Shown here one piece after another: positions 1 to 64,000 of a stretch of DNA of 64,000 nucleotides. The stretch covers positions 62,001 to 126,000 of the forward strand of contig CANEUH010000007.1 in NCBI GenBank assembly GCA_947441615.1, given 5' to 3'. Every line of letters starts with the position of its first letter. Positions within the stretch are counted from its first letter, which is position 1. Below the pieces are notes generated by a model. It saw only the letters and a list, made by a program, of their open reading frames with translations, had not been told where the DNA came from and ran no database searches. The translations under genes and the position numbers were made by a program. The stretch comes from Bacteriovoracaceae bacterium. GTDB taxonomy: Bacteria; Bdellovibrionota; Bacteriovoracia; Bacteriovoracales; Bacteriovoracaceae.

Positions 1-411
1 ATCGGGGTTGTGATTGGAAAAGATGGAGGGGCCTTGAAAAAGATGCTTCCAATCTTTAAACTTGGTGCAGGCGGGCCAGTTGGTTCTGGTAAACAATATA
101 TGAGCTGGATTCATGTGGATGACATCGCTGGGATGTTTGTTCGTGCTGCTAAAGATTCCACTCTTGATGGTATTTTTAACGGTACTTCACCTTATCCGGC
201 AAGGAGCAAAGATTTTGCCCGGGAGCTAGGAAAAGTTCTTCACAGACCGGCCTTTGCACCAGCACCGGCACTAGCCTTAAAGTTAGTCTTTGGAGAAATG
301 TCTCAAGTTTTACTCGATGGCCAGAAAGTTTTACCTTTAAGATTTAAGGAAAAGAAATTTAGCTATCGCTATCCAACTCTCGAAATGGCACTTACTGAAA
401 GCACTAGATAA
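1..411 (+). CDS. TIGR01777-family SDR epimerase (YfcH-like), 3' part
   Basis: This is the C-terminal end of an NAD(P)-dependent sugar-epimerase-like short-chain dehydrogenase of the TIGR01777 (YfcH/SDR39U1) family. The reading frame is open from base 1, so the Rossmann N-terminus lies upstream of the window; a GTG at base 10 is internal, not the start. Family signatures seen are a GGALKKMLPIFKLG stretch, a GSGKQYMSWIHVDD stretch, and a C-terminal DUF1731-like tail with VLLDGQKVLPLRF. The physiological substrate of this family is not settled. A strong hairpin follows the stop codon. Family assignment is secure; function is known only at family level. Confidence 0.88.
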   Translation: MGVVIGKDGGALKKMLPIFKLGAGGPVGSGKQYMSWIHVDDIAGMFVRAAKDSTLDGIFNGTSPYPARSKDFARELGKVLHRPAFAPAPALALKLVFGEMSQVLLDGQKVLPLRFKEKKFSYRYPTLEMALTESTR

Positions 412-415
412 TGAC

Positions 416-437
416 TTGGGCCCTTCGATGGGCCCAA
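416..437. terminator. Rho-independent terminator between convergent genes
   Basis: An 8-bp perfect stem, TTGGGCCC with GGGCCCAA, closes a six-base loop. It is followed on the plus strand by a short T-rich stretch. It lies between the convergent epimerase and aldehyde dehydrogenase genes and may serve both. Confidence 0.75.
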
Positions 438-438
438 T

Positions 439-1872
439 CTAAATTTTTATAATAACCTGTTTTAATCTCGTCATCTCTTCAATTGAATACTTCACTCCCC
501 CCATGCCAAGCCCAGACTTTTTATGCCCGCCAAAAGGCATCTGATCCACTCTAAAGGCGGTGTGGTTATTAATCACAAAAGTCATGGTTGAGATTTTTTT
601 TGCAATTTGAAGGGCCTTCGTAATATCTTTTGTGAAGAGAGAAGCTTCAAAAAGATAATCACTATCATTGATCCTACTTAAGACTTGATCTTCATCACGA
701 TATGAATTTACACAAACCACTGGACCAAAGGCTTCCTCTGTCATGAGTGTTGAATCTTCTGAAACACCAGAAAGAATAGTAGGTGAGAGGTATTGCTTAA
801 GATTTCCAGAAACTTCGTTTCCAAATTCACAGATGGCACCTTTTTGTAGGGCCTCTTGTATCCAATTTTGTAGTCTTGTGACTTCACTAGGTCTTATAAG
901 AGGGCCAACATCAGTTTTGGCATGAGTCGCGGCACCAACGATGAGTTTTGAAGCTGATTCTTTAAACTTTTGAAGAAAATTTTTAAAGAGAGATTCATGG
1001 ACGTAGATCATTTGAGTTGAAATACATACTTGGCCCGCGTGATAAAAGGCTCCTCTCGTAAGTGAATTAACGGTCAAATCAATGTCAGCATCTTCTCGAA
1101 CGATTGCTGGTGCCTGGCCCCCGTGTTCAAGTGCTAAACGAGTGCCTGGAGCAATTTGTTTTCTAAGTTCCCAACCGACCTTGGCCGAACCAATAAAACT
1201 CACATAATCAAATTCACTAGATGATATTAATGGCCTCAAAATGGGGATGTCGGCGTGAACGACACGAATGCCTCCCCAAGGTAGACCAGCTGTCTTGAGA
1301 GCTTCTTCTAAAAAATGGGCCGACATTGGAGTCGCTGGGGCAGGTTTTAAAACAACTGAACACCCGGCCGCGATCGCACATCCAACTTGATGAGCAATGA
1401 GATTTAATGGGTGGTTAAAAGCCGATATCGCTAGAACTGGACCAATAGGGTCCTTCAATGTGAAGGCAAGATGATCTTTTCCAGCGTTTGACCTCTCCAT
1501 TGGAATCATCTCACCAGAGAGCCTCAGTGTTTCTTCTCCACAGAGCTCCAAAGTTCCTATGGCCCTCTGGACCTCAATTTGAGCATCTTTAAGAGGTTTC
1601 CCCCCCTCAGAAGCGATCACATAGGCGAGTTTTTCTTCTATGTCTTTCAAGTATTGCGCAGTCTTTTTTAGGATGGCCGATCTTTCACAGGGAAGGAGTG
1701 CTGAGATCTTTATTTGGATACTTTTTGTTTCACCTAGTAATCTCTGAATATCCTCTTCAGTTGCCTCTTGGACTTTGCAAAGAAGTTTTCCATCATTGGG
1801 GGAATGGATTTGGGTCCATTGACCCTGTGAAGTCGTAAATTGAAGGGGAATATTTTCTGGTAATTGAAACAT
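439..1872 (-). CDS. NAD(P)-dependent aldehyde dehydrogenase
   Basis: This is a full-length (477 aa) aldehyde dehydrogenase of the ALDH superfamily, oxidising an aldehyde to a carboxylate with NAD(P)+. Visible features are the AISAFNHPLN substrate/cofactor segment with Asn153, the Rossmann segment SVVLKPAPATP (about 172-182), the FIGSAKVG motif (about 226-233), the general base Glu249 in an LEHGGQAP motif (usually LELGG), the catalytic Cys283 in GQVCIS, and the EEAFGPV motif near the C-terminus. The His replacing Leu in the Glu motif is a mild deviation. Substrate cannot be read from the sequence; glyceraldehyde-3-phosphate, lactaldehyde or semialdehydes are all possible. Transcribed alone, with its start 36 bp from a divergent lipoprotein gene. 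Confidence 0.9.
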   Translation of the reverse strand: MFQLPENIPLQFTTSQGQWTQIHSPNDGKLLCKVQEATEEDIQRLLGETKSIQIKISALLPCERSAILKKTAQYLKDIEEKLAYVIASEGGKPLKDAQIEVQRAIGTLELCGEETLRLSGEMIPMERSNAGKDHLAFTLKDPIGPVLAISAFNHPLNLIAHQVGCAIAAGCSVVLKPAPATPMSAHFLEEALKTAGLPWGGIRVVHADIPILRPLISSSEFDYVSFIGSAKVGWELRKQIAPGTRLALEHGGQAPAIVREDADIDLTVNSLTRGAFYHAGQVCISTQMIYVHESLFKNFLQKFKESASKLIVGAATHAKTDVGPLIRPSEVTRLQNWIQEALQKGAICEFGNEVSGNLKQYLSPTILSGVSEDSTLMTEEAFGPVVCVNSYRDEDQVLSRINDSDYLFEASLFTKDITKALQIAKKISTMTFVINNHTAFRVDQMPFGGHKKSGLGMGGVKYSIEEMTRLKQVIIKI

Positions 1873-1908
1873 ACTTGTCCTTAGGCAGGATTCGTTTAAA
1901 ATTTAATT

Positions 1909-2292
1909 ATGAAAAACATCTTATTTCCTCTCATTGTATCTGCATTGTCCATACTTGGTGCATCCTGCGAAACAAAAGAACTCAAGTATAATAAGGAAGA
2001 ACTTTATTTTAAGGCCTACAAGGCGGACCCATCAGTCTCATTTGTTCTCCCAAAGAGTATGAATGAGGGAGTTACCTGTGATGAGTACGGTGAGGGGTGT
2101 TTGTCTGCTCACATTGTTCGAGTAAAGAATCTAGAACTCATTGCTGTGGAGTTCATGACTGAAGCGAATGCTATTTACGCCTCTAAAAAATTTAAAGGCT
2201 ATTACGTGAGAAACTGGATGTTTGATGATGTTACTGGAGAGCCTTCATTAGAGAAATTTGTAAGTGGAGTGCTAGAGGCCAAGAGACCTTAA
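1909..2292 (+). CDS. Putative lipoprotein, unknown function
   Basis: A 127-residue protein with a hydrophobic N-terminal signal ending in a GASC sequence, consistent with lipidation of Cys20 although the -3 position is not the usual leucine. The mature part is acidic, contains a close cysteine pair (Cys57 and Cys64 region) and shows no family I recognise. It is divergent from the aldehyde dehydrogenase, and its 3' end overlaps the convergent haemoglobin gene by 21 bases. Confidence 0.6.
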   Translation: MKNILFPLIVSALSILGASCETKELKYNKEELYFKAYKADPSVSFVLPKSMNEGVTCDEYGEGCLSAHIVRVKNLELIAVEFMTEANAIYASKKFKGYYVRNWMFDDVTGEPSLEKFVSGVLEAKRP

Positions 2293-2640
2293 GAAGGTCA
2301 TCTCAAAAAAGATTAATTTCTTTTCCCAGTCTTCTTCGATAGTTTTCATTTCAGGATTCTCTGAAAGTTTTTCTTTTAAGGTTTGTCGAAAGAGTACTAA
2401 CCATCTTCCAAGTTCCCCTCGTTTAATATTCAAGGGAGTATGAATATTAATTACGTCAAAAGGTTTGGAGATTTTGATTTCAGATCTTCCTAGTAGTTGT
2501 AATTCCCAGAAAGCAGCAATCCTTGGAATATGTTCATTAAAATCGGGAATATTTCTGAAATGATAACCAATCAAAAGGTCATTTCTGGCCTTATCATAAA
2601 ATGAAGAAATAACTCTAAAAATCCAATCTTGAGTTGTCAT
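2272..2640 (-). CDS. Group III truncated haemoglobin
   Basis: A 122-residue single-domain haem protein resembling group III truncated haemoglobins (Ctb/TrHbP type). These bind haem and O2 or NO and are linked to respiration or nitrosative-stress handling. Evidence: the FYDKAR B-helix motif at 14-19, an NEHIPRIAAFW segment (His37, Trp45) matching the family's EHxxKIxxFW, an LLGR turn, and His67 placed 13 residues before Trp80 of RWLVLFRQTL, exactly the spacing of the proximal F8 histidine in group III globins. Length is normal for the group. It is the second gene of a pair: its ATG overlaps the stop of the upstream 342-aa gene by four bases, so translation is coupled. Confidence 0.75.
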   Translation of the reverse strand: MTTQDWIFRVISSFYDKARNDLLIGYHFRNIPDFNEHIPRIAAFWELQLLGRSEIKISKPFDVINIHTPLNIKRGELGRWLVLFRQTLKEKLSENPEMKTIEEDWEKKLIFFEMTFLRSLGL

Positions 2641-3665
2641 AAAGCTTTAGTGAGTTCTTTAAGCCTAGATTTAAATTGAGATTGAATCGTCTTTAGTTGA
2701 AATCCCTGGGACTGAAAAAAACTTAAATCTTTTTTGTCTTCAAAAACAAGTTTTGAACCAAATTTCATCATATGGCATTTTCTGGCCTCAGGCATATCAA
2801 AAAATTTTAATAGGGCGTATTGAGTATAGAGTTCGTCTTTAACAATAATTTCGCCTTCCGGCTCAAATGGCATTGGCTCAAAAAAGACATTTCCATTTTT
2901 TCCCTTGAAAACCAATAGGCAGCCTAATACTTTTAAATCTTTTTCAAAAGTAAGGATTTGGGCCCCCCACTTAGACCAAGCTTCAAGATTTTTAGAGCTG
3001 ACTGGAAACGTTTTCGGCGTGTCCAGAGGACTTCCATAATCGCCTAGTTGGATTTGTTCCTTTTTATGAATTTCCTGCCAACTTTTTTTTATAAAAAGCT
3101 GCATATCTGGTTGAAGTGACTCGATATAATCCTGGTATGATTTATGGGCCTTGGAAAGAGGTTCAAGAACGAAAGATTCGTTTGATTCAGTGATTTCAGT
3201 TTCCCATGCAAGATTAAAATCCTGAAGACCCTTCACGGCAATCACTTCTTCCGCTTTAATGTCATCTCTTAATTCATATTCTTTGATGAGTTCCTGGACT
3301 TTATCTTTACCTGAACGAGAAAATTTCGCCTCAAAGATAGAGTTACCTGAGGACCCATTCCCAATTTGCCAAGAGACTTGCTTCCAATGAAGATGGTCCT
3401 TATCCCAAAATTTTAATTTTTTATGCCAAGGAAGAAAATCACTGGTGGGAATTGGTTTAAGCGAAAGCTGGGCAAAACCAATAGGAGTGTTTTGAGTTGG
3501 TCCAAAAAAAAGAAAATAAGTAAAAACTTCACCTTCAGGAGATTCATCTTGTCGCCTGATAAGAGCATCAAAGTTTGGAACTTCTTCTTGAAGAAGTTGC
3601 TCGATACTAGGAATAAATTCCTGATCAATCTCATGAATGGAATGAAATTTTTGAACGAGTAACAT
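2637..3665 (-). CDS. Conserved hypothetical protein coupled to truncated haemoglobin
   Basis: A 342-residue soluble protein without signal peptide or membrane segments. I do not recognise the family. The N-terminal 120 residues and the C-terminal 100 residues have alternating strand/helix character that could fit tandem GNAT-like folds, for example LKVLGCLLVFKGKNGNVFFEP and a C-terminal DKKDLSFFQSQGF stretch that looks like the end of an acetyltransferase domain. This is only an impression. The four-base ATGA overlap with the haemoglobin gene suggests a shared role. Confidence 0.6.
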   Translation of the reverse strand: MLLVQKFHSIHEIDQEFIPSIEQLLQEEVPNFDALIRRQDESPEGEVFTYFLFFGPTQNTPIGFAQLSLKPIPTSDFLPWHKKLKFWDKDHLHWKQVSWQIGNGSSGNSIFEAKFSRSGKDKVQELIKEYELRDDIKAEEVIAVKGLQDFNLAWETEITESNESFVLEPLSKAHKSYQDYIESLQPDMQLFIKKSWQEIHKKEQIQLGDYGSPLDTPKTFPVSSKNLEAWSKWGAQILTFEKDLKVLGCLLVFKGKNGNVFFEPMPFEPEGEIIVKDELYTQYALLKFFDMPEARKCHMMKFGSKLVFEDKKDLSFFQSQGFQLKTIQSQFKSRLKELTKAL

Positions 3666-3710
3666 CTCTTAATTGTGAACTTATTTTTATCGAGAGTCAA
3701 AAGAGCAATT

Positions 3711-4052
3711 TTACTTTTTTATATCTCTTCCGCAGTAAGGACAAAGTTTCCAAAACTGCACATCAATTTCTTTTCCACAACCGCAGGCATAGGGTGCAGT
3801 TAAATCATCTAGTGAATCACCAAGAACAAAAATGTCTGAGCGCATGGCCCTGATAGTGAGTGAGTTGGCTACGTATCCGCCTGGGATCAAAGGATCCATT
3901 TTAAACATTGCAGGTCCAATGTTTTCATTCACTCTGATGTTCACTTTAAAATCTTCTCTTCTTTCAAGATCAAAATTTGGTTGGGAAACCATATTCTCAA
4001 TCTCTTTAATCACATCGAGCGCGCGATTAGGGTCTTGATTTGGATTTTTCAA
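3711..4052 (-). CDS. Small protein with C-terminal zinc ribbon, TTG start
   Basis: A protein of 113 residues when read from a TTG at 4052. The open frame extends to an ATG at 4148, but that would overlap the upstream gene by 122 bases. The TTG lies five bases after GGTGGAG, a good ribosome-binding site, and reduces the overlap to 26 bases. The C-terminus has a zinc ribbon made of a CGCG pair and a CPYCGRD pair about 15 residues later. The N-terminal part is mixed alpha/beta and unrecognised. Probably co-transcribed with the gene at 4027-4563. Confidence 0.55.
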   Translation of the reverse strand: MKNPNQDPNRALDVIKEIENMVSQPNFDLERREDFKVNIRVNENIGPAMFKMDPLIPGGYVANSLTIRAMRSDIFVLGDSLDDLTAPYACGCGKEIDVQFWKLCPYCGRDIKK

Positions 4053-4563
4053 TCGGTCTCCACCTTCTCTCAAGAAGAGCAATAATTTCTCTAACGGCCC
4101 TCTGGTGGGCATTAAACCACTTCCATGGAGGAGGTTTAATTTTATCAAATTCTCTTAAAAAATATACCCCTTGGTTTCCACATCCTTCAATGAGCCTGAG
4201 AGTCCATTCTACCACCTCAGGACTTTTGTGATACAAAAGGGATTTCAGAGTTTCTAAAAATGTAAATTCAAGTCTGTGACCTTTCTGTACTCTTGCCTCT
4301 ACTATGTGTTTTCTAGCGCAATTAAGAGCAAAAATCAGAAGACTATCCTCAATTGGGGATTTTAGAATCTGAAGAAGACTATTTTCAAATTTTGAATGCG
4401 GAGAGGCCGAGTGTTCAATTAAGCAAAGAACTTTATGGAGATCAATTTGTTTAGAAAGTAGCTCATTAAGTTCAGTGATCTCTGTTTCTGAGTACCTGAC
4501 GAGCCCCCTGTGGCCCAGGGAAACCTCATTAATGATCTTTTGGTAAGTCGATTCGATATTCAT
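4027..4563 (-). CDS. Hypothetical alpha-helical protein
   Basis: A 178-residue, largely helical cytoplasmic protein with no family I recognise. The central region (about 45-140) consists of helix pairs reminiscent of HEAT-like repeats, with SPEVVEWTLRLIEGCGNQG the most repeat-like segment. The C-terminus is basic. It is the first gene of a two-gene unit with the zinc-ribbon protein downstream, which starts inside its last codons. Confidence 0.55.
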   Translation of the reverse strand: MNIESTYQKIINEVSLGHRGLVRYSETEITELNELLSKQIDLHKVLCLIEHSASPHSKFENSLLQILKSPIEDSLLIFALNCARKHIVEARVQKGHRLEFTFLETLKSLLYHKSPEVVEWTLRLIEGCGNQGVYFLREFDKIKPPPWKWFNAHQRAVREIIALLERRWRPIEKSKSRP

Positions 4564-4700
4564 GGATAAGTCTATTTTCTAGGAAAATCCTTAACTTAAA
4601 TAGTAAAAAGGGTAAAGACTTTGTAAAATTTACTAGGGTCTTAAGTACTGGAAACTCTGGGTTTTCTTCGCTCCTTCACCATGCTATACTCCGCCCCGAT

Positions 4701-5402
4701 ATGACAACATTGCTAATTAATTCTATCTATCGTGCGACTGAGGGTGAGGGAATCCATATTGGAGTTCCTCAAATCTTCGTGCGTTTTCAGGGTTGTCACG
4801 TCGGGTGTGTTAACTGTGATACTAAAGAGACTTGGGATTTTGATCCGGCCTATACTAAATCAATCGATGAGGTCATGGAGAGAATCGAAACCCTTTCTCA
4901 GGATATCATCAAAAGAGTCTCGATCACTGGTGGAGATCCACTTCACCCTTCCCACATACCGTCCCTTCTGAATCTGATTAATGAACTCAAATCGCGGAAT
5001 TACTTCATTAATATTGAAGCCGCTGGAACGAGAATCGTTAAAGAGGTTTTTGATCTTGTGGATTTTATTTCTTATGATTTCAAGACACCTTCAACCACAG
5101 TTAAAACTTCAAAAGAGCTCCTTATAAAATTTATTGAAGACTATGGTTTTAAAGCTCAGATTAAGGCAGTTGTTTCTGACAAAAAAGATTTTGAGGCGAC
5201 ATTCGATGCTTTTTATTTTGTCAAAAAATCAGGTTTAACTATTCCTCCTTGGTGTTTGACACCTTGTTTTGAGCCAGGTGAACAGTTCCCAATGAATAGA
5301 TTTCAACAAGTTGTACAACTAAATGAGAGTTTTGGTCTTCCATTTAGGGTTATTGGTCAGCAACATAAATGGGTTTATGGTTCTGAGGCAAGATTAGTCT
5401 AA
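4701..5402 (+). CDS. queE: 7-carboxy-7-deazaguanine synthase (radical SAM)
   Basis: QueE converts 6-carboxy-tetrahydropterin to 7-carboxy-7-deazaguanine in the queuosine pathway, using S-adenosylmethionine and a 4Fe-4S cluster. The 233-aa length, the N-terminal NSIYRATEGEG motif, the cluster motif CHVGCVNC (Cys32, Cys36, Cys39: CX3CX2C) and the following SITGGDPLHP glycine-rich SAM-binding motif identify the family. The C-terminal QQHKWVYG matches the QxHK motif of QueE. No other queuosine genes are in the window. The gene stands alone on the plus strand, ahead of a lipoprotein gene 31 bp away. Confidence 0.92.
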   Translation: MTTLLINSIYRATEGEGIHIGVPQIFVRFQGCHVGCVNCDTKETWDFDPAYTKSIDEVMERIETLSQDIIKRVSITGGDPLHPSHIPSLLNLINELKSRNYFINIEAAGTRIVKEVFDLVDFISYDFKTPSTTVKTSKELLIKFIEDYGFKAQIKAVVSDKKDFEATFDAFYFVKKSGLTIPPWCLTPCFEPGEQFPMNRFQQVVQLNESFGLPFRVIGQQHKWVYGSEARLV

Positions 5403-5433
5403 TTCCATCCAGCATATTTACCGATAAGAACAC

Positions 5434-6579
5434 ATGCGTTTTTTAGCTTTTCTTCTTATCGTCAGTTGTTCAACTCAGGCACCCCTGAAATATAAATATT
5501 CGTCTCCAACTCGTGAGGTTGCTGGGGAAATTGAGCCTGAAACTGAGGTTTCAAAAATTGAAGGAGAACTAAGAAATCCTCTGATTTTTGCAAGCGGAAT
5601 GGACTCAACATTTTTGTCAGTTAAGCTCTACGATTCAGCTGGGAATCAACTCACAAACATAGACCCTGATGATTTAACTCTTTCAACCAACGTGGACATA
5701 GAGGCAAAGCCTTTTGTTATTAAACAGGGTGTTTACAAGGCCGAAATTCTACCTAGGGTTAAGAGTAAGAGCATAACAATGCGGGTAGATTGGCAGGAAA
5801 AAGTCCTTAGTCAGGAAATTTTCTTGAGAACAACTATTGCACCTCTAAAAAACGAACTCGTTCCACTCAACCATGACTTCTTTCAATCGAGAAGTGTGGG
5901 GGAAATCAGTGTATCTCGAGGAAGTGCGACACCTGAGAGTTTCACAGATGGATTTTCCGTTCAAAATGTTGGGGATAATAAAATAGTCCAAAGTTCAAAT
6001 AAGAATTCAGAACGAGTTTTTCATTTTGATTACCTTGAGCAGGCGAAGCAAAATTTAAGTCTTGAAATTGATGACTCTCCTAATGAATATGTCTCTCATA
6101 CCATGCATTCCTATTTCATGTTTTTTCCGAGGAAGAATCTTCCCTTAGTAGAAGAATTAACTGGAACGATTAATGTGACACTTCCGACAGGTGAGAAAAT
6201 TATTTTTCAAAAAGAATCAAAAGAAATCGTTGATGGAGTCTTTACGGAGGGACCAGTCGATGTATCACCCGACAGGTTCAAAAGGCAATATCCTGATCTT
6301 AAATATACAGGTAAAGGTGTTCTATTAAGAGCAAACGCCAGAGGACAATCTCCCCAACTCGGTCAGTATGAAAATATTAAAATTGATATGGATTATGGTC
6401 TCAGAGGTTCATTAGACGTTTTAATCATTAATGGAACGACTGGGCAAAAATGCCGAAGACCCAAAGCTGACTTTTGGGAACCAATAGATGTTAATCCAAT
6501 TGAATTTAAATTTCCAACCGATGAAGAGTTTGATCAGTATCTAAAAAAGAATTGTGGCTTTGGATTACCTAAGCTTTAG
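5434..6579 (+). CDS. Putative lipoprotein with Ig-like N-terminal region
   Basis: A 381-residue exported protein. The very short signal MRFLAFLLIVSC has a VSC lipobox, predicting lipidation of Cys12. The region of about 45-135 resembles an invasin/filamin-type Ig-like beta domain: the segment SVKLYDSAGNQLTNIDPDDL is followed by a GVYKAEILP strand. The rest is beta-rich and unrecognised, ending with a conserved-looking CRRPKADFW and a second cysteine near the C-terminus. Its 3' end overlaps the convergent DUF423 gene by 15 bases. Function unknown. Confidence 0.65.
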   Translation: MRFLAFLLIVSCSTQAPLKYKYSSPTREVAGEIEPETEVSKIEGELRNPLIFASGMDSTFLSVKLYDSAGNQLTNIDPDDLTLSTNVDIEAKPFVIKQGVYKAEILPRVKSKSITMRVDWQEKVLSQEIFLRTTIAPLKNELVPLNHDFFQSRSVGEISVSRGSATPESFTDGFSVQNVGDNKIVQSSNKNSERVFHFDYLEQAKQNLSLEIDDSPNEYVSHTMHSYFMFFPRKNLPLVEELTGTINVTLPTGEKIIFQKESKEIVDGVFTEGPVDVSPDRFKRQYPDLKYTGKGVLLRANARGQSPQLGQYENIKIDMDYGLRGSLDVLIINGTTGQKCRRPKADFWEPIDVNPIEFKFPTDEEFDQYLKKNCGFGLPKL

Positions 6580-6951
6580 TAAATTTACCCCTAAATAAAT
6601 CCACCCCAGTATAAACATCAGCCCACCAAGTGGAACAATCATCGCGAAAACTTTTATGTCTGTAAGGACATAGAGATAACAATTAAATGAGAAAAGAAGA
6701 GTTCCTACAAGAAAGGCGTAAAATGAAACATTAATTTTAAGTGTAGAGAAATTATGGTGAAGAATTCCCAAAAAGAGCAGTCCAAAACCGTGATAAAAAT
6801 GATAACGAACTCCCGTCTCAAATGTGACGAGTTTTTCAGGTGTCACTATCGACTTAAGTCCGTGAGCTCCAAAGGCCCCAATGAGCACAGCAAGTGCAAG
6901 AAAGAATGCTCCAAAAACGAGTGTGTTCTTAGTTAGTGGTCGTAGAGTCAC
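6565..6951 (-). CDS. DUF423-family membrane protein (YgdD-like)
   Basis: A small inner-membrane protein of 128 residues with four predicted transmembrane helices. The family motif is at the N-terminus (FLALAVLIGAFGAHGLK), followed by ETGVRYHFYHGFGLL. The open frame runs back to 7029, but a GTG at 6951 preceded eight bases earlier by AAGGA gives the usual DUF423 length and removes a non-homologous leader, so I chose it. The role of DUF423 proteins is unknown. Confidence 0.82.
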   Translation of the reverse strand: MTLRPLTKNTLVFGAFFLALAVLIGAFGAHGLKSIVTPEKLVTFETGVRYHFYHGFGLLFLGILHHNFSTLKINVSFYAFLVGTLLFSFNCYLYVLTDIKVFAMIVPLGGLMFILGWIYLGVNLLKLR

Positions 6952-7078
6952 GAAGGTAGTCCTTTTTCGAAAAGGGATACAAATTAAAAGTTCCCTGGCC
7001 CATAGAAATGAGCTGATGATCAATGTCATCTTGATTTGTTGATTTAAAAAATTCTAAAAATGTATCCATGGAAAAATC

Positions 7079-8164
7079 TTACGCTTTACCATCTGTTAGG
7101 TAAAGATTTTTACTTCGCCCTTCAACCGCAGAACGAATAGAAAGATTGTGACCTTTTTTCTTACCGATTTCATGAGCTTCTGAATCAGTTCGCTGGTCCG
7201 AGCGGGAATGACCTAGATTTTTATAGATAAGTTGAGTCTTAAAATTCAGTTTGTTTTCAACCGTGACTAATGCTTTTTGATCCTCTTGAGAATATTTCAG
7301 TTTTGAGAGTTTCATTTTTTCATCAAAACCCAAAGCAATTCCAGAAAAAAAAGAGTTTTTAGCTTGAATACCCTTCAGGTCGTGAACCTTTTTTGATTGC
7401 TCCCAAAGGTAGTCCAATTCTTTATCTAAAAAATGAACGACATAGCTTGCTAATTTTACATTTGTTAATTGGCCAGAAACTTCAAGACAACATGAATCTT
7501 TACCTTGGCTAATAACTGGTCTCACAATAAAGTGCTTAATGATGGAGTAGATTGCTGTTAATTTACTGTCTTTTCTCTTTCTCATAAGAAGCCTATCCAT
7601 ATAAATAGGTTCTTCAACTTCCTTTATGGAATCAAGATTATGTCTTAAGAGAATTTCGTTCGCCTTTAAGGTTGCCAGTTCTGCTTCATGGGTATTTGAA
7701 CTTTGAGAAAGGGAGAGGAGCTTTTTGACTTTCTCTAGAATTTTTTCTGATTGAAGGTCACCCTCTTTGGATAAATTGCTTTCAGCAAGATTCATCGTCG
7801 CTTTTGAGATTTCTTTTGGAAATCCAAACCTCTCACAAACTTCGTGAAACTCCTTACCATGAGGGCTTACCTCTTTATAAAAGATGTAAGTTAGATAGTG
7901 AGCAAGTTCATGTTTGAGAATGTCTCGAACGACACTATCCTTAGCAAGATAAATGAGTTTTCGATTGAGTGCTATTTGGAGGTACGAGGAATTAAAGTGT
8001 CCCCATTCTTGGCCATCAAAGACCACGATGTTGATTGGGTAGAGGTAGCGATTTATTTCAAAACGACTTGTTTTTACATTAACCCCAATACTTAACAATA
8101 TTTCTTTAAGGATTTTTTCTGATTTTTGAATGAATGCAATCGATGTTGAATCAAAAATAAACAT
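7079..8164 (-). CDS. SprT-like metalloprotease domain fused to DUF2786
   Basis: A 361-aa cytoplasmic protein. Residues 1-115 look like a SprT-like zinc-metallopeptidase domain with HELAH at 85-89 and a third ligand candidate His102 in SPHGKEF. Residues of about 140-180 match the short DUF2786 domain (KVKKLLSLSQSSNTHEAELA, then LKANEILLRHNL). The rest carries a helical middle and a C-terminal AHEIGKKKG stretch seen in DUF2786 proteins. SprT-type domains can cleave DNA-linked proteins, while DUF2786 proteins are mostly phage- or plasmid-borne and uncharacterised. No other mobile genes are adjacent here. Confidence 0.78.
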   Translation of the reverse strand: MFIFDSTSIAFIQKSEKILKEILLSIGVNVKTSRFEINRYLYPINIVVFDGQEWGHFNSSYLQIALNRKLIYLAKDSVVRDILKHELAHYLTYIFYKEVSPHGKEFHEVCERFGFPKEISKATMNLAESNLSKEGDLQSEKILEKVKKLLSLSQSSNTHEAELATLKANEILLRHNLDSIKEVEEPIYMDRLLMRKRKDSKLTAIYSIIKHFIVRPVISQGKDSCCLEVSGQLTNVKLASYVVHFLDKELDYLWEQSKKVHDLKGIQAKNSFFSGIALGFDEKMKLSKLKYSQEDQKALVTVENKLNFKTQLIYKNLGHSRSDQRTDSEAHEIGKKKGHNLSIRSAVEGRSKNLYLTDGKA

Positions 8165-8172
8165 AGAAAAAT

Positions 8173-8628
8173 TTACTCACAAATTTCTTTGTCTGAGCCT
8201 TCATTGTCCCCATCGCGGCCATGGGTTTCTATAATAAGTTGATGTCCTGATTTATAAACTTGAGCTTTTGAAAAGCCGGTTTCCTTTCCATTGGTCTTTA
8301 CCGTTACGAAGATGAATAGTTTTTCATCCACACAGGACACAAGAGTAGATATTTGAATCTTATGACCATTCTCTGGATCAAGGATCTCTTTAACTTTGAG
8401 GACGCTATCAGCGATATAGGTTTCTGTTTCACGTTCATGTGTTTGTGAATTCGTCGCCGAAGCAACATAAGTCGTCACTCCATTAAGAGAGGATTGATTA
8501 ACGACCATGTCTATAGATCCAGTGGAGTGGCCTGTTGTTGGACGGCATTCTAGATACTCCCCTGATAAATCGGGACAGGCGAATAAACTGGAAGAAATAA
8601 ATAGAAGAAAGAAAATAACGATTTGCAT
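8173..8628 (-). CDS. Exported hypothetical protein
   Basis: A 151-residue protein with a clear N-terminal signal (MQIVIFFLLFISSSLFAC). Cys18 at the end of SLFAC could be a lipidation site, or cleavage could be by signal peptidase I after FA. The mature part has four cysteines, beta-strand character and an acidic tail (GRDGDNEGSDKEICE). It lies eight bases downstream of the SprT-like gene's stop when read on the plus strand, so it is the upstream gene on the minus strand and may be co-transcribed. No family recognised. Confidence 0.55.
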   Translation of the reverse strand: MQIVIFFLLFISSSLFACPDLSGEYLECRPTTGHSTGSIDMVVNQSSLNGVTTYVASATNSQTHERETETYIADSVLKVKEILDPENGHKIQISTLVSCVDEKLFIFVTVKTNGKETGFSKAQVYKSGHQLIIETHGRDGDNEGSDKEICE

Positions 8629-8797
8629 TATTGCTCACAAGTTTAAAAATGTTATTGCACTGTGAAACTCATCAATCGTCAAACCCAATTTAGCACTGGT
8701 AACAATGCGTCTCGCATTATGTAGCTGAAATTTTTTAAACTTAGTTTGGCAAAAAAATTGCACTATTGCACTCAAGCATCACACAAGGAGTGTCATA

Positions 8798-10114
8798 ATG
8801 ATTCGCAACATCGCGTTGTTTCTTGCACTATTTGTGCCTTCACTAACGAACGCACAAGTAACAGCACAGTTTAATTTTAATGGTCAAAATGCTGAGATTC
8901 TAAAAACTGAAAAAAAGATCGCACTTTTAAAATCTGAAATCATCCAAGTTCCTTCAACTTGTTACAGGCAAGTTCCGGCAGGTCAGCGTGAAGTTTGCCG
9001 TAATGAAACTCGCTACCGACAAGAATGTTCTTGGATACCTTCTTCACAAAATTGTTGGAATGATAATGAACGAGTTTGTCGAAGTGTCCCAAGAACGAGA
9101 CAAGAGTGTTCACACGGTCCAAGCCAAACTGTCTGCACTGAGCGTCCGTCAAGAAGAGTTTGCACAGATAGACCAGTAGGTGAAGTTTGTAGAACAACTA
9201 GAGATGGTCGTCGCCACTGTGAAAGGCCTCAGCAAGGCCCAGGTCATTGTACAGAAGTCGGGGGAGGAAGAGTTTGCCAACAAGTTCCGGGCCCAAGATA
9301 TTGCCGTATGGTGACCTACCATGAAACCGAATGCACGAATGTTCCACGCTACCGCTGTGAAACAATCCCTGGAAGAAATCAGTGTAGAGATGTTCCATAC
9401 TCTGCTCCAGTTTGTAATATGGAAACTCAGTATGATTCACAAGCTTACTCTTGTATGAAATCAGAAACAGTTACGAGGACAATTTATAAAACTTTAATAC
9501 TGGAGTCAGAAGTTGAAGTGACAACGAATGGCTTAGTAGATGAGTTTTCTGCATTAATTAGCGCCTCTGAAAAAGACAATCAATACGCTAATTTTTCTCT
9601 TTCTGTCAGTCTTGTGAAAGAGCCTCAGGTTTATGTCGTTTTGAAAAATAAGGAACTCCAAATTGTTTCTCAATCAAATGAAGAAATTCACTTAAGAGCA
9701 AAAGTTAGTTTTGAAGTTTTAAATCAAAATCAGTTACCATCTTCACTACCTGCAAGTGTTTCTAAGGCAACTGCTTTTAAAGACTCCAAAATGTTAAAGA
9801 TTCTATTTGATGGGAATTTATCAAATCAAGGATCAATCAACCTTAAACTGACTCATAAGGCGTTTCTAACAGGAACTAAAACAATTGCTGATATGAGATT
9901 GGATTATCCGTCAGACAAGGTTTTTATCTCTCGGGATGACCAGAAGCTCAGTATGAATATAAATTTAAACGAGGGACTGAAAAGAGATATTAAGAGTCAC
10001 ATGAAGATGGATTTTTCAATTGAAGCGAAGAACTCACTTGAAGGGAAAATCTTAAACTCCGTAAAACCTCAAACGACAAAGCATTTTAATGGAGTATCAG
10101 TCGAGTTAAAATAA
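8798..10114 (+). CDS. Secreted protein with 18 regularly spaced cysteines
   Basis: A 438-residue exported protein with a signal peptide ending near TNAQ (residue 20). Residues 50-220 are a low-complexity Arg/Pro/Gln-rich region with 18 cysteines (55, 67, 77, 86, 94, 104, 113, 122, 131, 141, 151, 160, 169, 179, 187, 196, 206, 219), spaced 8-13 residues apart. Short units such as RRVCTDRP and GRVCQQVPGPRYC suggest an amplified 9-10-residue repeat. Residues 230-438 form a separate, beta-rich, cysteine-free domain. The start is supported by AAGGAG six bases upstream. A strong terminator follows. I know no named family; a disulfide-stapled surface or adhesive rod is an inference. Confidence 0.7.
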   Translation: MIRNIALFLALFVPSLTNAQVTAQFNFNGQNAEILKTEKKIALLKSEIIQVPSTCYRQVPAGQREVCRNETRYRQECSWIPSSQNCWNDNERVCRSVPRTRQECSHGPSQTVCTERPSRRVCTDRPVGEVCRTTRDGRRHCERPQQGPGHCTEVGGGRVCQQVPGPRYCRMVTYHETECTNVPRYRCETIPGRNQCRDVPYSAPVCNMETQYDSQAYSCMKSETVTRTIYKTLILESEVEVTTNGLVDEFSALISASEKDNQYANFSLSVSLVKEPQVYVVLKNKELQIVSQSNEEIHLRAKVSFEVLNQNQLPSSLPASVSKATAFKDSKMLKILFDGNLSNQGSINLKLTHKAFLTGTKTIADMRLDYPSDKVFISRDDQKLSMNINLNEGLKRDIKSHMKMDFSIEAKNSLEGKILNSVKPQTTKHFNGVSVELK

Positions 10115-10122
10115 TTCTCATT

Positions 10123-10154
10123 TACCGCATACCAAAAGGTATGCGGTACCTTTT
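10123..10154 (+). terminator. Rho-independent terminator
   Basis: A perfect 11-bp stem (TACCGCATACC at 10123-10133 with its complement at 10138-10148) closes an AAAA loop and is followed by CCTTTT. It ends the transcript of the cysteine-rich secreted protein. Confidence 0.85.
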
Positions 10155-10300
10155 GGCCCTGTGTTTTCAGTTGGTTGGAGAGGAAATGGTGTCAAAATGC
10201 TTCCAGTAAAAAATTCTACATGGTGCCAAAAAGCACTAATTACACGAGTTAAATCATTATGTTATTTCTTAATGATTCCAGTCTTTATGAGGAGGAAGGG

Positions 10301-10654
10301 ATGAAAAAGCTATTAGTGGCATCAATGCTTTTATTTATTCTATCAGCAATTCAAAACCAAGTTTTTGCTGGGTCCATAAACTGTAAATTTAAAGATAGAA
10401 CTGTCGCAGGAGTTGAATCGATTCAATTATCTGAAGACAATCTGATCATTAATAAAAATATGGAGATCCCTCTAGAGAAATCAAGAGTCATCTGTGGTCA
10501 CTTCGGGCGGCAAACGAGGTTTGATGGTGAGGCCCTGGGCTATCAGGTCATTCTAAAGTCTTGTACAACTGAAGCCACTCTTGAAGGTCATATTATTGAT
10601 TCATTGAATGATGTAGCAGCTGATTTAGTATGTGATCAGGATTCTCAGGAATAA
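10301..10654 (+). CDS. Exported hypothetical protein
   Basis: A 117-residue protein. The open frame begins at 10259, but the ATG at 10301 follows AGGAGGAAGGG and opens a clean signal peptide (MKKLLVASMLLFILSA, cleavage near VFAG), so this start is preferred. The mature domain of about 95 residues has four cysteines, probably two disulfides, and beta-strand character. No family recognised. It sits 59 bp upstream of the FHA gene and could share its transcript. Confidence 0.6.
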   Translation: MKKLLVASMLLFILSAIQNQVFAGSINCKFKDRTVAGVESIQLSEDNLIINKNMEIPLEKSRVICGHFGRQTRFDGEALGYQVILKSCTTEATLEGHIIDSLNDVAADLVCDQDSQE

Positions 10655-10713
10655 AACCGAGGGTTATTTAGATTCATCTGGTTTTAAGATTCTTAATCTC
10701 TTAACATAATCTT

Positions 10714-11835
10714 ATGTTGTTAAAACTTGAGATTGATTCAAAAAATTCTGTTGTCCATGAAACAGAAATGCACGAAATTTTTGTAGGGTCCGGAGATGGA
10801 AGCCATCTCATTATTAATGATGACTCAGTTTCAAAAAAACATCTAAGAATTCTTTTTCAAACTGGTCAATGGTTTGTGATTGATCAGGATAGTACCAACG
10901 GAACTTTTCTTAATGGTCAGAGACTCGTACCTTGGGTTAAATCAGAATTTAATCTTTTTGATACCGTAACTTTGGGCGCCCATGCTTCACTCGTCTATAT
11001 GGAAACCTCTGAGGATTACGACGTCCTACCAATTCCAGAGGCGACTCAGGGGAGTGACAATCCAGAACATGGGAAAACGAAAGTTATTTCGATTGAGGAT
11101 TTTAAAGCATCACAGCTTCGAGCAGAACAAAAAAGGCTTAAAGAACAACAGTATCAGAAAGCGAGAATTGCAAGAGAAAAAAAACTTGAATATGATCGGA
11201 TCGTAACGACTATTCTAGTATGTGTAACGATCCTAATTATTGGTCTCGTTTCAAATAAGATATATCAAACGAGAAAGAACAAATTAAAACGTGATACGAT
11301 TGCAAAAAAAATTAAAATAAAAAACGAAGCTGATCAGGAAATTGATGTTGAGATTTTGGGGTTTCGAATTTACCGAGGATCCTTACTCAAAAGAAATTTT
11401 CTTCTTAGTCTTAAACCCAAGCCTAAGTGTTCACAGGTAGAGACAGTTCCTTACTGCCAGAAAGATGGTCCACTTAAGGAAGTTCTAAGTCATGAGAAGG
11501 CCATTATTTTCTTTCTCGATGAGAAAGAATGGCTACAAAGAGCGAAGATTGTTATCGGTCAGGATAAAGTAGATAATAAGGTAATAAAGAAATTTGCCAT
11601 ATTGCAGGTCCTAGACCGACATTTTAGAGAATTTCAAGATTTAGAGGAAAAAGATATATACCTTACTTTTTTTTCAGTTAATGAACAGGGGATCATTTCC
11701 CTGGGATTTGTTGGTGCACTGAAGGGATCAAATCTAACTTATATTTTTAATGGATTCAAAGAGGCATCAGTCGTTGGAAAAGAGGGGTCTGAAAAGGCCA
11801 CAACTTCTATGAGTCCTTATTTCACAACGTACTAA
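10714..11835 (+). CDS. FHA-domain membrane protein
   Basis: A 373-residue protein with an N-terminal forkhead-associated domain (residues 1-95) that should bind phosphothreonine peptides. Diagnostic features are VGSGDGSHLII, the SVSKKHLRI phosphopeptide-binding loop (Ser40, His43) and STNGTFLNG at 60-68. A charged coiled coil (129-160) leads to one transmembrane helix (163-181). The C-terminal 190 residues on the other side of the membrane are unrecognised and contain a CSQVETVPYC cysteine pair, suggesting a periplasmic disulfide. The architecture suggests coupling of cytoplasmic Ser/Thr phosphorylation to an envelope process. No kinase or phosphatase lies nearby. Confidence 0.85.
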   Translation: MLLKLEIDSKNSVVHETEMHEIFVGSGDGSHLIINDDSVSKKHLRILFQTGQWFVIDQDSTNGTFLNGQRLVPWVKSEFNLFDTVTLGAHASLVYMETSEDYDVLPIPEATQGSDNPEHGKTKVISIEDFKASQLRAEQKRLKEQQYQKARIAREKKLEYDRIVTTILVCVTILIIGLVSNKIYQTRKNKLKRDTIAKKIKIKNEADQEIDVEILGFRIYRGSLLKRNFLLSLKPKPKCSQVETVPYCQKDGPLKEVLSHEKAIIFFLDEKEWLQRAKIVIGQDKVDNKVIKKFAILQVLDRHFREFQDLEEKDIYLTFFSVNEQGIISLGFVGALKGSNLTYIFNGFKEASVVGKEGSEKATTSMSPYFTTY

Positions 11836-11861
11836 AAAAAAGGGCCCTCAATGGGGCCCCT
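11833..11861 (-). terminator. Terminator of the sdhCAB operon
   Basis: On the minus strand a GC-rich stem (GGGCCC paired with GGGCCC around a short ATTGA loop) is followed by eight T residues. This is a classic intrinsic terminator immediately downstream of sdhB. The plus-strand FHA gene ends just before it and may use the same hairpin. Confidence 0.85.
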
Positions 11862-11864
11862 CAT

Positions 11865-12656
11865 TTAACCTGCGCCTTCTGAGCGCTTTTTCTCATGATA
11901 TGTAAATGCTGCTTTTAGATACTCTCTATTCATTCGGGCAATATGCTCAATTGAAATGCCTTTTGGGCAAGTCGCTTCACATTCAGCGTGATTCGTACAA
12001 TTCCCAAAACCCAAAGTATCATGGGTGTGAACCATATTTAGAGCACGCTTAGGGGATTCTACAGCTCCTTGCGGAAGAAGTGCTAGTTGAGAGACTTTGG
12101 CACCCATGAAAAGCATTCCTGAACCATTTGGACATGAAGCTACACAAGCTCCACAACCGATACAAGCAGCAGCATCCATCGCCTCATCAGCGATTGGTTT
12201 TGGAATAAGAATAGCGTTTGCGTCCGGAGCATTACCAGTGTTGGCCGTGACATAACCACCAGCTTGCATGACTTTATCAATGGCAGATCGATCGACAGCT
12301 AAATCCTTAACGATAGGAAAAGCTGATGCACGGAAAGGTTCAATGACAATAGTGTCACCATCTTTATAAAGCCTCATGTGAACCTGACAAGTCGTCGTGT
12401 TCTTGTAACCACCATGGGCCTTTCCATCAATCATCATGGAACACATCCCACAAATGCCTTCTCGGCAGTCATGGTCAAAGGCGATAGGTTCTTCACCTTT
12501 CATCACAAGTTGATTATTTAATACATCAATCATTTCAAGAAAAGACATGTCTGGAGAGACATTCTCAACTCTGTAATCAACAAGTTTACCTTCAGAACTA
12601 TTATTCTTCTGACGCCAGATTTTTAAATTCAACGTCATGTTTTGTGTCGATGCCAT
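11865..12656 (-). CDS. sdhB: Succinate dehydrogenase/fumarate reductase iron-sulfur subunit
   Basis: A 263-residue electron-transfer subunit linking the flavoprotein to the quinone site. The N-terminal ferredoxin domain has the 2Fe-2S ligands in [10 protein letters not shown]. The C-terminal domain has a [12 protein letters not shown] motif and a second cysteine cluster at [13 protein letters not shown] for the 4Fe-4S and 3Fe-4S centres. It is the last gene of sdhCAB, 14 bp after sdhA, and is followed by a strong terminator. The set matches the B-type complex II arrangement. Confidence 0.93.
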
Positions 12657-12670
12657 ACGCTTCTCTCCAA

Positions 12671-14590
12671 TTATTTATACGAACGAGTCGCAAGTTTTAC
12701 ATTCTCAAACACAAGCTCTTCTTTGTGGCGCACTGGACTTGAGTTCGCCCCAGTATATTCCCAAACAGCTGCGTGAGTGAAATGTTCGTCGTCTCTTCTC
12801 GCTTCATTGTCTGGTGTTTGATATTCTTCACGGAAGTGTCCGCCGCAAGATTCATTTCTCTCAAGAGCATCAAGCGCCATGAGCTCACCAAGTTCAAGGA
12901 AGTCAGCAACGCGAGCTGCCGTGTGAAGTTCGATATTAAAGTTACTTGTATCCCCTGGAACATTCACATCGCTCCAGAATTCTTCTTTGAGCTTTCTGAT
13001 TCCATCGATGGCCTTTTTAAGTCCGGCTTCATTACGGCTCATTCCAACGTAGTCCCACATATAGTGACCAAGGGCCTTGTGGAAATCTGTCGCAGTTCTT
13101 TTGCCTTTAATGCCTAGAAGTTTTGACGTTTGAAGCTTGACTGCTTCTTCAGCATCTTTAAATGCCTTATCTTCAGTCGTCACTTTTTCCATAGGATTTG
13201 AAGCAAGATAGTTACCGATCGTGTAAGGAGCAACAAAATATCCGTCTGCGAGGCCTTGCATGAGGGCCGAAGCACCAAGGCGGTTTGCACCGTGGTCAGA
13301 GAAATTTGCTTCTCCTAATACATGTAAACCTGGAATCGTGGATTGAAGGTTATAATCCACCCACAATCCACCCATGGTGTAGTGAACAGCAGGGTAGATC
13401 ATCATGGGAGTTTCGTAAGGATTATCTGCTGTAATTCTTTCGTACATTTCAAACAGGTTACCGTAGCGGCCAGCAATAGCTTCTTTTCCATCGCGCTTAA
13501 TGGCATCGCGGAAATCGAGATAAACTGCTTGTCTTGTTGGACCAACTCCCAAGCCTTCATCACAACGGAATTTTGCCTGACGTGAAGAGACATCTCTCGG
13601 AGCGAGGTTACCAAATGAAGGATAAATTCTTTCGAGGTAGTAGTCTCTTTCGTCTTCAGGTATATCAGCAGGTTTTCTTGTTTCGTCTTTTTTCTTTGGA
13701 ACCCAAACACGTCCATCATTTCGAAGTGATTCAGACATAAGGGTCAACTTTGATTGATAATCTCCGTGGACAGGAATACAAGTTGGATGGATTTGAGTGA
13801 AACAAGGGTTCGCGAATCCTGCTCCACGCTTATAACATCTCCAAGCTGCTGAGGCATTTGATGCCTTGGCATTGGTTGAAAGATAGAAAACGTTACCGTA
13901 TCCACCAGTGCAAAGAAGAACAGCATCCGCTGCATATCTTTCTAGTTCTCCAGTAATGAGATTTCTCACGATAATCCCACGGGCCTTACCGTTAACGACC
14001 ACGAGATCCATCATCTCACGGCGAGAGAATTGCTTAATCTTTCCCTTGGCAACCATTTTCATCATTCCAGAATAGGCACCAAGAAGAAGCTGTTGTCCCG
14101 TTTGTCCGCGAGCATAGAAAGTCCGCGAGACTTGAGCTCCACCAAAAGAGCGGTTATCAAGATATCCACCGTACTCGCGAGCAAATGGAACGCCTTGAGA
14201 GACCATTTGATCGATAATATTGTTTGATACTTGCGCTAAACGATAAACGTTGGCTTCACGAGCTCTATAGTCTCCACCTTTGATGGTGTCATAGAAAAGG
14301 TTTTTTACTGAGTCTCCATCATTGGGATAGTTCTTGGCAGCGTTGATACCACCTTGAGCAGCAATTGAGTGAGCTCGTCTCGGAGTATCCTGAATGCAAA
14401 AAGAAAGAACATTGTAACCAAGTTCAGCAAGTGTGGCCGCCGCTGAACCACCCGCAAGACCTGTACCAACAACGATAACAGTATACTTACGTTTGTTCGC
14501 TGGGTTCACACGCTTCATTTCAAACTTATGCTTGTCCCATTTTTCTGAAAGTGGGCCAGCCGGTATTTTAGGATCAAGATTAAAACTCAT
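12671..14590 (-). CDS. sdhA: Succinate dehydrogenase/fumarate reductase flavoprotein subunit
   Basis: A 639-residue catalytic subunit oxidising succinate to fumarate. Features include the dinucleotide-binding [19 protein letters not shown] (about 40-58), the [13 protein letters not shown] segment carrying the histidine that covalently binds FAD, the HPTCIP region, [10 protein letters not shown] and a C-terminal [16 protein letters not shown] helix. The length suits the B-type (Bacillus/epsilon/delta-proteobacterial) subgroup. One base separates it from sdhC, so the two are tightly coupled. Confidence 0.95.
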
Positions 14591-14591
14591 A

Positions 14592-15266
14592 TTATACTCC
14601 CTTCATGTAGGCCCAAACTGAAATGAAAGCAAAGCCTCCACCAACTAAAATGCCATACAGGTAGCTTAAATATTTTACTGATTTGTAATACTTTGGATGA
14701 TTAAGACCTAACGATTGAAAAGCTGATGCAAATCCATGTGAGGTATGAAGAGCAGCGGCTATCATCGCTACAACATACCAAGTAACATTGAGAGGACTTC
14801 TAAAATATTCCATCGTCGTGCGATAGAGGTCTCTCATTTGAATCCCATCAACAGTTGTTGGGTAGTAACTTCCAAACTTGAGATTCTTCAAATGGAGAAT
14901 GATGAATACTAAAAGGACTAGACCTGTATACGGCATTGAAGCAGACATGATTGTGACTCCACGGCCAGTCCATTTCTTTACCTGATATTTTCCGGCTGAC
15001 TTTTTATTTTCAAGATTAAGTCTGATCGCCAAATAGAGATGAAGGAGAAATATACCAGTAAGCCCAGCTTCAATAACATAAAGTAAGGCGCCGAGGCTCA
15101 CTAGTTTATGGGCATAAAGATTGAAGGCATCTGGACCTACCAAAAGTAAAAAGTTTCCTGAAACATGACCCACTAGAAACCCACAAAGGAGTAATCCGGT
15201 GATGGCCACGAGGTGCTTTCTACCAATGGAAGATCGGCAGTAATGATTAACAGCATTTGTTACCAT
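14592..15266 (-). CDS. sdhC: Succinate dehydrogenase cytochrome b subunit (b558 type)
   Basis: A 224-residue membrane anchor with five predicted transmembrane helices and conserved-looking histidines in the membrane segments ([21 protein letters not shown] and LHTSHGF), as expected for a diheme, single-subunit complex II anchor. It replaces the SdhC/SdhD pair of the E. coli type. It is the promoter-proximal gene of sdhCAB. A 154-bp gap separates it from the photolyase gene and holds a CCCTGAC/GTCAGGG hairpin (15342-15357) of unknown role. Confidence 0.9.
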
Positions 15267-15420
15267 ACAAAAACGAGCTCCCTTTAAGTAAAAGAAAAAT
15301 GATTTATGTGTAGAGAATTACTTTATAAATGTACCAGAATTCCCTGACTTGTCAGGGGAGAAATCGTTTTTTTCTAAGTGTTATATCCATGACAAAATTG
15401 GAAAATTATTAGGCAATGGG

Positions 15421-16815
15421 TCAAAGCTCCTGAGGGGCTGCCTTAACCACTGAATATAGGTCCAGGCATCTTTTTCGGTTGAGCTCATAACTCACAATAG
15501 GTCTTGGGTAATTTGAGGACAGGAGGGGGTCTGGTTTATGAATTTCCTTTGCGTTCAAATGGGCCAATTCAGGAACCCACTTACGAATAAACTCACCCTT
15601 AGAGTCAAACTTTTCACTCTGCGAATAAGGATTAAATATACGAAAATAGGGTTGAGCGTCACAACCCGAACTTGAAGACCACTGCCAACCGCCATTATTG
15701 GCCGCGAGATCAAAGTCCAATAATTTTTCAGCAAAATAGGCTTCCCCTTTACGCCAATCAACGAGAAGTGTTTTGCATAAAAATGAAGCAACAACCATCC
15801 TGAGCCTATTATGCATCATTCCGGTTTCATTCAAACATCGCATGGCCGCATCCACAATGGGGAAGCCAGTTTGTCCTTCACACCAAGCTTGAAATTCGAC
15901 TTGGCTTCCGGGAAACTTAATTTGGTCGTAATCCCTTTTGAAGGATCCTTCTACAATGTGAGGGAAAGTATCCAAGATCATTTGATAAAAATCTCTCCAG
16001 ATAATTTCAGAAATCCAGACTTTGGCACCTTGAGAATTTTGTGAAAACCCCTCTCGAAGCAAATCTCTAACAGAAACATTTCCGTGCCTAATATAAGTAG
16101 AAAGATCTGATGTCCCAGACTTTGCGGGAAAATTTCTGGCCTCGTCGTAATCAACCATTTTAGGACTAAAATTTTTTAGCCTTTTTAGTGCAGCCTTTGT
16201 TCCACCGGGAAGAAGAGAGGGAGAGTCTTTAAAACCTAATTCTTTGTACCAATCAAATTCCAGGATGTTTTTATCATTCGAAAATTGACGCAAATTTTTA
16301 AGATGACAGTCAAATTCTGGTATCATTTTTCCCGAATTTTCAAACGTCTCCAACCACTTATTCTTATATGGAGTAAAAACTTTATAAATACCACCTTGAT
16401 TGGTTAGAACCTCATGCTTTTCATAAAAAACAGAATCCTTAAATAGTTCAAAGTTAATTCCCAAAGAGGTTAACTTTTTACCTACTTTCGAATCTCGATC
16501 TTTAGCATAGGGTTCATAATCCCTGTTGCAAAAAACATTTTTAACTTGAAGATCTTTCGCGAGATTTGGAATGATCTCTGCAGGGTCACCGTAACGGATA
16601 ATGATTGAAGATCCTTTTTTTTGAAGGGTCTCTTCTATTTCTTTTAGGGAATCAATAATAAAGGTTAAGCGTTTGTCACTTTTATCTTTTAATTTTTCCA
16701 GAATGTATGAGTCAAAAATAAAAACTAATGTGGTTTCACCTAAGGACAAGGCTTTTGAGAGTGCTGAGTGATCGTGTAATCGTAAATCTCTTCTTAACCA
16801 ACATAAATTTTTCAT
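15421..16815 (-). CDS. phrB: Deoxyribodipyrimidine photolyase
   Basis: A 464-residue FAD enzyme that splits cyclobutane pyrimidine dimers in blue light. The N-terminal antenna-binding domain starts KNLCWLRRDLRLHDH. The C-terminal FAD domain shows SDLSTYIRHGNVSVRDLL, EIIWRDFYQMIL, FPIVDAAMRCLNETGMMHNR, and the GGWQWSSSSGCDAQPYFRIF region with the electron-transfer tryptophans. It is class I by these motifs. The frame extends six bases to a TTG, but the ATG at 16815 is the natural start. It is monocistronic. Confidence 0.93.
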   Translation of the reverse strand: MKNLCWLRRDLRLHDHSALSKALSLGETTLVFIFDSYILEKLKDKSDKRLTFIIDSLKEIEETLQKKGSSIIIRYGDPAEIIPNLAKDLQVKNVFCNRDYEPYAKDRDSKVGKKLTSLGINFELFKDSVFYEKHEVLTNQGGIYKVFTPYKNKWLETFENSGKMIPEFDCHLKNLRQFSNDKNILEFDWYKELGFKDSPSLLPGGTKAALKRLKNFSPKMVDYDEARNFPAKSGTSDLSTYIRHGNVSVRDLLREGFSQNSQGAKVWISEIIWRDFYQMILDTFPHIVEGSFKRDYDQIKFPGSQVEFQAWCEGQTGFPIVDAAMRCLNETGMMHNRLRMVVASFLCKTLLVDWRKGEAYFAEKLLDFDLAANNGGWQWSSSSGCDAQPYFRIFNPYSQSEKFDSKGEFIRKWVPELAHLNAKEIHKPDPLLSSNYPRPIVSYELNRKRCLDLYSVVKAAPQEL

Positions 16816-16836
16816 AAACAAATATTCTCAAAAAGA

Positions 16837-16858
16837 AGGGCCCTGTAAAAGGGCCCAA
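16837..16858 (-). terminator. Terminator downstream of the Fic/ART gene
   Basis: On the minus strand, GGGCCC - TTTTACA - GGGCCC is followed by TTCTTTTT. It lies just after the stop of the 1469-residue Fic/ART gene and before the photolyase start. Confidence 0.8.
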
Positions 16859-16882
16859 ATGATTTTGTCTGAGTTTTGTATG

Positions 16883-19800
16883 CTATTTAAGGATAATACT
16901 TTTTACTATTTGTTCAGGTGCAGGAATCGCGTCAGGATCAATATCACCTTTTATCACAAATATTTCTTTTGGATTATTTTTATTTCTTAAATAACTAAGT
17001 GTGACTCCACCTTCAGCATTAATAGTTTGGATAATGGTGATGGCATCTGGGTCACTGGCGCCTATGCCCATGACTTCTTGTTGGCGACCATATTTATACG
17101 AAAACTCTCCACGCATTTGTTTGAGCCTTCCAAGGTCCACATCCTTATTTGCTCTTCGCGCCCCAACAAGAATTCTTGATTTTAACATCGCTTGAAGTTC
17201 AGGTGCTTTATGAGCACCATATTCTCCAACAACCATGGCACCCATGGCGAAGGCCTTACCAACATCTCTATTCTTTGAAGTTGAATACCCATAACTGATG
17301 CCGTACATAGGTCCAGTTTCAGAATGGTCTCTCGCCATCTGAACGAGTCCATCTCCAAAAACATCACTATTGTATTTATCAAAATCTGCTAAAGCAGCTT
17401 TACGAATATCCTCAGGGGAGGCGATACCGCTGACTTTACCTAGTACTGCATTTGAAGCGTTGTGTGTTGTTAATTGTTTAAACATTTCAAGAATATCATC
17501 TTCCGTTTTCACTTCATGTTTTGAAGCAAGCCCTCGCCAGGTGATGTCCTCTGAGTACCAAGTCTTCATTTTGAAATCAAAAAGATCCTTGTTGTTAAAA
17601 CTTGGTTTGCCGTAAAGAATTTTAAAGTCATCATCAATGATTCCCAGTTGAACTCTCTCAACTCCATTTTTGGCGTGATTGTAGTAAATATTATTTTTTT
17701 TATGTATTTCTTCAATTCTGGTATTTAGTTTTTTCCAAGCAAGGCTTGGGTTCTTTTTTATTTCCATGACCAGCGATGGATTGGCGAGCATTTCGCGTTT
17801 CAATACTTCACGGTAAAATCTTGGATCTATGTACTCAACACCCTCCATCTCACTAAATTTTTTACCATCCTTAAGACCCATCTTAACTCCTGGTCTTGTA
17901 TAGGGAGTCACAAGTTCCAGTGAGTTTTCAATTGGAAGACCGAATTTTAAGCGTTCTGTCAGGTCATCAATCATGGCATCACTTGCTAGGATGCCTTCTT
18001 TAATAATTTTTTTCCAGTCATCTAGGCTTCTATAGATATCAGCATTCGGATCTAGAATTCTTGGAGGAGGGAAACCTTCTTTCATGAGTGCGTAAGAAAG
18101 AAGCTCCCTTGTACTTCGTCCATTTCCATTGGCAACAGGATGTATGGAAACGAGATCTCTTTGGAGTTTTGAAAGTAGGTTAACATATTGATCTAGTTTT
18201 TCCGGTGAATTAATCTCTCCAATAAGAGTTCTCTCCCTCGTAAACCAATCCATTAGATCATCAACCATCGCATCGACGAGACGCTTGGTGAGTTTGTATT
18301 GATTGGCGACGAGTTGGGATTGCTTGGTGGATAGATCCCAGATTTCATTGTCTAATTTGATGCCTTCTGGAGCTTTTTTTGCTTCGGCACTAAGAGCGTC
18401 CCATTGGGCACGTTTTTGCTTTAAAATATGTGGTAATTCTTGAAATTCTTCAATCTCTTTTACAAGAGTTGCATGTCTTTTACGTATAAGATCTAGCCCT
18501 GGTTTTCTTATATCCTCGACATTTGGGTACCTTATTTGTCCATAGAATTTTCCATCATTAGTCATCCCATGCTCAACCCAAGTAAGATATGGATTGGCGT
18601 CGATTTCTCTTTTGATCAAGATGTCGATTGGTTGATTTCTAGAAACATTACCAAACCAATGTCCATCACGAATTTTTCCCATCTCGCCAGATCCAACACC
18701 CTCGATTCCACCTTTCATCATCTTTTTATGGATTTCAAGGAGAGTTTCTTTATTTAAGTCTGGCTTTGAAGCGAGAAGATACGCCCTGGTTTCCTTAAAA
18801 TTATCGAAAGCTTCTCTTTCATATGTTTCAGGAAGCGTTGCTTTCGATAATTTTCTATTTCCAATGAGTATGTGATCGAGTTCATCAATCTGATCACTAT
18901 AATCAATAAAATAGAGGGACTCTAAGTTATCAAGTGTAACTTCAGCTGCCTCGCTCGATTTACTTCCAAATAATCCTCTGATGTTACCAATGATTCCTTT
19001 TTGCTCAGCTGGAGTTTTGGATTTTATGAGTGCAATTAATTCTTGTTTTTTACTTAAAAAATGACCATCAATAATATCTTCAGGATATCCATGAAAGATA
19101 GTGTCCCCTGGTTGTACAAGTTTACGGACAGGAGGTCTACCAGCAAGACCTGAGCGAAGAAGTAGATCCGCTTCTTGTTTAGTAAAGCCTCCCTCAATTA
19201 GAATGCGATACTTTTCTCTTAATTCTGAGAATGTATATTCAAAAACACCATTATCTGGTCCAGTTAAGTGGGCATCTTGGAGTGCCTTCGCTAGTTTTGC
19301 TTCTTCCGCTGGATTTTTTGGCGTTCTCTTAATTATGATCAATGCTTCTTTAAATCGCGATTCATCCTTTAGTTTAGAGTTATCGATGATTTGTTTATAA
19401 GTAGGTGACTTATCTCCAACCACTCGAACTCGGGCCTCACCTTGAATGATGTGAGAATTGTATCTTTTGAAAAGCTCTTCTTTAATAGGCCCATCGGCCA
19501 TATTTTCTATTCCAATATATAATTCTTTTTCTGCCGCAAGAATTTGTTCAGGAGATAACTTTTTGGCAAGATCACCATATTGCAGTTCTGGGTAGAGGTG
19601 CTTAATCAGCTCACTAAATTCAATCTCACCATCTTCTAGAACTTTCTTTAATAGTTCATTTCTTCTTGACCCAACTTTGGCCAGTAGTTCTTCCTCAAGA
19701 GCAACTAATGAACTTGTTTTAGACGGTTTGATTTTAGCTTCTTCAATTTTCGCAAGAAGTGTTTCCAGAGTGGATTCATGTTTAGCTAAGACGATAGAAA

Positions 19801-21292
19801 CTGCTGTTGGTTTTGCTAACTTTGGTGCACCCAATTTAAATAGTTTTTCAAAACTTCTTTCACCGGCCTTAAAGGCGAAAGTTGTCATTGGATTTTCGAT
19901 AGGGTAGAGAATGATCTTACCAGTGGTTTTTAACGTTTTTCCAGAAAAAATAAGTATTTTCCCGGCCTTCGTTTCAGCAACATAGACCGCACCTGATTTT
20001 AATGCTTGGGTTAAAGCACTGATCGATTGTTTTAAAATTTTTCTCGTTGGAGATAAAAGGTAAGTTTTTATTGCTTTTAATGCTGCTTCTACCGCTATCT
20101 TTGCCGCTCTTAAGCCCTTTGAGACCTTTAGAACATCATCAACTTTTGTACTAGCTTCGATCGCAAGTTTAGCGGCCTTCGAATTTTTAATGGCCTTGAG
20201 TCCGCTACTTGAAACTTTAAATACCTTAGCAATTTTTGCGGCTCCGTTCATTCCATGTTTAGCGGCTGTCACAAGTCCGCCTGTAAGGAAGGAAGGCACA
20301 ATCTCTGCAATGATTGTTCCCGAAATAGCACAAATACCATTCACCATGGTTTTACAAGGGATACAGTCAAAGCTCTCTGTTGGGTTGAGACATTTACTTA
20401 AATGAGGGGCACCAGACCATTTTTGACAAAAAATATCTGTCTTCATCCATTCTTTAAGAGCAGCAACCAGTGCTGAGAACATCTTTTTAATTGTTCCCGG
20501 AAAATCATTGACGAGCATATCAAAAACACCCGGATCTTCCGATGCTTTTGCTAGAGCAAGTTGAGAAGTTGACGTGTGATCTTCTGCTCCTGAAACCCAG
20601 TTCCAGAATTCTGACATCTTTTGGCCAGCTTTTTTTCCCGCCAGTTTTAAAAGATCCCAAGCACCTTCAAAAAATGAAATAACCGATTTTAAAAAACCTG
20701 TCGCAAGTTGGGTCATACAACTGTCATCACCTAGATGACAGTTATTTGGTTTCATATTATCTGGAACAACCAACTCTGCGATATATCCACCAACACCTAG
20801 GGCCGTTGCCGTAAGTACGCAGGCCATATCGTTAGGGCATTGATTTTTGATGGCTTGTTTTTTAGGTTCTGTACAACTTAATTTATGCTCAACTTTAGTG
20901 AGTGTTGTTAGTTGTGAACTTAGGCTTTCATCGGAATGGGGGAGTTTACAATCACCAGTTTCACATCCTAATTTTTCGTTTAGTCTTGTTTCATGTTTTT
21001 GAAGCTCGGCTTCAAGATGATTGATCTCGGTGATTAGCTTCCAGCATTGTTCAGAAAGACCATTTTCTTCAAAATGAGATTTAAGATCAGTGGATTTAAG
21101 TCCTTCAGATGGAAGACATTGGTTTTTAAATACTTCACCAAGATTCTCCAGGCGATCAATGAGCTTGTCTATGCACTCTCCGTTCTCGCAAGTTGATTGA
21201 GATTGCGCCCATGAAACACTTATGGGACCGAGTGACGTTAATGATCCTAAGAAAAAAATGAATGCAAGTTTGAGTGCGAGAAGTTTTTTCAT
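16883..21292 (-). CDS. Giant exported protein with Fic and ADP-ribosyltransferase-like domains
   Basis: A 1469-residue exported protein. The ATG at 21292 follows GGTGGAG; the frame reaches a GTG four codons earlier. A signal peptide ends near SVSWAQS (about residue 30). Residues 30-330 are cysteine-rich (over 15 Cys), 330-470 are Ala/Lys-rich helices. A Fic core follows: GEMGKIRDG at about 870 and the signature HPVANGNGRSTR at 1051-1062. The catalytic His and the GNGR loop are present, but the Phe and the metal-binding Asp/Glu of canonical HPFxxGNGR are Val and Asn. The C-terminal 230 residues resemble an R-S-E ADP-ribosyltransferase: WRG (Arg1253), YSTS (1336-1339) and QxE (Gln1404-Glu1406). 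AMPylation and ADP-ribosylation are inferred. It follows its partner gene after one base. Confidence 0.75.
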   Translation of the reverse strand: MKKLLALKLAFIFFLGSLTSLGPISVSWAQSQSTCENGECIDKLIDRLENLGEVFKNQCLPSEGLKSTDLKSHFEENGLSEQCWKLITEINHLEAELQKHETRLNEKLGCETGDCKLPHSDESLSSQLTTLTKVEHKLSCTEPKKQAIKNQCPNDMACVLTATALGVGGYIAELVVPDNMKPNNCHLGDDSCMTQLATGFLKSVISFFEGAWDLLKLAGKKAGQKMSEFWNWVSGAEDHTSTSQLALAKASEDPGVFDMLVNDFPGTIKKMFSALVAALKEWMKTDIFCQKWSGAPHLSKCLNPTESFDCIPCKTMVNGICAISGTIIAEIVPSFLTGGLVTAAKHGMNGAAKIAKVFKVSSSGLKAIKNSKAAKLAIEASTKVDDVLKVSKGLRAAKIAVEAALKAIKTYLLSPTRKILKQSISALTQALKSGAVYVAETKAGKILIFSGKTLKTTGKIILYPIENPMTTFAFKAGERSFEKLFKLGAPKLAKPTAVSIVLAKHESTLETLLAKIEEAKIKPSKTSSLVALEEELLAKVGSRRNELLKKVLEDGEIEFSELIKHLYPELQYGDLAKKLSPEQILAAEKELYIGIENMADGPIKEELFKRYNSHIIQGEARVRVVGDKSPTYKQIIDNSKLKDESRFKEALIIIKRTPKNPAEEAKLAKALQDAHLTGPDNGVFEYTFSELREKYRILIEGGFTKQEADLLLRSGLAGRPPVRKLVQPGDTIFHGYPEDIIDGHFLSKKQELIALIKSKTPAEQKGIIGNIRGLFGSKSSEAAEVTLDNLESLYFIDYSDQIDELDHILIGNRKLSKATLPETYEREAFDNFKETRAYLLASKPDLNKETLLEIHKKMMKGGIEGVGSGEMGKIRDGHWFGNVSRNQPIDILIKREIDANPYLTWVEHGMTNDGKFYGQIRYPNVEDIRKPGLDLIRKRHATLVKEIEEFQELPHILKQKRAQWDALSAEAKKAPEGIKLDNEIWDLSTKQSQLVANQYKLTKRLVDAMVDDLMDWFTRERTLIGEINSPEKLDQYVNLLSKLQRDLVSIHPVANGNGRSTRELLSYALMKEGFPPPRILDPNADIYRSLDDWKKIIKEGILASDAMIDDLTERLKFGLPIENSLELVTPYTRPGVKMGLKDGKKFSEMEGVEYIDPRFYREVLKREMLANPSLVMEIKKNPSLAWKKLNTRIEEIHKKNNIYYNHAKNGVERVQLGIIDDDFKILYGKPSFNNKDLFDFKMKTWYSEDITWRGLASKHEVKTEDDILEMFKQLTTHNASNAVLGKVSGIASPEDIRKAALADFDKYNSDVFGDGLVQMARDHSETGPMYGISYGYSTSKNRDVGKAFAMGAMVVGEYGAHKAPELQAMLKSRILVGARRANKDVDLGRLKQMRGEFSYKYGRQQEVMGIGASDPDAITIIQTINAEGGVTLSYLRNKNNPKEIFVIKGDIDPDAIPAPEQIVKSIILK

Positions 21293-21293
21293 G

Positions 21294-21830
21294 TTACACT
21301 CCACCGCAGTCTAAACTGCTAATCAGGTCATTAAAATCACTTTCATGTGTTTCATTTGATAGTAGTCTTAGACTTTTTGAAAAAAGAATTTTTCCGCGGC
21401 ACTCGATATAGAATGATTTTTCGTTGTAGGCCTTACCTTCATGCTCATAACTAAAGCCAATTCTATGTATTTTGTGGCCGTTTTTATTAATACTCACTTC
21501 ATAGGGAGAAAATCCTAAAGAGTTTGCTCCCACTTTATCCGCCCAAGCTTTTCGATTCTTTTGGTATTTCCCCTGAGTTGTTGCAAGTGACTTAATATCT
21601 AATTCAAGCTCAGCACCAGTGTCTGTGAATGATATATTTGAACGCTGACCATTTGTTTGAGGTGAAAAGTAGATAAAAGGCATTCCAAAAAGATTTTTAC
21701 CCAGCATCCAGCCATTTTTTTCTTCAATAAAAATTGAACGCGTGCTTTTTTTAAGTTCAAGCATTTTTGCTTGGGCACTAAAAGAAATTGTGGTTAAAAT
21801 AATAAAGAAGACAAAAAAACCTTTCATCAT
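21294..21830 (-). CDS. Exported partner of the Fic/ART protein
   Basis: A 178-residue protein with a clear signal peptide (cleavage near SFSAQA, about residue 21). The mature part is beta-rich with two cysteines and shows no family I recognise. The start is supported by GGAG six bases upstream. Its stop codon is one base from the ATG of the Fic/ART gene, so the two are translationally coupled. A periplasmic immunity protein, chaperone or delivery partner are possibilities; the sequence itself does not choose between them. Confidence 0.6.
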   Translation of the reverse strand: MMKGFFVFFIILTTISFSAQAKMLELKKSTRSIFIEEKNGWMLGKNLFGMPFIYFSPQTNGQRSNISFTDTGAELELDIKSLATTQGKYQKNRKAWADKVGANSLGFSPYEVSINKNGHKIHRIGFSYEHEGKAYNEKSFYIECRGKILFSKSLRLLSNETHESDFNDLISSLDCGGV

Positions 21831-21865
21831 AGTAAACTCCTATAAACTTCTAATCGGTTAAGTGA

Positions 21866-22462
21866 ATGCAAGTCTTAGTGAAAAACAAATATGCTCAGGA
21901 ATTAGAAGTCGAGAATATTCATGAATCCTTTTGGGATCCAAATTCTTTCTATATGGATGAGAATTTCTCGATGAGCTCAATCTTTGAGCTAAGTGACCCT
22001 CTAGGTCTTTCTCCTTTTTATTTTTTAGATCCTAGGATTGCGTTTTTAATTTCTCAAATGAGTTCGGGTGGAGATCTTGTGATGAGAGGCCTTGGGCCTG
22101 TTGCCACAGTGGCGGCCTTGGGTATAGTTGAGAGAGGGATGCATTTTGAGGACCAAGGTAAAGTAAAAAATACCATTAATGAGTATTTACCTAAAAGTAA
22201 CGTTGAGACCCTCTTGAGCTATGATCAAGTTGTTGTTTTCGGTGAACAAAAAGTTGATGAGTCACTTTGGAAAAATCTTAGACCCGGTGGGTTTTATCTT
22301 TTGGGATCAATCACTGGAAAAATTAATCCTTTAGTAGACCATTACGAGCCATTTGGAAAAATGTGGCCAATAGGTATGCCTACCGAATTTGGCTGGAATT
22401 TTAATGATTCTAATTCTGGACTAATTGATTTCGAATTCGCCAAATTAAAAAAATTAGGTTGA
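21866..22462 (+). CDS. Hypothetical protein, possibly degenerate methyltransferase fold
   Basis: A 198-residue cytoplasmic protein without recognisable family. A glycine-bearing segment (DLVMRGLGPVATVAALGIV, about 74-92) and a later DQVVVFGEQKVDESLW stretch leading into NLRPGGFYLLGS are arranged like motif I and motifs IV-VI of a Rossmann-fold methyltransferase, but the acidic GxGxG signature is absent. It is divergent from the Fic/ART partner gene, and its 3' end overlaps the convergent HvfC-like gene by nine bases. Confidence 0.5.
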   Translation: MQVLVKNKYAQELEVENIHESFWDPNSFYMDENFSMSSIFELSDPLGLSPFYFLDPRIAFLISQMSSGGDLVMRGLGPVATVAALGIVERGMHFEDQGKVKNTINEYLPKSNVETLLSYDQVVVFGEQKVDESLWKNLRPGGFYLLGSITGKINPLVDHYEPFGKMWPIGMPTEFGWNFNDSNSGLIDFEFAKLKKLG

Positions 22463-22978
22463 AGAGATTATCCATATAAGACCATTTTGAAGGAATTTCT
22501 CGTAAATTAGTTTTTGGTGTTTTTCGACAAATGAATCATTTTCTCTAGGACCCTCTTCTAGTTTTTGGAGCAGAAACAGGTCTTCGTCAGACGCTTCAAT
22601 AATAGAGATTTGATCATTCTTATCTTTGAATAAACAAATCACATGCTGTTTTTCATGAACATCAATCTTCCCTTCGTTTGCATTCTCAAGCATTGTTTTA
22701 ATATCAAAATCTAAACTCAGGAAGAGTGAGTTTGGATTTAGGTATATACCGTTTTGTGATGGTGTTAATTGTTCCATCATCTTTAGTTCAAATACTGCTT
22801 GTTCAAAAAAAGCTAATTCAAAAAGATAGGGAGGACAATCTCCTTCGATACACTTCTGCTGGAGATATTCTGGAAAAGATAAATCACTGTATTCTGACTC
22901 GTACTCTGTTTTTACCGTATCCCAGTTAAGGTCAGAAAAGAGTGTGAGGCTTGGAAACATCTGTTCTAATGAATTCAT
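22454..22978 (-). CDS. HvfC/BufC-like (DUF2063) protein
   Basis: A 174-residue protein whose layout resembles the HvfC/BufC family, partners of MNIO (DUF692) enzymes that modify metal-binding RiPP precursors. The N-terminus has the FP-L-W-Y-FP-L-PYL pattern, ending in a PPYLFELAFFEQAVFEL helix equivalent to the family's LxxLAxLExAV. The C-terminal half has the NPNSLFLSLDFDI strand, a VICLFKDKND strand and an LLQKLEEG helix as in the second HvfC domain. This was judged by eye from memory of the family. The gene is 18 bp downstream of a His-rich exported peptide, which would be the natural client. No MNIO enzyme is in the window. Confidence 0.5.
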   Translation of the reverse strand: MNSLEQMFPSLTLFSDLNWDTVKTEYESEYSDLSFPEYLQQKCIEGDCPPYLFELAFFEQAVFELKMMEQLTPSQNGIYLNPNSLFLSLDFDIKTMLENANEGKIDVHEKQHVICLFKDKNDQISIIEASDEDLFLLQKLEEGPRENDSFVEKHQKLIYEKFLQNGLIWIISST

Positions 22979-22996
22979 ACCTCACACTCCAGTTTG

Positions 22997-23224
22997 CTAT
23001 TTCTTCTTTTTCACTGATGTTGCTTCATCTTTATGATCTGGATGATGGGCCTTGTGATCATGATCCTTATGATGGGCATCATCATGGTCATGGTCTACTT
23101 TTCCTGCCTCAACGTGTGAATGTTCCTTATCGTGGCCAGTTTTCTTTTTTTGCTCATCATGGTGATCAGCATTGGCGGTAGACATAATAAAAGAGCAAAT
23201 TGCGATAATAGTCATTAACTTCAT
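22997..23224 (-). CDS. Small exported histidine-rich peptide
   Basis: A 75-residue peptide with a signal sequence (cleavage near STANA, about residue 19). The mature chain is almost entirely His, Asp and Lys with repeated DH, HHKDHDHKAHH and HHPDHKD units and no cysteine. Such composition indicates binding of Zn, Ni or Cu in the periplasm. AGGAGA precedes the ATG. It is the first gene of a pair with the HvfC-like gene. A plain metal store or a modified-peptide precursor are both possible. Confidence 0.65.
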   Translation of the reverse strand: MKLMTIIAICSFIMSTANADHHDEQKKKTGHDKEHSHVEAGKVDHDHDDAHHKDHDHKAHHPDHKDEATSVKKKK

Positions 23225-23289
23225 AAACGTTCTCCTGTGTTAAGTCGACATTGACTTTTCGGTAACAAGACGATGAGATATGAGGAAAT

Positions 23290-23577
23290 ATGACAACTTT
23301 TCCAACAGAAAAATATATCGATTTAGAAAACAATCCCTACCTAATGGGTCGGATAATGATTCATCAAGTTAAAGATGATTTTAATGCCGAAGTTGACATT
23401 ATTTATCGGGAATCCCATAAGATTTTTAAGCATGTTGCCATAGTCTATAGTCAACCTTCTGCTGAGGAGGCCCTAATCGTTGCCGTTCAAAGACTTCGCA
23501 CTTTCTTAGATCAATTAGAAAAGTCCTCTGCCGCTACTACTAACGATTCAAACGATATTAAACCCAATTATCACTAG
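23290..23577 (+). CDS. Hypothetical small protein
   Basis: A 95-residue cytoplasmic protein with a strand-rich first half and a helix (PSAEEALIVAVQRLRTFLDQL) in the second. No family recognised. It lies 12 bp upstream of the HMA-domain protein on the same strand, so the two are likely an operon. It is divergent from the His-rich peptide. Confidence 0.5.
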   Translation: MTTFPTEKYIDLENNPYLMGRIMIHQVKDDFNAEVDIIYRESHKIFKHVAIVYSQPSAEEALIVAVQRLRTFLDQLEKSSAATTNDSNDIKPNYH

Positions 23578-23589
23578 GGAATGATTGAG

Positions 23590-23787
23590 ATGAGTACATT
23601 TAAAGTCAAAGATATGAATTGTGGTCACTGTGAAATGACTATAAAAAATGAGTTCTCCAAGCTGAATACTGAAGTCAAAATTGAAATCAATCTCCAGGAA
23701 AAAATGATAAAAATTGAAAATCTTGAAGATGAAAAAGTGATGTCTCTTCTTAAAGATATTGGCTTCACTTCAGAAAAAGTGAAATAA
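23590..23787 (+). CDS. HMA-domain metallochaperone (CopZ-like)
   Basis: A 65-residue ferredoxin-like heavy-metal-associated domain with the metal-binding CGHC at Cys11-Cys14 (MNCGHC) and the typical beta-alpha-beta pattern ending in LLKDIGF. Proteins of this type carry Cu(I), or other soft metals, to P-type ATPases or regulators. The frame opens at 23581, but AGGGA lies nine bases upstream of the ATG at 23590. Its location next to the His-rich peptide gene suggests a local metal-handling cluster. Confidence 0.85.
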   Translation: MSTFKVKDMNCGHCEMTIKNEFSKLNTEVKIEINLQEKMIKIENLEDEKVMSLLKDIGFTSEKVK

Positions 23788-23816
23788 TAGATAAAAGGCT
23801 TACTTAAGGATTGAGT

Positions 23817-24614
23817 GTGCTGCAACTAGAGTTTTTTCCACGGACGGAATTTAGATCACTATTAGATTTTCAGCATCTAGAGTCTGAAAGAATTTCTTTG
23901 TCAGATAGGAAGATATTGGTTGGGCATTTTGAGTTTTTCCAAAGCCCAAAGGCCAATGATGTCATAAGAAAACAGCATTCCAATTTAGTTGATAAGATAC
24001 TTGGTTTTAGGACTAAATATGTAGAAGAGATGCTAGTTGCTGATGCAAGAGGATTCGATCCAGAGGGCTCTCACGAAACTTGGGGCCCTTCGATTCATGG
24101 AGGGATTCAGACTTGGGTTGGGCTTGATATTGAGACGCTGCAAACTCCATATTCAGAATGTTTAAGAATTCTCCAACTATTAAAAATCAAGCCTTATCAA
24201 CAAATCATTGATCTTGGTGCGGCCTATGGAAGAATGGGCGTTGTTATTGGTGGTCTTTTTATTAAAAATTCATTTACAGGTTTTGAATTTGTTAAGGCGA
24301 GGGTCGAAGAGGGGAATAGAGTTTATAATGAAATGGGATTTAATAGGTGTCAGCTTTTAGAGAGGGACTTATTCTCTAAAGATTTCAAATTACCAGAAGC
24401 GGATGTCTACTTCATTTATGATTATGGTCAAGTTGATCATATTGATCATACCTTAAATCAAATGGCAAAAATTGCTGAAAAAAGACCAGTTAAAGTTGTT
24501 GTCAGGGGTCAATTTACTCGAAGAATAATTAAAGAAAAACATGAGTGGCTAGATCTAAAATATGAAGGAAAGCTAGAAGAGGACTTCTCAATCTATACCG
24601 CTTATATCGTATGA
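23817..24614 (+). CDS. SAM-dependent methyltransferase
   Basis: A 265-residue class I methyltransferase. The SAM-binding motif I is IIDLGAAYGRMGVV, followed by a FTGFEFVKARVEEG motif II and a DVYFIYDYGQ motif IV. The substrate is unknown. The frame can open at a TTG at 23811 that touches the AAGGA, but the GTG at 23817 has the proper spacing and is preferred. Its 3' end overlaps the convergent gene at 24602 by 13 bases. Confidence 0.75.
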   Translation: MLQLEFFPRTEFRSLLDFQHLESERISLSDRKILVGHFEFFQSPKANDVIRKQHSNLVDKILGFRTKYVEEMLVADARGFDPEGSHETWGPSIHGGIQTWVGLDIETLQTPYSECLRILQLLKIKPYQQIIDLGAAYGRMGVVIGGLFIKNSFTGFEFVKARVEEGNRVYNEMGFNRCQLLERDLFSKDFKLPEADVYFIYDYGQVDHIDHTLNQMAKIAEKRPVKVVVRGQFTRRIIKEKHEWLDLKYEGKLEEDFSIYTAYIV

Positions 24615-25417
24615 CATTTCCAATTTTCATCACCAGCGATTTTAAGTTTATTTTCACTAAATAAGATGCATCTTTTTTTTGATTTATGATTAACAGCGAT
24701 GTAAATGACTTCCCGTATGAATATCTTTTTTTGTGGATCCCAACCGGCCATTGAATAGAATTCTTGAATTTCTTTAAATGATTTTTTCCAAGGCAATTTT
24801 TGAAAAGTCATCTCAGGATTGGTTTCAAATCCTGATTTTAGAGAGTAATCCATCCACTTTGGAAATTCTTTCTCATGATAGATGAAAGATTCCTCCTTGA
24901 TTGTGACTTTGCCAGCATCTTGGTGATGAACCTCATTAAAAGTTCTTACCGAGAAACCACTAGGAGATATTCTTGCTTTATCAACATTTAGATTCGTATC
25001 GAGATATTCTTTAGGTCGTAGTGTTTCAGCATCAAACATTTGAAGAACCAGTTTATCTTTAAATGGTCGATTTTCTTTTAGAAATAGTATGCAAAGAGTT
25101 TTAGGGTCAAGGACGTATCCATGGGATTTACTGCATAAGGGGCTTGTGCCCAAAAAGAATCTAAAAGTATCTGATTTGAAATCACTTAAAGGCATAAGGG
25201 CAGATTTTTTATTGGGTAATCGATAAAAAATTAATTCACCGTATCCCTTTTCTTTAGGTTCAATAAACTTTGATTCTCCTCTTATAAGGATTTCGAACTT
25301 CAAATCTCGCGGACCACAGAAAACATTGTCTCTTGGATAAGATTTATCAAAAGCATTTTTCGATGCTGTACGTGGAAAAACCGAGAAGGTGATAAAGAGA
25401 ATCAATAAATTAAACAT
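24602..25417 (-). CDS. Exported hypothetical protein
   Basis: A 271-residue protein. The open frame starts at 25468, but the ATG at 25417 opens a plausible signal peptide (MFNLLILFITFSVFPRTASK) with AAGG just upstream, so this start is preferred. The mature part contains about six cysteines and Trp/Phe-rich strands. No family recognised. Confidence 0.55.
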   Translation of the reverse strand: MFNLLILFITFSVFPRTASKNAFDKSYPRDNVFCGPRDLKFEILIRGESKFIEPKEKGYGELIFYRLPNKKSALMPLSDFKSDTFRFFLGTSPLCSKSHGYVLDPKTLCILFLKENRPFKDKLVLQMFDAETLRPKEYLDTNLNVDKARISPSGFSVRTFNEVHHQDAGKVTIKEESFIYHEKEFPKWMDYSLKSGFETNPEMTFQKLPWKKSFKEIQEFYSMAGWDPQKKIFIREVIYIAVNHKSKKRCILFSENKLKIAGDENWKCHTI

Positions 25418-25500
25418 AGTCCTTATTATAAGATAAGTGGATTCAAAAGAAAGGGCCTCTTTCCTCAAAATGACAAACAGTTCTAGTCGGCTTAACAGTC

Positions 25501-27693
25501 TTATTTTGAATTAATGGCAATTAAAACTCGTTCTAAAAATTGGTTCACCTGATTCTGTTCATCAATATGAAAATGGGCCAGGCTTTTATCTTTTCCCACC
25601 TTAATGCAAAATGATTCAATATCGTTTCTTCCTTGAAGAACGCTAAACATGTCCTCATCAGTAGCATCATCTCCGATAGCAAGAACAATATCTGGTTTAT
25701 TGTGTGAACTCTGAATCCAGTTTTGTACAAAAAATCCTTTATTTGCGTTCATTGATTTTACTTCAATAATTTTTTTTCCACGCGATACTTGCACAGGTGA
25801 GTTTGCCAAGTGTTCCTCAAGTTCATAAAAAAGTTTTGTCGCGAGAAAGTCTGCAAACTCCCTTGGTGATTGACGATAATGCCAGGTGATGGCGTGGCCC
25901 TTATCTTCAATAAAGCTTCCTGGTGTTCTCTTAGTGTAGAGATCAAAAATTTCAATCACATTTTCTTTCCACTTAAGAGGACCGTTAGGAATAAGATTCA
26001 CCCAGGTGTGATCTTTAGGTGAATATGAATAGGCCCCATGACAAGCAGCTAATCTAAATCCGAGATCATGATCAATAAATTGTTCCTCCAGAAATTCTTT
26101 GTCTCTTCCACTAATAATAACGAATTCACTATTTGGAGAATTATTAATAAGTTGCAAAAGTTCAATGGTTTTAGCTTCAGTTTTAACTTCTTTGGGTCGT
26201 GAAGCAATAGGAGAGAGTGTCCCATCGAAATCAAAAAACATGAGAACTTTTTTGGATTTCAATTTTTCCATCCAAGGGAAGTTGCCATTTGAAAATGTGT
26301 TCGATTTTTTCACATTCTCATTTGGCCGCCACAAAAGATCTCTTAAAAATAATTTTGCCCAATCTGATGAGTTATATCCAAAAAGAAAATTTTGCATAGA
26401 TTTTATTTCTTGCTTTCTTTTTTGTAGAGGATGATGAATAGCCTCTTTCATCTTGATCGCTGTTTCCTGGATATTCCATGGATTAATAGACATCGCGTAA
26501 CTTAAAGTTGAGTGGGCTCCAGCAAACTCACTTAACAACACGACACCAGGTTGTTCAGGAGACTGGGAAATAACATATTCTAAAGAAACGAGGTTCATAC
26601 CATCTCTTCTAGAACTCACTTGGAGAACATCACTTAATTGATAAAGTGCAGATAATTCAAATTCAGATACAGAATTGAAGATATACTGTATAGGTACCCA
26701 ATCAGGAGATCCAAATTCTCCGTTTATACTTGAAATTTTTTGTTCAATTTTTTCTTTTAGGATCCTGTACTCCGGCACATCAATCCTTGAGGGAATAATA
26801 ATTTGGACTAATTGAATTTTTTTATGCTCCTCAGGAAATTTTTTTAAAAATGATTTATATGAACTAAGCTTAAGTGGTAGCCCTTTGATATAATCGAGTC
26901 GGTCAATTCCAAGAATCCATCTCATTTTTTTCTTATGAGATTGATAAGTTTTTAGGAATTCAGAGGTCTCATTTCGCCGAGCTAGCTGATGGAAAAGTTC
27001 AGAATCGATAGATATGGGATAGACTCCAAGCACCTCTTCTCGAGGTTGAACTCCTCCTAAAACCCTTTGTACGGAGCTTCTAAAATGATTCAAATAGGAT
27101 AAATCATGGAATCCAATCTGGTCGCAGAGGAGAAGAGAATTTAAAATGTCTTTTCTTTGGGGCAGCTCCCTAAATATTTCAGAACTTGGGAATGGAATAT
27201 GAAGAAAGAAGCCAACTTTAAGATGAGGTCTCTTTTCTTTGATAAACGTTGGGACCAAAAAAAAATGAAAATCATGAATCCAGATGATATCATCCTCCGA
27301 AGCCTCTTCCGTTATTGCCTCTGCGACAATTTTGTTTACCTCACAGTATGCCTTCCATCCCTCTTGATTATGTCTTACCATACTTCTTTCATAGTGGAAG
27401 AGTGGCCATAGAACATTGTTACAATAGAGATTATAGTAATCATGAAATACTTTCTCATCGACATAAAGAGGGTGGCATTTCATGTTGCAGATTGAATCAA
27501 GACTCATTTGAGTAATTAATTCTTTCTCAATTTGATTAGTTATTATTCCCATCCATTCAAAATCAAATCCAACTTTTTCAGAACTCAAGCCTCTTATAGC
27601 AGAGACTAAGCCTCCTGAATTAATGGTCATTTTTTTTTCAGTAACATTGACTGAAATAGGTAGTCTGTTACTAACAAGAAGGCATCGTGACAT
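25501..27693 (-). CDS. otsA-otsB fusion: Bifunctional trehalose-6-phosphate synthase/phosphatase
   Basis: A 730-residue fusion that makes trehalose from UDP-glucose and glucose-6-phosphate. Residues 1-470 are a GT20 synthase domain: VSNRLPISV, GGLVSAIRGL, WIHDFHFFLVP, FFLHIPFPSSEIFRELP and LGIDRLDYIKG are all present, as is SRRDGMNLVSLE. Residues 480-730 are a HAD-type trehalose phosphatase with the nucleophile motif DFDGTLSPI at 488-496 and the late GDDATDEDMF motif. The ATG at 27693 follows GGAGG seven bases upstream; the longer frame to 27789 overlaps the divergent GH15 gene and is unlikely. Confidence 0.92.
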   Translation of the reverse strand: MSRCLLVSNRLPISVNVTEKKMTINSGGLVSAIRGLSSEKVGFDFEWMGIITNQIEKELITQMSLDSICNMKCHPLYVDEKVFHDYYNLYCNNVLWPLFHYERSMVRHNQEGWKAYCEVNKIVAEAITEEASEDDIIWIHDFHFFLVPTFIKEKRPHLKVGFFLHIPFPSSEIFRELPQRKDILNSLLLCDQIGFHDLSYLNHFRSSVQRVLGGVQPREEVLGVYPISIDSELFHQLARRNETSEFLKTYQSHKKKMRWILGIDRLDYIKGLPLKLSSYKSFLKKFPEEHKKIQLVQIIIPSRIDVPEYRILKEKIEQKISSINGEFGSPDWVPIQYIFNSVSEFELSALYQLSDVLQVSSRRDGMNLVSLEYVISQSPEQPGVVLLSEFAGAHSTLSYAMSINPWNIQETAIKMKEAIHHPLQKRKQEIKSMQNFLFGYNSSDWAKLFLRDLLWRPNENVKKSNTFSNGNFPWMEKLKSKKVLMFFDFDGTLSPIASRPKEVKTEAKTIELLQLINNSPNSEFVIISGRDKEFLEEQFIDHDLGFRLAACHGAYSYSPKDHTWVNLIPNGPLKWKENVIEIFDLYTKRTPGSFIEDKGHAITWHYRQSPREFADFLATKLFYELEEHLANSPVQVSRGKKIIEVKSMNANKGFFVQNWIQSSHNKPDIVLAIGDDATDEDMFSVLQGRNDIESFCIKVGKDKSLAHFHIDEQNQVNQFLERVLIAINSK

Positions 27694-27741
27694 ACTACGA
27701 CCTCCGTTGAATTGAAGTGAATAATATTCTAAAATCAAAAG

Positions 27742-29520
27742 ATGAAGAAGGCTCATCGCTACAACATGGCCGTCACCGGAAATTGTCACTACCTCGCTTA
27801 TGTCGACATTGAGGCAGACGTGACTTGGATGTGCTGGCCTCAGATGGACTCAAGTTTTATCTTTGGGCCTCTTATAGATAAAGAGAAAGGTGGTGGCTTC
27901 AAAGTTATTCCCCATGCTCAATTTTCTACGAAGCAACATTACATAGAAAATACACCCATTATTTCAACGACATTTTTTTGTGAGGATGGAGATTTTGAAG
28001 TTTTAGATTTTGCTCCTCGCTTCAAAGTTTTTGATCGGTATCATAAGCCACTTCAATTTTTTAGAAAAATGAAAAGACTCAAAGGGCAACCCAGAATCAA
28101 GATTATTTGTGATCCGAGAGGCAATTATGGGGAATTACGGCCGCAAGTGTCTGTTGGATCTAATCATATTAATTATCTAGGTCTTCATTTTCCACTTCGC
28201 TTAACCACCAATGCTCCAAAAACATACCTTCTTGAGAAGAGAGACTTTGTCTTAACAGAAGATATTTATATGGTTCTTTCTGGTGGAGTTCCTTTTGAGC
28301 TTCCTTTAAAAGAAACCTATGAAGAATTTTATTACAAAACGACTAGGTACTGGAGAGGTTGGGTTAAAGATACATCTATCCCAAGTATTTTCCAAAAACA
28401 GATGATTCGCTCTGCTCTTACAATTAAGCTTCACCAATTCGAAGATACGGGTGCTATTATCGCTTCAGGTACAACTTCTTTACCAGAATTTCCTGGAAGT
28501 GGCAGGAATTGGGATTACCGCTATTGCTGGTTAAGAGATTCATACTTCAGTCTTTCTGCTATGACGAGCCTTGGACATTTCGAAGAAGCCGAGAGATATT
28601 TACATTTCATCAATAATATCTTGTACGATATTTCTCACTTACAGCCTGTTTATAAAATTAATGGTGACTCTAGAATTCCAGAAAGTGAAGTCTCACTTAA
28701 AGGTTATAATGGAGAAGGACCCGTGAGAGTGGGAAACGCTGCCTTTTCTCAAAAACAATACGACTCTTTTGGACAAGTTATTTTAAGTCTTCTTCCTCTT
28801 TATATGGATGAAAGGATTATTCATCGGGAACAGTTATTAAGTTTAGATACAATTAAAAATCTTCTATCTCAGATTGAACTAAGAATGGACGAACCTGATT
28901 CGGGGATTTGGGAATTTCGAGGTAAAAAACAAAAACACTTGGAGACTTACATCTTTCATTGGGCCGGAGGTAAAGCAAGTGAGAAGATCGCAAATCATTA
29001 TCATGACCTTGAACTTCTGGAACAGTCGAGAAGGGTCATTCAGTTGGCCACTGCCAATATTGAAAAGTGTTATCATCCTGAACTTAAATGTTATATGGCC
29101 GACCAAACACTTGAAACATTCGATGCGAGTGCATTTCTTCTCATCATTTTAAATTATCTCTCCTCTAAAGATGAAAAGACACTTAACCATTTTCACTCTT
29201 TAGAAAAGGAACTCTTAACGTCTGAAGGTATGGTTTATAGGTATCGAGCTTTAGATGACTTTGGTGAAACCCATGCTACCTTTTTAATTTGTACGTATTG
29301 GTATATAGAATCCCTCATCTGCCTAGGACTGCTAGATAAAGCTGAAATGGTGCTGGAAAATATAATCCTCCATGAAAACCATGTGGGATTACTTAGTGAA
29401 GATCTCAGTTCCCTTGATGGGGGACAGTGGGGAAATTTCCCACAAACCTATAGCCACGTAGGCTTAATTAATACAGTCACTCGTTTAGCGAAAAAAAAAG
29501 ATAAACTTATTTTTGAATAG
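27742..29520 (+). CDS. Glycoside hydrolase family 15 protein (trehalase/glucoamylase-like)
   Basis: A 592-residue GH15 enzyme without signal peptide, so cytoplasmic. The N-terminal beta-sandwich carries WMCWPQMDSSFIF. The catalytic (alpha/alpha)6 domain carries the hallmark NWDYRYCWLRDSYF at about residues 254-267 and a late LSSLDGGQWGNFPQTYSHVG. Bacterial GH15 enzymes hydrolyse alpha-glucosides including trehalose. The divergent arrangement, 48 bp from the trehalose synthase/phosphatase, makes a trehalase or trehalose-turnover role the best inference. Confidence 0.85.
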   Translation: MKKAHRYNMAVTGNCHYLAYVDIEADVTWMCWPQMDSSFIFGPLIDKEKGGGFKVIPHAQFSTKQHYIENTPIISTTFFCEDGDFEVLDFAPRFKVFDRYHKPLQFFRKMKRLKGQPRIKIICDPRGNYGELRPQVSVGSNHINYLGLHFPLRLTTNAPKTYLLEKRDFVLTEDIYMVLSGGVPFELPLKETYEEFYYKTTRYWRGWVKDTSIPSIFQKQMIRSALTIKLHQFEDTGAIIASGTTSLPEFPGSGRNWDYRYCWLRDSYFSLSAMTSLGHFEEAERYLHFINNILYDISHLQPVYKINGDSRIPESEVSLKGYNGEGPVRVGNAAFSQKQYDSFGQVILSLLPLYMDERIIHREQLLSLDTIKNLLSQIELRMDEPDSGIWEFRGKKQKHLETYIFHWAGGKASEKIANHYHDLELLEQSRRVIQLATANIEKCYHPELKCYMADQTLETFDASAFLLIILNYLSSKDEKTLNHFHSLEKELLTSEGMVYRYRALDDFGETHATFLICTYWYIESLICLGLLDKAEMVLENIILHENHVGLLSEDLSSLDGGQWGNFPQTYSHVGLINTVTRLAKKKDKLIFE

Positions 29521-29525
29521 TTTAA

Positions 29526-30719
29526 TTAGTAGAGAAGGAAGGGCTTTCTTCTCTCTTTAAATTTTTCGAGATCACTCTCAATTTCTTTTTTATACGTCTC
29601 CCAATCTGTTCCATTTTTAATAGCATTCACCATGGAAACAGATCCGTAACTTCTTGGGGACATATTTTCAATATTGAGGCGGTTCTTAAAAAGTCTGATT
29701 AATGTTGAAGATACTTTGTAAGTGAATTCGTCAGTTCTTACTTCTTCACCAGTCCAATGAAGCTTTACTCCTCGAGCAACTTGACCACTATAAAGCGCTC
29801 TCGTAACAGTCCAGCTAAAGGGTGTAAATTGTATTTCTGAAAACCCTAGCTTATTTAATTCTGAGGCAAGTGCAATAGATTCTTCATTCGTGATCCAAGG
29901 GGCCCCAATAACTTTAAAAGCGAGTTCATTTGTCTGACCTCTTCCAACTGCCAAGTTGAAGTTTTCTAGAGTTCCCCAGATGGCATAAAGTCCAACTTGT
30001 TCAATTTCTATTAAAGCAGGGGAGGGGGCAATCCATGATCTATTCAATTCATCAATAAGCCTTTGCCTTACCCAATCAGAAGCTGGGATAACTTTTAAAT
30101 TTACTCCCATTTCCTTCTCTGAATTGATCATCAAAGAAAGCTCTCCTAGAGTCATTCCGTGACGTGTGGGGACAGTGTGGTACGCCGTAAATCCGCCAGC
30201 TAAAGAAGGGTCAAGAACTTTTCCCTCAACGATACTTCCTCCAAGAAGATTTGGTCTGTCTAAAAGGATAACTTCAATCTTTAAAGGAGCAGCTGCCTTC
30301 ATGACTTCTGCAATAGTAGAAAAATAGGTATAGTATCGAACTCCCACATCTTGGAGATCAATAACAATGGCATCAATTCCCTCTAAATCTTTTGGAGAAG
30401 GTGCTTTGGTAGCTTTTTTATAAAGTGAAATGACTGGTAGGCCTGTTGATTCATCCACTCCATCCTGAATCCAGTCATCGGCGAGAGTTCTAAGACCATG
30501 CTCAGGGGCAAATATTTTTTTTAGGTTGTAGTTTTTGAATAGAATATCAATGAGATGTTCACCATTTAGATCTCTGCCTGCAGCATGAGTTAAGGTCGCA
30601 AGTCTTTTGCCCCTTAGAATATTTTGGATGTCAGATTCACCCAAACGGTCAATACCGTAATTGATGGCCAAAACCTTAAAACTTAGTAAAAAAAGACTTA
30701 AAAAGATGATATTTTTCAT
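29526..30719 (-). CDS. namZ: NamZ-type exo-beta-N-acetylmuramidase (DUF1343)
   Basis: A 397-residue exported protein (signal MKNIIFLSLFLLSFKVLA). The DUF1343 family, founded for NamZ (GH171), removes terminal N-acetylmuramic acid from peptidoglycan fragments. Family motifs visible are FAPEHGLR, a DLQDVGVRYYTY stretch, LDRPNLLGG, PTRHGMTLGELS, and IEQVGLYAIWGTLENFN. The length matches the family. In a predator this would fit turnover of prey or own peptidoglycan; that role is inference. It stands alone, five bases after the convergent GH15 stop. Confidence 0.87.
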   Translation of the reverse strand: MKNIIFLSLFLLSFKVLAINYGIDRLGESDIQNILRGKRLATLTHAAGRDLNGEHLIDILFKNYNLKKIFAPEHGLRTLADDWIQDGVDESTGLPVISLYKKATKAPSPKDLEGIDAIVIDLQDVGVRYYTYFSTIAEVMKAAAPLKIEVILLDRPNLLGGSIVEGKVLDPSLAGGFTAYHTVPTRHGMTLGELSLMINSEKEMGVNLKVIPASDWVRQRLIDELNRSWIAPSPALIEIEQVGLYAIWGTLENFNLAVGRGQTNELAFKVIGAPWITNEESIALASELNKLGFSEIQFTPFSWTVTRALYSGQVARGVKLHWTGEEVRTDEFTYKVSSTLIRLFKNRLNIENMSPRSYGSVSMVNAIKNGTDWETYKKEIESDLEKFKERRKPFLLY

Positions 30720-30828
30720 ATCTTGAACCTAGCAATTCAATTAAGGATTCGTCTAGAAGAAAGCCTGTACCAAGACAAAAGTTTTAGAGTATTATGGGCC
30801 TAAAATTGCTTAACATTTAGGGTAAACG

Positions 30829-31308
30829 ATGAAATCTCTAGTGCTTAAAGGTATCGCCATTTTCTTTCTTTTATTGGTTGCAACTTCACTTTTGATGGAT
30901 CTCTCAAAACTAGAGTTTGGAACAATCGATTTCTTTCAAAAACATGGAGTCTTTTTTCTCATTTTTATAACTTTGTTTCCCAGGCTGACCCTTCTCTTTT
31001 CATCTGTTGCAACTGGTGGTTTTTTGTGGTGGTTGGGCTTTCTCTTCTGTCCACGTATTTTGGTTGCAGGGCTCGCGACCGTGAGTTACTTCCACACCAA
31101 TCCAGTGCTCGTGACAGTGAGCTGGTTAGTGGCACTTGGAGGAGAAACGATGGAAAAACTCGGTATTGGCTCAAGCCGAAATCGATTTGTTTTTAGAACT
31201 GTGCGAACAGGGGGGCGTAATCCATTTGAGACAACGAAACCTCAGAGTGATTCTCATTCCTTAGGGTCTGATGATGTCATAGAAGCCGAATTTACAAAAA
31301 AGAACTAA
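30829..31308 (+). CDS. Small membrane protein, unknown function
   Basis: A 159-residue protein with about three hydrophobic segments (4-23, 40-60, 60-100 region) and a hydrophilic C-terminal tail ending DDVIEAEFTKKN, an acidic motif that resembles protein tails recognised by partners. The family is unrecognised. It lies four bases upstream of the 387-aa gene, so the two are probably co-transcribed. Confidence 0.55.
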   Translation: MKSLVLKGIAIFFLLLVATSLLMDLSKLEFGTIDFFQKHGVFFLIFITLFPRLTLLFSSVATGGFLWWLGFLFCPRILVAGLATVSYFHTNPVLVTVSWLVALGGETMEKLGIGSSRNRFVFRTVRTGGRNPFETTKPQSDSHSLGSDDVIEAEFTKKN

Positions 31309-31312
31309 TATC

Positions 31313-32476
31313 ATGGCAAAAAAAGTTTTACGTTCAAATTTGGAACTCAATGGAATTGCACCTAATTTACTTTTAAAAGATATCGAAGTTACAGCACCTT
31401 TTCTTTTTAAAGGTGAACTTAATTTAGAAGGTAAGGATCGAGAATTTTTAAAAAAACTTTCATTTTATAAAAAAAATCTAAATTCACTCAAATACATTAA
31501 TCTTTCTGAATATTTCTATATCTGTATGGCCGCACATTGGGCGACTGCTGGAACTTTTGTTCCTACGAATGTTGATAATCAAATTAGAGAAGGACTTTGG
31601 AAGCACAAAGAAATTCTAGGTCATATTGAAAAAATGGCAAGGATCACAATTGATTCTTGGCTTTGGAATTATGAAGAAGTGACAAACCGAAAATCTTTCA
31701 ATGTCTCTACCGGACAAGTTTTAAGTACTCACGAAGGCACTTGGCTTAGTGTGGCGATTGGGGCCTACAATGCCCTTGTTAAAAATAAAAAAACTGAGCT
31801 TGCCCATGAGATGTCACAAATAATCTTAGCGGAAATTGATAAAGAGGAAAAAATTCTCCTTAAGCTTCGGGAGAGTAGGGATCATATTAATTTCTTACGT
31901 ACAACGGCACTCATGGCGCATAATTTTGGGGATCTTGACCGAGTTATTGATCAGTGGGACATGCCCCAAGATGATCCGTTCCGAGAGAGAATTTATAAAC
32001 TAGGCCATCAAGTGAATAAAAATTACTCCCCCATCTTGGTGTATGCTGGACAGGTCAATAAAGCTTTTCTGTCTGTTGAAAATCATCGACACATGTCCAT
32101 GAGGCAAGCAAAATGCCTCAGAAAATCATATAAGTTTCTTATTCCAGTAGGTCCATTTATGGATTCTTGGGGAAAAGTTTTGGGAGAGTCTAAAGATTTA
32201 ACAATGTCTGAGAAAGGAGAAATCGTCGTCTGTCTTTTTGAAGGATATAAACGTCAAGACCTCGCTTTTGGATACGCTCGAGCCTTTCGGGGGTTAATAA
32301 ACTCACTTCCCGAAGGACTTGATAGTCTTGTTCAAGATATTGCCTTTGATGTTGTATCTGATATAAGAAAATCTCATTTCTTTAAACTATCCGAAATTCC
32401 TGAGGAAGAATTTTTAGATGGTTACACAAAAAAGTTAGAGGACTTTGAATGCCCTCTAACTGGGTTTAAGTTTTAA
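31313..32476 (+). CDS. Conserved hypothetical protein
   Basis: A 387-residue, mostly helical cytoplasmic protein without a family I recognise. Trp- and His-rich segments (YICMAAHWATAGTFVP, TIDSWLWNYEEVTN, VENHRHMSMRQAKCL) are suggestive of a metal or cofactor site, but no known motif is present. It follows a small membrane protein gene by four bases and is convergent with a lipoprotein gene five bases downstream. Confidence 0.55.
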   Translation: MAKKVLRSNLELNGIAPNLLLKDIEVTAPFLFKGELNLEGKDREFLKKLSFYKKNLNSLKYINLSEYFYICMAAHWATAGTFVPTNVDNQIREGLWKHKEILGHIEKMARITIDSWLWNYEEVTNRKSFNVSTGQVLSTHEGTWLSVAIGAYNALVKNKKTELAHEMSQIILAEIDKEEKILLKLRESRDHINFLRTTALMAHNFGDLDRVIDQWDMPQDDPFRERIYKLGHQVNKNYSPILVYAGQVNKAFLSVENHRHMSMRQAKCLRKSYKFLIPVGPFMDSWGKVLGESKDLTMSEKGEIVVCLFEGYKRQDLAFGYARAFRGLINSLPEGLDSLVQDIAFDVVSDIRKSHFFKLSEIPEEEFLDGYTKKLEDFECPLTGFKF

Positions 32477-32481
32477 TTTTA

Positions 32482-33138
32482 TTATCTTTTGGTTTTAATT
32501 TCCTGAGATTGCATCATCCGATCTGGATCGGCCGTATTGGTCTGGGGCCTAAAGACGAATTCAGACAGCATGGGGTTTGTAGAGCCCATAACAAATTCTT
32601 CGGCACTTTTAGTGTATTCGCGTCTAGCTTCCTCTACGCTCAAGTCACCTTTAATAATTTTGTCAGCAAGATTTATGGCGAGAAAATTCATTTCTTCTTT
32701 TTCACTGCGAGAAGAGATTTCCCCCTTTGTTCTATCAACAATCAAAGACCCATTAAATTTAGCGAGTGAAGATATTTTATCTACAGGCACTTTATAGTCG
32801 ATTGTTTGTTGAATCACGTCCCAGTGAAGAAAAGGAAATTTCTGAATAATTTGCTCTTTGAAAACAACAGTCTTTTTAAAGGGAGGAGTTGTATTCCAGA
32901 TAACCATGTCTGAAGTGACACTATTGGGAAGGCCATACTTCGCATAAAGCTCATTGATGGCCGACTGAGAAGAAACTGGCCATTTTTCAGTGAAATCTTG
33001 GAGATGCTTTCGCGTATGAGACTTTGCTTGAGAGTTGGTCTTAATTCTTTCTTTTTTCCACTGATCCTTTTTATGACTGCAACTTGAACCGATCATAACA
33101 GTTGTGATTAAGAGCGTTCCGATTATTCTATGCTTCAT
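32482..33138 (-). CDS. Putative lipoprotein
   Basis: A 218-residue exported protein with a signal ending GSSCS, predicting lipidation of Cys20. The mature part is basic at first, then mixed helix/strand, with no recognisable family. AGGAG-like sequence precedes the ATG. It is divergent from trxC. Confidence 0.6.
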   Translation of the reverse strand: MKHRIIGTLLITTVMIGSSCSHKKDQWKKERIKTNSQAKSHTRKHLQDFTEKWPVSSQSAINELYAKYGLPNSVTSDMVIWNTTPPFKKTVVFKEQIIQKFPFLHWDVIQQTIDYKVPVDKISSLAKFNGSLIVDRTKGEISSRSEKEEMNFLAINLADKIIKGDLSVEEARREYTKSAEEFVMGSTNPMLSEFVFRPQTNTADPDRMMQSQEIKTKR

Positions 33139-33239
33139 TTTATCTCCTCGCTTTTTAAGGGATGTTTTCTAGGTTTAGCAATTTCTAGGCCAACATTTTT
33201 AACTGGTCTTTTGGAGTATTCATTTTTTATAATGGGAAG

Positions 33240-33665
33240 ATGAATCATACATTTGCTTCTTGTTCTAAGTGTCACGCCATCAACCGCATTCAATTTGAAA
33301 AGGCCGATAAAGCTGTTTGTGGGAAGTGTAAATCACCGATTCAATTCCATGGTTTTGTGAGTGAGGCCACAGCTTCTGATTTTCACAAGATCATTAAATT
33401 GAGTGATAAACCGGTTGTGGTCGATTTTTGGGCCAGTTGGTGTGGACCTTGTAAAATGTATGGACCAGAATTTGAAAAAGCTTCTCGTCAAAATACCAAT
33501 GCAGTATTTCTAAAAGTTAACACTGAGGTTGAACAGCAATTATCCCAGGAACTAGGTATTCGTGGAATTCCTTGCACACTTTTTTTTAAGGCGGGCAAAG
33601 AAGTCGGTCGCCAATCTGGTGCTTTGGATTCTCAAAGTCTCGTTCAATTGATACAGAAAATTTAA
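33240..33665 (+). CDS. trxC: Thioredoxin 2 with N-terminal zinc ribbon
   Basis: A 141-residue TrxC-type thioredoxin. The N-terminal zinc ribbon has Cys8/Cys11 (CSKC) and Cys27/Cys30 (CGKC). The thioredoxin domain has the redox site WCGPC at 67-71 and the cis-proline loop GIRGIPC, where the extra cysteine after the proline is unusual. It reduces protein disulfides and is typically linked to oxidative-stress defence. One base separates it from selO, so the two are an operon. Confidence 0.92.
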   Translation: MNHTFASCSKCHAINRIQFEKADKAVCGKCKSPIQFHGFVSEATASDFHKIIKLSDKPVVVDFWASWCGPCKMYGPEFEKASRQNTNAVFLKVNTEVEQQLSQELGIRGIPCTLFFKAGKEVGRQSGALDSQSLVQLIQKI

Positions 33666-33666
33666 G

Positions 33667-35088
33667 ATGATTAAATTTGATAATACATTTACGACATTAC
33701 CTTCTTTTTTATTCGAACAGGTCTCTCCAACACCATTAACGAAACCTAAGCTTATTCACGTTTCTTCTCATCAAAATGATATAGGTCTTGGATTGTCTTC
33801 GATTGATCTTTTAAATTGGCTTAACGGGAACGAAGCTATTCCAGGTGAACAAAGAATTTCTACTCGCTATGCTGGACATCAGTTTGGTGTTTGGGCCGGT
33901 CAATTAGGGGATGGGCGTGCTATTTCTTTAGGTGAAATTTTAAACCATGGTGAGCGTTTTGAAATTCAGACAAAGGGCTCAGGTCTTACTCCTTTTTCAA
34001 GAATGGGCGATGGAAAAGCGGTGATTCGGTCATCTGTCAGAGAGTATCTTTGTTCAGAGGCCATGTTTGGGCTAAATATTCCCACCTCAAGAGTCTTGGC
34101 GCTCATCACTGGAGAAGATCCAGTTTACCGAGAATCTGTTGAAAGAAGTGCCCTCGTCGCCAGAGTTTTTCCAACTAACCTGAGGTTTGGTCATTTTGAG
34201 ATGTGTTATCACTTTAATAAGAAAGATGAATTAAAATCTCTTTCCGAATATCTTCGAAAGTATTTTTTTAATGATATGTCACTGGAAGAGATGCTAGAAG
34301 AAATTGTGGCAAGGTCAGCAAAACTCATGGCAAAGTGGCAAGATGTGGGATTTTGCCATGGAGTCATGAACACAGACAATATGTCTGTGTTGGGTCTAAC
34401 GATTGATTATGGCCCATTTGGCTTTTTAGAAGACACGAATCTCTCCCACATTTGTAATCATTCCGATCATCAAGGTCGTTATGCATATAACCAGCAGCCA
34501 TCAGTTGGGATGTGGAATCTAGAAAGATTTTTAGTCTGCTTTATTGAACTCGTTTCGAAAGATTTTCTCCAGAGGACACTGTCTTCTTACCCAGTTATTT
34601 TTGAAAAGGAATATACAAGTCTTTGCCGAAAAAAATTAGGCTTAATGAAAGAAGAGGCAGATGATTTTAAGCTTTTTATCAGTGCCCTTAAGATGCTTGA
34701 TCAGCTCTCTATCGACTATACATTTTTTTGGAGAGAGCTATCAAATTTTAGGCAAGGTGATAGAGAAAGTTTAAATGGCATTTGGAATTATTACGGAAAT
34801 CGACAAGAACTTATCGATTGGTTAGGTGACTATTCTTCGCGCTTAACACTTGAATCAATCTCTTCAGAAGATAGATCCATTCAAATGAAAAAAAATAACC
34901 CGAAGTACATTTTAAGAAATTATATTGCCCAAGAGATTATTGATGACGTCGAAAAGGGAAGTTCTGAAAAACTTCAAAACTGGCTTGAGGTTTTGTATCG
35001 TCCGTTTGATGAACATAGGAATTTTGAATCCTATTCGAAACCCACTCCATCAGAACTAAAAAATTTTGTGGTGTCTTGCTCTTCTTAA
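33667..35088 (+). CDS. selO: SelO/YdiU protein adenylyltransferase
   Basis: A 473-residue pseudokinase-fold AMPylator that transfers AMP from ATP to protein Ser/Thr/Tyr. Family motifs include YAGHQFGVWAGQLGDGRAI, the KGSGLTPFSRMGDGKAV stretch, REYLCSEAM, HGVMNTDNMSVLG and IDYGPFGFLE. The chain ends in Cys-Ser-Ser, the position of selenocysteine in eukaryotic SelO and of the redox-switch cysteine in bacterial SelO. Together with the coupled trxC this points to thiol control of AMPylation. The stop overlaps the convergent ppk2 stop by four bases. Confidence 0.93.
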   Translation: MIKFDNTFTTLPSFLFEQVSPTPLTKPKLIHVSSHQNDIGLGLSSIDLLNWLNGNEAIPGEQRISTRYAGHQFGVWAGQLGDGRAISLGEILNHGERFEIQTKGSGLTPFSRMGDGKAVIRSSVREYLCSEAMFGLNIPTSRVLALITGEDPVYRESVERSALVARVFPTNLRFGHFEMCYHFNKKDELKSLSEYLRKYFFNDMSLEEMLEEIVARSAKLMAKWQDVGFCHGVMNTDNMSVLGLTIDYGPFGFLEDTNLSHICNHSDHQGRYAYNQQPSVGMWNLERFLVCFIELVSKDFLQRTLSSYPVIFEKEYTSLCRKKLGLMKEEADDFKLFISALKMLDQLSIDYTFFWRELSNFRQGDRESLNGIWNYYGNRQELIDWLGDYSSRLTLESISSEDRSIQMKKNNPKYILRNYIAQEIIDDVEKGSSEKLQNWLEVLYRPFDEHRNFESYSKPTPSELKNFVVSCSS

Positions 35089-35825
35089 TCGAGGCTTTTT
35101 AGTGCTTTTTTTATTTCATTGAGATCAATAGACTTCGCATTCTTCTCCATCCAAGTTTCCGTTGCCTTACATTCATTGACAATAATTTCTAAAATCTGAA
35201 GCCGGGCCTCTTCTTTATTATCTGTTTCAACCACGTGCCAAGGCGAGTTCGGTGTACTTGTTTTTTGAAGCATGTCCTCATAGGCTTTTTGGTATTGATT
35301 CCAGTTAGAGCGATTTCTAATGTCGTCTTTAGTGATCTTCCACTGTTTGTAGGGGTCTTTTAACCTTTCCTCTAATCTTCTGAATTGTTCTTTTTTAGTG
35401 ATCTTTAGACAGATCTTTATAATTTTCACACCATCGTCAGTAAGCATCTTTTCGAACTGATTAATTTCTGTGTAGGCCCTTTGGTAGGTCTCTTTGTCGA
35501 TTAATTTTTCCACTCGCTCAACAAGGACTCTCCCGTACCAGCTCCTGTCAAAAAGTGCCATCATTCCTTTGGAGGGGAGCTTCTTCCAGAAACGGTACAA
35601 GTAGTGCTTTCCTTGCTCATCATCACTGGGAACACCTATCGGATGAACTAGAAATCCACGTGGATCAAGATTCTCAGTGACTCTTCTGATAGCACCACCT
35701 TTTCCTGAAGTATCTACTCCTTCAAAAAGAATGATGATCCTTTCTTTTTTATGAAAGTTTCCCTGCTGGATGCGAAGAATCTTTAATTGAAGTTTTTTTA
35801 ATTGGTCGTCCTTATTTTTAGGCAT
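35085..35825 (-). CDS. ppk2: Polyphosphate kinase 2
   Basis: A 246-residue PPK2-family enzyme that transfers phosphate between polyphosphate and nucleotides. The Walker A region is GVDTSGKGGAIRRV, the lid/acidic motif DRSWYGRVLVERVE, and an NRSNWNQY segment follows. The length indicates a single-domain PPK2. The direction (NDP/NMP phosphorylation or polyP synthesis) cannot be read. It overlaps the upstream ATP-grasp gene by eight bases and closes a five-gene operon that starts at 38658. Confidence 0.9.
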   Translation of the reverse strand: MPKNKDDQLKKLQLKILRIQQGNFHKKERIIILFEGVDTSGKGGAIRRVTENLDPRGFLVHPIGVPSDDEQGKHYLYRFWKKLPSKGMMALFDRSWYGRVLVERVEKLIDKETYQRAYTEINQFEKMLTDDGVKIIKICLKITKKEQFRRLEERLKDPYKQWKITKDDIRNRSNWNQYQKAYEDMLQKTSTPNSPWHVVETDNKEEARLQILEIIVNECKATETWMEKNAKSIDLNEIKKALKSLD

Positions 35826-36645
35826 TTTGAAGTGCTTTTATAAAATTGGAAGCAGCTTCAGGATGTGTTCTAAAATATAAAGCGGGCTCTATCAGTTCCA
35901 GCTCCATGAGAGCAAATGTATTATTTAATGGAATTAAATCAACTCTAGCATACAAGAGATCGTCTGTGACTGAACTCATGATTTTGTTTCCGATTTCAAG
36001 AAGCTCTTCACTTGGAGTTAGAGGAATCACGCCTCCACCAAATTCTTCTTGGACTCTGAATTCGCCTTGTTTGGGAACTTTTAAAAGGGCATGGCTAAAT
36101 TCTTTATTAAAATAGATAAGGCTTATTTCACCCTCAGCAATTTGAGGAAGAAAAGGCTGGCACATCCAGTCTCCAGGAAAAATTTCTTTTTGGTAGGTTT
36201 TGTTTTCAACATCTTCTTTGGTTAAAACGAGTGTCTTATAAGACCCAGCTGAGATGGCCGGCTTAATGACGATTTTATCTCCCCATTCGGTTGGGATCGT
36301 GAGAGTTTCATTTTCTTTAAAAAAGATTGTGGGAACAATTTGTATTCCCTTTATTGAAAATGTTTCAAGATAACTTTTATGAATATTCCACTTGATCGTA
36401 TCAAGCTTATTGTAAATTTTCGTTTCTTTGGAGATGAGTTTTAATTTAGAAAAAAAATCATTCGGTCTCTCCATATAGTCCCAAGTTGTTCTCAAGATCG
36501 CGCAGTCAAATTGAGACCAATCAGTTTCTTTAGTCCAAGAGAGAGTTGTTACCTGGTGACCATTTTGAGTTAATTCTTTGACTAGGATATTGTCGTCCAC
36601 AACATATCCGGCCAGGGTGTCACATGAGAGTAAAACGATATTCAT
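35818..36645 (-). CDS. ATP-grasp ligase (glutathione-synthetase-like)
   Basis: A 275-residue ATP-grasp protein. The N-terminal pre-grasp part starts MNIVLLSCDTLAGY with a LRTTWDYMERPNDF segment. The ATP-grasp core has IVIKPAISAGSYKT, MCQPFLPQIAEGEISLIYFN, GGGVIPLTPSEE and a metal-binding LMELELIEPALYF. This is the prokaryotic glutathione-synthetase-like/RimK-neighbour group often annotated as ATP-grasp of unknown substrate. It lies three bases downstream of a lipoprotein gene and overlaps ppk2 by eight bases. Confidence 0.8.
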   Translation of the reverse strand: MNIVLLSCDTLAGYVVDDNILVKELTQNGHQVTTLSWTKETDWSQFDCAILRTTWDYMERPNDFFSKLKLISKETKIYNKLDTIKWNIHKSYLETFSIKGIQIVPTIFFKENETLTIPTEWGDKIVIKPAISAGSYKTLVLTKEDVENKTYQKEIFPGDWMCQPFLPQIAEGEISLIYFNKEFSHALLKVPKQGEFRVQEEFGGGVIPLTPSEELLEIGNKIMSSVTDDLLYARVDLIPLNNTFALMELELIEPALYFRTHPEAASNFIKALQNA

Positions 36646-36648
36646 TTC

Positions 36649-37221
36649 TTAGTAATCTCCTAAAGCGTTTTCCAAATCATTTTTTATGTCGTCACCAGGG
36701 TTAATTGAATCCATTGCATCGAGTATGGCGTCGATATCTAGATTTACTGTTTTATCTGCATCTACAACAAGATTACCTTCAAATTTAATTTTAATATTAT
36801 CCTGGCTACTGAATGTTCCATTTAAATTTGTGAATGAGACACTTGGTGCTATTGAGCCGTTACAATTTGCTTCTAAATCAAACTCAATCCTTCGATACAT
36901 TCCTTCTGGCACAGAAACAGAACCAAGATCTGTCCCATTAGGATCTATGGTCACACGTCCTAAAGTTATGTCATAGTTTTCCGCAGAGGAATCATCATTT
37001 TCGACTGGTTTAAAGCGAAGTCTTTTAAAACATAAAGAGACATTACTCGCATTGGCGTAAGCTGATGGGATTAATGATTCAGATATTTTCTTCATCCAAG
37101 CAAAAGGCTGTTGATCTTGCATTCTTACGTTAACAGTTTTAACAGGATTTCCTGTGGTCGTTCCTCCACCACCGGCGCAGGAGGTAATGAAAAGAAGGGA
37201 AATGAGTAATATCGATTTCAT
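36649..37221 (-). CDS. Lipoprotein, paralogue of the one at 38041
   Basis: A 190-residue lipoprotein (signal ending FITSC, Cys15; then a Gly/Thr linker). It shares several blocks with the gene two positions upstream: an IPSAYAN segment, CFKRLRFK, a G-VT--GT-LG-V-VPEG-Y-RIEFDLE--C block and an IKIKFEG-V block. The pair therefore arose by duplication. The mature domain is beta-rich with two cysteines, likely surface exposed. It starts within the stop codon of the TIGR02147 regulator (ATGA overlap). Confidence 0.75.
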   Translation of the reverse strand: MKSILLISLLFITSCAGGGGTTTGNPVKTVNVRMQDQQPFAWMKKISESLIPSAYANASNVSLCFKRLRFKPVENDDSSAENYDITLGRVTIDPNGTDLGSVSVPEGMYRRIEFDLEANCNGSIAPSVSFTNLNGTFSSQDNIKIKFEGNLVVDADKTVNLDIDAILDAMDSINPGDDIKNDLENALGDY

Positions 37222-38027
37222 TTTTCCTCCGTAAGCGGAAACCCTATGAGGGCCATATGATAGACTTCTTTTACACCATTGGATTTTTCTGTTAATTTAA
37301 TAATTCTCTCCAGGGTTTCATCAAGGATATCTTTAAGTTCAGGGAGCTGATCTTTAGATATGGCCATGGTTTGTCCAAGAATGTGTCTATCTTTAGAATT
37401 CACTTTATAGATAGATTCTACTGCTTTATTTAAGATTTGTTCATGAAAAGATGAAAGTGCAAGCTTATAGACATCTCCCTGGCAGTCGAGACGACGAAAA
37501 TGGCCATACTTAGAAAGGAGTTTATTTTTATCAAGAAAAATGAGGGATTTTCTTACGTTCTCTATTGAGACTTTGTACAGTAGTCTTTTTTGAATCCATT
37601 CTGGATCCTCTTGAAAATCTGGAAGATCACTCATCTCTCTAATGGCCACATTCCACCATTTTTGAAGATATTTATAAGTCAGGACTTCTTGTGATGATTT
37701 TTCTTTAAATGACTTAAAGCGAGTCATTCCTTCGAGAGCTTCTCTTTTTTCAGAGGTTGTTGCAAACTCTAAGGCAATGATTTTTTTTAACCATGTAACT
37801 TCTTGGTCATTCCATTCAAAGAAATTCGCCCAAGCTTCAATATTATCTTCGGTGAGCTGTCTTTTTCCACTTGCAATGAGTGAGAGAAGAGAAGGGGAGA
37901 CATTTAGTTTTTTCGAAAGATTTCTTAAAGATATTTTTTTCTTTTTATACCAGTGTATGAGATCGGCCAGATAAACTTGTGGTTTTCTGTAGAAAAAGAT
38001 ATCTGGTTTATCTAGCCGATTTTTCAT
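37218..38027 (-). CDS. TIGR02147-family helix-turn-helix protein
   Basis: A 269-residue protein of the TIGR02147 family, known mainly from Bdellovibrio-like bacteria and Fibrobacter, usually present in many copies per genome. Residues 34-60 (SLRNLSKKLNVSPSLLSLI) form an XRE-like helix-turn-helix. The remainder contains the family's WWNVAIREM and ILDETLERIIKL segments. The function is presumed to be transcriptional regulation; nothing has been proved for the family as far as I know. It sits between two paralogous lipoprotein genes, 13 bp after one and overlapping the other by four bases. Confidence 0.85.
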   Translation of the reverse strand: MKNRLDKPDIFFYRKPQVYLADLIHWYKKKKISLRNLSKKLNVSPSLLSLIASGKRQLTEDNIEAWANFFEWNDQEVTWLKKIIALEFATTSEKREALEGMTRFKSFKEKSSQEVLTYKYLQKWWNVAIREMSDLPDFQEDPEWIQKRLLYKVSIENVRKSLIFLDKNKLLSKYGHFRRLDCQGDVYKLALSSFHEQILNKAVESIYKVNSKDRHILGQTMAISKDQLPELKDILDETLERIIKLTEKSNGVKEVYHMALIGFPLTEEK

Positions 38028-38040
38028 AATGACCTCTATC

Positions 38041-38658
38041 TTATAAAGATCCGCTTATACTTTCAAATACATCTCTCATTGAGCTAGATCCATTGTATGC
38101 ATTCGCTGCATTTAGGATATCTTGAACACCAAGTTCTAAAGCTTCAGGGCCATTCACAACAAAAACACCCTCAAATTTAATCTTTATCTTTTCAGTTGAA
38201 GTAAAGATTCCGAAATCATTTGATAAGCTTAAGCTTTTTCCACCAGCGCAAGAAGGTTCAAGGTCAAATTCAATTCGGTAATAGGTTCCTTCAGGGACGT
38301 TAACTGTACCAAGAAGAGTTCCAGAGTCAGTGAGAGTCACTTCACCAATATTAAAATCAATATTATCTTCTTCATGTGGAGTGAGATCATCGTCGCCAGA
38401 GCTATGATCCTCAGTTGTCGAATCTGAAATATCCTTTTTAAAGCGAAGTCTTTTAAAGCAGGCCTTAAGTTCACTCACATTTGCATACGCACTTGGAATT
38501 AAGTAGTTCATTAAGCTAGCAGTTGAGTAGCTACTTAAGTTTATATTTACCGGATGAGAACTTTTAGATCCTGAGATGGGTGAGTCATCCTGAACCTGAC
38601 AAGATACGAGTGACAAAAGTAGAAGTGATCCAATCAATGATTTAATTTTCGTCTTCAT
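38041..38658 (-). CDS. Lipoprotein, first gene of the TIGR02147 operon
   Basis: A 205-residue lipoprotein. The frame extends to 38757, but the ATG at 38658 follows AAGGGGAACCAT and opens a standard signal ending LVSC (Cys20). It is paralogous to the lipoprotein at 36649-37221, sharing IPSAYAN, CFKRLRFK and the VPEGTYYRIEFDLEPSC block. An acidic Asp/Glu-rich insert (about 95-125) distinguishes it. It is the first gene of the operon lipoprotein / TIGR02147 / lipoprotein / ATP-grasp / ppk2. Confidence 0.75.
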   Translation of the reverse strand: MKTKIKSLIGSLLLLSLVSCQVQDDSPISGSKSSHPVNINLSSYSTASLMNYLIPSAYANVSELKACFKRLRFKKDISDSTTEDHSSGDDDLTPHEEDNIDFNIGEVTLTDSGTLLGTVNVPEGTYYRIEFDLEPSCAGGKSLSLSNDFGIFTSTEKIKIKFEGVFVVNGPEALELGVQDILNAANAYNGSSSMRDVFESISGSL

Positions 38659-38746
38659 ATGGTTCCCCTTGTACCAAGTCTTAATTGTCCTGGTGATGTG
38701 ATGATTATCGTACGCAACAGGATGAAAGTGAATAGTAATATGTTTT

Positions 38747-38758
38747 AGTGTAAACACT
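38747..38758. promoter_or_regulatory. Short dyad in the divergent region upstream of the TIGR02147 operon
   Basis: AGTGT-AA-ACACT is a 12-bp inverted repeat about 90 bases upstream of the lipoprotein start. The same 269-bp divergent region, shared with pirin, also holds two direct AAAACTGT copies near 38805 and 38818. These may be operator sites for the TIGR02147 protein; no more can be said from one sequence. Confidence 0.3.
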
Positions 38759-38927
38759 TTTCTGGCTTAATTGTTTAAATTCATTTATTTGTGCCTTGGT
38801 TGCAAAACTGTTTAGTTGAAAACTGTAAACATATGTATAAGTTATTATTATCAACTTGATGATATTTATATAATTTCTATTGTGAGCTTTAAGAGAGATA
38901 ATGGTTTGAAAATGAGGATGGATACCT

Positions 38928-39629
38928 ATGATTATACATAAATCTGAATCTAGAGGAGAGGCGAACCACGGTTGGTTAAAGAGCTGGCACACATTTAGTT
39001 TTGCTGATTATTACAATCCTGGGCGAATGAATTTCGGTGCTCTAAGAGTTCTTAATGATGATTTTATTGCGCCTGGTATGGGCTTTGGAACTCATCCCCA
39101 TAAAGATATGGAGATCATTACCATTCCTTTATCAGGTGCCCTTCAACACAAAGACTCAATGGGCAACACTGAAATCATCCGTAAAGGCGAAGTTCAAATC
39201 ATGTCCGCTGGAACGGGAATAAGGCATTCTGAGTTTAATGCATCTTCTAAAGAAGAAGTGACTCTTCTTCAGATCTGGGTCTTTCCTGACAGAGAAGGAA
39301 TCACGCCTCGTTATGAGCAAAAAGATTTTTCACAAATAAATAAAAAAAATAAGTTTCTTCCGGTTGTTTCACCCGACAGGAGAGACGGGTCAGTGCTTAT
39401 TAATCAGAATGCTTATTTTTATCTTGGTGAAATTGAAGAGGGGGCCTTGGTTTCGTATAAAAAGACTTCACTCACTCAAGGAATTTATATTTTTGTGATA
39501 AGTGGTGAAGTGATCCTTAATGGGACTCAGTTGGCCACAAGAGATGCCGCTGGAATTGATGATCAAGACGAAATTTCAATAAAGGCGCTCACTCATTCCG
39601 AGATCCTTCTCATGGAAGTCCCTCTCTAG
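38928..39629 (+). CDS. Pirin-family bicupin (YhhW-like)
   Basis: A 233-residue pirin. The N-terminal cupin has the family core GWLKSWHTFSFADYYNP, the metal ligands in GTHPHKDMEI (His56, His58) and a third histidine plus glutamate in GTGIRHSEFN. Bacterial pirins act as iron-dependent quercetin dioxygenases in vitro or as redox-sensing partners; the physiological role here is unknown. It is monocistronic and its stop overlaps the convergent zinc-finger gene by four bases. Confidence 0.93.
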   Translation: MIIHKSESRGEANHGWLKSWHTFSFADYYNPGRMNFGALRVLNDDFIAPGMGFGTHPHKDMEIITIPLSGALQHKDSMGNTEIIRKGEVQIMSAGTGIRHSEFNASSKEEVTLLQIWVFPDREGITPRYEQKDFSQINKKNKFLPVVSPDRRDGSVLINQNAYFYLGEIEEGALVSYKKTSLTQGIYIFVISGEVILNGTQLATRDAAGIDDQDEISIKALTHSEILLMEVPL

Positions 39630-39868
39630 GGCTGAGGGACGTGATCTAGAAGTTCAGTGATCCCATTATTTCTGGCGCAACCAGCGCAGCAGTACAAATC
39701 TTCGCCGTTTTCCAAACCATGTCCAATGATCTGTGTGCCACAACTCGAGCAAACGGGTGCGAGTTTTCCAATCGCACATTCAAAACAATCAAAAGTATAG
39801 CTTCGATCATTCATGATAACTCTAAATGTATTATGATAGGCATTGCCACATTTATCACATCTCTCCAT
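39626..39868 (-). CDS. Small cysteine-rich zinc-binding protein
   Basis: An 80-residue protein with nine cysteines in CXXC-type pairs: CDKCG, CFEC, CSSCG and CCAGC, with His residues between, consistent with two zinc sites. Similar small proteins are widespread and often annotated as metallothionein-like or LIM/ribbon proteins of unknown role. The ATG at 39868 follows AAGGAGG with good spacing; the longer frame to 39916 adds an unconserved leader. Confidence 0.7.
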   Translation of the reverse strand: MERCDKCGNAYHNTFRVIMNDRSYTFDCFECAIGKLAPVCSSCGTQIIGHGLENGEDLYCCAGCARNNGITELLDHVPQP

Positions 39869-39987
39869 GAGGCCCTCCTTGAAGCTCATAAAGAATTTAA
39901 GCAAATCATGGGCCACGAATAGTTGACTGTCATTGCCGGGATTGTTGTCTTTTTTTAGTATTCGCTAAATATGTCGATAAGTTCACT

Positions 39988-41508
39988 ATGAAATTTCTAA
40001 TCATTTCATTCTCAGTGATGACTGCTTTTTCTTTCGCAGAGACGGATCCTTGCAAACTCAATTACAAAAATTCAGACTGCCAATTTAGAATGCGTTATTC
40101 ACTCTCAGGTCAGTTTGATAAGGATGGAAAATCAAATCGGCCAGACTATGGAACGTACGTTAATAATTACTATAAAAAGTATGGGCTAGAAGGATTTTTG
40201 TATCATGATCAACTCCATTCGACACTTTTTGAGGACGCCTTCTCAAGCTGCGAGAATGATGCTTTCAAGCTTAAGTTACTAAAAGATTTTCCAAAAGGCA
40301 GGGTTGTTGAAGGAAAGAATATCTACCAATTAATGCTTCCAAAATTTGTTCTTGGTTCAAAGAATTCTCTTGGTAATTTCCTTTTTAGTTTAAATGTACT
40401 TTTTCCTGAAAAGGATAATGAAAACCTCAGAAAAACCAATGAACTTTTTGGCCTTCCCTGGGATGATCCCTCATTCTTAGATGGATATTTGGACGTTATT
40501 AGTAAAGCGATCATTGAAATTGATAGGAAGAATGCTCTCTTTAAAAGTTCAGAAAATATTGATGAAAAAGAAAAACTTCAAAAAATCCTTGATCGACTCA
40601 CTCCTTTTGCAAAAGTCTCTAAGGAAGTTTGTGCGTACACAAAAATGGAAGAGATTGAATCTGCAAAATTAAAATATAGGGAGCTTTTTCAAAGTTCCCA
40701 AAAAAATGTTATTGGTTGTCTCCTTAAACATGAACAGTGTGAACTTGCTGGATCTCTCATTAATTCCGGAGATTATCCACCTGACAGGCTTAGTGAATAT
40801 TTCGATTCAATTATTAAATTAAAAAATTCGAAGGCATGTGTGGAATCAATGAAGTCGATATATATGACCATGCTAAGAAATGGAAATCCAATCACCTCAA
40901 ATCCTAAATATGAAAGTGTAGTGATTCTAAAAGGAGTAAGTACATTCTATCAAAAATATCCATTTGATGACCAACTATTCTGCGAGACAGAGTTTATGGT
41001 TCATCGAAATAATCTTGATGACTTTACTGAAAATTTGCAAAGAGTGATGGAGAAGCAAGGTCATGATCTCATGACTAGTATTTTGAATGAAACTGATGCG
41101 GCAAAAAAAGAGGCCCTTATCAATCAGTTTGTGGACTTGACTCGTTTAAATGTTGATTTATCTAAAACTGATCCGGCGACGGGTAAATCTATCCTGCACC
41201 AAATCGCCGATTTTGGAGATTATAAACTTTGGGAGTCTCTAAATGCTAAAGGGGTGGGGCCCTATAGTTTAGGTTTCGCTGAGACTAATAAAGAAGGACT
41301 TAATCCTCTCTACGATGCCATATCCTCTGGTGAATTAAACAAACTTAAGTTTGCCTCAGGGCTTTATTCCTCGTTGCATAATTCTGCGGGAGACATGCTG
41401 ACTGCGAAAAAGTTTTTAAAAAAAATCAAAACCAAAGATCCCGAAATTAAACAATTTATCGAAGACTTCAAGACAAAAATCGAAGTCGATATCAGTCATG
41501 AGTACTAA
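39988..41508 (+). CDS. Exported protein with ankyrin-like C-terminus
   Basis: A 506-residue protein with a signal peptide (MKFLIISFSVMTAFSFAET, cleavage near FA). Residues 20-370 are helical with eight or more cysteines and unrecognised. Residues of about 385-460 (TDPATGKSILHQIADFGDYK, later NKEGLNPLYDAISSGELN) have the G-hydrophobic-LH and NPLYDAI-SG features of two or three degenerate ankyrin repeats. It is the last backbone gene before ssrA. Function unknown. Confidence 0.6.
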   Translation: MKFLIISFSVMTAFSFAETDPCKLNYKNSDCQFRMRYSLSGQFDKDGKSNRPDYGTYVNNYYKKYGLEGFLYHDQLHSTLFEDAFSSCENDAFKLKLLKDFPKGRVVEGKNIYQLMLPKFVLGSKNSLGNFLFSLNVLFPEKDNENLRKTNELFGLPWDDPSFLDGYLDVISKAIIEIDRKNALFKSSENIDEKEKLQKILDRLTPFAKVSKEVCAYTKMEEIESAKLKYRELFQSSQKNVIGCLLKHEQCELAGSLINSGDYPPDRLSEYFDSIIKLKNSKACVESMKSIYMTMLRNGNPITSNPKYESVVILKGVSTFYQKYPFDDQLFCETEFMVHRNNLDDFTENLQRVMEKQGHDLMTSILNETDAAKKEALINQFVDLTRLNVDLSKTDPATGKSILHQIADFGDYKLWESLNAKGVGPYSLGFAETNKEGLNPLYDAISSGELNKLKFASGLYSSLHNSAGDMLTAKKFLKKIKTKDPEIKQFIEDFKTKIEVDISHEY

Positions 41509-41552
41509 AAATATCAAGTAAACATCCCTCATGGCCTAGAGCAAGTGACTTA

Positions 41553-41561
41553 TGTTATGAT
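41553..41561 (+). promoter_or_regulatory. Extended -10 promoter of ssrA
   Basis: TGTTATGAT fits an extended -10 element (TGn-TATGAT) ending 14 bases before the mature tmRNA 5' end. No good -35 hexamer is visible, which an extended -10 can tolerate. Transcription would start a few bases before the processed end. Confidence 0.45.
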
Positions 41562-41575
41562 GTCTCTACTTATCC

Positions 41576-41941
41576 GGGGGTGCCCAGGTTTCGACGGGGA
41601 ACTAGAAGGATTGAGTGCGTGCAGTGGTTGATCGACAGGCCACTTCAAAAGTCGATCACATGTTAATCGGCAACGATTACGCAATGGCTGCTTAATTTAA
41701 CTACGTTAAATTGACACCTGAGGGGCCAGCACCGATAACAAAAAGCTGGTAAAAACGTTGGCGGAACGTTCGAAATCTAAACCGCAAAGAGATCAGGTGT
41801 TGTTACTCTTTAAAAGCAACGACTGTTTGTTGGTTCAGTAAAAATCAAAAATAGTATTGGTACTAACTTACCAGAGACGCACGTGGGACTCTCTACTGGA
41901 AGGTTTTTCGGACGTGGGTTCGATTCCCACCACCTCCACCA
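41576..41941 (+). ncRNA. ssrA: Transfer-messenger RNA (tmRNA)
   Basis: A one-piece tmRNA of 366 bases that rescues stalled ribosomes and tags their products. The 5' end GGGGGTG pairs with CACCTCC at 41931-41937 to form the acceptor stem, followed by A-CCA encoded in the gene. The TTCGACGGGG segment of the 5' arm and the GGGTTCGATTCCC T-arm near the 3' end are present. The tag reading frame is at 41669-41695 and encodes Gly-Asn-Asp-Tyr-Ala-Met-Ala-Ala then TAA, shorter than the E. coli tag. The 3' end is the probable attachment site of the conjugative element that begins immediately downstream. Confidence 0.95.
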
Positions 41942-41952
41942 AATTTCCCAAA

Positions 41953-41977
41953 GAGAATGGGGACTTTCCCCATTCTC
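41953..41977 (+). terminator. Hairpin downstream of ssrA
   Basis: A perfect 10-bp stem, GAGAATGGGG with CCCCATTCTC, closes the loop ACTTT twelve bases after the CCA end. No T-run follows, so it may be a weak terminator or 3' processing signal. From here to 42228 (about 250 bases) I see no convincing gene; a 65-codon open frame at 41957 lacks a ribosome-binding site and family features. Confidence 0.5.
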
Positions 41978-42228
41978 AAAACCCAAGTTATTCTAATCAC
42001 TCAAACAGGTTTCAATCAGTTACATCTTGTTCACTTCGATCAACGTTACTGGAAATGTCTCTACATTTCTCTCGTTGGCTTTGTCGTGGCTCACTTCTGG
42101 CTTACGCCTAATCATCCATTTACTACGCAGCGTAGTTTTACCCCTCAAAAATAGAGTCATGTCTATGAATTGAGAGAGACTACGCACGTATTTGAAAGAG
42201 CGTTCTACCTATTTACTTGGAGAACGAT

Positions 42229-42582
42229 GTGAAATTAAAAAAGAAGAAGAACAGAAGATCAGATTTCAAGGTCATGACAAAAGAAGCGAAGGCACTCAAG
42301 TTTTTGAGAGAAGCCAGGGGCTTATCAATGAGAAAGGCTGGCCTAGTTTTGGGAACCTCAGATGCATTTGTAAATCATAGTGAGCATGGACGAATTGACC
42401 TTACCCCGAACATTATTATGCGGTTTCTTAACGCCTACGGATTTGAATATGAATATTTTAAGAAAATAGTGGAAGGGAAAATTGATATTCCTGAAAGTCA
42501 GCTAGAAGAATGCATCGGCTTATTAAAAAGAATGAGTCCCGAAAAGTTAAAGACCGTTAAAACAATTTTGCAAAGTTTTTGA
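42229..42582 (+). CDS. XRE-family transcriptional regulator of the element
   Basis: A 117-residue DNA-binding protein. After a very basic leader (KLKKKKNRR) it has a Cro/C1-type helix-turn-helix: AKALKFLREARGLSMRKAGL, then VLGTSDAFVNHSEHGRIDL (about 20-60), and a helical C-terminus. The frame opens at a TTG (42217), but the GTG at 42229 follows GGAG by six bases and is preferred. As the first gene after the attachment site it may control excision or the small genes that follow. Confidence 0.75.
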   Translation: MKLKKKKNRRSDFKVMTKEAKALKFLREARGLSMRKAGLVLGTSDAFVNHSEHGRIDLTPNIIMRFLNAYGFEYEYFKKIVEGKIDIPESQLEECIGLLKRMSPEKLKTVKTILQSF

Positions 42583-42589
42583 GGTTTAA

Positions 42590-42745
42590 ATGAAATCAAT
42601 AATAGAATTGGCCGTAGTCATTTCATTAATGGCATTTGCGGCTGGTAATCTACCAAAGATCGTGAAGAATGCAAAAAAAGCTCAGCTATATCTTCTCAAA
42701 GAAAGCAGTTCAAGCAATTGGGGAAAGCCTTGGACTCCCGATTAA
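42590..42745 (+). CDS. Small peptide with hydrophobic N-terminus
   Basis: A 51-residue open frame starting seven bases after the regulator's stop, with GAGG eight bases upstream of the ATG. The N-terminus (MKSIIELAVVISLMAFAAGN) could be a signal or membrane anchor, followed by a basic stretch and a Ser/Trp/Pro tail. No homologue recognised. The tight spacing and ribosome-binding site support expression with the regulator. Confidence 0.45.
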   Translation: MKSIIELAVVISLMAFAAGNLPKIVKNAKKAQLYLLKESSSSNWGKPWTPD

Positions 42746-42789
42746 TAATAACATTGACTTTACGTATCTTTTCCGTAATAGTGTTTGTT

Positions 42790-43038
42790 ATGAAAATTCT
42801 AGACGCTATCCATGCTTTAATACTTCATGACCAGAAAATATTAAAGCCGGGAAGAACCCTATTAAAAAATGTTTCTGGAGAAATTTATAAATTCATTCGT
42901 GTCGATACTAAGCTTAACTGGCCAAGACTTATAGCTAGGGACAGTAAAGGTATTGATTGCATTCTAAACGCACAAGATTTGAAGAATTGTGAATTTCAAA
43001 TAATTCAGCATGAGATTACCATGGAGCCGGTAGATTAA
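42790..43038 (+). CDS. Hypothetical protein of the element
   Basis: An 82-residue cytoplasmic protein with mixed strand/helix content (KILKPGRTLLKNVSGEIYKF, then a DSKGIDCILN segment). The frame is open from 42718; the ATG at 42790 is chosen because upstream codons overlap the preceding small gene, but neither start has a clear ribosome-binding site. No family recognised. Confidence 0.4.
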   Translation: MKILDAIHALILHDQKILKPGRTLLKNVSGEIYKFIRVDTKLNWPRLIARDSKGIDCILNAQDLKNCEFQIIQHEITMEPVD

Positions 43039-43102
43039 AATATGCAGCACGGAGTCGATAAACATTAGATATCGTTAAGATTAAAACACTTAGTCAATCT
43101 AG

Positions 43103-43131
43103 TTGAACAATATGGTCTGTTATGGTTATAT
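43103..43131 (+). promoter_or_regulatory. Candidate promoter of the metal-resistance operon
   Basis: TTGAAC at 43103-43108 and TTATAT at 43126-43131 are separated by 17 bases, a good sigma-70-type pair. Transcription would start around 43138, only a few bases before the ATG at 43141, so the first message may be nearly leaderless. Confidence 0.4.
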
Positions 43132-43140
43132 GTGGTTCAA

Positions 43141-43467
43141 ATGAATTTAAGATATCTAGCTCTTCTATTTTTATTCTTATTTAATTTTTCAGCGACTGTA
43201 TACGCTGACTCAATTCATTTCGATTTGCCTTCAATAAGTAACGAGAAGATAGCGCATGAAGGTCATATTTCAACAAATGCAACTGATGCGGATGAAGACG
43301 AACATTGTACTAATCATGACTGCTGCCACCAAAATCATATTCATTATTATCTGCTTCCACTAGTTGAGCTAAGTTTTAGTTCATATTCAGAAGAATACAA
43401 TTTCCCAGAATATACCTCTGCAGTACTTAATAACTACTCAGACGTCATCAAACCACCCCTCGTCTAA
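43141..43467 (+). CDS. Exported metal-binding peptide (CzcI/CopL-like)
   Basis: A 108-residue exported protein with a signal peptide (cleavage near TVYADS). The mature part contains a His/Cys cluster, DEHCTNHDCCHQNHIHYY, like the small periplasmic CzcI or CopL/DUF2946-type proteins that precede metal efflux pumps. It would bind divalent metal or copper in the periplasm and may modulate the system. The frame starts at 43132, but the ATG at 43141 opens the signal peptide. It is the first gene of the efflux operon. Confidence 0.6.
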   Translation: MNLRYLALLFLFLFNFSATVYADSIHFDLPSISNEKIAHEGHISTNATDADEDEHCTNHDCCHQNHIHYYLLPLVELSFSSYSEEYNFPEYTSAVLNNYSDVIKPPLV

Positions 43468-43521
43468 TTTTTTGTCACGCTAGAGAACTGTCCAAAATTT
43501 AAAATTGAAGAGTTAAAAACT

Positions 43522-46500
43522 ATGTTGGATTTATTAATCCGCTACTCGCTTCGCCATAGAATGCTTGTGACGGCAGTTACCGCTTTGATCGCCTCTTATG
43601 GATTTTACATTATAGTTAATTTACCCGTGGATGTGTTCCCGGATCTAAATAAGCCTACTGTAACAATCCTGACTGAGTCAGGTGGTATGGCGCCTGAAGA
43701 AATTGAAACATTCGTGAGCTTGCCACTTGAAACAGCTTTAAATGGTTTACCTGGTGTTACGCGGGTCAGGTCTACTTCCGGTATAGGACTCTCTGTCGTT
43801 TATGTAGAGTTTGATTGGGGTACAGATATTTATCGCAACAGGCAGCTCGTTGGTGAGAAACTTTCACTTATACGTGAGAAGCTTCCTAAAAATGCTATCG
43901 CCACGATGGGACCGATTGCTTCTATTATGGGAGAGATTCAGCTGGTTGGATTGACCTCACCAGATGGAACAGTTTCTCCATTAGAACTCCGTACGATTGC
44001 TGACTGGGTAATAAGGCCAAGATTATTAAGCATACCAGGGGTAGCGCAAATTATTCCAATGGGCGGAGGAGTAAAGCAGTTCCAAATCTTGATTTCTGCA
44101 AAACGATTACAAACTTATAGATTGACCTTAGAGGATGTTGAAACTCATTTATCTTCTATCTCCGTTAATACAACGGGTGGATTCATTAACAAGGGTGGCA
44201 GTGAATACCTTATTCGAAATCTCGGTACGACCAAATCTACCGATGAAATCGAAGGATCAGTTGTAGGTATTCATTTTGGTAAACCCATCCTAGTTAGAGA
44301 TATTGCTGAAGTTAAAATCGGGCCTTCAGTAAAGAGAGGCGATGCCAGCATAAATGGTAGTCAGGCAGTTTTGATGAGTATTCACAAACAACCAGGCGCC
44401 AATACAATTGAACTTACCCATAAAATAGACGACGCCATTGGTGAACTGGAAAAAAGTTTTCCAAAAGGTGTGAAACTTCAAAAAGAGTTATTCAAACAAG
44501 CTCACTTCATTGAGTCTGCAATTGAAAACGTCAAAGAGGCATTGCGAGATGGAACAATTCTCGTAGTTATAATATTATTTATTTTTCTAGCAAATTTTAG
44601 AACCACCGCCATAACATTAACTGCTATTCCATTATCACTGGTAATCACAGCAATTGTTTTCAAATTATTCGGCATTAGTGTTAACACAATGACACTTGGA
44701 GGCTTGGCTGTAGCCATCGGTGAATTGGTCGATGATGCCATTGTAGATGTAGAAAACGTATATAGGCGATTGAAAGAAAACAAATCTCTGGCAAATCCAT
44801 TGCCACAGCTACAAGTCATTTTCAATGCTTCAAGCGAAGTTAGAAACTCGATTGTTATTGCAACAGTAATCGTTGTGCTCGTGTTTATTCCTCTGTTCAA
44901 TCTATCAGGACTTGAAGGAAGACTTTTTATCCCTCTTGGTATTGCTTACATTATTTCCCTGATAGCTTCACTTTTCGTATCACTTACAGTGACTCCTGTA
45001 ATGTGCTCTTACCTTTTAACAAAAGGGGAAATGATAGAGCATAAAGATACAAAATTTGTGACTTGGTTAAAGATAAAAGATGGGAAGCTCCTGAATTGGT
45101 CTCTCGAGCATCCCAAAAAAGTGATTGGCGTACTAACACTTCTTTTTTTGGGTGCGCTTGCTTTAATTCCATTTATGGGTAAAGACTTTCTTCCTAAGTT
45201 CAATGAAGGGACGGCGATGATTTCTGTAATCGCTCAACCAGGAATATCTCTCCCAGACTCAAATGATTTAGGAACTAAAGCGGAAAATATCATCATGGCA
45301 ATTCCCGAAGTTAAGTCTGTCTCTAGGAGAACAGGACGAGCCGAAATGGATGAACATGCTGAAGGTGTGAATAACAGCGAAATTGATGTGGATTTTAAAT
45401 CAGAGGGAAGACCTAGAGATGTCGTATTAAATGAAATAAGAGAAAAACTTGAGACTCTTGGAGCTTATGTAGGTGTAGGGCAGCCTATTTCACATCGTCT
45501 GGATCACTTACTTTCAGGAGTAAGAGCACAAATCGCAATCAAACTTTTTGGGACTGATTTGAAAGTCTTGAGAGCAAAAGCGTTTGAAATCCAAGAAAGT
45601 ATAAAAGATGTTAAGGGATTAGTAGATCTTCAAGTTGAACAACAAGTTTTAATACCACAGGTTAAAATTCAGTTACTCAGAGAAGAGGCTGCTAAGTATG
45701 GGATAGTTTCCGGCGAGCTTGCAAATATGCTTGAGCTTGCTCTCAATGGAGAGGCAGTTGGCCAAATTATAGATGATCAAAGAATTTTTAACGTATTCAT
45801 GAGGTTTGATGATGAATCTCGGGGTGATCTTGAATATATCAAAAAAACATTAATTAAGATTATGCCAGATGGAACCCAGGTCTCAATTGCTGATGTTGCA
45901 GACGTTTTTGAATCTACTGGTCCGAATATTATCAATAGAGAAAATGCCCAAAGAAGAATCATTATTCAGGCCAATGCACATGATAGGGATCTTAATAGTA
46001 TAGTTTCTGAGATTAAAACAAATGTAGAAACTAAAGTTCAGTTACCTCCAAACTACTTCTTGCAGTATGGAGGCCAATTTGAAAGCCAGCAAGAGGCTAC
46101 TCGTATGATTATCATGCTGGGGTCTTTGTCTTTGATTGGGATTTTTGTCGTCTTGTTTGCACATTTCAAATCTTCATTCATAGCAGTCCAAATCATGCTC
46201 AATATTCCAATGGCGATCATTGGAAGTCTAGTTGTCTTATTTTGCACAGAAAGACTTTTCTCTGTCGCGTCTATGGTGGGAATGGTTACTCTGTGTGGGA
46301 TTGCAAGTCGAAATGGTATTATGATGATTTCCCATTATCTACATTTGATGAAGTATGAAGGAGAAGTCTTTTCAAAACACATGGTCATTCGAGGCTCTCA
46401 AGAGCGGTTAGTCCCAGTTCTTATGACGGCACTAACAGCAGCTTTAGCCTTAATTCCTCTTGTGCTTTCAAAAGGTCAACCCGGTAAGGAAATTTTGTAT

Positions 46501-46641
46501 CCAGTGGCACTTGTGATTGTAGGAGGACTCTTCAGTTCAACTCTACTGGATATCATTGTAACACCAACTGTATTTTATAATTATGGACGGAAGTCAGCTG
46601 AAAATAGTTTGAAAGATGAAAACACAAAACACGAAGTATAA
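43522..46641 (+). CDS. Heavy-metal efflux RND transporter (CzcA/CusA family)
   Basis: A 1039-residue inner-membrane proton/metal antiporter of the HME-RND family. It has the N-terminal helix, then [24 protein letters not shown], two large periplasmic loops and twelve expected transmembrane helices. The TM4 motif is [15 protein letters not shown] (about 396-410), which carries the acidic relay residues; it differs from both the classic CzcA (DFGxxxDGA) and the classic CusA form, so I do not assign the metal. The C-terminal [14 protein letters not shown] motif is present. The gene begins the pump part of the operon; no CzcB/CusB-like adaptor is adjacent. Confidence 0.92.
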   Translation: [1039 protein letters not shown]

Positions 46642-46655
46642 CAAAAAGGACAGTT

Positions 46656-47078
46656 ATGAAATTATCACTAAATGCTCTTGCCCTCGTATTCATTTTATCC
46701 ACTTCAGTAAGTGCGCATGATGGTCACAATCATGGACCTGGTCAGGTGCAACCTACTAAAGGTGGAGTGATCATGAAGGGTGAGAAGTTTTTCCTTGAAG
46801 TTGTTGGTTCTGATAAAGATGTTAAGTTCTATCCATTGAAGCAGGTAGATGCAAAATCTATGATGTTAAAGCCTATTCCATTGAAAGATGTCAAATTAGC
46901 TGCAACTTTCACATTGCCTAGAGGAAAGAAAAACGAACCAGTCACTTTGAAAGGTGAGGGGGATCATTTTGTTGGAGCGATCGATGCCAAGAAGAGTCAT
47001 CGATACCAAATCGATGTTGCAATCGAGACCATGGGTGAAAATGAAAAATTAACTTATCAAATTGAGCCTCAGGAATAG
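46656..47078 (+). CDS. Small periplasmic His-rich protein of the efflux operon
   Basis: A 140-residue exported protein (signal ending SVSAHDGHNHG). The mature N-terminus HDGHNHGPG is a metal-binding stretch like that at the start of CzcB/CusB adaptors, but the following ~110 residues form only a small beta domain, too short for an adaptor with hairpin and lipoyl parts. It lies 14 bp after the pump gene and two bases before the TolC-family gene. It may deliver metal to the pump. Confidence 0.65.
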   Translation: MKLSLNALALVFILSTSVSAHDGHNHGPGQVQPTKGGVIMKGEKFFLEVVGSDKDVKFYPLKQVDAKSMMLKPIPLKDVKLAATFTLPRGKKNEPVTLKGEGDHFVGAIDAKKSHRYQIDVAIETMGENEKLTYQIEPQE

Positions 47079-47080
47079 CA

Positions 47081-48340
47081 ATGAAGCGTACCCATCTATT
47101 TCTAGTATTCTTGATTTGCTCTTTACAGTGCATGGCCAATGAATCGGCTATGAACCTTGAGTTTGAAGATCTGGAAACATTGATCAAAACCAAAAATAAG
47201 AAAGTAGCTGCAACGACACTTGAGCTTAGAGGAGTTGAAAAAAGACTCGGTTATCTTAAGAGGTCTTTCATTCCTACGGGTGAAGCTTGGGTGGGACAAG
47301 AAAAGTTCCAAACAGGTCCTTACGAAACTATGAATGAGCCCATGTACTCTCTGAGAGCAAACGTAAATCTTTATCGAGGCGGAAGAGATTACTTGGAAGA
47401 AGTTTCCCGTAAGGCCCAGAAGTCAGGGATGGAAGTTCAAGCACAGCAAGTTTTTCAGAATGAATTATTTGAAGCTAGGGAGTTGTATTGGAATCTTGTT
47501 TATCTGAGAGAAATTTCTACGCTTTATGAAAGTACATTGAAACAAAATGAAAACAACTTAGGTAAAGCTGTGAAAAGAATAAACTCTGGTCTTTCTACCC
47601 GAGTGGATAGATTAGAATTCGAGATTTCTGAAACTCAATTGAGTCAAGACATGGCCCGGATTACAGTAGCCATTTCAACAACTCAAAGAAGAATTTCAGC
47701 CCTGTTAGGTCTTAATGCTGAAACGCAATTTAACACTATTTCTCAAATTCCTCATGATCACAATGACACAACTCCAACTCAAACTATGGATTTCAATTTA
47801 TTCCGAGATGTCAGACTTGAATTAGCAAATAAGATTGATTTTGAGGCACAAGGGAAAATTTTGAAAAGATGGTGGACACCAAATGTTGATGTCTATGCTG
47901 AATCCATTCTTTATAACTTTCGAGAAAGAAGTTTCTATACTCAGAATGATCAGATTGATAATGCTCTTGGTATTAGGCTTTCATTCCATTTTGATGGTCT
48001 ACAAAGACAGTATGATGGAGAATCATTAATCGCAAAATCATTAGCATCTCAACTGCGTGCAGATCAAATAAAAATTGAAGCTGAAGCCTCATTTAACACT
48101 GCCAGACAAGAACTTGCCCTTCTTCATGAACTGATTCATGAAGGCGAGAAAAACGTCGAAAAGGGTGCTGATTATTTGAGAGAAACACAATCAGAATATG
48201 CAAGGGGAGTAAAGAACTCACCCGATGTATTGAGTGCCACTTTAAAGCAACTTGAATTCAAGAAGAGATTTGCGGAGCTAAGACGTGATTACGCCATTGC
48301 GAAAGCCCAGATTCAATCCTTAATGGCAAGTAACCCATGA
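47081..48340 (+). CDS. TolC-family outer-membrane channel of the metal pump
   Basis: A 419-residue outer-membrane efflux protein with signal peptide (cleavage near CMANES). Two internal halves each contain long coiled-coil helices and strands, as in CzcC/CusC/TolC: the RVDRLEFEISETQLSQDMARI helix and the RGVKNSPDVLSATLKQLEF helix are the family hallmarks. It forms the exit duct of the RND pump. It is coupled to the gene before by a two-base gap. Confidence 0.85.
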   Translation: MKRTHLFLVFLICSLQCMANESAMNLEFEDLETLIKTKNKKVAATTLELRGVEKRLGYLKRSFIPTGEAWVGQEKFQTGPYETMNEPMYSLRANVNLYRGGRDYLEEVSRKAQKSGMEVQAQQVFQNELFEARELYWNLVYLREISTLYESTLKQNENNLGKAVKRINSGLSTRVDRLEFEISETQLSQDMARITVAISTTQRRISALLGLNAETQFNTISQIPHDHNDTTPTQTMDFNLFRDVRLELANKIDFEAQGKILKRWWTPNVDVYAESILYNFRERSFYTQNDQIDNALGIRLSFHFDGLQRQYDGESLIAKSLASQLRADQIKIEAEASFNTARQELALLHELIHEGEKNVEKGADYLRETQSEYARGVKNSPDVLSATLKQLEFKKRFAELRRDYAIAKAQIQSLMASNP

Positions 48341-48411
48341 AAATTTTACAAACATTAAACATCCTGAAAATGAACCTGTTATTGTCCATTTTCAATAAAA
48401 AGAGGTCTGAA

Positions 48412-49071
48412 ATGAGAACATTAATCTCCTTAATCGTTATCACCCTATCACTCGTGGCTTGTAGTAAAAACGACAATCGCATGAAGGAAAAAGCGGCTAT
48501 TGAAAGTGAATCTTCTACGGCTTCTCAACTCCGTGTAGAAAATGAGAATCAAGCTAAAAAAGCTGAAAAGATGGAGCTGGAGCTAGCAAAGCGGCATCGT
48601 TTTTACCAGTCGGTGAAGGGTACATACGAGGGCGAAGTTCAAACAGCGATCGGAAAAATGAAAATAGAAATTACTTTCACACCAAGTAAGGCCCCTGTTA
48701 CTAGAAACCGAGTCCGACAGTTAGAGGAAATTACCACAGAAATTAATGAGCTAAAATTGACCGCTCATGCCATACAGTCGGCAGTAAATATTCCTGAGTC
48801 GGCCGTTGGATGTCCTGGAGTTACTGTAGCTGACGATATCATGAAGGGAGAACTCACAATTTCTTCACCTACCTGTCCTAATCTTTATTTGATTAAGATC
48901 ACAGAGAAAGGAATTACAGAATCTTCAGTTTTAGATTCATTAAGGGCTGCCCAAGTTGCTAACCAAATTTTTAATGGTGATTTAGTGGAAATTGACAGTC
49001 TTTCAGGTCAGCTTAAGACTTCTACATATGCTTCCAAAGTAAAATTTGTAATTCATAAAGTGGTAGATTAA
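48412..49071 (+). CDS. Lipoprotein of the efflux operon
   Basis: A 219-residue lipoprotein. The frame opens at 48337, overlapping the TolC stop, but the ATG at 48412 follows AGAGGT and opens a signal ending SLVACS (Cys17). The next 50 residues form a coiled coil (ESESSTASQLRVENENQAKK), then a domain with a Cys pair (VGCPGV and SPTCPN). It is too short and lacks the repeated lipoyl halves of a standard adaptor, yet its coiled coil and lipid anchor are what an adaptor would need. Function unknown. Confidence 0.55.
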   Translation: MRTLISLIVITLSLVACSKNDNRMKEKAAIESESSTASQLRVENENQAKKAEKMELELAKRHRFYQSVKGTYEGEVQTAIGKMKIEITFTPSKAPVTRNRVRQLEEITTEINELKLTAHAIQSAVNIPESAVGCPGVTVADDIMKGELTISSPTCPNLYLIKITEKGITESSVLDSLRAAQVANQIFNGDLVEIDSLSGQLKTSTYASKVKFVIHKVVD

Positions 49072-49073
49072 TT

Positions 49074-50357
49074 ATGAGAAATTTAGCATTATTAATTTTA
49101 TTTATTCCAATTCTCAGTTGGGGTCAATCTACTCAAGAAGTTAAGATCAATCTAAAACAAGTTGTTGATAAGGTCAGTACTGAGAATTATAGCGTTTATC
49201 AGAACTCACTCAGAGTTTATCAAGCTAAAGAATCTATAACAGTAGCAAGAATGAACTTGCTGCCAAGGCTTAATCTCTGGAAACTTGCTAGTGCAGCATT
49301 GGAAATTTTCGCAGGCGGGCCTGCGGGTGCGGCGGCTGGTGGATTCTCAATTGTCGAAGATATCGCTCCATTCTTAGTTCCTGCCAACTGGTTTCGTGTC
49401 AGCCAAACTAAACTTTTTTATCAAGCTGATTTACAGGGATACAAAGCTTTGTGGGCAAATGAAGTGTTAACTTCAAAAGCACTTTACCACCATATTCTTT
49501 TAGACTCTTCTTTGAAGGATCATATTCGTAGAAGCCAAGTTGACCTAGAGAAGATTTACCAAATTGTTAAAGTAAGAGAAACATTTGGCGGATCTCCTCA
49601 AAAAGTTTCCCAAGAAATTAAAATTAGATTATTGGCGCTTGATGAAGATTTAAGAGCTCTTGAAGTACTCATTTCGGAAGAAGAAAGCCTCCTGGCTTTT
49701 TTGATGGGTTATCCGACTGGTACAAGATTGAAAGTTACCGAAATAGACATGCCTGATTATGACTCACTGGAGCATCTGGATTATGAAGATTTTGAATTTA
49801 GAGCAGTAGATGTCTCTCCTGAGGTTAAGCAATTTGAATATTTTATTGCAGCTGCGGACTATGCGCGGAAAGAAGTAAGTTATGCCTTTCTAGGCGCCTC
49901 TAGCCTTAGCCGGGGATTGAATGGGGGCATTTTTGATAATCTGCCTGTTCAGTCAGGACTTGGATTCGGTACTGGTGCATCTATCAGAATTGTTAAAAGT
50001 CAGAAGGAAATATTGAAAGTTCAGAAAAAAGCCGTTGAAGAAACTGTACGTAGAAGTTTAAGGCAACTTGTTAACAATTATAATTTGGACGTAGATAATT
50101 ATAAAAATCTTAAGGCCCGACAAAATCTTACAAGGAATGGTTTGCAGCAGCTTTATCAAAGAATTCAGTTCGGCGAAAATGTTGATTCACTCCAGCTTGT
50201 TGAGTCTTCCAGGAATCTCATCGAAGCTGACACTTCTATGTTTAGTGTAATGTTTAGATTTCTGAATAGCGAAGATAAGCTGTCAAGGTTGATATTTCAT
50301 GGCGATTACACAAAAGCAAAAGATGCTTTAAGTCGCATTCAAGAGGAAAAAGAATGA
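49074..50357 (+). CDS. Second TolC-like outer-membrane protein
   Basis: A 427-residue exported protein (signal ending LSWGQS). It has the long coiled-coil helices of TolC-type channels, for example LTSKALYHHILLDSSLKDHI, EETVRRSLRQLVNNYNLDVD and NVDSLQLVESSRNLIEADTS. A glycine/alanine-rich insert (FAGGPAGAAAGGFS, about 75-90) is unusual. It is distinct from the channel at 47081. It follows the lipoprotein gene by two bases. Confidence 0.65.
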   Translation: MRNLALLILFIPILSWGQSTQEVKINLKQVVDKVSTENYSVYQNSLRVYQAKESITVARMNLLPRLNLWKLASAALEIFAGGPAGAAAGGFSIVEDIAPFLVPANWFRVSQTKLFYQADLQGYKALWANEVLTSKALYHHILLDSSLKDHIRRSQVDLEKIYQIVKVRETFGGSPQKVSQEIKIRLLALDEDLRALEVLISEEESLLAFLMGYPTGTRLKVTEIDMPDYDSLEHLDYEDFEFRAVDVSPEVKQFEYFIAAADYARKEVSYAFLGASSLSRGLNGGIFDNLPVQSGLGFGTGASIRIVKSQKEILKVQKKAVEETVRRSLRQLVNNYNLDVDNYKNLKARQNLTRNGLQQLYQRIQFGENVDSLQLVESSRNLIEADTSMFSVMFRFLNSEDKLSRLIFHGDYTKAKDALSRIQEEKE

Positions 50358-50794
50358 AAGCAATAATTTTCTTATTACTAATAAGTATGGGTAGTGTTTA
50401 CGCACAAGATATTTCTGGATCTGTTTCTAATATTACCAAACTTAAAGGTGAAGCTTTAAGTACGCTAGGATCAACTCCCTACAGAGCAAAAGAACATCAG
50501 CTAATCAAAGATTACTTCGTTGGTTTAATGGAGTTTTCTGTTCAAGCCCGGGATAATTCCAAGATGAATCGACGTCTTAATAGTTATCTTGCAAGTGGGG
50601 ATATTGCTAAATTCTGTTCTGATATCCTTCTTGATACTAAGGATTGGAATCAGATTAAGCAAAATTGTACACGTAATCGATTTTTCTTGTGCTCAGAAGA
50701 AGTGAACGAATTTCCAGAGTTTAAGAAAACTCTAAGCGGGAGTCTTTCTCCTGCCAATCTGGAAATTTTTAAAAATACTCCTGCGTGCCAGTAA
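50354..50794 (+). CDS. Exported hypothetical protein
   Basis: A 146-residue protein with a signal peptide (cleavage near VYAQD). The mature part is helical with four cysteines, and no family is recognised. It overlaps the stop of the second TolC-like gene by four bases (ATGA), so it belongs to the same transcript. Confidence 0.5.
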   Translation: MKAIIFLLLISMGSVYAQDISGSVSNITKLKGEALSTLGSTPYRAKEHQLIKDYFVGLMEFSVQARDNSKMNRRLNSYLASGDIAKFCSDILLDTKDWNQIKQNCTRNRFFLCSEEVNEFPEFKKTLSGSLSPANLEIFKNTPACQ

Positions 50795-50808
50795 AATTGA
50801 AGGGAAAT

Positions 50809-51099
50809 ATGAAACTTTTTTTAATATTGCTATTTGTTTTAGCTTTTTCTGGATGTTCTCATCATCATAATAAAACTGAACATCACCATCATCAGTTCAA
50901 TAAGAAATGTGCTTACGAAGTTAGTTTGAATCACCTTGATGTTGAAGGAAAAGAAGAATTTAAGTTTGAACATGAGAACGAAGTCTATTATTTCTCCAGC
51001 AAAGAAAATATGCAGAAGTTTAAAGCTGATATTCAAGCGAATATTTCAAAGTCCAAGACCAATTGGAAAAAGGGCCCTCCTTCCAGTAGGAGCAATTAG
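50809..51099 (+). CDS. His-rich lipoprotein with YHS-like domain
   Basis: A 96-residue lipoprotein. The frame opens at 50785, but the ATG at 50809 follows GAAGGGA and opens a signal ending FSGC (Cys15). Immediately after the lipidated Cys come SHHHNKTEHHHH, a strong metal-binding stretch. The rest, KCAYEVSL, then EFKFEHENEVYYFSSKENM and QKFKADI, follows the pattern of YHS domains found in metal-handling proteins. It precedes the P-type ATPase by 46 bases and may donate metal or buffer it. Confidence 0.6.
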   Translation: MKLFLILLFVLAFSGCSHHHNKTEHHHHQFNKKCAYEVSLNHLDVEGKEEFKFEHENEVYYFSSKENMQKFKADIQANISKSKTNWKKGPPSSRSN

Positions 51100-51145
51100 G
51101 CCATTGTAGCTTTTTCCTAATTTTTCTTCACATTAAAGGTCATCA

Positions 51146-53332
51146 ATGGGCAAGTCATGTTGTGGGACTGATACTGATAAAAATGATAATTCAAATGAAA
51201 ATGGTCACATTGATGGAGCTGTAACAACATCCTTCAAAGTATCTGGAATGGACTGCTCTGATGAAGTCACTGCTGTTCAGAAGGCTTTAAATCTGCCAAA
51301 GGTTAAAAAAGTCGATGCAAACATAATGACAGAAACGGTAACTGTTTATCATGATGCGGACTTGGATAACAAATTGATTCGGAGCCTAATCGAGAAAGCA
51401 GGATTGAAAGTCGTTGTTGAGACTGGGCAGTCTTTCTTCAAAGATCATTCTAGAAGGATATACTTAGTAGTCATAAGTGGTTTCACGCTTACAGTAGGGC
51501 TAATTTTAGACTGGTTTGAATTCCACAACATTTACTTCATTTATTTATCCTATGCAATTTCAATCATAACTGCCGGGTCCATTATACTTCCTAAGGCTTG
51601 GCGATCAATTATCAAGTTTAGCCTCGATATGAATGTGCTGATGACGGTTGCCGTAATGGGAGCCATCTTTCTCAAAGAGTACTCAGAAGCAGCTAGCGTT
51701 GTTTTCTTATTTTCGTTGGCTGAACTACTCGAAGCTTTGAGCGTCTCAAGGGCCAGGAAAGCTATCAGAGACGTTTTGAAGGTTACTCCCAAAGAGGCAT
51801 TAGTGCTCAATGAAGAAGGTGAAACTACCGCTAGGGAAGTGGAATCTTTACAGATTGGAGACCTGGTATTAATTCGACCAGGAGATAGCATTCCTATAGA
51901 TGGCGTTATCTTTGAAGGAGTTTCCACAATTAATCAAGCTTCCCTTACTGGTGAATCTAAGGCTGTTGAAAAGAAAAAAGATGAAGAGGTATATACTGGG
52001 ACTATAAATGAGTCGGGTGTACTAAAAGTAAAAGTTCAAAAACGTTTTCAGGATTCTAAAATTTCACAAATTATCTCGATGATTGAAGATGCCCAAAAGG
52101 ACAAAGCTCCTTCTCAAAGATTTGTAGATAAATTTGCTTCAATCTATACTCCATCGGTGATGGCCCTGGCCCTGCTGGTGGCTATTTTACCACCTTTGTT
52201 TTTTGGTGGAGTATGGCAAGAATGGATTTATAAAGCGCTCGTTTTACTCGTTGTTGGGTGTCCTTGTGCTTTAGTGATAGCCACTCCGGTATCCGTAGTT
52301 TCTGGCCTTACATCGCTGGCCAGGAGAGGGATACTTGTTAAGGGTGGAGTTCACTTAGAATCGTTAGGTCGGCTCAAAGCAATTGCCCTTGATAAGACAG
52401 GCACAATTACTAATGGGACCCCTGAAGTTTCGGGAATGAAACTTTTTTCTGATGAATCTGAGGAAGAATGTATAAGGCTTACAGCATCTCTCGAAAGCAT
52501 GTCTTCACATCCCTTGGCTCTTGCAATCCTCAAACACGCCAATTCTAAAAATGTAGCCTACAAGCATCCTGAAGATTTCAAGTTAATTACTGGAAAAGGT
52601 GCCGAAGGTAAAATCGATGGCCATCAATACTTTGTAGGTAATCACAATCTGGCTCATGAGTTGGGAGTTTGTTCGGCTGAAGTCGAAAAATATCTCGATC
52701 AAGAAGAAACAAAATCAATGTCAGTGATTGTTTTGGGCCACAAGCCACATCATGACTGCAAAGGCGAAATTCTCGCAATATTTTCCTTAGGTGACACTTT
52801 AAGACCTAATATTAGTTCTGCAATCTCAGAACTTCATAAAGCTGGTTTGCAATTTGTGGGCATGCTGAGTGGAGATAATCAAAAGACAGTTGATGCTGTT
52901 TCTAAAACAGTAGGAATTGATTATGCGAAGGGTGGTTTACTACCAGAGGACAAGGTCAAAGAAGTTAAGGCTATGGTTGCAAAATATAAATATGTGGGAA
53001 TGGTTGGTGATGGAGTAAATGATGCTCCGGCATTGGCGAATGCAACAATAGGCATTGCAATGGGAATAGTAGGTAGCGATACTGCGATTGAAACAGCAGA
53101 TGTGGCTCTTATGAAAGACGATATCTTCATGCTACCAAAGGCCATAAGTCATGGCAGACAGGTTTTAAACGTCATTAGATTCAACATTGCCTTCGCGATT
53201 GCAATCAAGCTTGTATTCTTCGTCCTGGCTTTTATGGGAATGACAAATTTGTGGTTAGCAGTCGCTGCTGATATGGGTGCATCTTTGTTTGTTACGTTTA
53301 ATGCTTTGAGACTTCTTAAAATGAGAGATTAA
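51146..53332 (+). CDS. P1B-type metal-exporting ATPase (ZntA/CadA-like)
   Basis: A 728-residue pump that exports Zn(II), Cd(II) or Pb(II) using ATP. Residues 1-20 hold SCCGTD, then an HMA domain (28-95) with the CadA-like motif GMDCSDEV (only one cysteine of the usual CxxC). Eight transmembrane helices, the phosphatase motif TGES, the membrane CPC motif in VVGCPCALVIATP (about 370-382), the phosphorylation motif DKTGTITNG (about 416) and GDGVNDAPAL (about 621) are all present. The CPC motif and CadA-like N-terminus point to the Zn/Cd/Pb subclass. It is the last gene of the plus-strand metal operon. Confidence 0.93.
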   Translation: MGKSCCGTDTDKNDNSNENGHIDGAVTTSFKVSGMDCSDEVTAVQKALNLPKVKKVDANIMTETVTVYHDADLDNKLIRSLIEKAGLKVVVETGQSFFKDHSRRIYLVVISGFTLTVGLILDWFEFHNIYFIYLSYAISIITAGSIILPKAWRSIIKFSLDMNVLMTVAVMGAIFLKEYSEAASVVFLFSLAELLEALSVSRARKAIRDVLKVTPKEALVLNEEGETTAREVESLQIGDLVLIRPGDSIPIDGVIFEGVSTINQASLTGESKAVEKKKDEEVYTGTINESGVLKVKVQKRFQDSKISQIISMIEDAQKDKAPSQRFVDKFASIYTPSVMALALLVAILPPLFFGGVWQEWIYKALVLLVVGCPCALVIATPVSVVSGLTSLARRGILVKGGVHLESLGRLKAIALDKTGTITNGTPEVSGMKLFSDESEEECIRLTASLESMSSHPLALAILKHANSKNVAYKHPEDFKLITGKGAEGKIDGHQYFVGNHNLAHELGVCSAEVEKYLDQEETKSMSVIVLGHKPHHDCKGEILAIFSLGDTLRPNISSAISELHKAGLQFVGMLSGDNQKTVDAVSKTVGIDYAKGGLLPEDKVKEVKAMVAKYKYVGMVGDGVNDAPALANATIGIAMGIVGSDTAIETADVALMKDDIFMLPKAISHGRQVLNVIRFNIAFAIAIKLVFFVLAFMGMTNLWLAVAADMGASLFVTFNALRLLKMRD

Positions 53333-53344
53333 GATTGTTACTGC

Positions 53345-53695
53345 TTAACGAGCATGCTTATTTATGACTTCTTTCAGGTCCTCCGGCAGTGGCAAGTGCT
53401 CAATCAATCCTACTGTGGACCATCCAATATTGCCCACTGGTACCCGACCCAAAAGATGACCAGGAATAGTAACAAGCAGTCTCAAGACCTGCCCTAAAAT
53501 TTCTTTATAGTCTTTGCGTCCAATGGCATATCGGAACATCAGCCAGTGAATGAATAAATGATTTGATGGAGAGGACTGTGAAAGTACATGTGCACGACCG
53601 AGATGGTGGAAACTAGCCTGGTGATCTCCTATTGCTTGTGCTGATTTGAACTTCGAAATTTCAAACTTCATCAGTTGATTTAATTTATCCATCAT
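53345..53695 (-). CDS. DUF3703-family protein
   Basis: A 116-residue protein with the DUF3703 pattern: FHHLGRAHVLSQ, HLFIHWLMFRYAIGRKDYKEI, LGQVLRLLVTIPG and GRVPVGNIG. Members are often encoded beside heavy-metal resistance genes but have no known function. It is convergent with the P-type ATPase (12 bp apart) and supports the metal-resistance character of this cargo region. Confidence 0.75.
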   Translation of the reverse strand: MMDKLNQLMKFEISKFKSAQAIGDHQASFHHLGRAHVLSQSSPSNHLFIHWLMFRYAIGRKDYKEILGQVLRLLVTIPGHLLGRVPVGNIGWSTVGLIEHLPLPEDLKEVINKHAR

Positions 53696-53731
53696 GTACC
53701 TTGGGAATCAGATAGCACTGTCGTAAGCATC

Positions 53732-54424
53732 TTAACAGCCAGAACCTTCAGGTACTTCTTCTTGTGGGATACAGCTGGATGAATCTTCTGGGCAATAAAG
53801 CCTGACATGAAGATGATCAGCATGATTTGGATAAGGCCTCATACTTCTCAGGACTTCCTCATAACCTGCTTCTTCACCAATTTTTTTTGCAAACTTACAT
53901 AGTTCACTTTTTATTACAGGATCAACAAATATCCGCTGAATCTTGCCATATCTATGTAGAGTCTTAACCAATTCCCAATTCCTTAAAATATCGAAATTTG
54001 CAGTGGTTTTCCCATTCTTAACCATTAACTCAGAAAAGCCATTTGTTACTTCTGGTTTTTGTTCAACACCGTTATTTCTATAATAGGTCAGGTCTACGTC
54101 TAATCCATTTTGATGAGAACCATGTCCGCTAATCTGACCACCAAATCTAGCGCCGAGATCACCGGTCTGTAGACGATCCCGTGAAGGATAAAATTGATAC
54201 ATCTCAGATGCAGTTTCGATAATCATGGAAACAAGTTCTTTGCTTCCCCAGCCTCTATTGCGCTTAACAAATAGGCGCATGTATCCATCACCAAATTCTG
54301 GTAAATCAACTGAATCAGAAATAGTGCCATTGTTATAAGAACCTGCAGGAAGGGAACTTCCCAAGGTATGTCCACTAATGGTGATAATTGTAAGGACGGT
54401 GAATAATGCACTTTTCATTCTCAT
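53732..54424 (-). CDS. mepA: Penicillin-insensitive murein DD-endopeptidase
   Basis: A 230-residue exported zinc peptidase of the M74/LAS group that cuts DD-crosslinks in peptidoglycan. The signal peptide ends near HTLGSS. The metal site is SGHGSHQNGLDVDL with His104 and Asp111 seven residues apart as in E. coli MepA, and the third ligand is in NHADHLHVRL. Three or more C-terminal cysteines are likely disulfide-bonded. On a conjugative element it may open the wall for the transfer machinery; that is inference. Confidence 0.87.
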   Translation of the reverse strand: MRMKSALFTVLTIITISGHTLGSSLPAGSYNNGTISDSVDLPEFGDGYMRLFVKRNRGWGSKELVSMIIETASEMYQFYPSRDRLQTGDLGARFGGQISGHGSHQNGLDVDLTYYRNNGVEQKPEVTNGFSELMVKNGKTTANFDILRNWELVKTLHRYGKIQRIFVDPVIKSELCKFAKKIGEEAGYEEVLRSMRPYPNHADHLHVRLYCPEDSSSCIPQEEVPEGSGC

Positions 54425-54616
54425 GGTTCATGATACCGCCATTTGGAAACTGTAGAATGAATGTAAGCATATTTTAGAATCAGGTGAGGTAAAGAATCTG
54501 ACTGTTTTATTTCGTTAAAGGATGGTCGAGAGTATTGCCAGTGTGAAATCAGTCTTTGACGCTATATTTCTACATATCCTTTCGGATGTGGGTAACTTTA
54601 TGGATTCTGCTTGTCT

Positions 54617-57070
54617 CTAAATGTTCCATAATTCAGGAATATTCTTTGAATAGATTTCTTTAATCCAAGCTGGTTTTGATATTGATTCAGGCGAATATCC
54701 TGTCGCTAGATAAATATTAGTGAATCCTTTTTTGAAAATTTTCTCAGACTCAATTTCACCCTTGATGTTATCTTTGAGATTCGAATCCACATAAATACCT
54801 GAGGATAAGTCATGCAGGTGTTCATCGACTAAGAAATCATTTATTGTAAAATACGTCTTAATCTCTCGGTTCGCTCTTGAAGCGCTTCTTTTCCAGCTTA
54901 AATGAACCAATTCGTCGTCATCAATTAAGATAATAGGGTTCTTTGCTTCTTTGGAAGTACCAATAGGTACGATTGAGGCCATGCACTTAGGAAGAATTTT
55001 AATATTGTGATTTTGAGTTTCTTTCTGAATATGAGTTTCATCATATCTGGCAGTAACTAGAATGGAATTATTGCTTGATCCAAGTTTCTTGATGCATTCC
55101 AAACCAGTCGATTCTTCTCCCAGCAATTCATAGTCAGACAAGAGTATTTTATGCTGCGGTATTGAATTATACTGTTCTAATAATGTAGCAGCGGAAAAGA
55201 AATGTTCTAGTTGAACTTTTGATGAGGCAAAGCGCTTTTTCCAAACTTCGTGAATATTTGCATCATCATCGAGAATAATGACAGATTCGATTTTCGAAAG
55301 GTTGATTGAATCGGGAAAGTTTTTAGGAGTTACATCTTTGGGCAAGTCTAAGACCACGCTTGTTGCATTATCTCTTTGGATGAAAATCTTGCCCCCAATG
55401 GCTTCAATTTCTGTTTTTGCACTATGAAGGCCAAGTCCATTACCGTCAGCCTTAGTGGTAAAACCTTTTTCAAAAAGCTGTTTCTCAAAATCTGGTGCTA
55501 TACCGGGACCATTATCAGTGATGGTTATCCTAGAGGTTAATCCATTATCAGTTAGCCTTACATTTATAGTACCCTTGTACATTGTCGCTTCTGCACCATT
55601 TGTTATGATGTTGGAAATAATTCGCTTAAATGTAACTGGACTAATTTTTGAGAACGAGGAAAAGGATTTCTCATCATAAGAAGCAATAATTTCTAAGAGA
55701 TCATAATTTCGATACTGCATTCTTTTCTCAATAAGAATTTGTTCAATTTGTGAAATAAGATGATTTGGAGTTTCTTTGCCATTATCGTAAGATCTCGACT
55801 TCAATAAGTTGTATGCGATTTCTTCTATCCGATTGATAGCAATCAAGACGCTTCTTCTACCGTCTTCGGGCAGAATCAAAAACTCGTCCTTCGAGGCTTT
55901 GAGAGCTTCCAGAGGCGACCTGATATCATGGGCAAGTTGGATAGATTGTCTGCCTACTTTTGCTTCCACCTCAAGATCATTTTCCTTTCTGAAGAAAGTT
56001 TCCCATGAACGCTTAAGACTTAAAATCTGATCAAAAATAAGTAGGAATATAAAGGTTCCCAGGCCTACTTGAAGCAGAGGAGTAGTTGAAATAAATCTAA
56101 GATCATTTAGATTGTCGTTAATATTTGCAGCAAGCAAAGTGATGAGTCCAACCTTGAGTGGTAGCTTACCAGGAGATGACTTAAAGACGGTATAAATTGA
56201 TATAAGAATGAAGAAAGGGGAGATATGAAACCATAATCTTCCTACTGAGGCAGCTTCCATCAAAGTCTCGCTACAGAGAATTGCAGTGATTAAAGCAGAA
56301 GCAACTAATGATAGAAGTGCCTTATAAGGCTTTGAGCAGTACTTGGTTGAATAGATGGCCACTATCCAGATAGTTGTTACACTTGAAACGAGTGTTGTCT
56401 TATAAACAGGTAGCATATCAAAGAAATGATAACCCAATCTGCCTCTACAAATTCCAAGTATAAAACTTGAAAGACTAAGCATGAAAATCAGAACCTGATT
56501 TCTCCATAGCAGCCTAGGTGCAAAGAATGGGAATGAGATTGCAGCTAGGACCAAGCATAATAGGGGAATTACTATCTTTGAAAGATTATTTGAAAGTTCC
56601 TGGACATATTTCTTATGGTCTAAGACTTTTGCGGTGCTGACTTCGAAGTTCGCTGGGTTGAAGCCCTTGTTTACTAAAAATTCGACATAGACAAGAATAC
56701 GGATCTCGTTTAGTCCGGTCGATTTCAACAAAGTTTTAGGAATATAATAGTTTCTCTCAGTATCCATGTTGTAGGTGAAATTTGGGGGAAACTCACCAGT
56801 TTGGCCAATCTGAATGTCATTGAGAAACGCTTTGTCGGCATCGCCAATTTTGCCCAAGTAAATACTTAACTCTTCAGACGTATTATCGACTTCTAATGAG
56901 TTTCTATATTCAATAAACCCACGATATTCTCGTGTAACGGCCGTAGAAGGATTCTTTAATGGTTGCCACTTAGAATTATCCCTTTGCTTGAGCGAAGTGA
57001 ATGTTCTGAACTCCCAGTCACTGGCAAATGCACTTGATATCAATAAACATAGTAGAAGGGCAATTTTCAT
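54617..57070 (-). CDS. 7TM-type hybrid histidine kinase with two receiver-like domains
   Basis: An 817-residue membrane kinase. After a signal peptide, residues 20-150 form a periplasmic jelly-roll-like sensor domain. About 160-350 hold seven predicted transmembrane helices (7TMR-DISM layout). The DHp helix has the phosphoacceptor His381 in QLAHDIRSPLEAL. The ATPase domain shows NIITNGAEATM, TDNGPGIAP and GNGLGLHSAK. Two receiver-like domains follow (about 597-708, VIILDDDANIHEV and LLSDYEL; 712-817, IILIDDDELVHLSW and YVDSNL). The gene is last in a coupled operon with a methyltransferase, a DHp-like peptide and a sigma-54 activator; its ATG overlaps the methyltransferase stop. Confidence 0.85.
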   Translation of the reverse strand: MKIALLLCLLISSAFASDWEFRTFTSLKQRDNSKWQPLKNPSTAVTREYRGFIEYRNSLEVDNTSEELSIYLGKIGDADKAFLNDIQIGQTGEFPPNFTYNMDTERNYYIPKTLLKSTGLNEIRILVYVEFLVNKGFNPANFEVSTAKVLDHKKYVQELSNNLSKIVIPLLCLVLAAISFPFFAPRLLWRNQVLIFMLSLSSFILGICRGRLGYHFFDMLPVYKTTLVSSVTTIWIVAIYSTKYCSKPYKALLSLVASALITAILCSETLMEAASVGRLWFHISPFFILISIYTVFKSSPGKLPLKVGLITLLAANINDNLNDLRFISTTPLLQVGLGTFIFLLIFDQILSLKRSWETFFRKENDLEVEAKVGRQSIQLAHDIRSPLEALKASKDEFLILPEDGRRSVLIAINRIEEIAYNLLKSRSYDNGKETPNHLISQIEQILIEKRMQYRNYDLLEIIASYDEKSFSSFSKISPVTFKRIISNIITNGAEATMYKGTINVRLTDNGLTSRITITDNGPGIAPDFEKQLFEKGFTTKADGNGLGLHSAKTEIEAIGGKIFIQRDNATSVVLDLPKDVTPKNFPDSINLSKIESVIILDDDANIHEVWKKRFASSKVQLEHFFSAATLLEQYNSIPQHKILLSDYELLGEESTGLECIKKLGSSNNSILVTARYDETHIQKETQNHNIKILPKCMASIVPIGTSKEAKNPIILIDDDELVHLSWKRSASRANREIKTYFTINDFLVDEHLHDLSSGIYVDSNLKDNIKGEIESEKIFKKGFTNIYLATGYSPESISKPAWIKEIYSKNIPELWNI

Positions 57071-57894
57071 ATTTGCCTCTTAATCCAAATAAGCTCATGG
57101 ATTGGGTTCATTATCCCGTTACCGTCTTGGAAAATCGGAGTTAAAACTTCATTAAGCGCTTTAACATGGCTCAATGAAAGTTTTGTGAAATCATGGTTTA
57201 AAATAAAAGAGAAGAAGGTTTTGCCTTCTTCAGAAAATTCATCTTTCTGCCATAGACCATTTAGGTCGACGTTTGTTTTTATTTCTTGCCTTTGAATCTT
57301 ATACTTCTTCAGTTGTTCAAGCCCATTTAGGACTGGCAATAAGATATCTGTGCTTCCATGCTTGGAAACTTCTGCAAGCTCTGGATGGGTTTTGATTGGA
57401 TGCCTGCTAGTGCCCATCATGATTGCAATCGAGCCATTTACATTGAGGGACGAAGCAAGGCTTTGTAGAATCATTGGATTTACGTGGTAAAAGACATAGC
57501 TAGCAATTATTAAATCTTGCTTATCTTTTGGAAGGTAGTCCTCTACATTTTCGGCTGAACAGTTCTTCAAAATAATATTGTTAGAAACACTCTGGATTTC
57601 TTTTTTAGCATTCTGTAAAGATTCGTTCGCTGGTTCTACAAGTGTAATCTCCATATTTTTGATATGCAGTTTAGCAGTGAGTGCTTCAAGATATTGTTTG
57701 CTCATTTTACCGTTACCACAACCGATATCAAGTACCCGTTTAAAATCAGAAGATGTAACCTGTGCAGCAAGAGAGGCAGAAAAGGTGTTTAGTATTTGTT
57801 TCCTGAAGTCAGTTCTTTCTAAGAATATTTGGTATCCTTGTTCATACCATGAACTATCAGACGTCTCTGTTTTATAGCTTGATTGATTTCTCAT
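57067..57894 (-). CDS. SAM-dependent methyltransferase in the sensory operon
   Basis: A 275-residue class I methyltransferase. Motif I is VLDIGCGNGKMS, the acidic motif II ITLVEPANESLQN, and the DLIIASYVFYHVNP segment is motif IV. The fold and spacing resemble small-molecule methyltransferases such as the histamine-type group, rather than RNA or DNA enzymes. Its position between the DHp-like peptide and the histidine kinase, with four-base overlaps on both sides, suggests that it makes or modifies a signal for the kinase, or modifies a regulator. Neither is proved. Confidence 0.75.
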   Translation of the reverse strand: MRNQSSYKTETSDSSWYEQGYQIFLERTDFRKQILNTFSASLAAQVTSSDFKRVLDIGCGNGKMSKQYLEALTAKLHIKNMEITLVEPANESLQNAKKEIQSVSNNIILKNCSAENVEDYLPKDKQDLIIASYVFYHVNPMILQSLASSLNVNGSIAIMMGTSRHPIKTHPELAEVSKHGSTDILLPVLNGLEQLKKYKIQRQEIKTNVDLNGLWQKDEFSEEGKTFFSFILNHDFTKLSLSHVKALNEVLTPIFQDGNGIMNPIHELIWIKRQI

Positions 57895-58091
57895 GGCTTT
57901 TGTCCAGCGATGTAGTTGGTCAGTTCATCCAATTTTGAAATTGATTGGCTTTCTCGTTCCAGACACATCTCAAGCATACTTTTAAGTTCAGTATCCAGCT
58001 CAAGATCTTCTTGTTTGATAAACTTTATTAAGTTCATCATATTATAAAAATCTCTTCTGAGATCATGCTGGATTTCATTCAGAGTAATCAT
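57891..58091 (-). CDS. 66-residue DHp/HPt-like helical peptide
   Basis: A two-helix protein, 66 residues, with LNEIQHDLRRDFYNMMNLIKF followed by a second helix CLERESQSISKLDELTNYI. The first helix resembles the H-box of histidine kinase DHp domains (HDLR compared with HDIRSP in the kinase of the same operon), with His9 as the candidate phosphoacceptor. No catalytic ATPase domain is attached. Its ATG overlaps the stop of the sigma-54 regulator and its stop overlaps the methyltransferase start, so expression is strictly coupled. It may be a phosphotransfer or kinase-binding module. Confidence 0.55.
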   Translation of the reverse strand: MITLNEIQHDLRRDFYNMMNLIKFIKQEDLELDTELKSMLEMCLERESQSISKLDELTNYIAGQKP

Positions 58092-59416
58092 GACTTAACC
58101 CTCTTGCTAACATTAATCATGTCTGAAATGGTTGAAATACCAACTTTCATTTTTTTTGCTGCTTGGGTAGGACTGTCTCCATTTCGTTTAAGATATTCGA
58201 GAGCAATTTCCTTTTTAAACTCAGTAATAAATTCTTTAAGCCCTTTCTCTTCAATTTGATCTAGTTGATGCTGAGTGAATAACTTTTTCTGAGGTGCAAG
58301 GTTGTAACGAATCCGATGGGGGATTGCTTCAGGAGTAATCAGTCTATGGCCATTAACAATCCAGTTTTCAACCAAGTCTTGTATTTCTCTAGTGTTTCTT
58401 GGCCAGGAATATTGTTTCAGAATTTCTTCTGTTTCCTTTTCCATAACAATCTGAAAAGGGTGCTTAGAAATAAAATATTCAAACAATGGGAGAATATCTT
58501 CTGGACGCTCCCGCAACGGCATAAGATTAATTTGGAAGGTGCTTATCCTGGCAAATAAATCTTCGCGAAATAATCCTTGTTCAATCAGGGAATGGATGTT
58601 TTCGCAAGTTGCGGCAATGATCCTGAAATCAGATTTTGTTGGAATGTTTGAACCAACTGGAAAAAAGATTTTCTCTTCCAGGGCTTTTAGTAGCAGTTTT
58701 TGAACATCTAAAGTCAGCGCATGTATTTCATCTAAGAAGATGATACCGTTATCAGCTTTTTGGAGTAGCCCTATTTTATCAGCACTAGCACCAGTAAATG
58801 ATCCGGCCTTATGTCCAAAAAGCTCACTTCTGACTGTATCTCCCGTAAACTGAGAGCAGTTTACTTCTAAGAAGTTTTTACAACCGAGAGTGTCCCTAAT
58901 GAGATGAGATACCACACGTTTTCCGGTACCTGTTTCACCTTCGATAAAAATAGGCTTGTCGGATACACCTAGATTCACAATTTTTGAAAGCTCAGAAATC
59001 TGCTTATTACTTCGAGTGATGAAATTTCTTCTGATAGTTTGAGAGAATTCTCTTTCTTGTTTGTTAACCTGGAATCTTTTAAGGACAGAATCCAATTTAA
59101 GGTCATCGAAGGGTTTGATTAAGTAATCTTTGGCCCCATTTTTTAGCGACTTTTGAATGATATCCCTATCCGCTTCACCGGAAATGACGATCGGGTACGC
59201 TTTGGACTCTTGGGATAGCTTTACGAGGTTTAGGCCATCTAGCTTTCCATGAAGGTTTAAATCTAAGAAAGCGAGATCATATCTCTTGCTCGCCAACAGC
59301 TTAGAAGCTTCTTCCGACGTAGAGACTGATTCTACCTTCCCGAAACGGCTCAGGATTCGCTCTGAAGTCTTTTGGGTAAAGAGGTCATCCTCAACCAGAA
59401 GTATGCTTAAATTCAT
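58088..59416 (-). CDS. Sigma-54-dependent response regulator (NtrC family)
   Basis: A 442-residue activator. The receiver domain (1-118) has the acidic pocket ED-D at 9-11, phospho-Asp52 in FLDLNL and Lys101. The AAA+ domain has Walker A GETGTGKR at 160-167, the sigma-54-contact loop GSFTGA at 205-210 (the usual GAFTGA with Ser for Ala), and Walker B IIFLDEIH at 225-232. A Fis-type helix-turn-helix is at the C-terminus (SPTQAAKKMKVGISTISDMI). The ATG at 59416 is eight bases after GGAGG; an upstream ATG is too close. It is first in the sensory operon and divergent from the transfer operon. Confidence 0.88.
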   Translation of the reverse strand: MNLSILLVEDDLFTQKTSERILSRFGKVESVSTSEEASKLLASKRYDLAFLDLNLHGKLDGLNLVKLSQESKAYPIVISGEADRDIIQKSLKNGAKDYLIKPFDDLKLDSVLKRFQVNKQEREFSQTIRRNFITRSNKQISELSKIVNLGVSDKPIFIEGETGTGKRVVSHLIRDTLGCKNFLEVNCSQFTGDTVRSELFGHKAGSFTGASADKIGLLQKADNGIIFLDEIHALTLDVQKLLLKALEEKIFFPVGSNIPTKSDFRIIAATCENIHSLIEQGLFREDLFARISTFQINLMPLRERPEDILPLFEYFISKHPFQIVMEKETEEILKQYSWPRNTREIQDLVENWIVNGHRLITPEAIPHRIRYNLAPQKKLFTQHQLDQIEEKGLKEFITEFKKEIALEYLKRNGDSPTQAAKKMKVGISTISDMINVSKRVKS

Positions 59417-59456
59417 TTCCATGGCCTCCTTTAACCAAATCATTTGTTACTTCGCA

Positions 59457-59559
59457 ACGAAATTTCGAAACAGGGCACGGAAAACCGTAGTCTTTGCATG
59501 GTGCCCTGCATTATTCTGGGCCCCTGACGGAATCCCGTTAAAAGCTTTCGGAATTTCGT
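59457..59559. promoter_or_regulatory. Array of four related 12-bp dyads (candidate activator sites)
   Basis: Four similar inverted repeats lie between the regulator and the transfer operon: ACGAAATTTCGA at 59457, ACGGAAAACCGT at 59477, ACGGAATCCCGT at 59527 and TCGGAATTTCGT at 59548. Starts are 20, 50 and 21 bases apart, so they form two pairs separated by about two helical turns each. The second overlaps a longer inverted repeat CAGGGCAC/GTGCCCTG (59471-59478 and 59501-59508). They lie 40-145 bases upstream of the sigma-54-like element, the usual place for upstream activator sites. Confidence 0.6.
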
Positions 59560-59599
59560 AGCCTATAAATCCCAAGTAGCTATTTCTCCGTCCAAAATC

Positions 59600-59616
59600 T
59601 TGGCCCTCAGCTTGTA
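59600..59616 (+). promoter_or_regulatory. Candidate sigma-54 promoter of the transfer operon
   Basis: TTGGCCCTCAGCTTGTA has the -24 GG (59602-59603), ten spacer bases, and -12 GT (59614-59615) where GC is canonical; the TTGG, C, TTG and terminal A positions match the consensus. Transcription would start near 59627, giving a leader of about 54 bases with a small CACTCA/TGAGTG hairpin (59628-59654) before the first ATG. Confidence 0.5.
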
Positions 59617-59680
59617 ATAGGCAGTCTCACTCAACTCAAACAACTGGGTGAGTGTTTAACAAGTTAAAGGGGAATAGATC

Positions 59681-59818
59681 ATGAGCAAATTCATTAAAGG
59701 CATCTGGATTTTCATTACTGACAAAATTCAAAACGGAAAAATTGGATTTAGAGAAGCTCGAGATATCCACGAAGCAGCTATTGGAAAAGTTTTGGCCCTC
59801 TACTGTCAACAATACTAA
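59681..59818 (+). CDS. Small protein at the head of the transfer operon
   Basis: A 45-residue open frame with AAAGGGGA nine bases upstream of its ATG. The product is amphipathic (FIKGIWIFITDKIQNGKIGF, then a helix ending ALYCQQY). No homologue recognised. It is eight bases upstream of the sigma-region-4-like gene, which supports expression as the first gene after the candidate sigma-54 promoter. Confidence 0.5.
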   Translation: MSKFIKGIWIFITDKIQNGKIGFREARDIHEAAIGKVLALYCQQY

Positions 59819-59826
59819 GGAGCAAA

Positions 59827-60069
59827 ATGAGATTCACCCCAAAAGATATCGAAGTAGTAAGAAATGGTCTGAGTTTTTTAACATTCTTGGAAAGACAAAT
59901 TTTGATCTATCGGTTTTGGGAAGAAAGAACAATTGAAGATATCGCTGAAATTTTAGAGATGTATTGGGACGAGGTTGACTCCTATATTGAAGATTCGCTC
60001 AAGAGTCTTAGAAAATACTGCCTAGAGCATCCTAGTTTTAGCCTTGGCGTATTTATGGAAGCGGCTTGA
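59827..60069 (+). CDS. Sigma region 4-like DNA-binding protein
   Basis: An 80-residue protein resembling isolated region 4 of sigma-70-type factors: NGLSFLTFLERQILIYRFWE, then ERTIEDIAEILEMYWDEVD and SYIEDSLKSLRKYC follow the L-LERQVL--R----T--EIA--L---V------ALKKLR pattern. Region 2 is absent, so it cannot be a complete sigma factor. It may act as a late-gene switch or anti-/co-sigma protein for transfer genes. It is the second gene of the transfer operon. Confidence 0.6.
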   Translation: MRFTPKDIEVVRNGLSFLTFLERQILIYRFWEERTIEDIAEILEMYWDEVDSYIEDSLKSLRKYCLEHPSFSLGVFMEAA

Positions 60070-60098
60070 ATCTAAATTTTATCAGGGGACATGTAAAA

Positions 60099-60236
60099 AT
60101 GATTAATTTTGTAATTATGGGAGCTCTACTCGTTAGTGTCATTAGCTGCAGCAGTAGAAGGTTTGCTCAAACGATTGAAGATGAAATTCCTCTAATCGCT
60201 CGGGTTGGGGGAGCAGGCGCTGATCGATCAAAATAA
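60099..60236 (+). CDS. Small lipoprotein of the transfer operon
   Basis: A 45-residue protein with AGGGGAC eight bases before its ATG. The N-terminus MINFVIMGALLVSVISCSS is a short lipoprotein signal with lipidation expected at Cys17. The mature peptide is about 29 residues. Small lipoproteins of this kind occur in conjugation operons as entry-exclusion or TrbK/VirB7-like components; the sequence is too short to choose. Confidence 0.5.
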   Translation: MINFVIMGALLVSVISCSSRRFAQTIEDEIPLIARVGGAGADRSK

Positions 60237-60251
60237 AAGAAAAGGGGACCC

Positions 60252-60659
60252 ATGAAATCACTTAAAAGCATCTTCGATGAACAAGATCTGACGTTCTATA
60301 AATTTCAGATTTTTGTGAAAGACAATGATAGGACCAAAACGATTGGCATGGCATTTCTCAGAGAAGGTCAGACTATTTACACATTAAAGATTTGGTCTTT
60401 CCTAAGTGAGAAGTTCTATTTGCTACCTACTAAAGATGATCCTAAAAAGTTCTTTTTGATGACCAGAGAACCAAACAGGTCAGGATCAAAAAATAAATAT
60501 CTTTGGAACATCATTGGCAATGCTTCTGCGAATTCGAGTCAAACAGAGTTAGTAATTAACTTTGATGTATTAGATAAGAAAATTTATTTGAGCATGTATC
60601 CAACAGAAACATTTAATCCAAAAACAAATTCTTCACTTGAGTGTGAAGTGGCAGCTTAG
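60252..60659 (+). CDS. Hypothetical protein of the transfer operon
   Basis: A 135-residue cytoplasmic protein preceded by AAAGGGGAC. The middle has strand-rich segments (FLREGQTIYTLKIWSFLSEKFYL) and the end is acidic. The pattern recalls small single-stranded-DNA or RNA-binding beta-barrels, but no family can be assigned. It lies 17 bases before trbC. Confidence 0.5.
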   Translation: MKSLKSIFDEQDLTFYKFQIFVKDNDRTKTIGMAFLREGQTIYTLKIWSFLSEKFYLLPTKDDPKKFFLMTREPNRSGSKNKYLWNIIGNASANSSQTELVINFDVLDKKIYLSMYPTETFNPKTNSSLECEVAA

Positions 60660-60676
60660 CTGTCAGGAGAAATAAT

Positions 60677-60964
60677 ATGAAACGAAACGAAACTTTTTTA
60701 CTGCTTGCATTCATTATTGGCGTGGGGATTATCTTCCCTGACATCTCATATGCTGGATTAGAGACAAGCTTAATGGGTATCAAATCAAAGCTAACTGGAG
60801 TTATTCTGCCTCTCCTTTCAGTCATCGGCATTGCAATAGCTGGGATTTCTTTCTTTACCGGAAATCCGAATGCCAAACAACATATTTGCTATTCGATCAT
60901 TGGTTGCATGATTGGATTTGGTGCTCAAGGAATTGTTGATTTCATCTCACAGACAGTCCGGTAG
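60677..60964 (+). CDS. trbC: Conjugative pilin TrbC (VirB2-like)
   Basis: A 95-residue prepilin with a long signal/transmembrane leader (MKRNETFLLLAFIIGVGI) and cleavage near SYAGLE, followed by two hydrophobic helices around a short loop (GVILPLLSVIGIAIAGISFF and the later CMIGFGAQGIVDFI). The size and two-helix layout are those of TrbC/VirB2 pilins. Position directly before trbD and trbE confirms the assignment. Confidence 0.8.
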   Translation: MKRNETFLLLAFIIGVGIIFPDISYAGLETSLMGIKSKLTGVILPLLSVIGIAIAGISFFTGNPNAKQHICYSIIGCMIGFGAQGIVDFISQTVR

Positions 60965-60970
60965 GGAAGG

Positions 60971-61312
60971 ATGGAAGACGATGGTCTATTGACTACCAAA
61001 GTTCCGAGGGCCTTAGAGTTAAAGAGTAAATTGTTTGGGTACGAACTTCCTGATTTGCTCATGATTTTCTTTAACCTGGCAATTACGAACCTTCTATTTG
61101 GTGGAACTAGTCTTCGATATCCATTGGTATGGGGAACAACGCTTTTCTGGGCGTTGCTCCTCTATTTTGCCAAAAAGGGTCGTCCAGACAGTTTCATTCA
61201 GCATCTTGGTGAGTTTCTTGTAAGGCCGGCGTACTTCGCGGCGGGAAGCACTGATCGAATAGCTAGAAAATTTAAGAGGAGAGGTACAAATGCTTCAGAA
61301 GAAACAACTTGA
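60971..61312 (+). CDS. trbD: Mating-pair formation protein TrbD (VirB3-like)
   Basis: A 113-residue inner-membrane protein with two transmembrane helices (LLMIFFNLAITNLLFG and VWGTTLFWALLLYFA) and the N-terminal PRALELKSKLFGYELPD, matching the TrbD/VirB3 family. It overlaps the start of trbE by 23 bases. It is essential in related T4SS for pilus assembly by the TrbE ATPase. Confidence 0.8.
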   Translation: MEDDGLLTTKVPRALELKSKLFGYELPDLLMIFFNLAITNLLFGGTSLRYPLVWGTTLFWALLLYFAKKGRPDSFIQHLGEFLVRPAYFAAGSTDRIARKFKRRGTNASEETT

Positions 61313-63812
61313 TCCTAGTTTGGCGGAAGAGCTGCCTTACTGGGATTTTTTTGAAGATCCAAAAGCTCATGCCATTCTGAGTGATGGCTCGTTGGTAGGT
61401 GGAATTGAGCTTCAGTTGCTTGATATCGAATGTCTTGATGAGCGGGACATTAATCATTTCACTATGGGAATTCGATCAGCACTCAATTCAATTTCTGAGG
61501 GGGTATGTGTCCAATTTCATTTAACAGTCGGTTCAGATTTTGGGGATCTGATTGATAAGCATGTAAATGGTAAGCGAAGAGATCTTCACCCACTTGTAAA
61601 AAAGATTGCTGATTACAGAGAAACTTCACTGTTAAATTCCCTTTATGCTGGGGATCTGTATAAGCCGTCACTAAGGATTTTTGTTCGCACACCAATGCAA
61701 ATGATAAAAAAACCGGGATTTTTAAAGAAGAAAGAAAGCTTTTCAATTCTTGCATCTGAAAACTATCAAGAGACTCTTGAATTACTTGGGCAGAATCTTG
61801 AAGCGTTAAGTTCTTCTTTTAGTTCCTTAGGCTTGAAGGTAACCGCACTTGGTAAAGCTCAGTTGATTGACCAAGTTTATTCTTTCATGAATCCAAAAAG
61901 AGTAAAAACTGAAGCTTCACCAAAGCTTATCAATTACAGCGAAGATGACTTAGACAGTACAATTATCCATGAGGAAGCCTGGTTGGCATCTCAGTCTGCT
62001 AGAGAACAACTTGTTTTTGGAGATCTTGTACTGGGCTTTGAGCAATTTACCTTGAACTCATTTTTTCATAAAGTGATAACACTCAAGACTCTTCCTGAAA
62101 TGACTTTCTCCGGCCAGCTGGCAAATTTTCTGAGATTGCCTTTTCACTACGATTTATTTCTTTCCTTTGAAGTACCACCCCAAGCTTCAGAGATGTCGAA
62201 ATTGAATCAAAAGAGGAAAATGGCGCATTCATTAGCTGCTACTCAAGGAAACAAAGCAAGTGATCTTGAAAGCGAGACAAAGCTATCTTCCACTGAAGAA
62301 CTAATCCGCGAACTCTTAAGCACCGGACAGCGTATTTACGCGGCTCAAATGACTATCATTCTAAAGGCCCCAGCTACCAATGAAGGAACTAAAACCCTTA
62401 ATAGGCAAACAAGGGAAGTACTTTCCAGATTTAGATCTTTACAGGGTGCCGAGGGACTAGAAGAAACTGTTGGGGCTTGGAAAATTGCCAAAGGGAATTT
62501 ACCTGTGGCCCCAATTTCACTCGAGAGAGCTAGGAAAATGAAGACAAATAACCTGGCTGACTTTCTACCCATTTATGGATCTAGAGAAGGAGACCTGGAG
62601 CCAGTAGTTATTTTCAGAAATCGCTTGAATGGTCTAGTGAGTTTCAATCCCTTTGATCCTGGGCTATCGAACTACAATGCTCTTGTCACAGGTTCCTCTG
62701 GTGCAGGGAAAAGTTTCTTGAATAACTGTATCCTGGCCCAAGAGCTGGCACGGGACCTAAGGGTTTTCATTATTGATATCGGTGGTTCTTACAAAAAGCT
62801 TACTGAATCACTAGATGGACAATATCTCGAAGTAAATATTACTGATGGTTATTGCTTGAACCCGTTTGACATTGCCGACATCGGAATTGGTCCTACAGAT
62901 CAAAAATTAAAATCTCTGCTCGCAATCGTAGAAAGTATGATTGTTGAAGATGACAGACCTAAGCTTCCGAAGCTGGAGAAGGTATTACTTGAAAAAGCTA
63001 TAACTGAGCTTTATCAAGAGAAGCAGAATTCTAATTCGATTCCAATCCTAACCGACTTAAGAGAAAAGCTGGCTAAATCTCCAGAAACATCGATGCAGCA
63101 AATTGCAAAATTACTGTACATGTGGACGGGTAATACCCCTTTTGGAAAATTGCTTGATGGAATGGGTTCTTTAAAAACAAATTCTTCAATCTGTACTTTT
63201 GACTTGAAGGGATTGTCATCTTACCCAGATCTTCAAAGTGTGATGATTTTAATTCTTACGGATTTCATTCTTAACCAAGTAGAAGGGGACCGTTCATGCA
63301 AAAAGCGAATCATTCTGGACGAAGCATGGGCATTACTTAAATCAAATGCAGCGGCAAGCTTCATGGAATATTGCGCGAGAACGTTAAGGAAATCAGGATC
63401 GGGAATTACATTTATCACTCAAGGAGTGGAAGAAATTGTAAGTAGTCCTATCGGGGCTGCGATTCTCAACAATACAGCTACAAAGTTCATCATGCTTCAA
63501 CGTGGAGACTCAGAAATCTTGAGAGATACTCTTAAACTAAATGATCAGGAGCTGAGTCTCATTTATTCTCTGGAGCAAAGGAAAGGGGAGTTTTCAGAAG
63601 GATTCATGATTGAAGGCGATCACAGACAAGTTGTTAGGATCTTTCCATCGCCCTTTGAATATTGGCTTTCAACCAGTGATGCAGCTGATAATAATCATTT
63701 GGACCAACTAAAACTTAAAGGCTTGAGTCTGTTAGAGGCCATTGAGGAAGCCGCAGCTAAGTATCCGAAAGGAATTTCTCAAGGGAAATCTCTGATAAAG
63801 GAGGTTCAGTGA
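61290..63812 (+). CDS. trbE: T4SS ATPase TrbE (VirB4-like)
   Basis: An 840-residue cytoplasmic/peripheral ATPase that energises mating-pair assembly. The CagE/TrbE/VirB N-terminal domain spans about 150-400. The ATPase domain has Walker A GSSGAGKS at 468-475, the FIIDIGGSYKKL segment, a Walker B in RIILDEAWALLKS (about 674-685), a SGSGITFITQG motif and NTATKFIMLQ. The length is typical of VirB4 homologues. It starts inside trbD (GAGAGGTACAA before the ATG) and is followed by trbJ with a four-base overlap. Confidence 0.93.
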   Translation: MLQKKQLDPSLAEELPYWDFFEDPKAHAILSDGSLVGGIELQLLDIECLDERDINHFTMGIRSALNSISEGVCVQFHLTVGSDFGDLIDKHVNGKRRDLHPLVKKIADYRETSLLNSLYAGDLYKPSLRIFVRTPMQMIKKPGFLKKKESFSILASENYQETLELLGQNLEALSSSFSSLGLKVTALGKAQLIDQVYSFMNPKRVKTEASPKLINYSEDDLDSTIIHEEAWLASQSAREQLVFGDLVLGFEQFTLNSFFHKVITLKTLPEMTFSGQLANFLRLPFHYDLFLSFEVPPQASEMSKLNQKRKMAHSLAATQGNKASDLESETKLSSTEELIRELLSTGQRIYAAQMTIILKAPATNEGTKTLNRQTREVLSRFRSLQGAEGLEETVGAWKIAKGNLPVAPISLERARKMKTNNLADFLPIYGSREGDLEPVVIFRNRLNGLVSFNPFDPGLSNYNALVTGSSGAGKSFLNNCILAQELARDLRVFIIDIGGSYKKLTESLDGQYLEVNITDGYCLNPFDIADIGIGPTDQKLKSLLAIVESMIVEDDRPKLPKLEKVLLEKAITELYQEKQNSNSIPILTDLREKLAKSPETSMQQIAKLLYMWTGNTPFGKLLDGMGSLKTNSSICTFDLKGLSSYPDLQSVMILILTDFILNQVEGDRSCKKRIILDEAWALLKSNAAASFMEYCARTLRKSGSGITFITQGVEEIVSSPIGAAILNNTATKFIMLQRGDSEILRDTLKLNDQELSLIYSLEQRKGEFSEGFMIEGDHRQVVRIFPSPFEYWLSTSDAADNNHLDQLKLKGLSLLEAIEEAAAKYPKGISQGKSLIKEVQ

Positions 63813-64000
63813 GAAATTTGCGTAAAGTTCTATTGACCATTATTTTAAGCTTTACCCTCATGATTCCAAAACCTGCGAAGGCAGACATGTTCGGAGGGGA
63901 TGTAGTGATTCTTGCAAAGATCTTGATCCAAACTATTCAGCAATTGCAGCAATTAAAAATGATCTTTGAAACAGGGAAAGATTCCTTGTCTTTAATGAGG
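63809..64000 (+). CDS. trbJ: TrbJ/VirB5-like exported protein, 5' part
   Basis: The frame starts at a GTG (63809) overlapping the trbE stop and preceded by AAGGAGG, and runs off the window end. A signal peptide (LLTIILSFTLMIPKPAKAD) is followed by DMFGGDVVILAKILIQTIQQ and a helix with repeated Gln, as in TrbJ. In trb operons trbJ follows trbE directly, which agrees. The rest lies beyond the window. Confidence 0.75.
   Translation, partial: MRNLRKVLLTIILSFTLMIPKPAKADMFGGDVVILAKILIQTIQQLQQLKMIFETGKDSLSLMR

Follow-up and report, generated by a model that had tools for sequence, protein, structure and literature searches.

What tells a conjugative element of the Bdellovibrionota when to transfer? 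How Gram-negative predators and their relatives time conjugation is, to our knowledge, little known. The question is raised by a stretch of 64,000 nucleotides from a Bacteriovoracaceae bacterium (here called the window), in which a sensory operon lies divergent from a trb-type conjugation operon (Table 1).

The four minus-strand genes of the sensory operon encode an activator, a small peptide, a methyltransferase and a kinase. Every junction between these four genes is an ATGA overlap, as expected from the unbroken chain of four-base overlaps reported in a preliminary description of this DNA, and the divergent arrangement with dyads and a -24/-12-like element in between was confirmed by ORFs, Pfam matches and motifs. 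The activator comprises a receiver, an AAA+ domain and a C-terminal HTH-like region (the latter judged by eye). Its receiver shows the features of phosphorylatable receivers of NtrC-type activators (FLDLNL with Asp61, and LIKPF), and a GSFTGA loop at residue 214 corresponds to the GAFTGA loop of AAA+ proteins interacting with sigma-54, for which the genome has one RpoN gene. The kinase consists of a hydrophobic N-terminus, a jelly-roll domain, seven transmembrane (TM) helices, DHp (His381) and CA domains and two receivers, REC1 (Asp646) and REC2 (Asp762). The 7TM assignment was borne out by a model of the N-terminus (mean pLDDT 75) with a beta-sandwich followed by seven long helices; the Pfam 7TMR-DISM model gave no match there. 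Among 11 aligned kinases, including a paralogue elsewhere in the same genome (L039), Asp762 of REC2 is invariant, as in the C-terminal acceptor receiver of a four-step phosphorelay, and REC1 is absent from three.

Table 1. Features of the sensory operon, the intergenic region and the trb operon in the window.
Feature	Position	Strand	Basis
Hybrid histidine kinase	54617..57070	-	Pfam HATPase_c and weak receiver match; motifs; model of N-terminus
SAM-dependent methyltransferase proposed to make or modify the signal	57067..57894	-	Pfam Methyltransf_31 3.1e-10; relatives in same cassette
Free DHp-like peptide of 66 aa with invariant His9, proposed histidine phosphotransferase	57891..58091	-	11-sequence alignment; model; co-occurrence with receiver-bearing kinases
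NtrC-type sigma-54 activator	58088..59443	-	Pfam Response_reg 8.9e-16, Sigma54_activat 4.1e-47; motifs; tree
Dyad 4 CGAAATTTCG, proposed activator site	59458..59467		CG-N6-CG core
Dyad 3 CGGAAAACCG	59478..59487		Distance to -24 GG kept within 2 bp in L060 and L062
Dyad 2 CGGAATCCCG	59528..59537		Core at same distance in L060, absent in L062
Dyad 1 CGGAATTTCG	59549..59558		Distance to -24 GG kept within 2 bp in L060 and L062
-24/-12-like element TGGCCCTCAGCTTGTA, proposed trb promoter	59601..59616	+	Conserved in orthologous loci; start expected near 59627
45-aa ORF, apparent first gene of trb operon	59681..59818	+	ORF list
80-aa sigma-70 region-4-like protein, early trb-operon gene	59827..60069	+	Pfam Sigma70_r4 1.4e-6
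Conserved 135-aa protein before trbC	60252..60659	+	Related ORFs precede trbC in L060, L062 and other loci
TrbC pilin	60677..60964	+	Pfam TrbC 1.2e-7
TrbD-like protein, named by position	60971..61312	+	No Pfam match; conserved between trbC and trbE
TrbE/TraC ATPase	61290..63812	+	Pfam P-loop_TraG 9.9e-41, CagE_TrbE_VirB 1.9e-5

The arrangement in the window belongs to a broader modular layout in which the neighbouring enzyme and sensor vary from element to element. Relatives of the methyltransferase (E ≤ 1e-15, 368 genomes) were found only beside this jelly-roll 7TM sensor (7/7 places), and therefore this enzyme probably makes or modifies the signal sensed by the kinase. Across the series, candidate signal makers include, besides the methyltransferase, a radical SAM or YcaO enzyme accompanied by a small secreted precursor, a nucleosidase, a hydrolase, an acetyltransferase and an SDR with a haem-oxygenase-like enzyme; candidate exporters occur in some cassettes (LysE, EamA, AzlC, MFS), and candidate receptors are jelly-roll 7TM, SBP_bac_5 and Peripla_BP_6 proteins. 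These parts are exchanged among relatives as if each element had its own mating signal. Tentatively, and at slightly less than even confidence, Bdellovibrionota conjugative elements may carry diversified mating-signal cassettes, by which donors, before mating, would assess the number of cells bearing the same element or recognise such cells; with the same reserve, each cassette would have its own signal maker and receptor and a sigma-54 activator, a free DHp-type peptide being present in some and absent from others. If true, a sigma-54 relay with exchangeable makers and sensors would represent a large family of unread gene-transfer signals. Possible, if on the doubtful side, is that the kinase answers an outside cue (nutrient, prey or host material) with no self-made mating signal, the methyltransferase modifying or removing the cue, or modifying a protein. 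The jelly-roll domain resembles that of GH2 sugar-cleaving enzymes, the Peripla_BP_6 and SBP_bac_5 sensors of other cassettes belong to families that usually bind nutrients, hydrolase, AA-permease and LysE genes are also compatible with nutrient handling, and two cassettes (L153, L156) show a sensor without a named enzyme; however, the methyltransferase and its sensor stay together even where the activator is distant, and the exporters, like the RiPP-type enzymes and their accompanying small frames with hydrophobic N-termini, better suit signal making.

The 66-aa peptide is predicted to fold as a helical hairpin (mean pLDDT 90), and its His9 is invariant in 11 aligned relatives. A Foldseek search with it placed DHp domains among the top rows, none of the matches being significant (no E below 0.7). 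A small ORF with an early histidine follows the activator in 19/19 loci whose kinase ends in a REC2-type receiver vs 0/19 with a receiverless kinase, the classes being assigned by hand and the 19/19 reached after reading by eye; the strict automatic label gives 15/19 because the ORFs of L105, L112 (160 bp off), L131 and L133 were lost on grounds of hydropathy or distance. This comparison omits loci with the kinase or activator cut or off the contig (L035, L036, L061, L093, L094, L099, L102, L143, L170), L149 (whose contig ends soon after the activator), L114, L115, and L163, where an SBP-like protein and a kinase are present and no activator was found. REC1-only kinases (L087, L164, L165) fit neither class and have, in place of such an ORF, a small frame whose N-terminus is hydrophobic; on four frames of this kind Pfam was silent except for one weak DUF match below cut-off. 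A scan of genome contigs for relatives of the peptide returned four loci, all already in the set, and a scan of viral contigs returned none. Since it tracks receiver-bearing kinases, the peptide probably serves as the relay's phosphotransferase. It is unlikely to be instead an inhibitor or connector that binds the kinase and has the shape of a DHp hairpin: such a role would agree with the lack of a catalytic domain, the weak structural matches, an H-box that varies between lineages and the silence of Pfam on the six DHp-like small ORFs scanned from other lineages, but it leaves aside both the invariant His9 and the association with a C-terminal receiver, as needed by a four-step relay. With the role of phosphotransferase preferred, the co-occurrence of receiver and peptide offers a clean test case for a minimal phosphotransferase of roughly 66 residues.

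The putative target, described earlier as trbCDEJ, was upheld for TrbC and TrbE by Pfam and for TrbD by position only, whereas the ORF in the place of trbJ has no Pfam match. Relatives of the sigma-70 region-4-like protein head other trb operons. Beyond the window are encoded TraE/TrbF-, CagX/TrbG- and TrbI-like proteins, a weak TrbL match, a TraG-type coupling protein and an integrase; type IV secretion system (T4SS), coupling protein and integrase are thus present as in an integrative and conjugative element, and no relaxase was recognised by Pfam among the ORFs that were scanned.

Between the two operons, the four related dyads of the preliminary description were recovered as four CG-N6-CG cores vs 0.62 expected (p=0.006), and the spacing of those at 59478 and 59549 to the -24 GG is conserved in both orthologous loci (0/5000 shuffles), of which L062 has two cores in all. 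A generic count of inverted repeats or palindromes is not significant in the window stretch alone (p=0.33) and is significant in the orthologues (L060, 0/300 shuffles; L062, p=0.02), the window dyads passing the core-motif and position tests only. We propose that the four dyads represent two pairs of predicted activator sites. In the -24/-12-like element, TTGGCCC-N5-TTGTAAT is identical in 3/3 orthologous loci, but T replaces the -12 C, giving TGGC-N7-TTGT vs the sigma-54 consensus TGGC-N7-TTGC, and alone it reaches p=0.20. Full consensus matches occur in some related cassettes (e.g., L064, L130). Sequences with at most one mismatch to the consensus number 52 in the window vs about 36 expected (largest shuffle 49), and TTCG-N6-CGAA occurs 25 times vs 23 expected; because single sites carry little weight at such background counts, the window sites were judged by position and conservation.

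Related loci were compared. Within the window's Bdellovibrionota family (41 of 51 listed TrbE places read), an NtrC-type activator lies upstream of 20/20 trb-type operons whose upstream DNA was read over 7 kb or more, 19 of them also with a kinase; the count is 17/17 without three operons found through the peptide, and 23/28 where at least 3 kb is available. Outside the family (21 of 56 listed places read, mostly best scores; L154, L155, L161 and L162 had <3 kb upstream), the figures are 11/17 with NtrC and 6/17 without it in reach. By chance about 0.02 would be expected per 12 kb, from the density in the window's own genome (six NtrC-like genes, five at the strict cut-off). For a second T4SS type (20 of 80 listed places read), NtrC was found in 7/8 close relatives vs 0/11 distant ones, the boundary being ≥48% vs <46% on a short N-terminal piece per stretch, although by full length L143 and L136 are equal (46%). 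The loci are not independent of one another. Dropped from these association counts were L081, L085, L089, L091, L095, L103 and L106 (<3 kb upstream), two distant loci of F type (L113, lacking an NtrC at the cut-off, and L114, with one at 10 kb), L115-L118 and L063 (no T4SS gene recognised; NtrC present in L115 and L117) and L141 (too short). Sigma-54-like sites (p<0.05) point toward the T4SS in 16/34 hand-set regions vs 5/34 in the reverse direction, and precede second-type operons in 9/11 cases with NtrC vs 3/12 without; four loci found through the peptide (L035, L055, L059 and L064, the first two near-copies) are included in the 9/11 and lie outside the 7/8 and 0/11. L129 has a perfect site, yet no NtrC within the 12 kb read. 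On one contig (G113, C91), activator, methyltransferase and kinase occur although the 20 kb read contain no T4SS, the activator being truncated beside a transposase-like ORF; on Myxococcus stipitatus pYRE, the one plasmid examined from outside the phylum (best TrbE match listed), neither an upstream NtrC nor such a kinase is annotated. Activator lineages cross the two T4SS types in the tree, where repeated recruitment may not be required, well-supported branches being compatible with one origin. A relay that regulates nothing beyond its own operon and cargo, and that hitch-hikes beside trb in a mobile element, is very improbable: a related core with a damaged activator gene does stand beside metal genes in L034, where 20 kb were read and no T4SS lies among them, and sigma-54-like sites also precede the activator gene in four loci, but the 20/20 and 11/17 associations, the two T4SS types and the sites aimed at T4SS operons speak against it. 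Association counts, sites and conserved dyad places together lend good support, at the level of sequence comparison, to the earlier proposal that a sensory operon carried by the element controls the transfer operon through sigma-54.

We regard it as likely, for the chain as a whole, that conjugation is set going by a phosphorelay encoded on the element. Its 7TM kinase, with a jelly-roll ligand domain outside and DHp-CA-REC1-REC2 inside, would respond to a small molecule putatively made or modified by the neighbouring methyltransferase. From anatomy and co-occurrence, phosphate would pass from His381 of the kinase to Asp762 of REC2, His9 of the peptide and Asp61 of the activator. The phosphorylated activator would then bind the four dyads as two pairs and drive sigma-54 RNA polymerase at the -24/-12 element, leading to transcription of the trb operon, a step supported by the conserved sites and by comparison of loci. 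The cassette would be one of a modular series in Bdellovibrionota, in which the relay, complete or reduced to two proteins, is combined with an enzyme and a sensor that can be exchanged and lies upstream of type IV secretion operons.

In the preliminary description, the layout matched none known from described conjugative elements; it is recurrent in Bdellovibrionota, and no description of it appeared among the papers listed by literature searches. Enterococcal pheromone plasmids and AHL-controlled Ti plasmids also use self-made small signals that tell donors when to transfer, with other signal chemistry and regulators, and are not known to use sigma-54 relays with exchangeable sensor and enzyme; a possible counterpart here of the signal-making enzyme dedicated to a receptor, as in pheromone or quorum control, is the methyltransferase beside its sensor in 7/7 places, a candidate for signal making. 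Agrobacterium VirA/VirG with ChvE is a hybrid kinase system with a periplasmic ligand-binding partner that controls a T4SS; it differs in answering plant cues, and VirG is not known to be an NtrC-type activator. RteB of Bacteroides shows kinship to NtrC, and TacA of Caulobacter is a sigma-54 activator of the NtrC type. RteA/RteB, like the window system, is a two-component system encoded on a mobile element (CTnDOT) and leads to excision and transfer gene expression; it differs in being produced on tetracycline exposure and working via RteC, and a phosphotransfer peptide or paired enzyme is not described in the available part of the source (PMC1976400). ShkA-ShpA-TacA of Caulobacter differs in being a cell-cycle circuit with c-di-GMP input, for which the available part of the source describes no methyltransferase or link to conjugation, but it parallels the relay proposed here in that the kinase carries REC1 and ends in an acceptor REC2, phosphotransfer falls to a protein of its own, and the response regulator activates transcription (PMC7010744).

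In the sensory operon of the window the NtrC-type activator comes first, then a 66-aa peptide, followed by a SAM methyltransferase and a hybrid kinase of 817 aa (Pfam). The unbroken overlap chain and the divergent trb operon of the preliminary description were both confirmed: all three junctions are ATGA, and frames for TrbC, a TrbD-like protein and TrbE come after small head frames. Since TrbF/G/I-like proteins, a weak TrbL match, a coupling protein and tyrosine integrases are encoded past the window on the same contig, the region likely belongs to an integrative conjugative element; none of the ORFs scanned, in the window or on the contig beyond it, was recognised as a relaxase. The cargo adjoining the sensory operon at 43522-53332 appears to serve metal efflux (RND pump, TolC-like protein and P-type ATPase, named partly by eye), and related genes occur near the cassette of locus L034 and the T4SS loci L138, L157 and L158.

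Features of the sensory operon, the control region and the head of the trb operon (window coordinates)
Feature	Position	Strand	Remark
Four-ORF sensory operon	59443 down to 54617	minus	ORFs joined by three ATGA overlaps
Four CG-N6-CG dyads	59458, 59478, 59528, 59549		between activator gene and trb
-24/-12-like element	59601-59616		between activator gene and trb
45-aa ORF	59681-59818		apparent first gene of trb operon
80-aa protein	59827-60069		sigma-70 region-4-like domain; near trb operon head

Relatives of the 80-aa protein head other trb operons (L060, L062, L083, L101, L105, L150, L158) and it may be an operon regulator. L060 and L062, from other genomes of the same genus, share the layout of the window, with trb proteins about 50–80% identical; a small GTG-start frame (by eye) occupies in both the place equivalent to the 45-aa ORF.

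The sensory layout is found again in other Bdellovibrionota elements. TrbE relatives were searched in 129 genomes of the family Bacteriovoracaceae, with 41 of 51 places read, and an activator was found upstream in 20/20 trb-type operons having at least 7 kb of upstream DNA (17/17 without three loci found via the peptide) and in 23/28 having at least 3 kb, the five lacking it each having 6.5 kb or less; the density of NtrC-like genes in the window's own genome predicts about 0.02 per 12 kb. The same stretch contains a kinase gene in 19 of the 20 loci (exception L099) and, also in 19, a neighbour that is a named enzyme or exporter (Pfam, or BLAST to a Pfam-named relative), the neighbour in L087 being only weakly YcaO-like. 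Outside the family the activator accompanies 11/17 operons with at least 6.9 kb upstream (21 of 56 places read), and in a second T4SS type, whose marker is a 631-aa lipoprotein, it occurs in 7/8 close relatives and 0/11 distant ones; in all these counts kinship among the loci makes the trials non-independent.

Both T4SS types occur in the window's clade of the activator tree and again in an SBP_bac_5-linked clade, so transfer systems have exchanged regulators. T4SS-linked activators do not form one clade in this tree (five changes), but a single origin is still compatible with the well-supported branches alone. Nine second-type loci without NtrC (L136-L140, L142, L145-L147) show an unnamed divergent gene of 265-296 aa upstream of the lipoprotein gene, possibly an alternative regulator. 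A gene pair that we take to be AbiEi/AbiEii-like lies between T4SS operon and activator in L035 (2932-4553) and L055 (6802-8411), and in L034 (6808-8222) the activator frame is broken while the peptide, cupin and kinase frames look intact.

Sigma-54 sites were scored with a hand-written weight scheme in 34 control regions delimited by hand, and sites with p<0.05 point towards the T4SS in 16/34 and in the reverse direction in 5/34. Because four of these five precede the activator gene itself (L098, L102, L104, L112), self-activation is suggested there. Second-type operons carry a sigma-54-like site in 9/11 cases with an activator versus 3/12 without (Mann-Whitney p=0.009 forward, 0.87 reverse; L035 and L055 in this set are near-copies). 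L129 has a perfect site though no activator is in reach, and L035 shows TGTGATC-type dyads near both promoters. A single RpoN gene is present in the window's own genome. Element-encoded sigma-54 control of transfer, as first proposed, is well supported by the comparison of loci.

The window's four CG-N6-CG cores exceed expectation (0.62, p=0.006), and for two of them the distance to the -24 GG is kept within 2 bp in the window, L060 and L062 (0/5000 shuffles), partly through shared descent, since the three sequences are homologous; a generic palindrome scan of the control stretch alone was non-significant. The window cores are spaced 20, 50 and 21 bp, the three perfect TTCG-N6-CGAA sites of L060 21 and 50 bp, and the three one-mismatch sites of L062 22 and 50 bp. 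At the -24/-12-like element, TTGGCCC-N5-TTGTAAT is identical in the three loci; against this reading, the -12 part in the window lacks the C, and the window's element alone is non-significant by sigma-54 site scoring (p=0.20).

The enzyme and sensor accompanying the activator vary. Within the window's activator-peptide clade, the methyltransferase and jelly-roll 7TM kinase come next in the window, L033, L059, L060, L061 and L062. In their place L055 has a PNP_UDP_1 nucleosidase with Peripla_BP_6, L063 has LysE with Peripla_BP_6, L064 a short-chain dehydrogenase and a 7TMR-DISM kinase, and L034 a Cupin_5 protein. Other clades combine SBP_bac_5 with an alpha/beta hydrolase; EamA, radical SAM and Peripla_BP_6; SDR, a haem-oxygenase-like enzyme and an AA permease fused to Peripla_BP_6; radical SAM/B12, methyltransferase and SBP_bac_5; or YcaO with an SBP_bac_5-like protein. 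L153 and L156 have a sensor and no named enzyme. Methyltransferase relatives (E<=1e-15, at most six candidates scored per genome) occupy seven places in 6/368 genomes of the phylum, all adjoining a sensor of the window's type and an activator, one of them in another family where the activator is 35% identical. The frame in L060 (12378-13277) has an internal stop, and the relative from genome G113 (L170:1778-2749) shows by eye a signal-peptide-like N-terminus if the ATG overlapping the activator stop is the start. By Foldseek (E about 1e-4), the outer domain of the kinase is similar to the jelly-roll domain found in GH2 enzymes.

Given these sets of maker, exporter and receptor, the most economical reading is one of a mating signal produced by the enzyme; alternatively, the sensors may read nutrient or prey. 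Small frames with a hydrophobic N-terminus follow the activator or precede the enzyme in several SBP_bac_5 sets, next to radical SAM (L098, L104), weakly YcaO-like (L087, L164, L165) or unnamed (L150) partners, and possibly encode precursors of a modified peptide, candidate precursors of the signal.

Peptide relatives occur in 12/129 family genomes, in two of which the match sits inside a long frame; the 11 free relatives aligned share His9, Asn17, Lys23, Met39 and Glu47. The predicted structure is a helical hairpin (mean pLDDT 90) with no significant Foldseek match, DHp domains (LOV kinase, ERS1, GacS) being among the first, non-significant rows. Other activator lineages whose kinase bears the C-terminal receiver, REC2, encode after the activator an ORF of 66-77 aa with His at residue 9 to 20. 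Over all lineages the activator is followed by such a small early-His ORF (61-77 aa, His at 8 to 20) in 19/19 loci with a REC2-type kinase, 11 of these ORFs overlapping the activator's stop by 4 bp and that of L112 lying 160 bp off, and in 0/19 where the kinase ends after the ATPase domain (strict automatic label: 15/19 versus 0/19, Fisher p=5e-7, computed ignoring kinship). All 11 aligned kinases keep the REC2 Asp, while three of them lack REC1, the other receiver. This pattern fits the needs of a four-step relay, in which phosphate would pass from kinase His to REC2 Asp, peptide His and activator Asp, and the peptide likely acts as a phosphotransferase.

It is known that conjugation can be under signal control. 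Among the matches listed for Bdellovibrio/Bdellovibrionota conjugation, sigma-54, ICE, pheromone and quorum, judged by title and abstract start with subscription journals mostly outside scope, no description of this system was found. ICE-like elements have been reported in Bdellovibrio, with no such sensory circuit in the part of the report consulted (PMC3539863). Element-encoded two-component control of conjugation is represented by RteA/RteB (PMC1976400, in part), and a four-step phosphorelay by ShkA-ShpA-TacA, whose kinase, from the portion of the source consulted, has the same REC1/REC2 layout as that of the window (PMC7010744).
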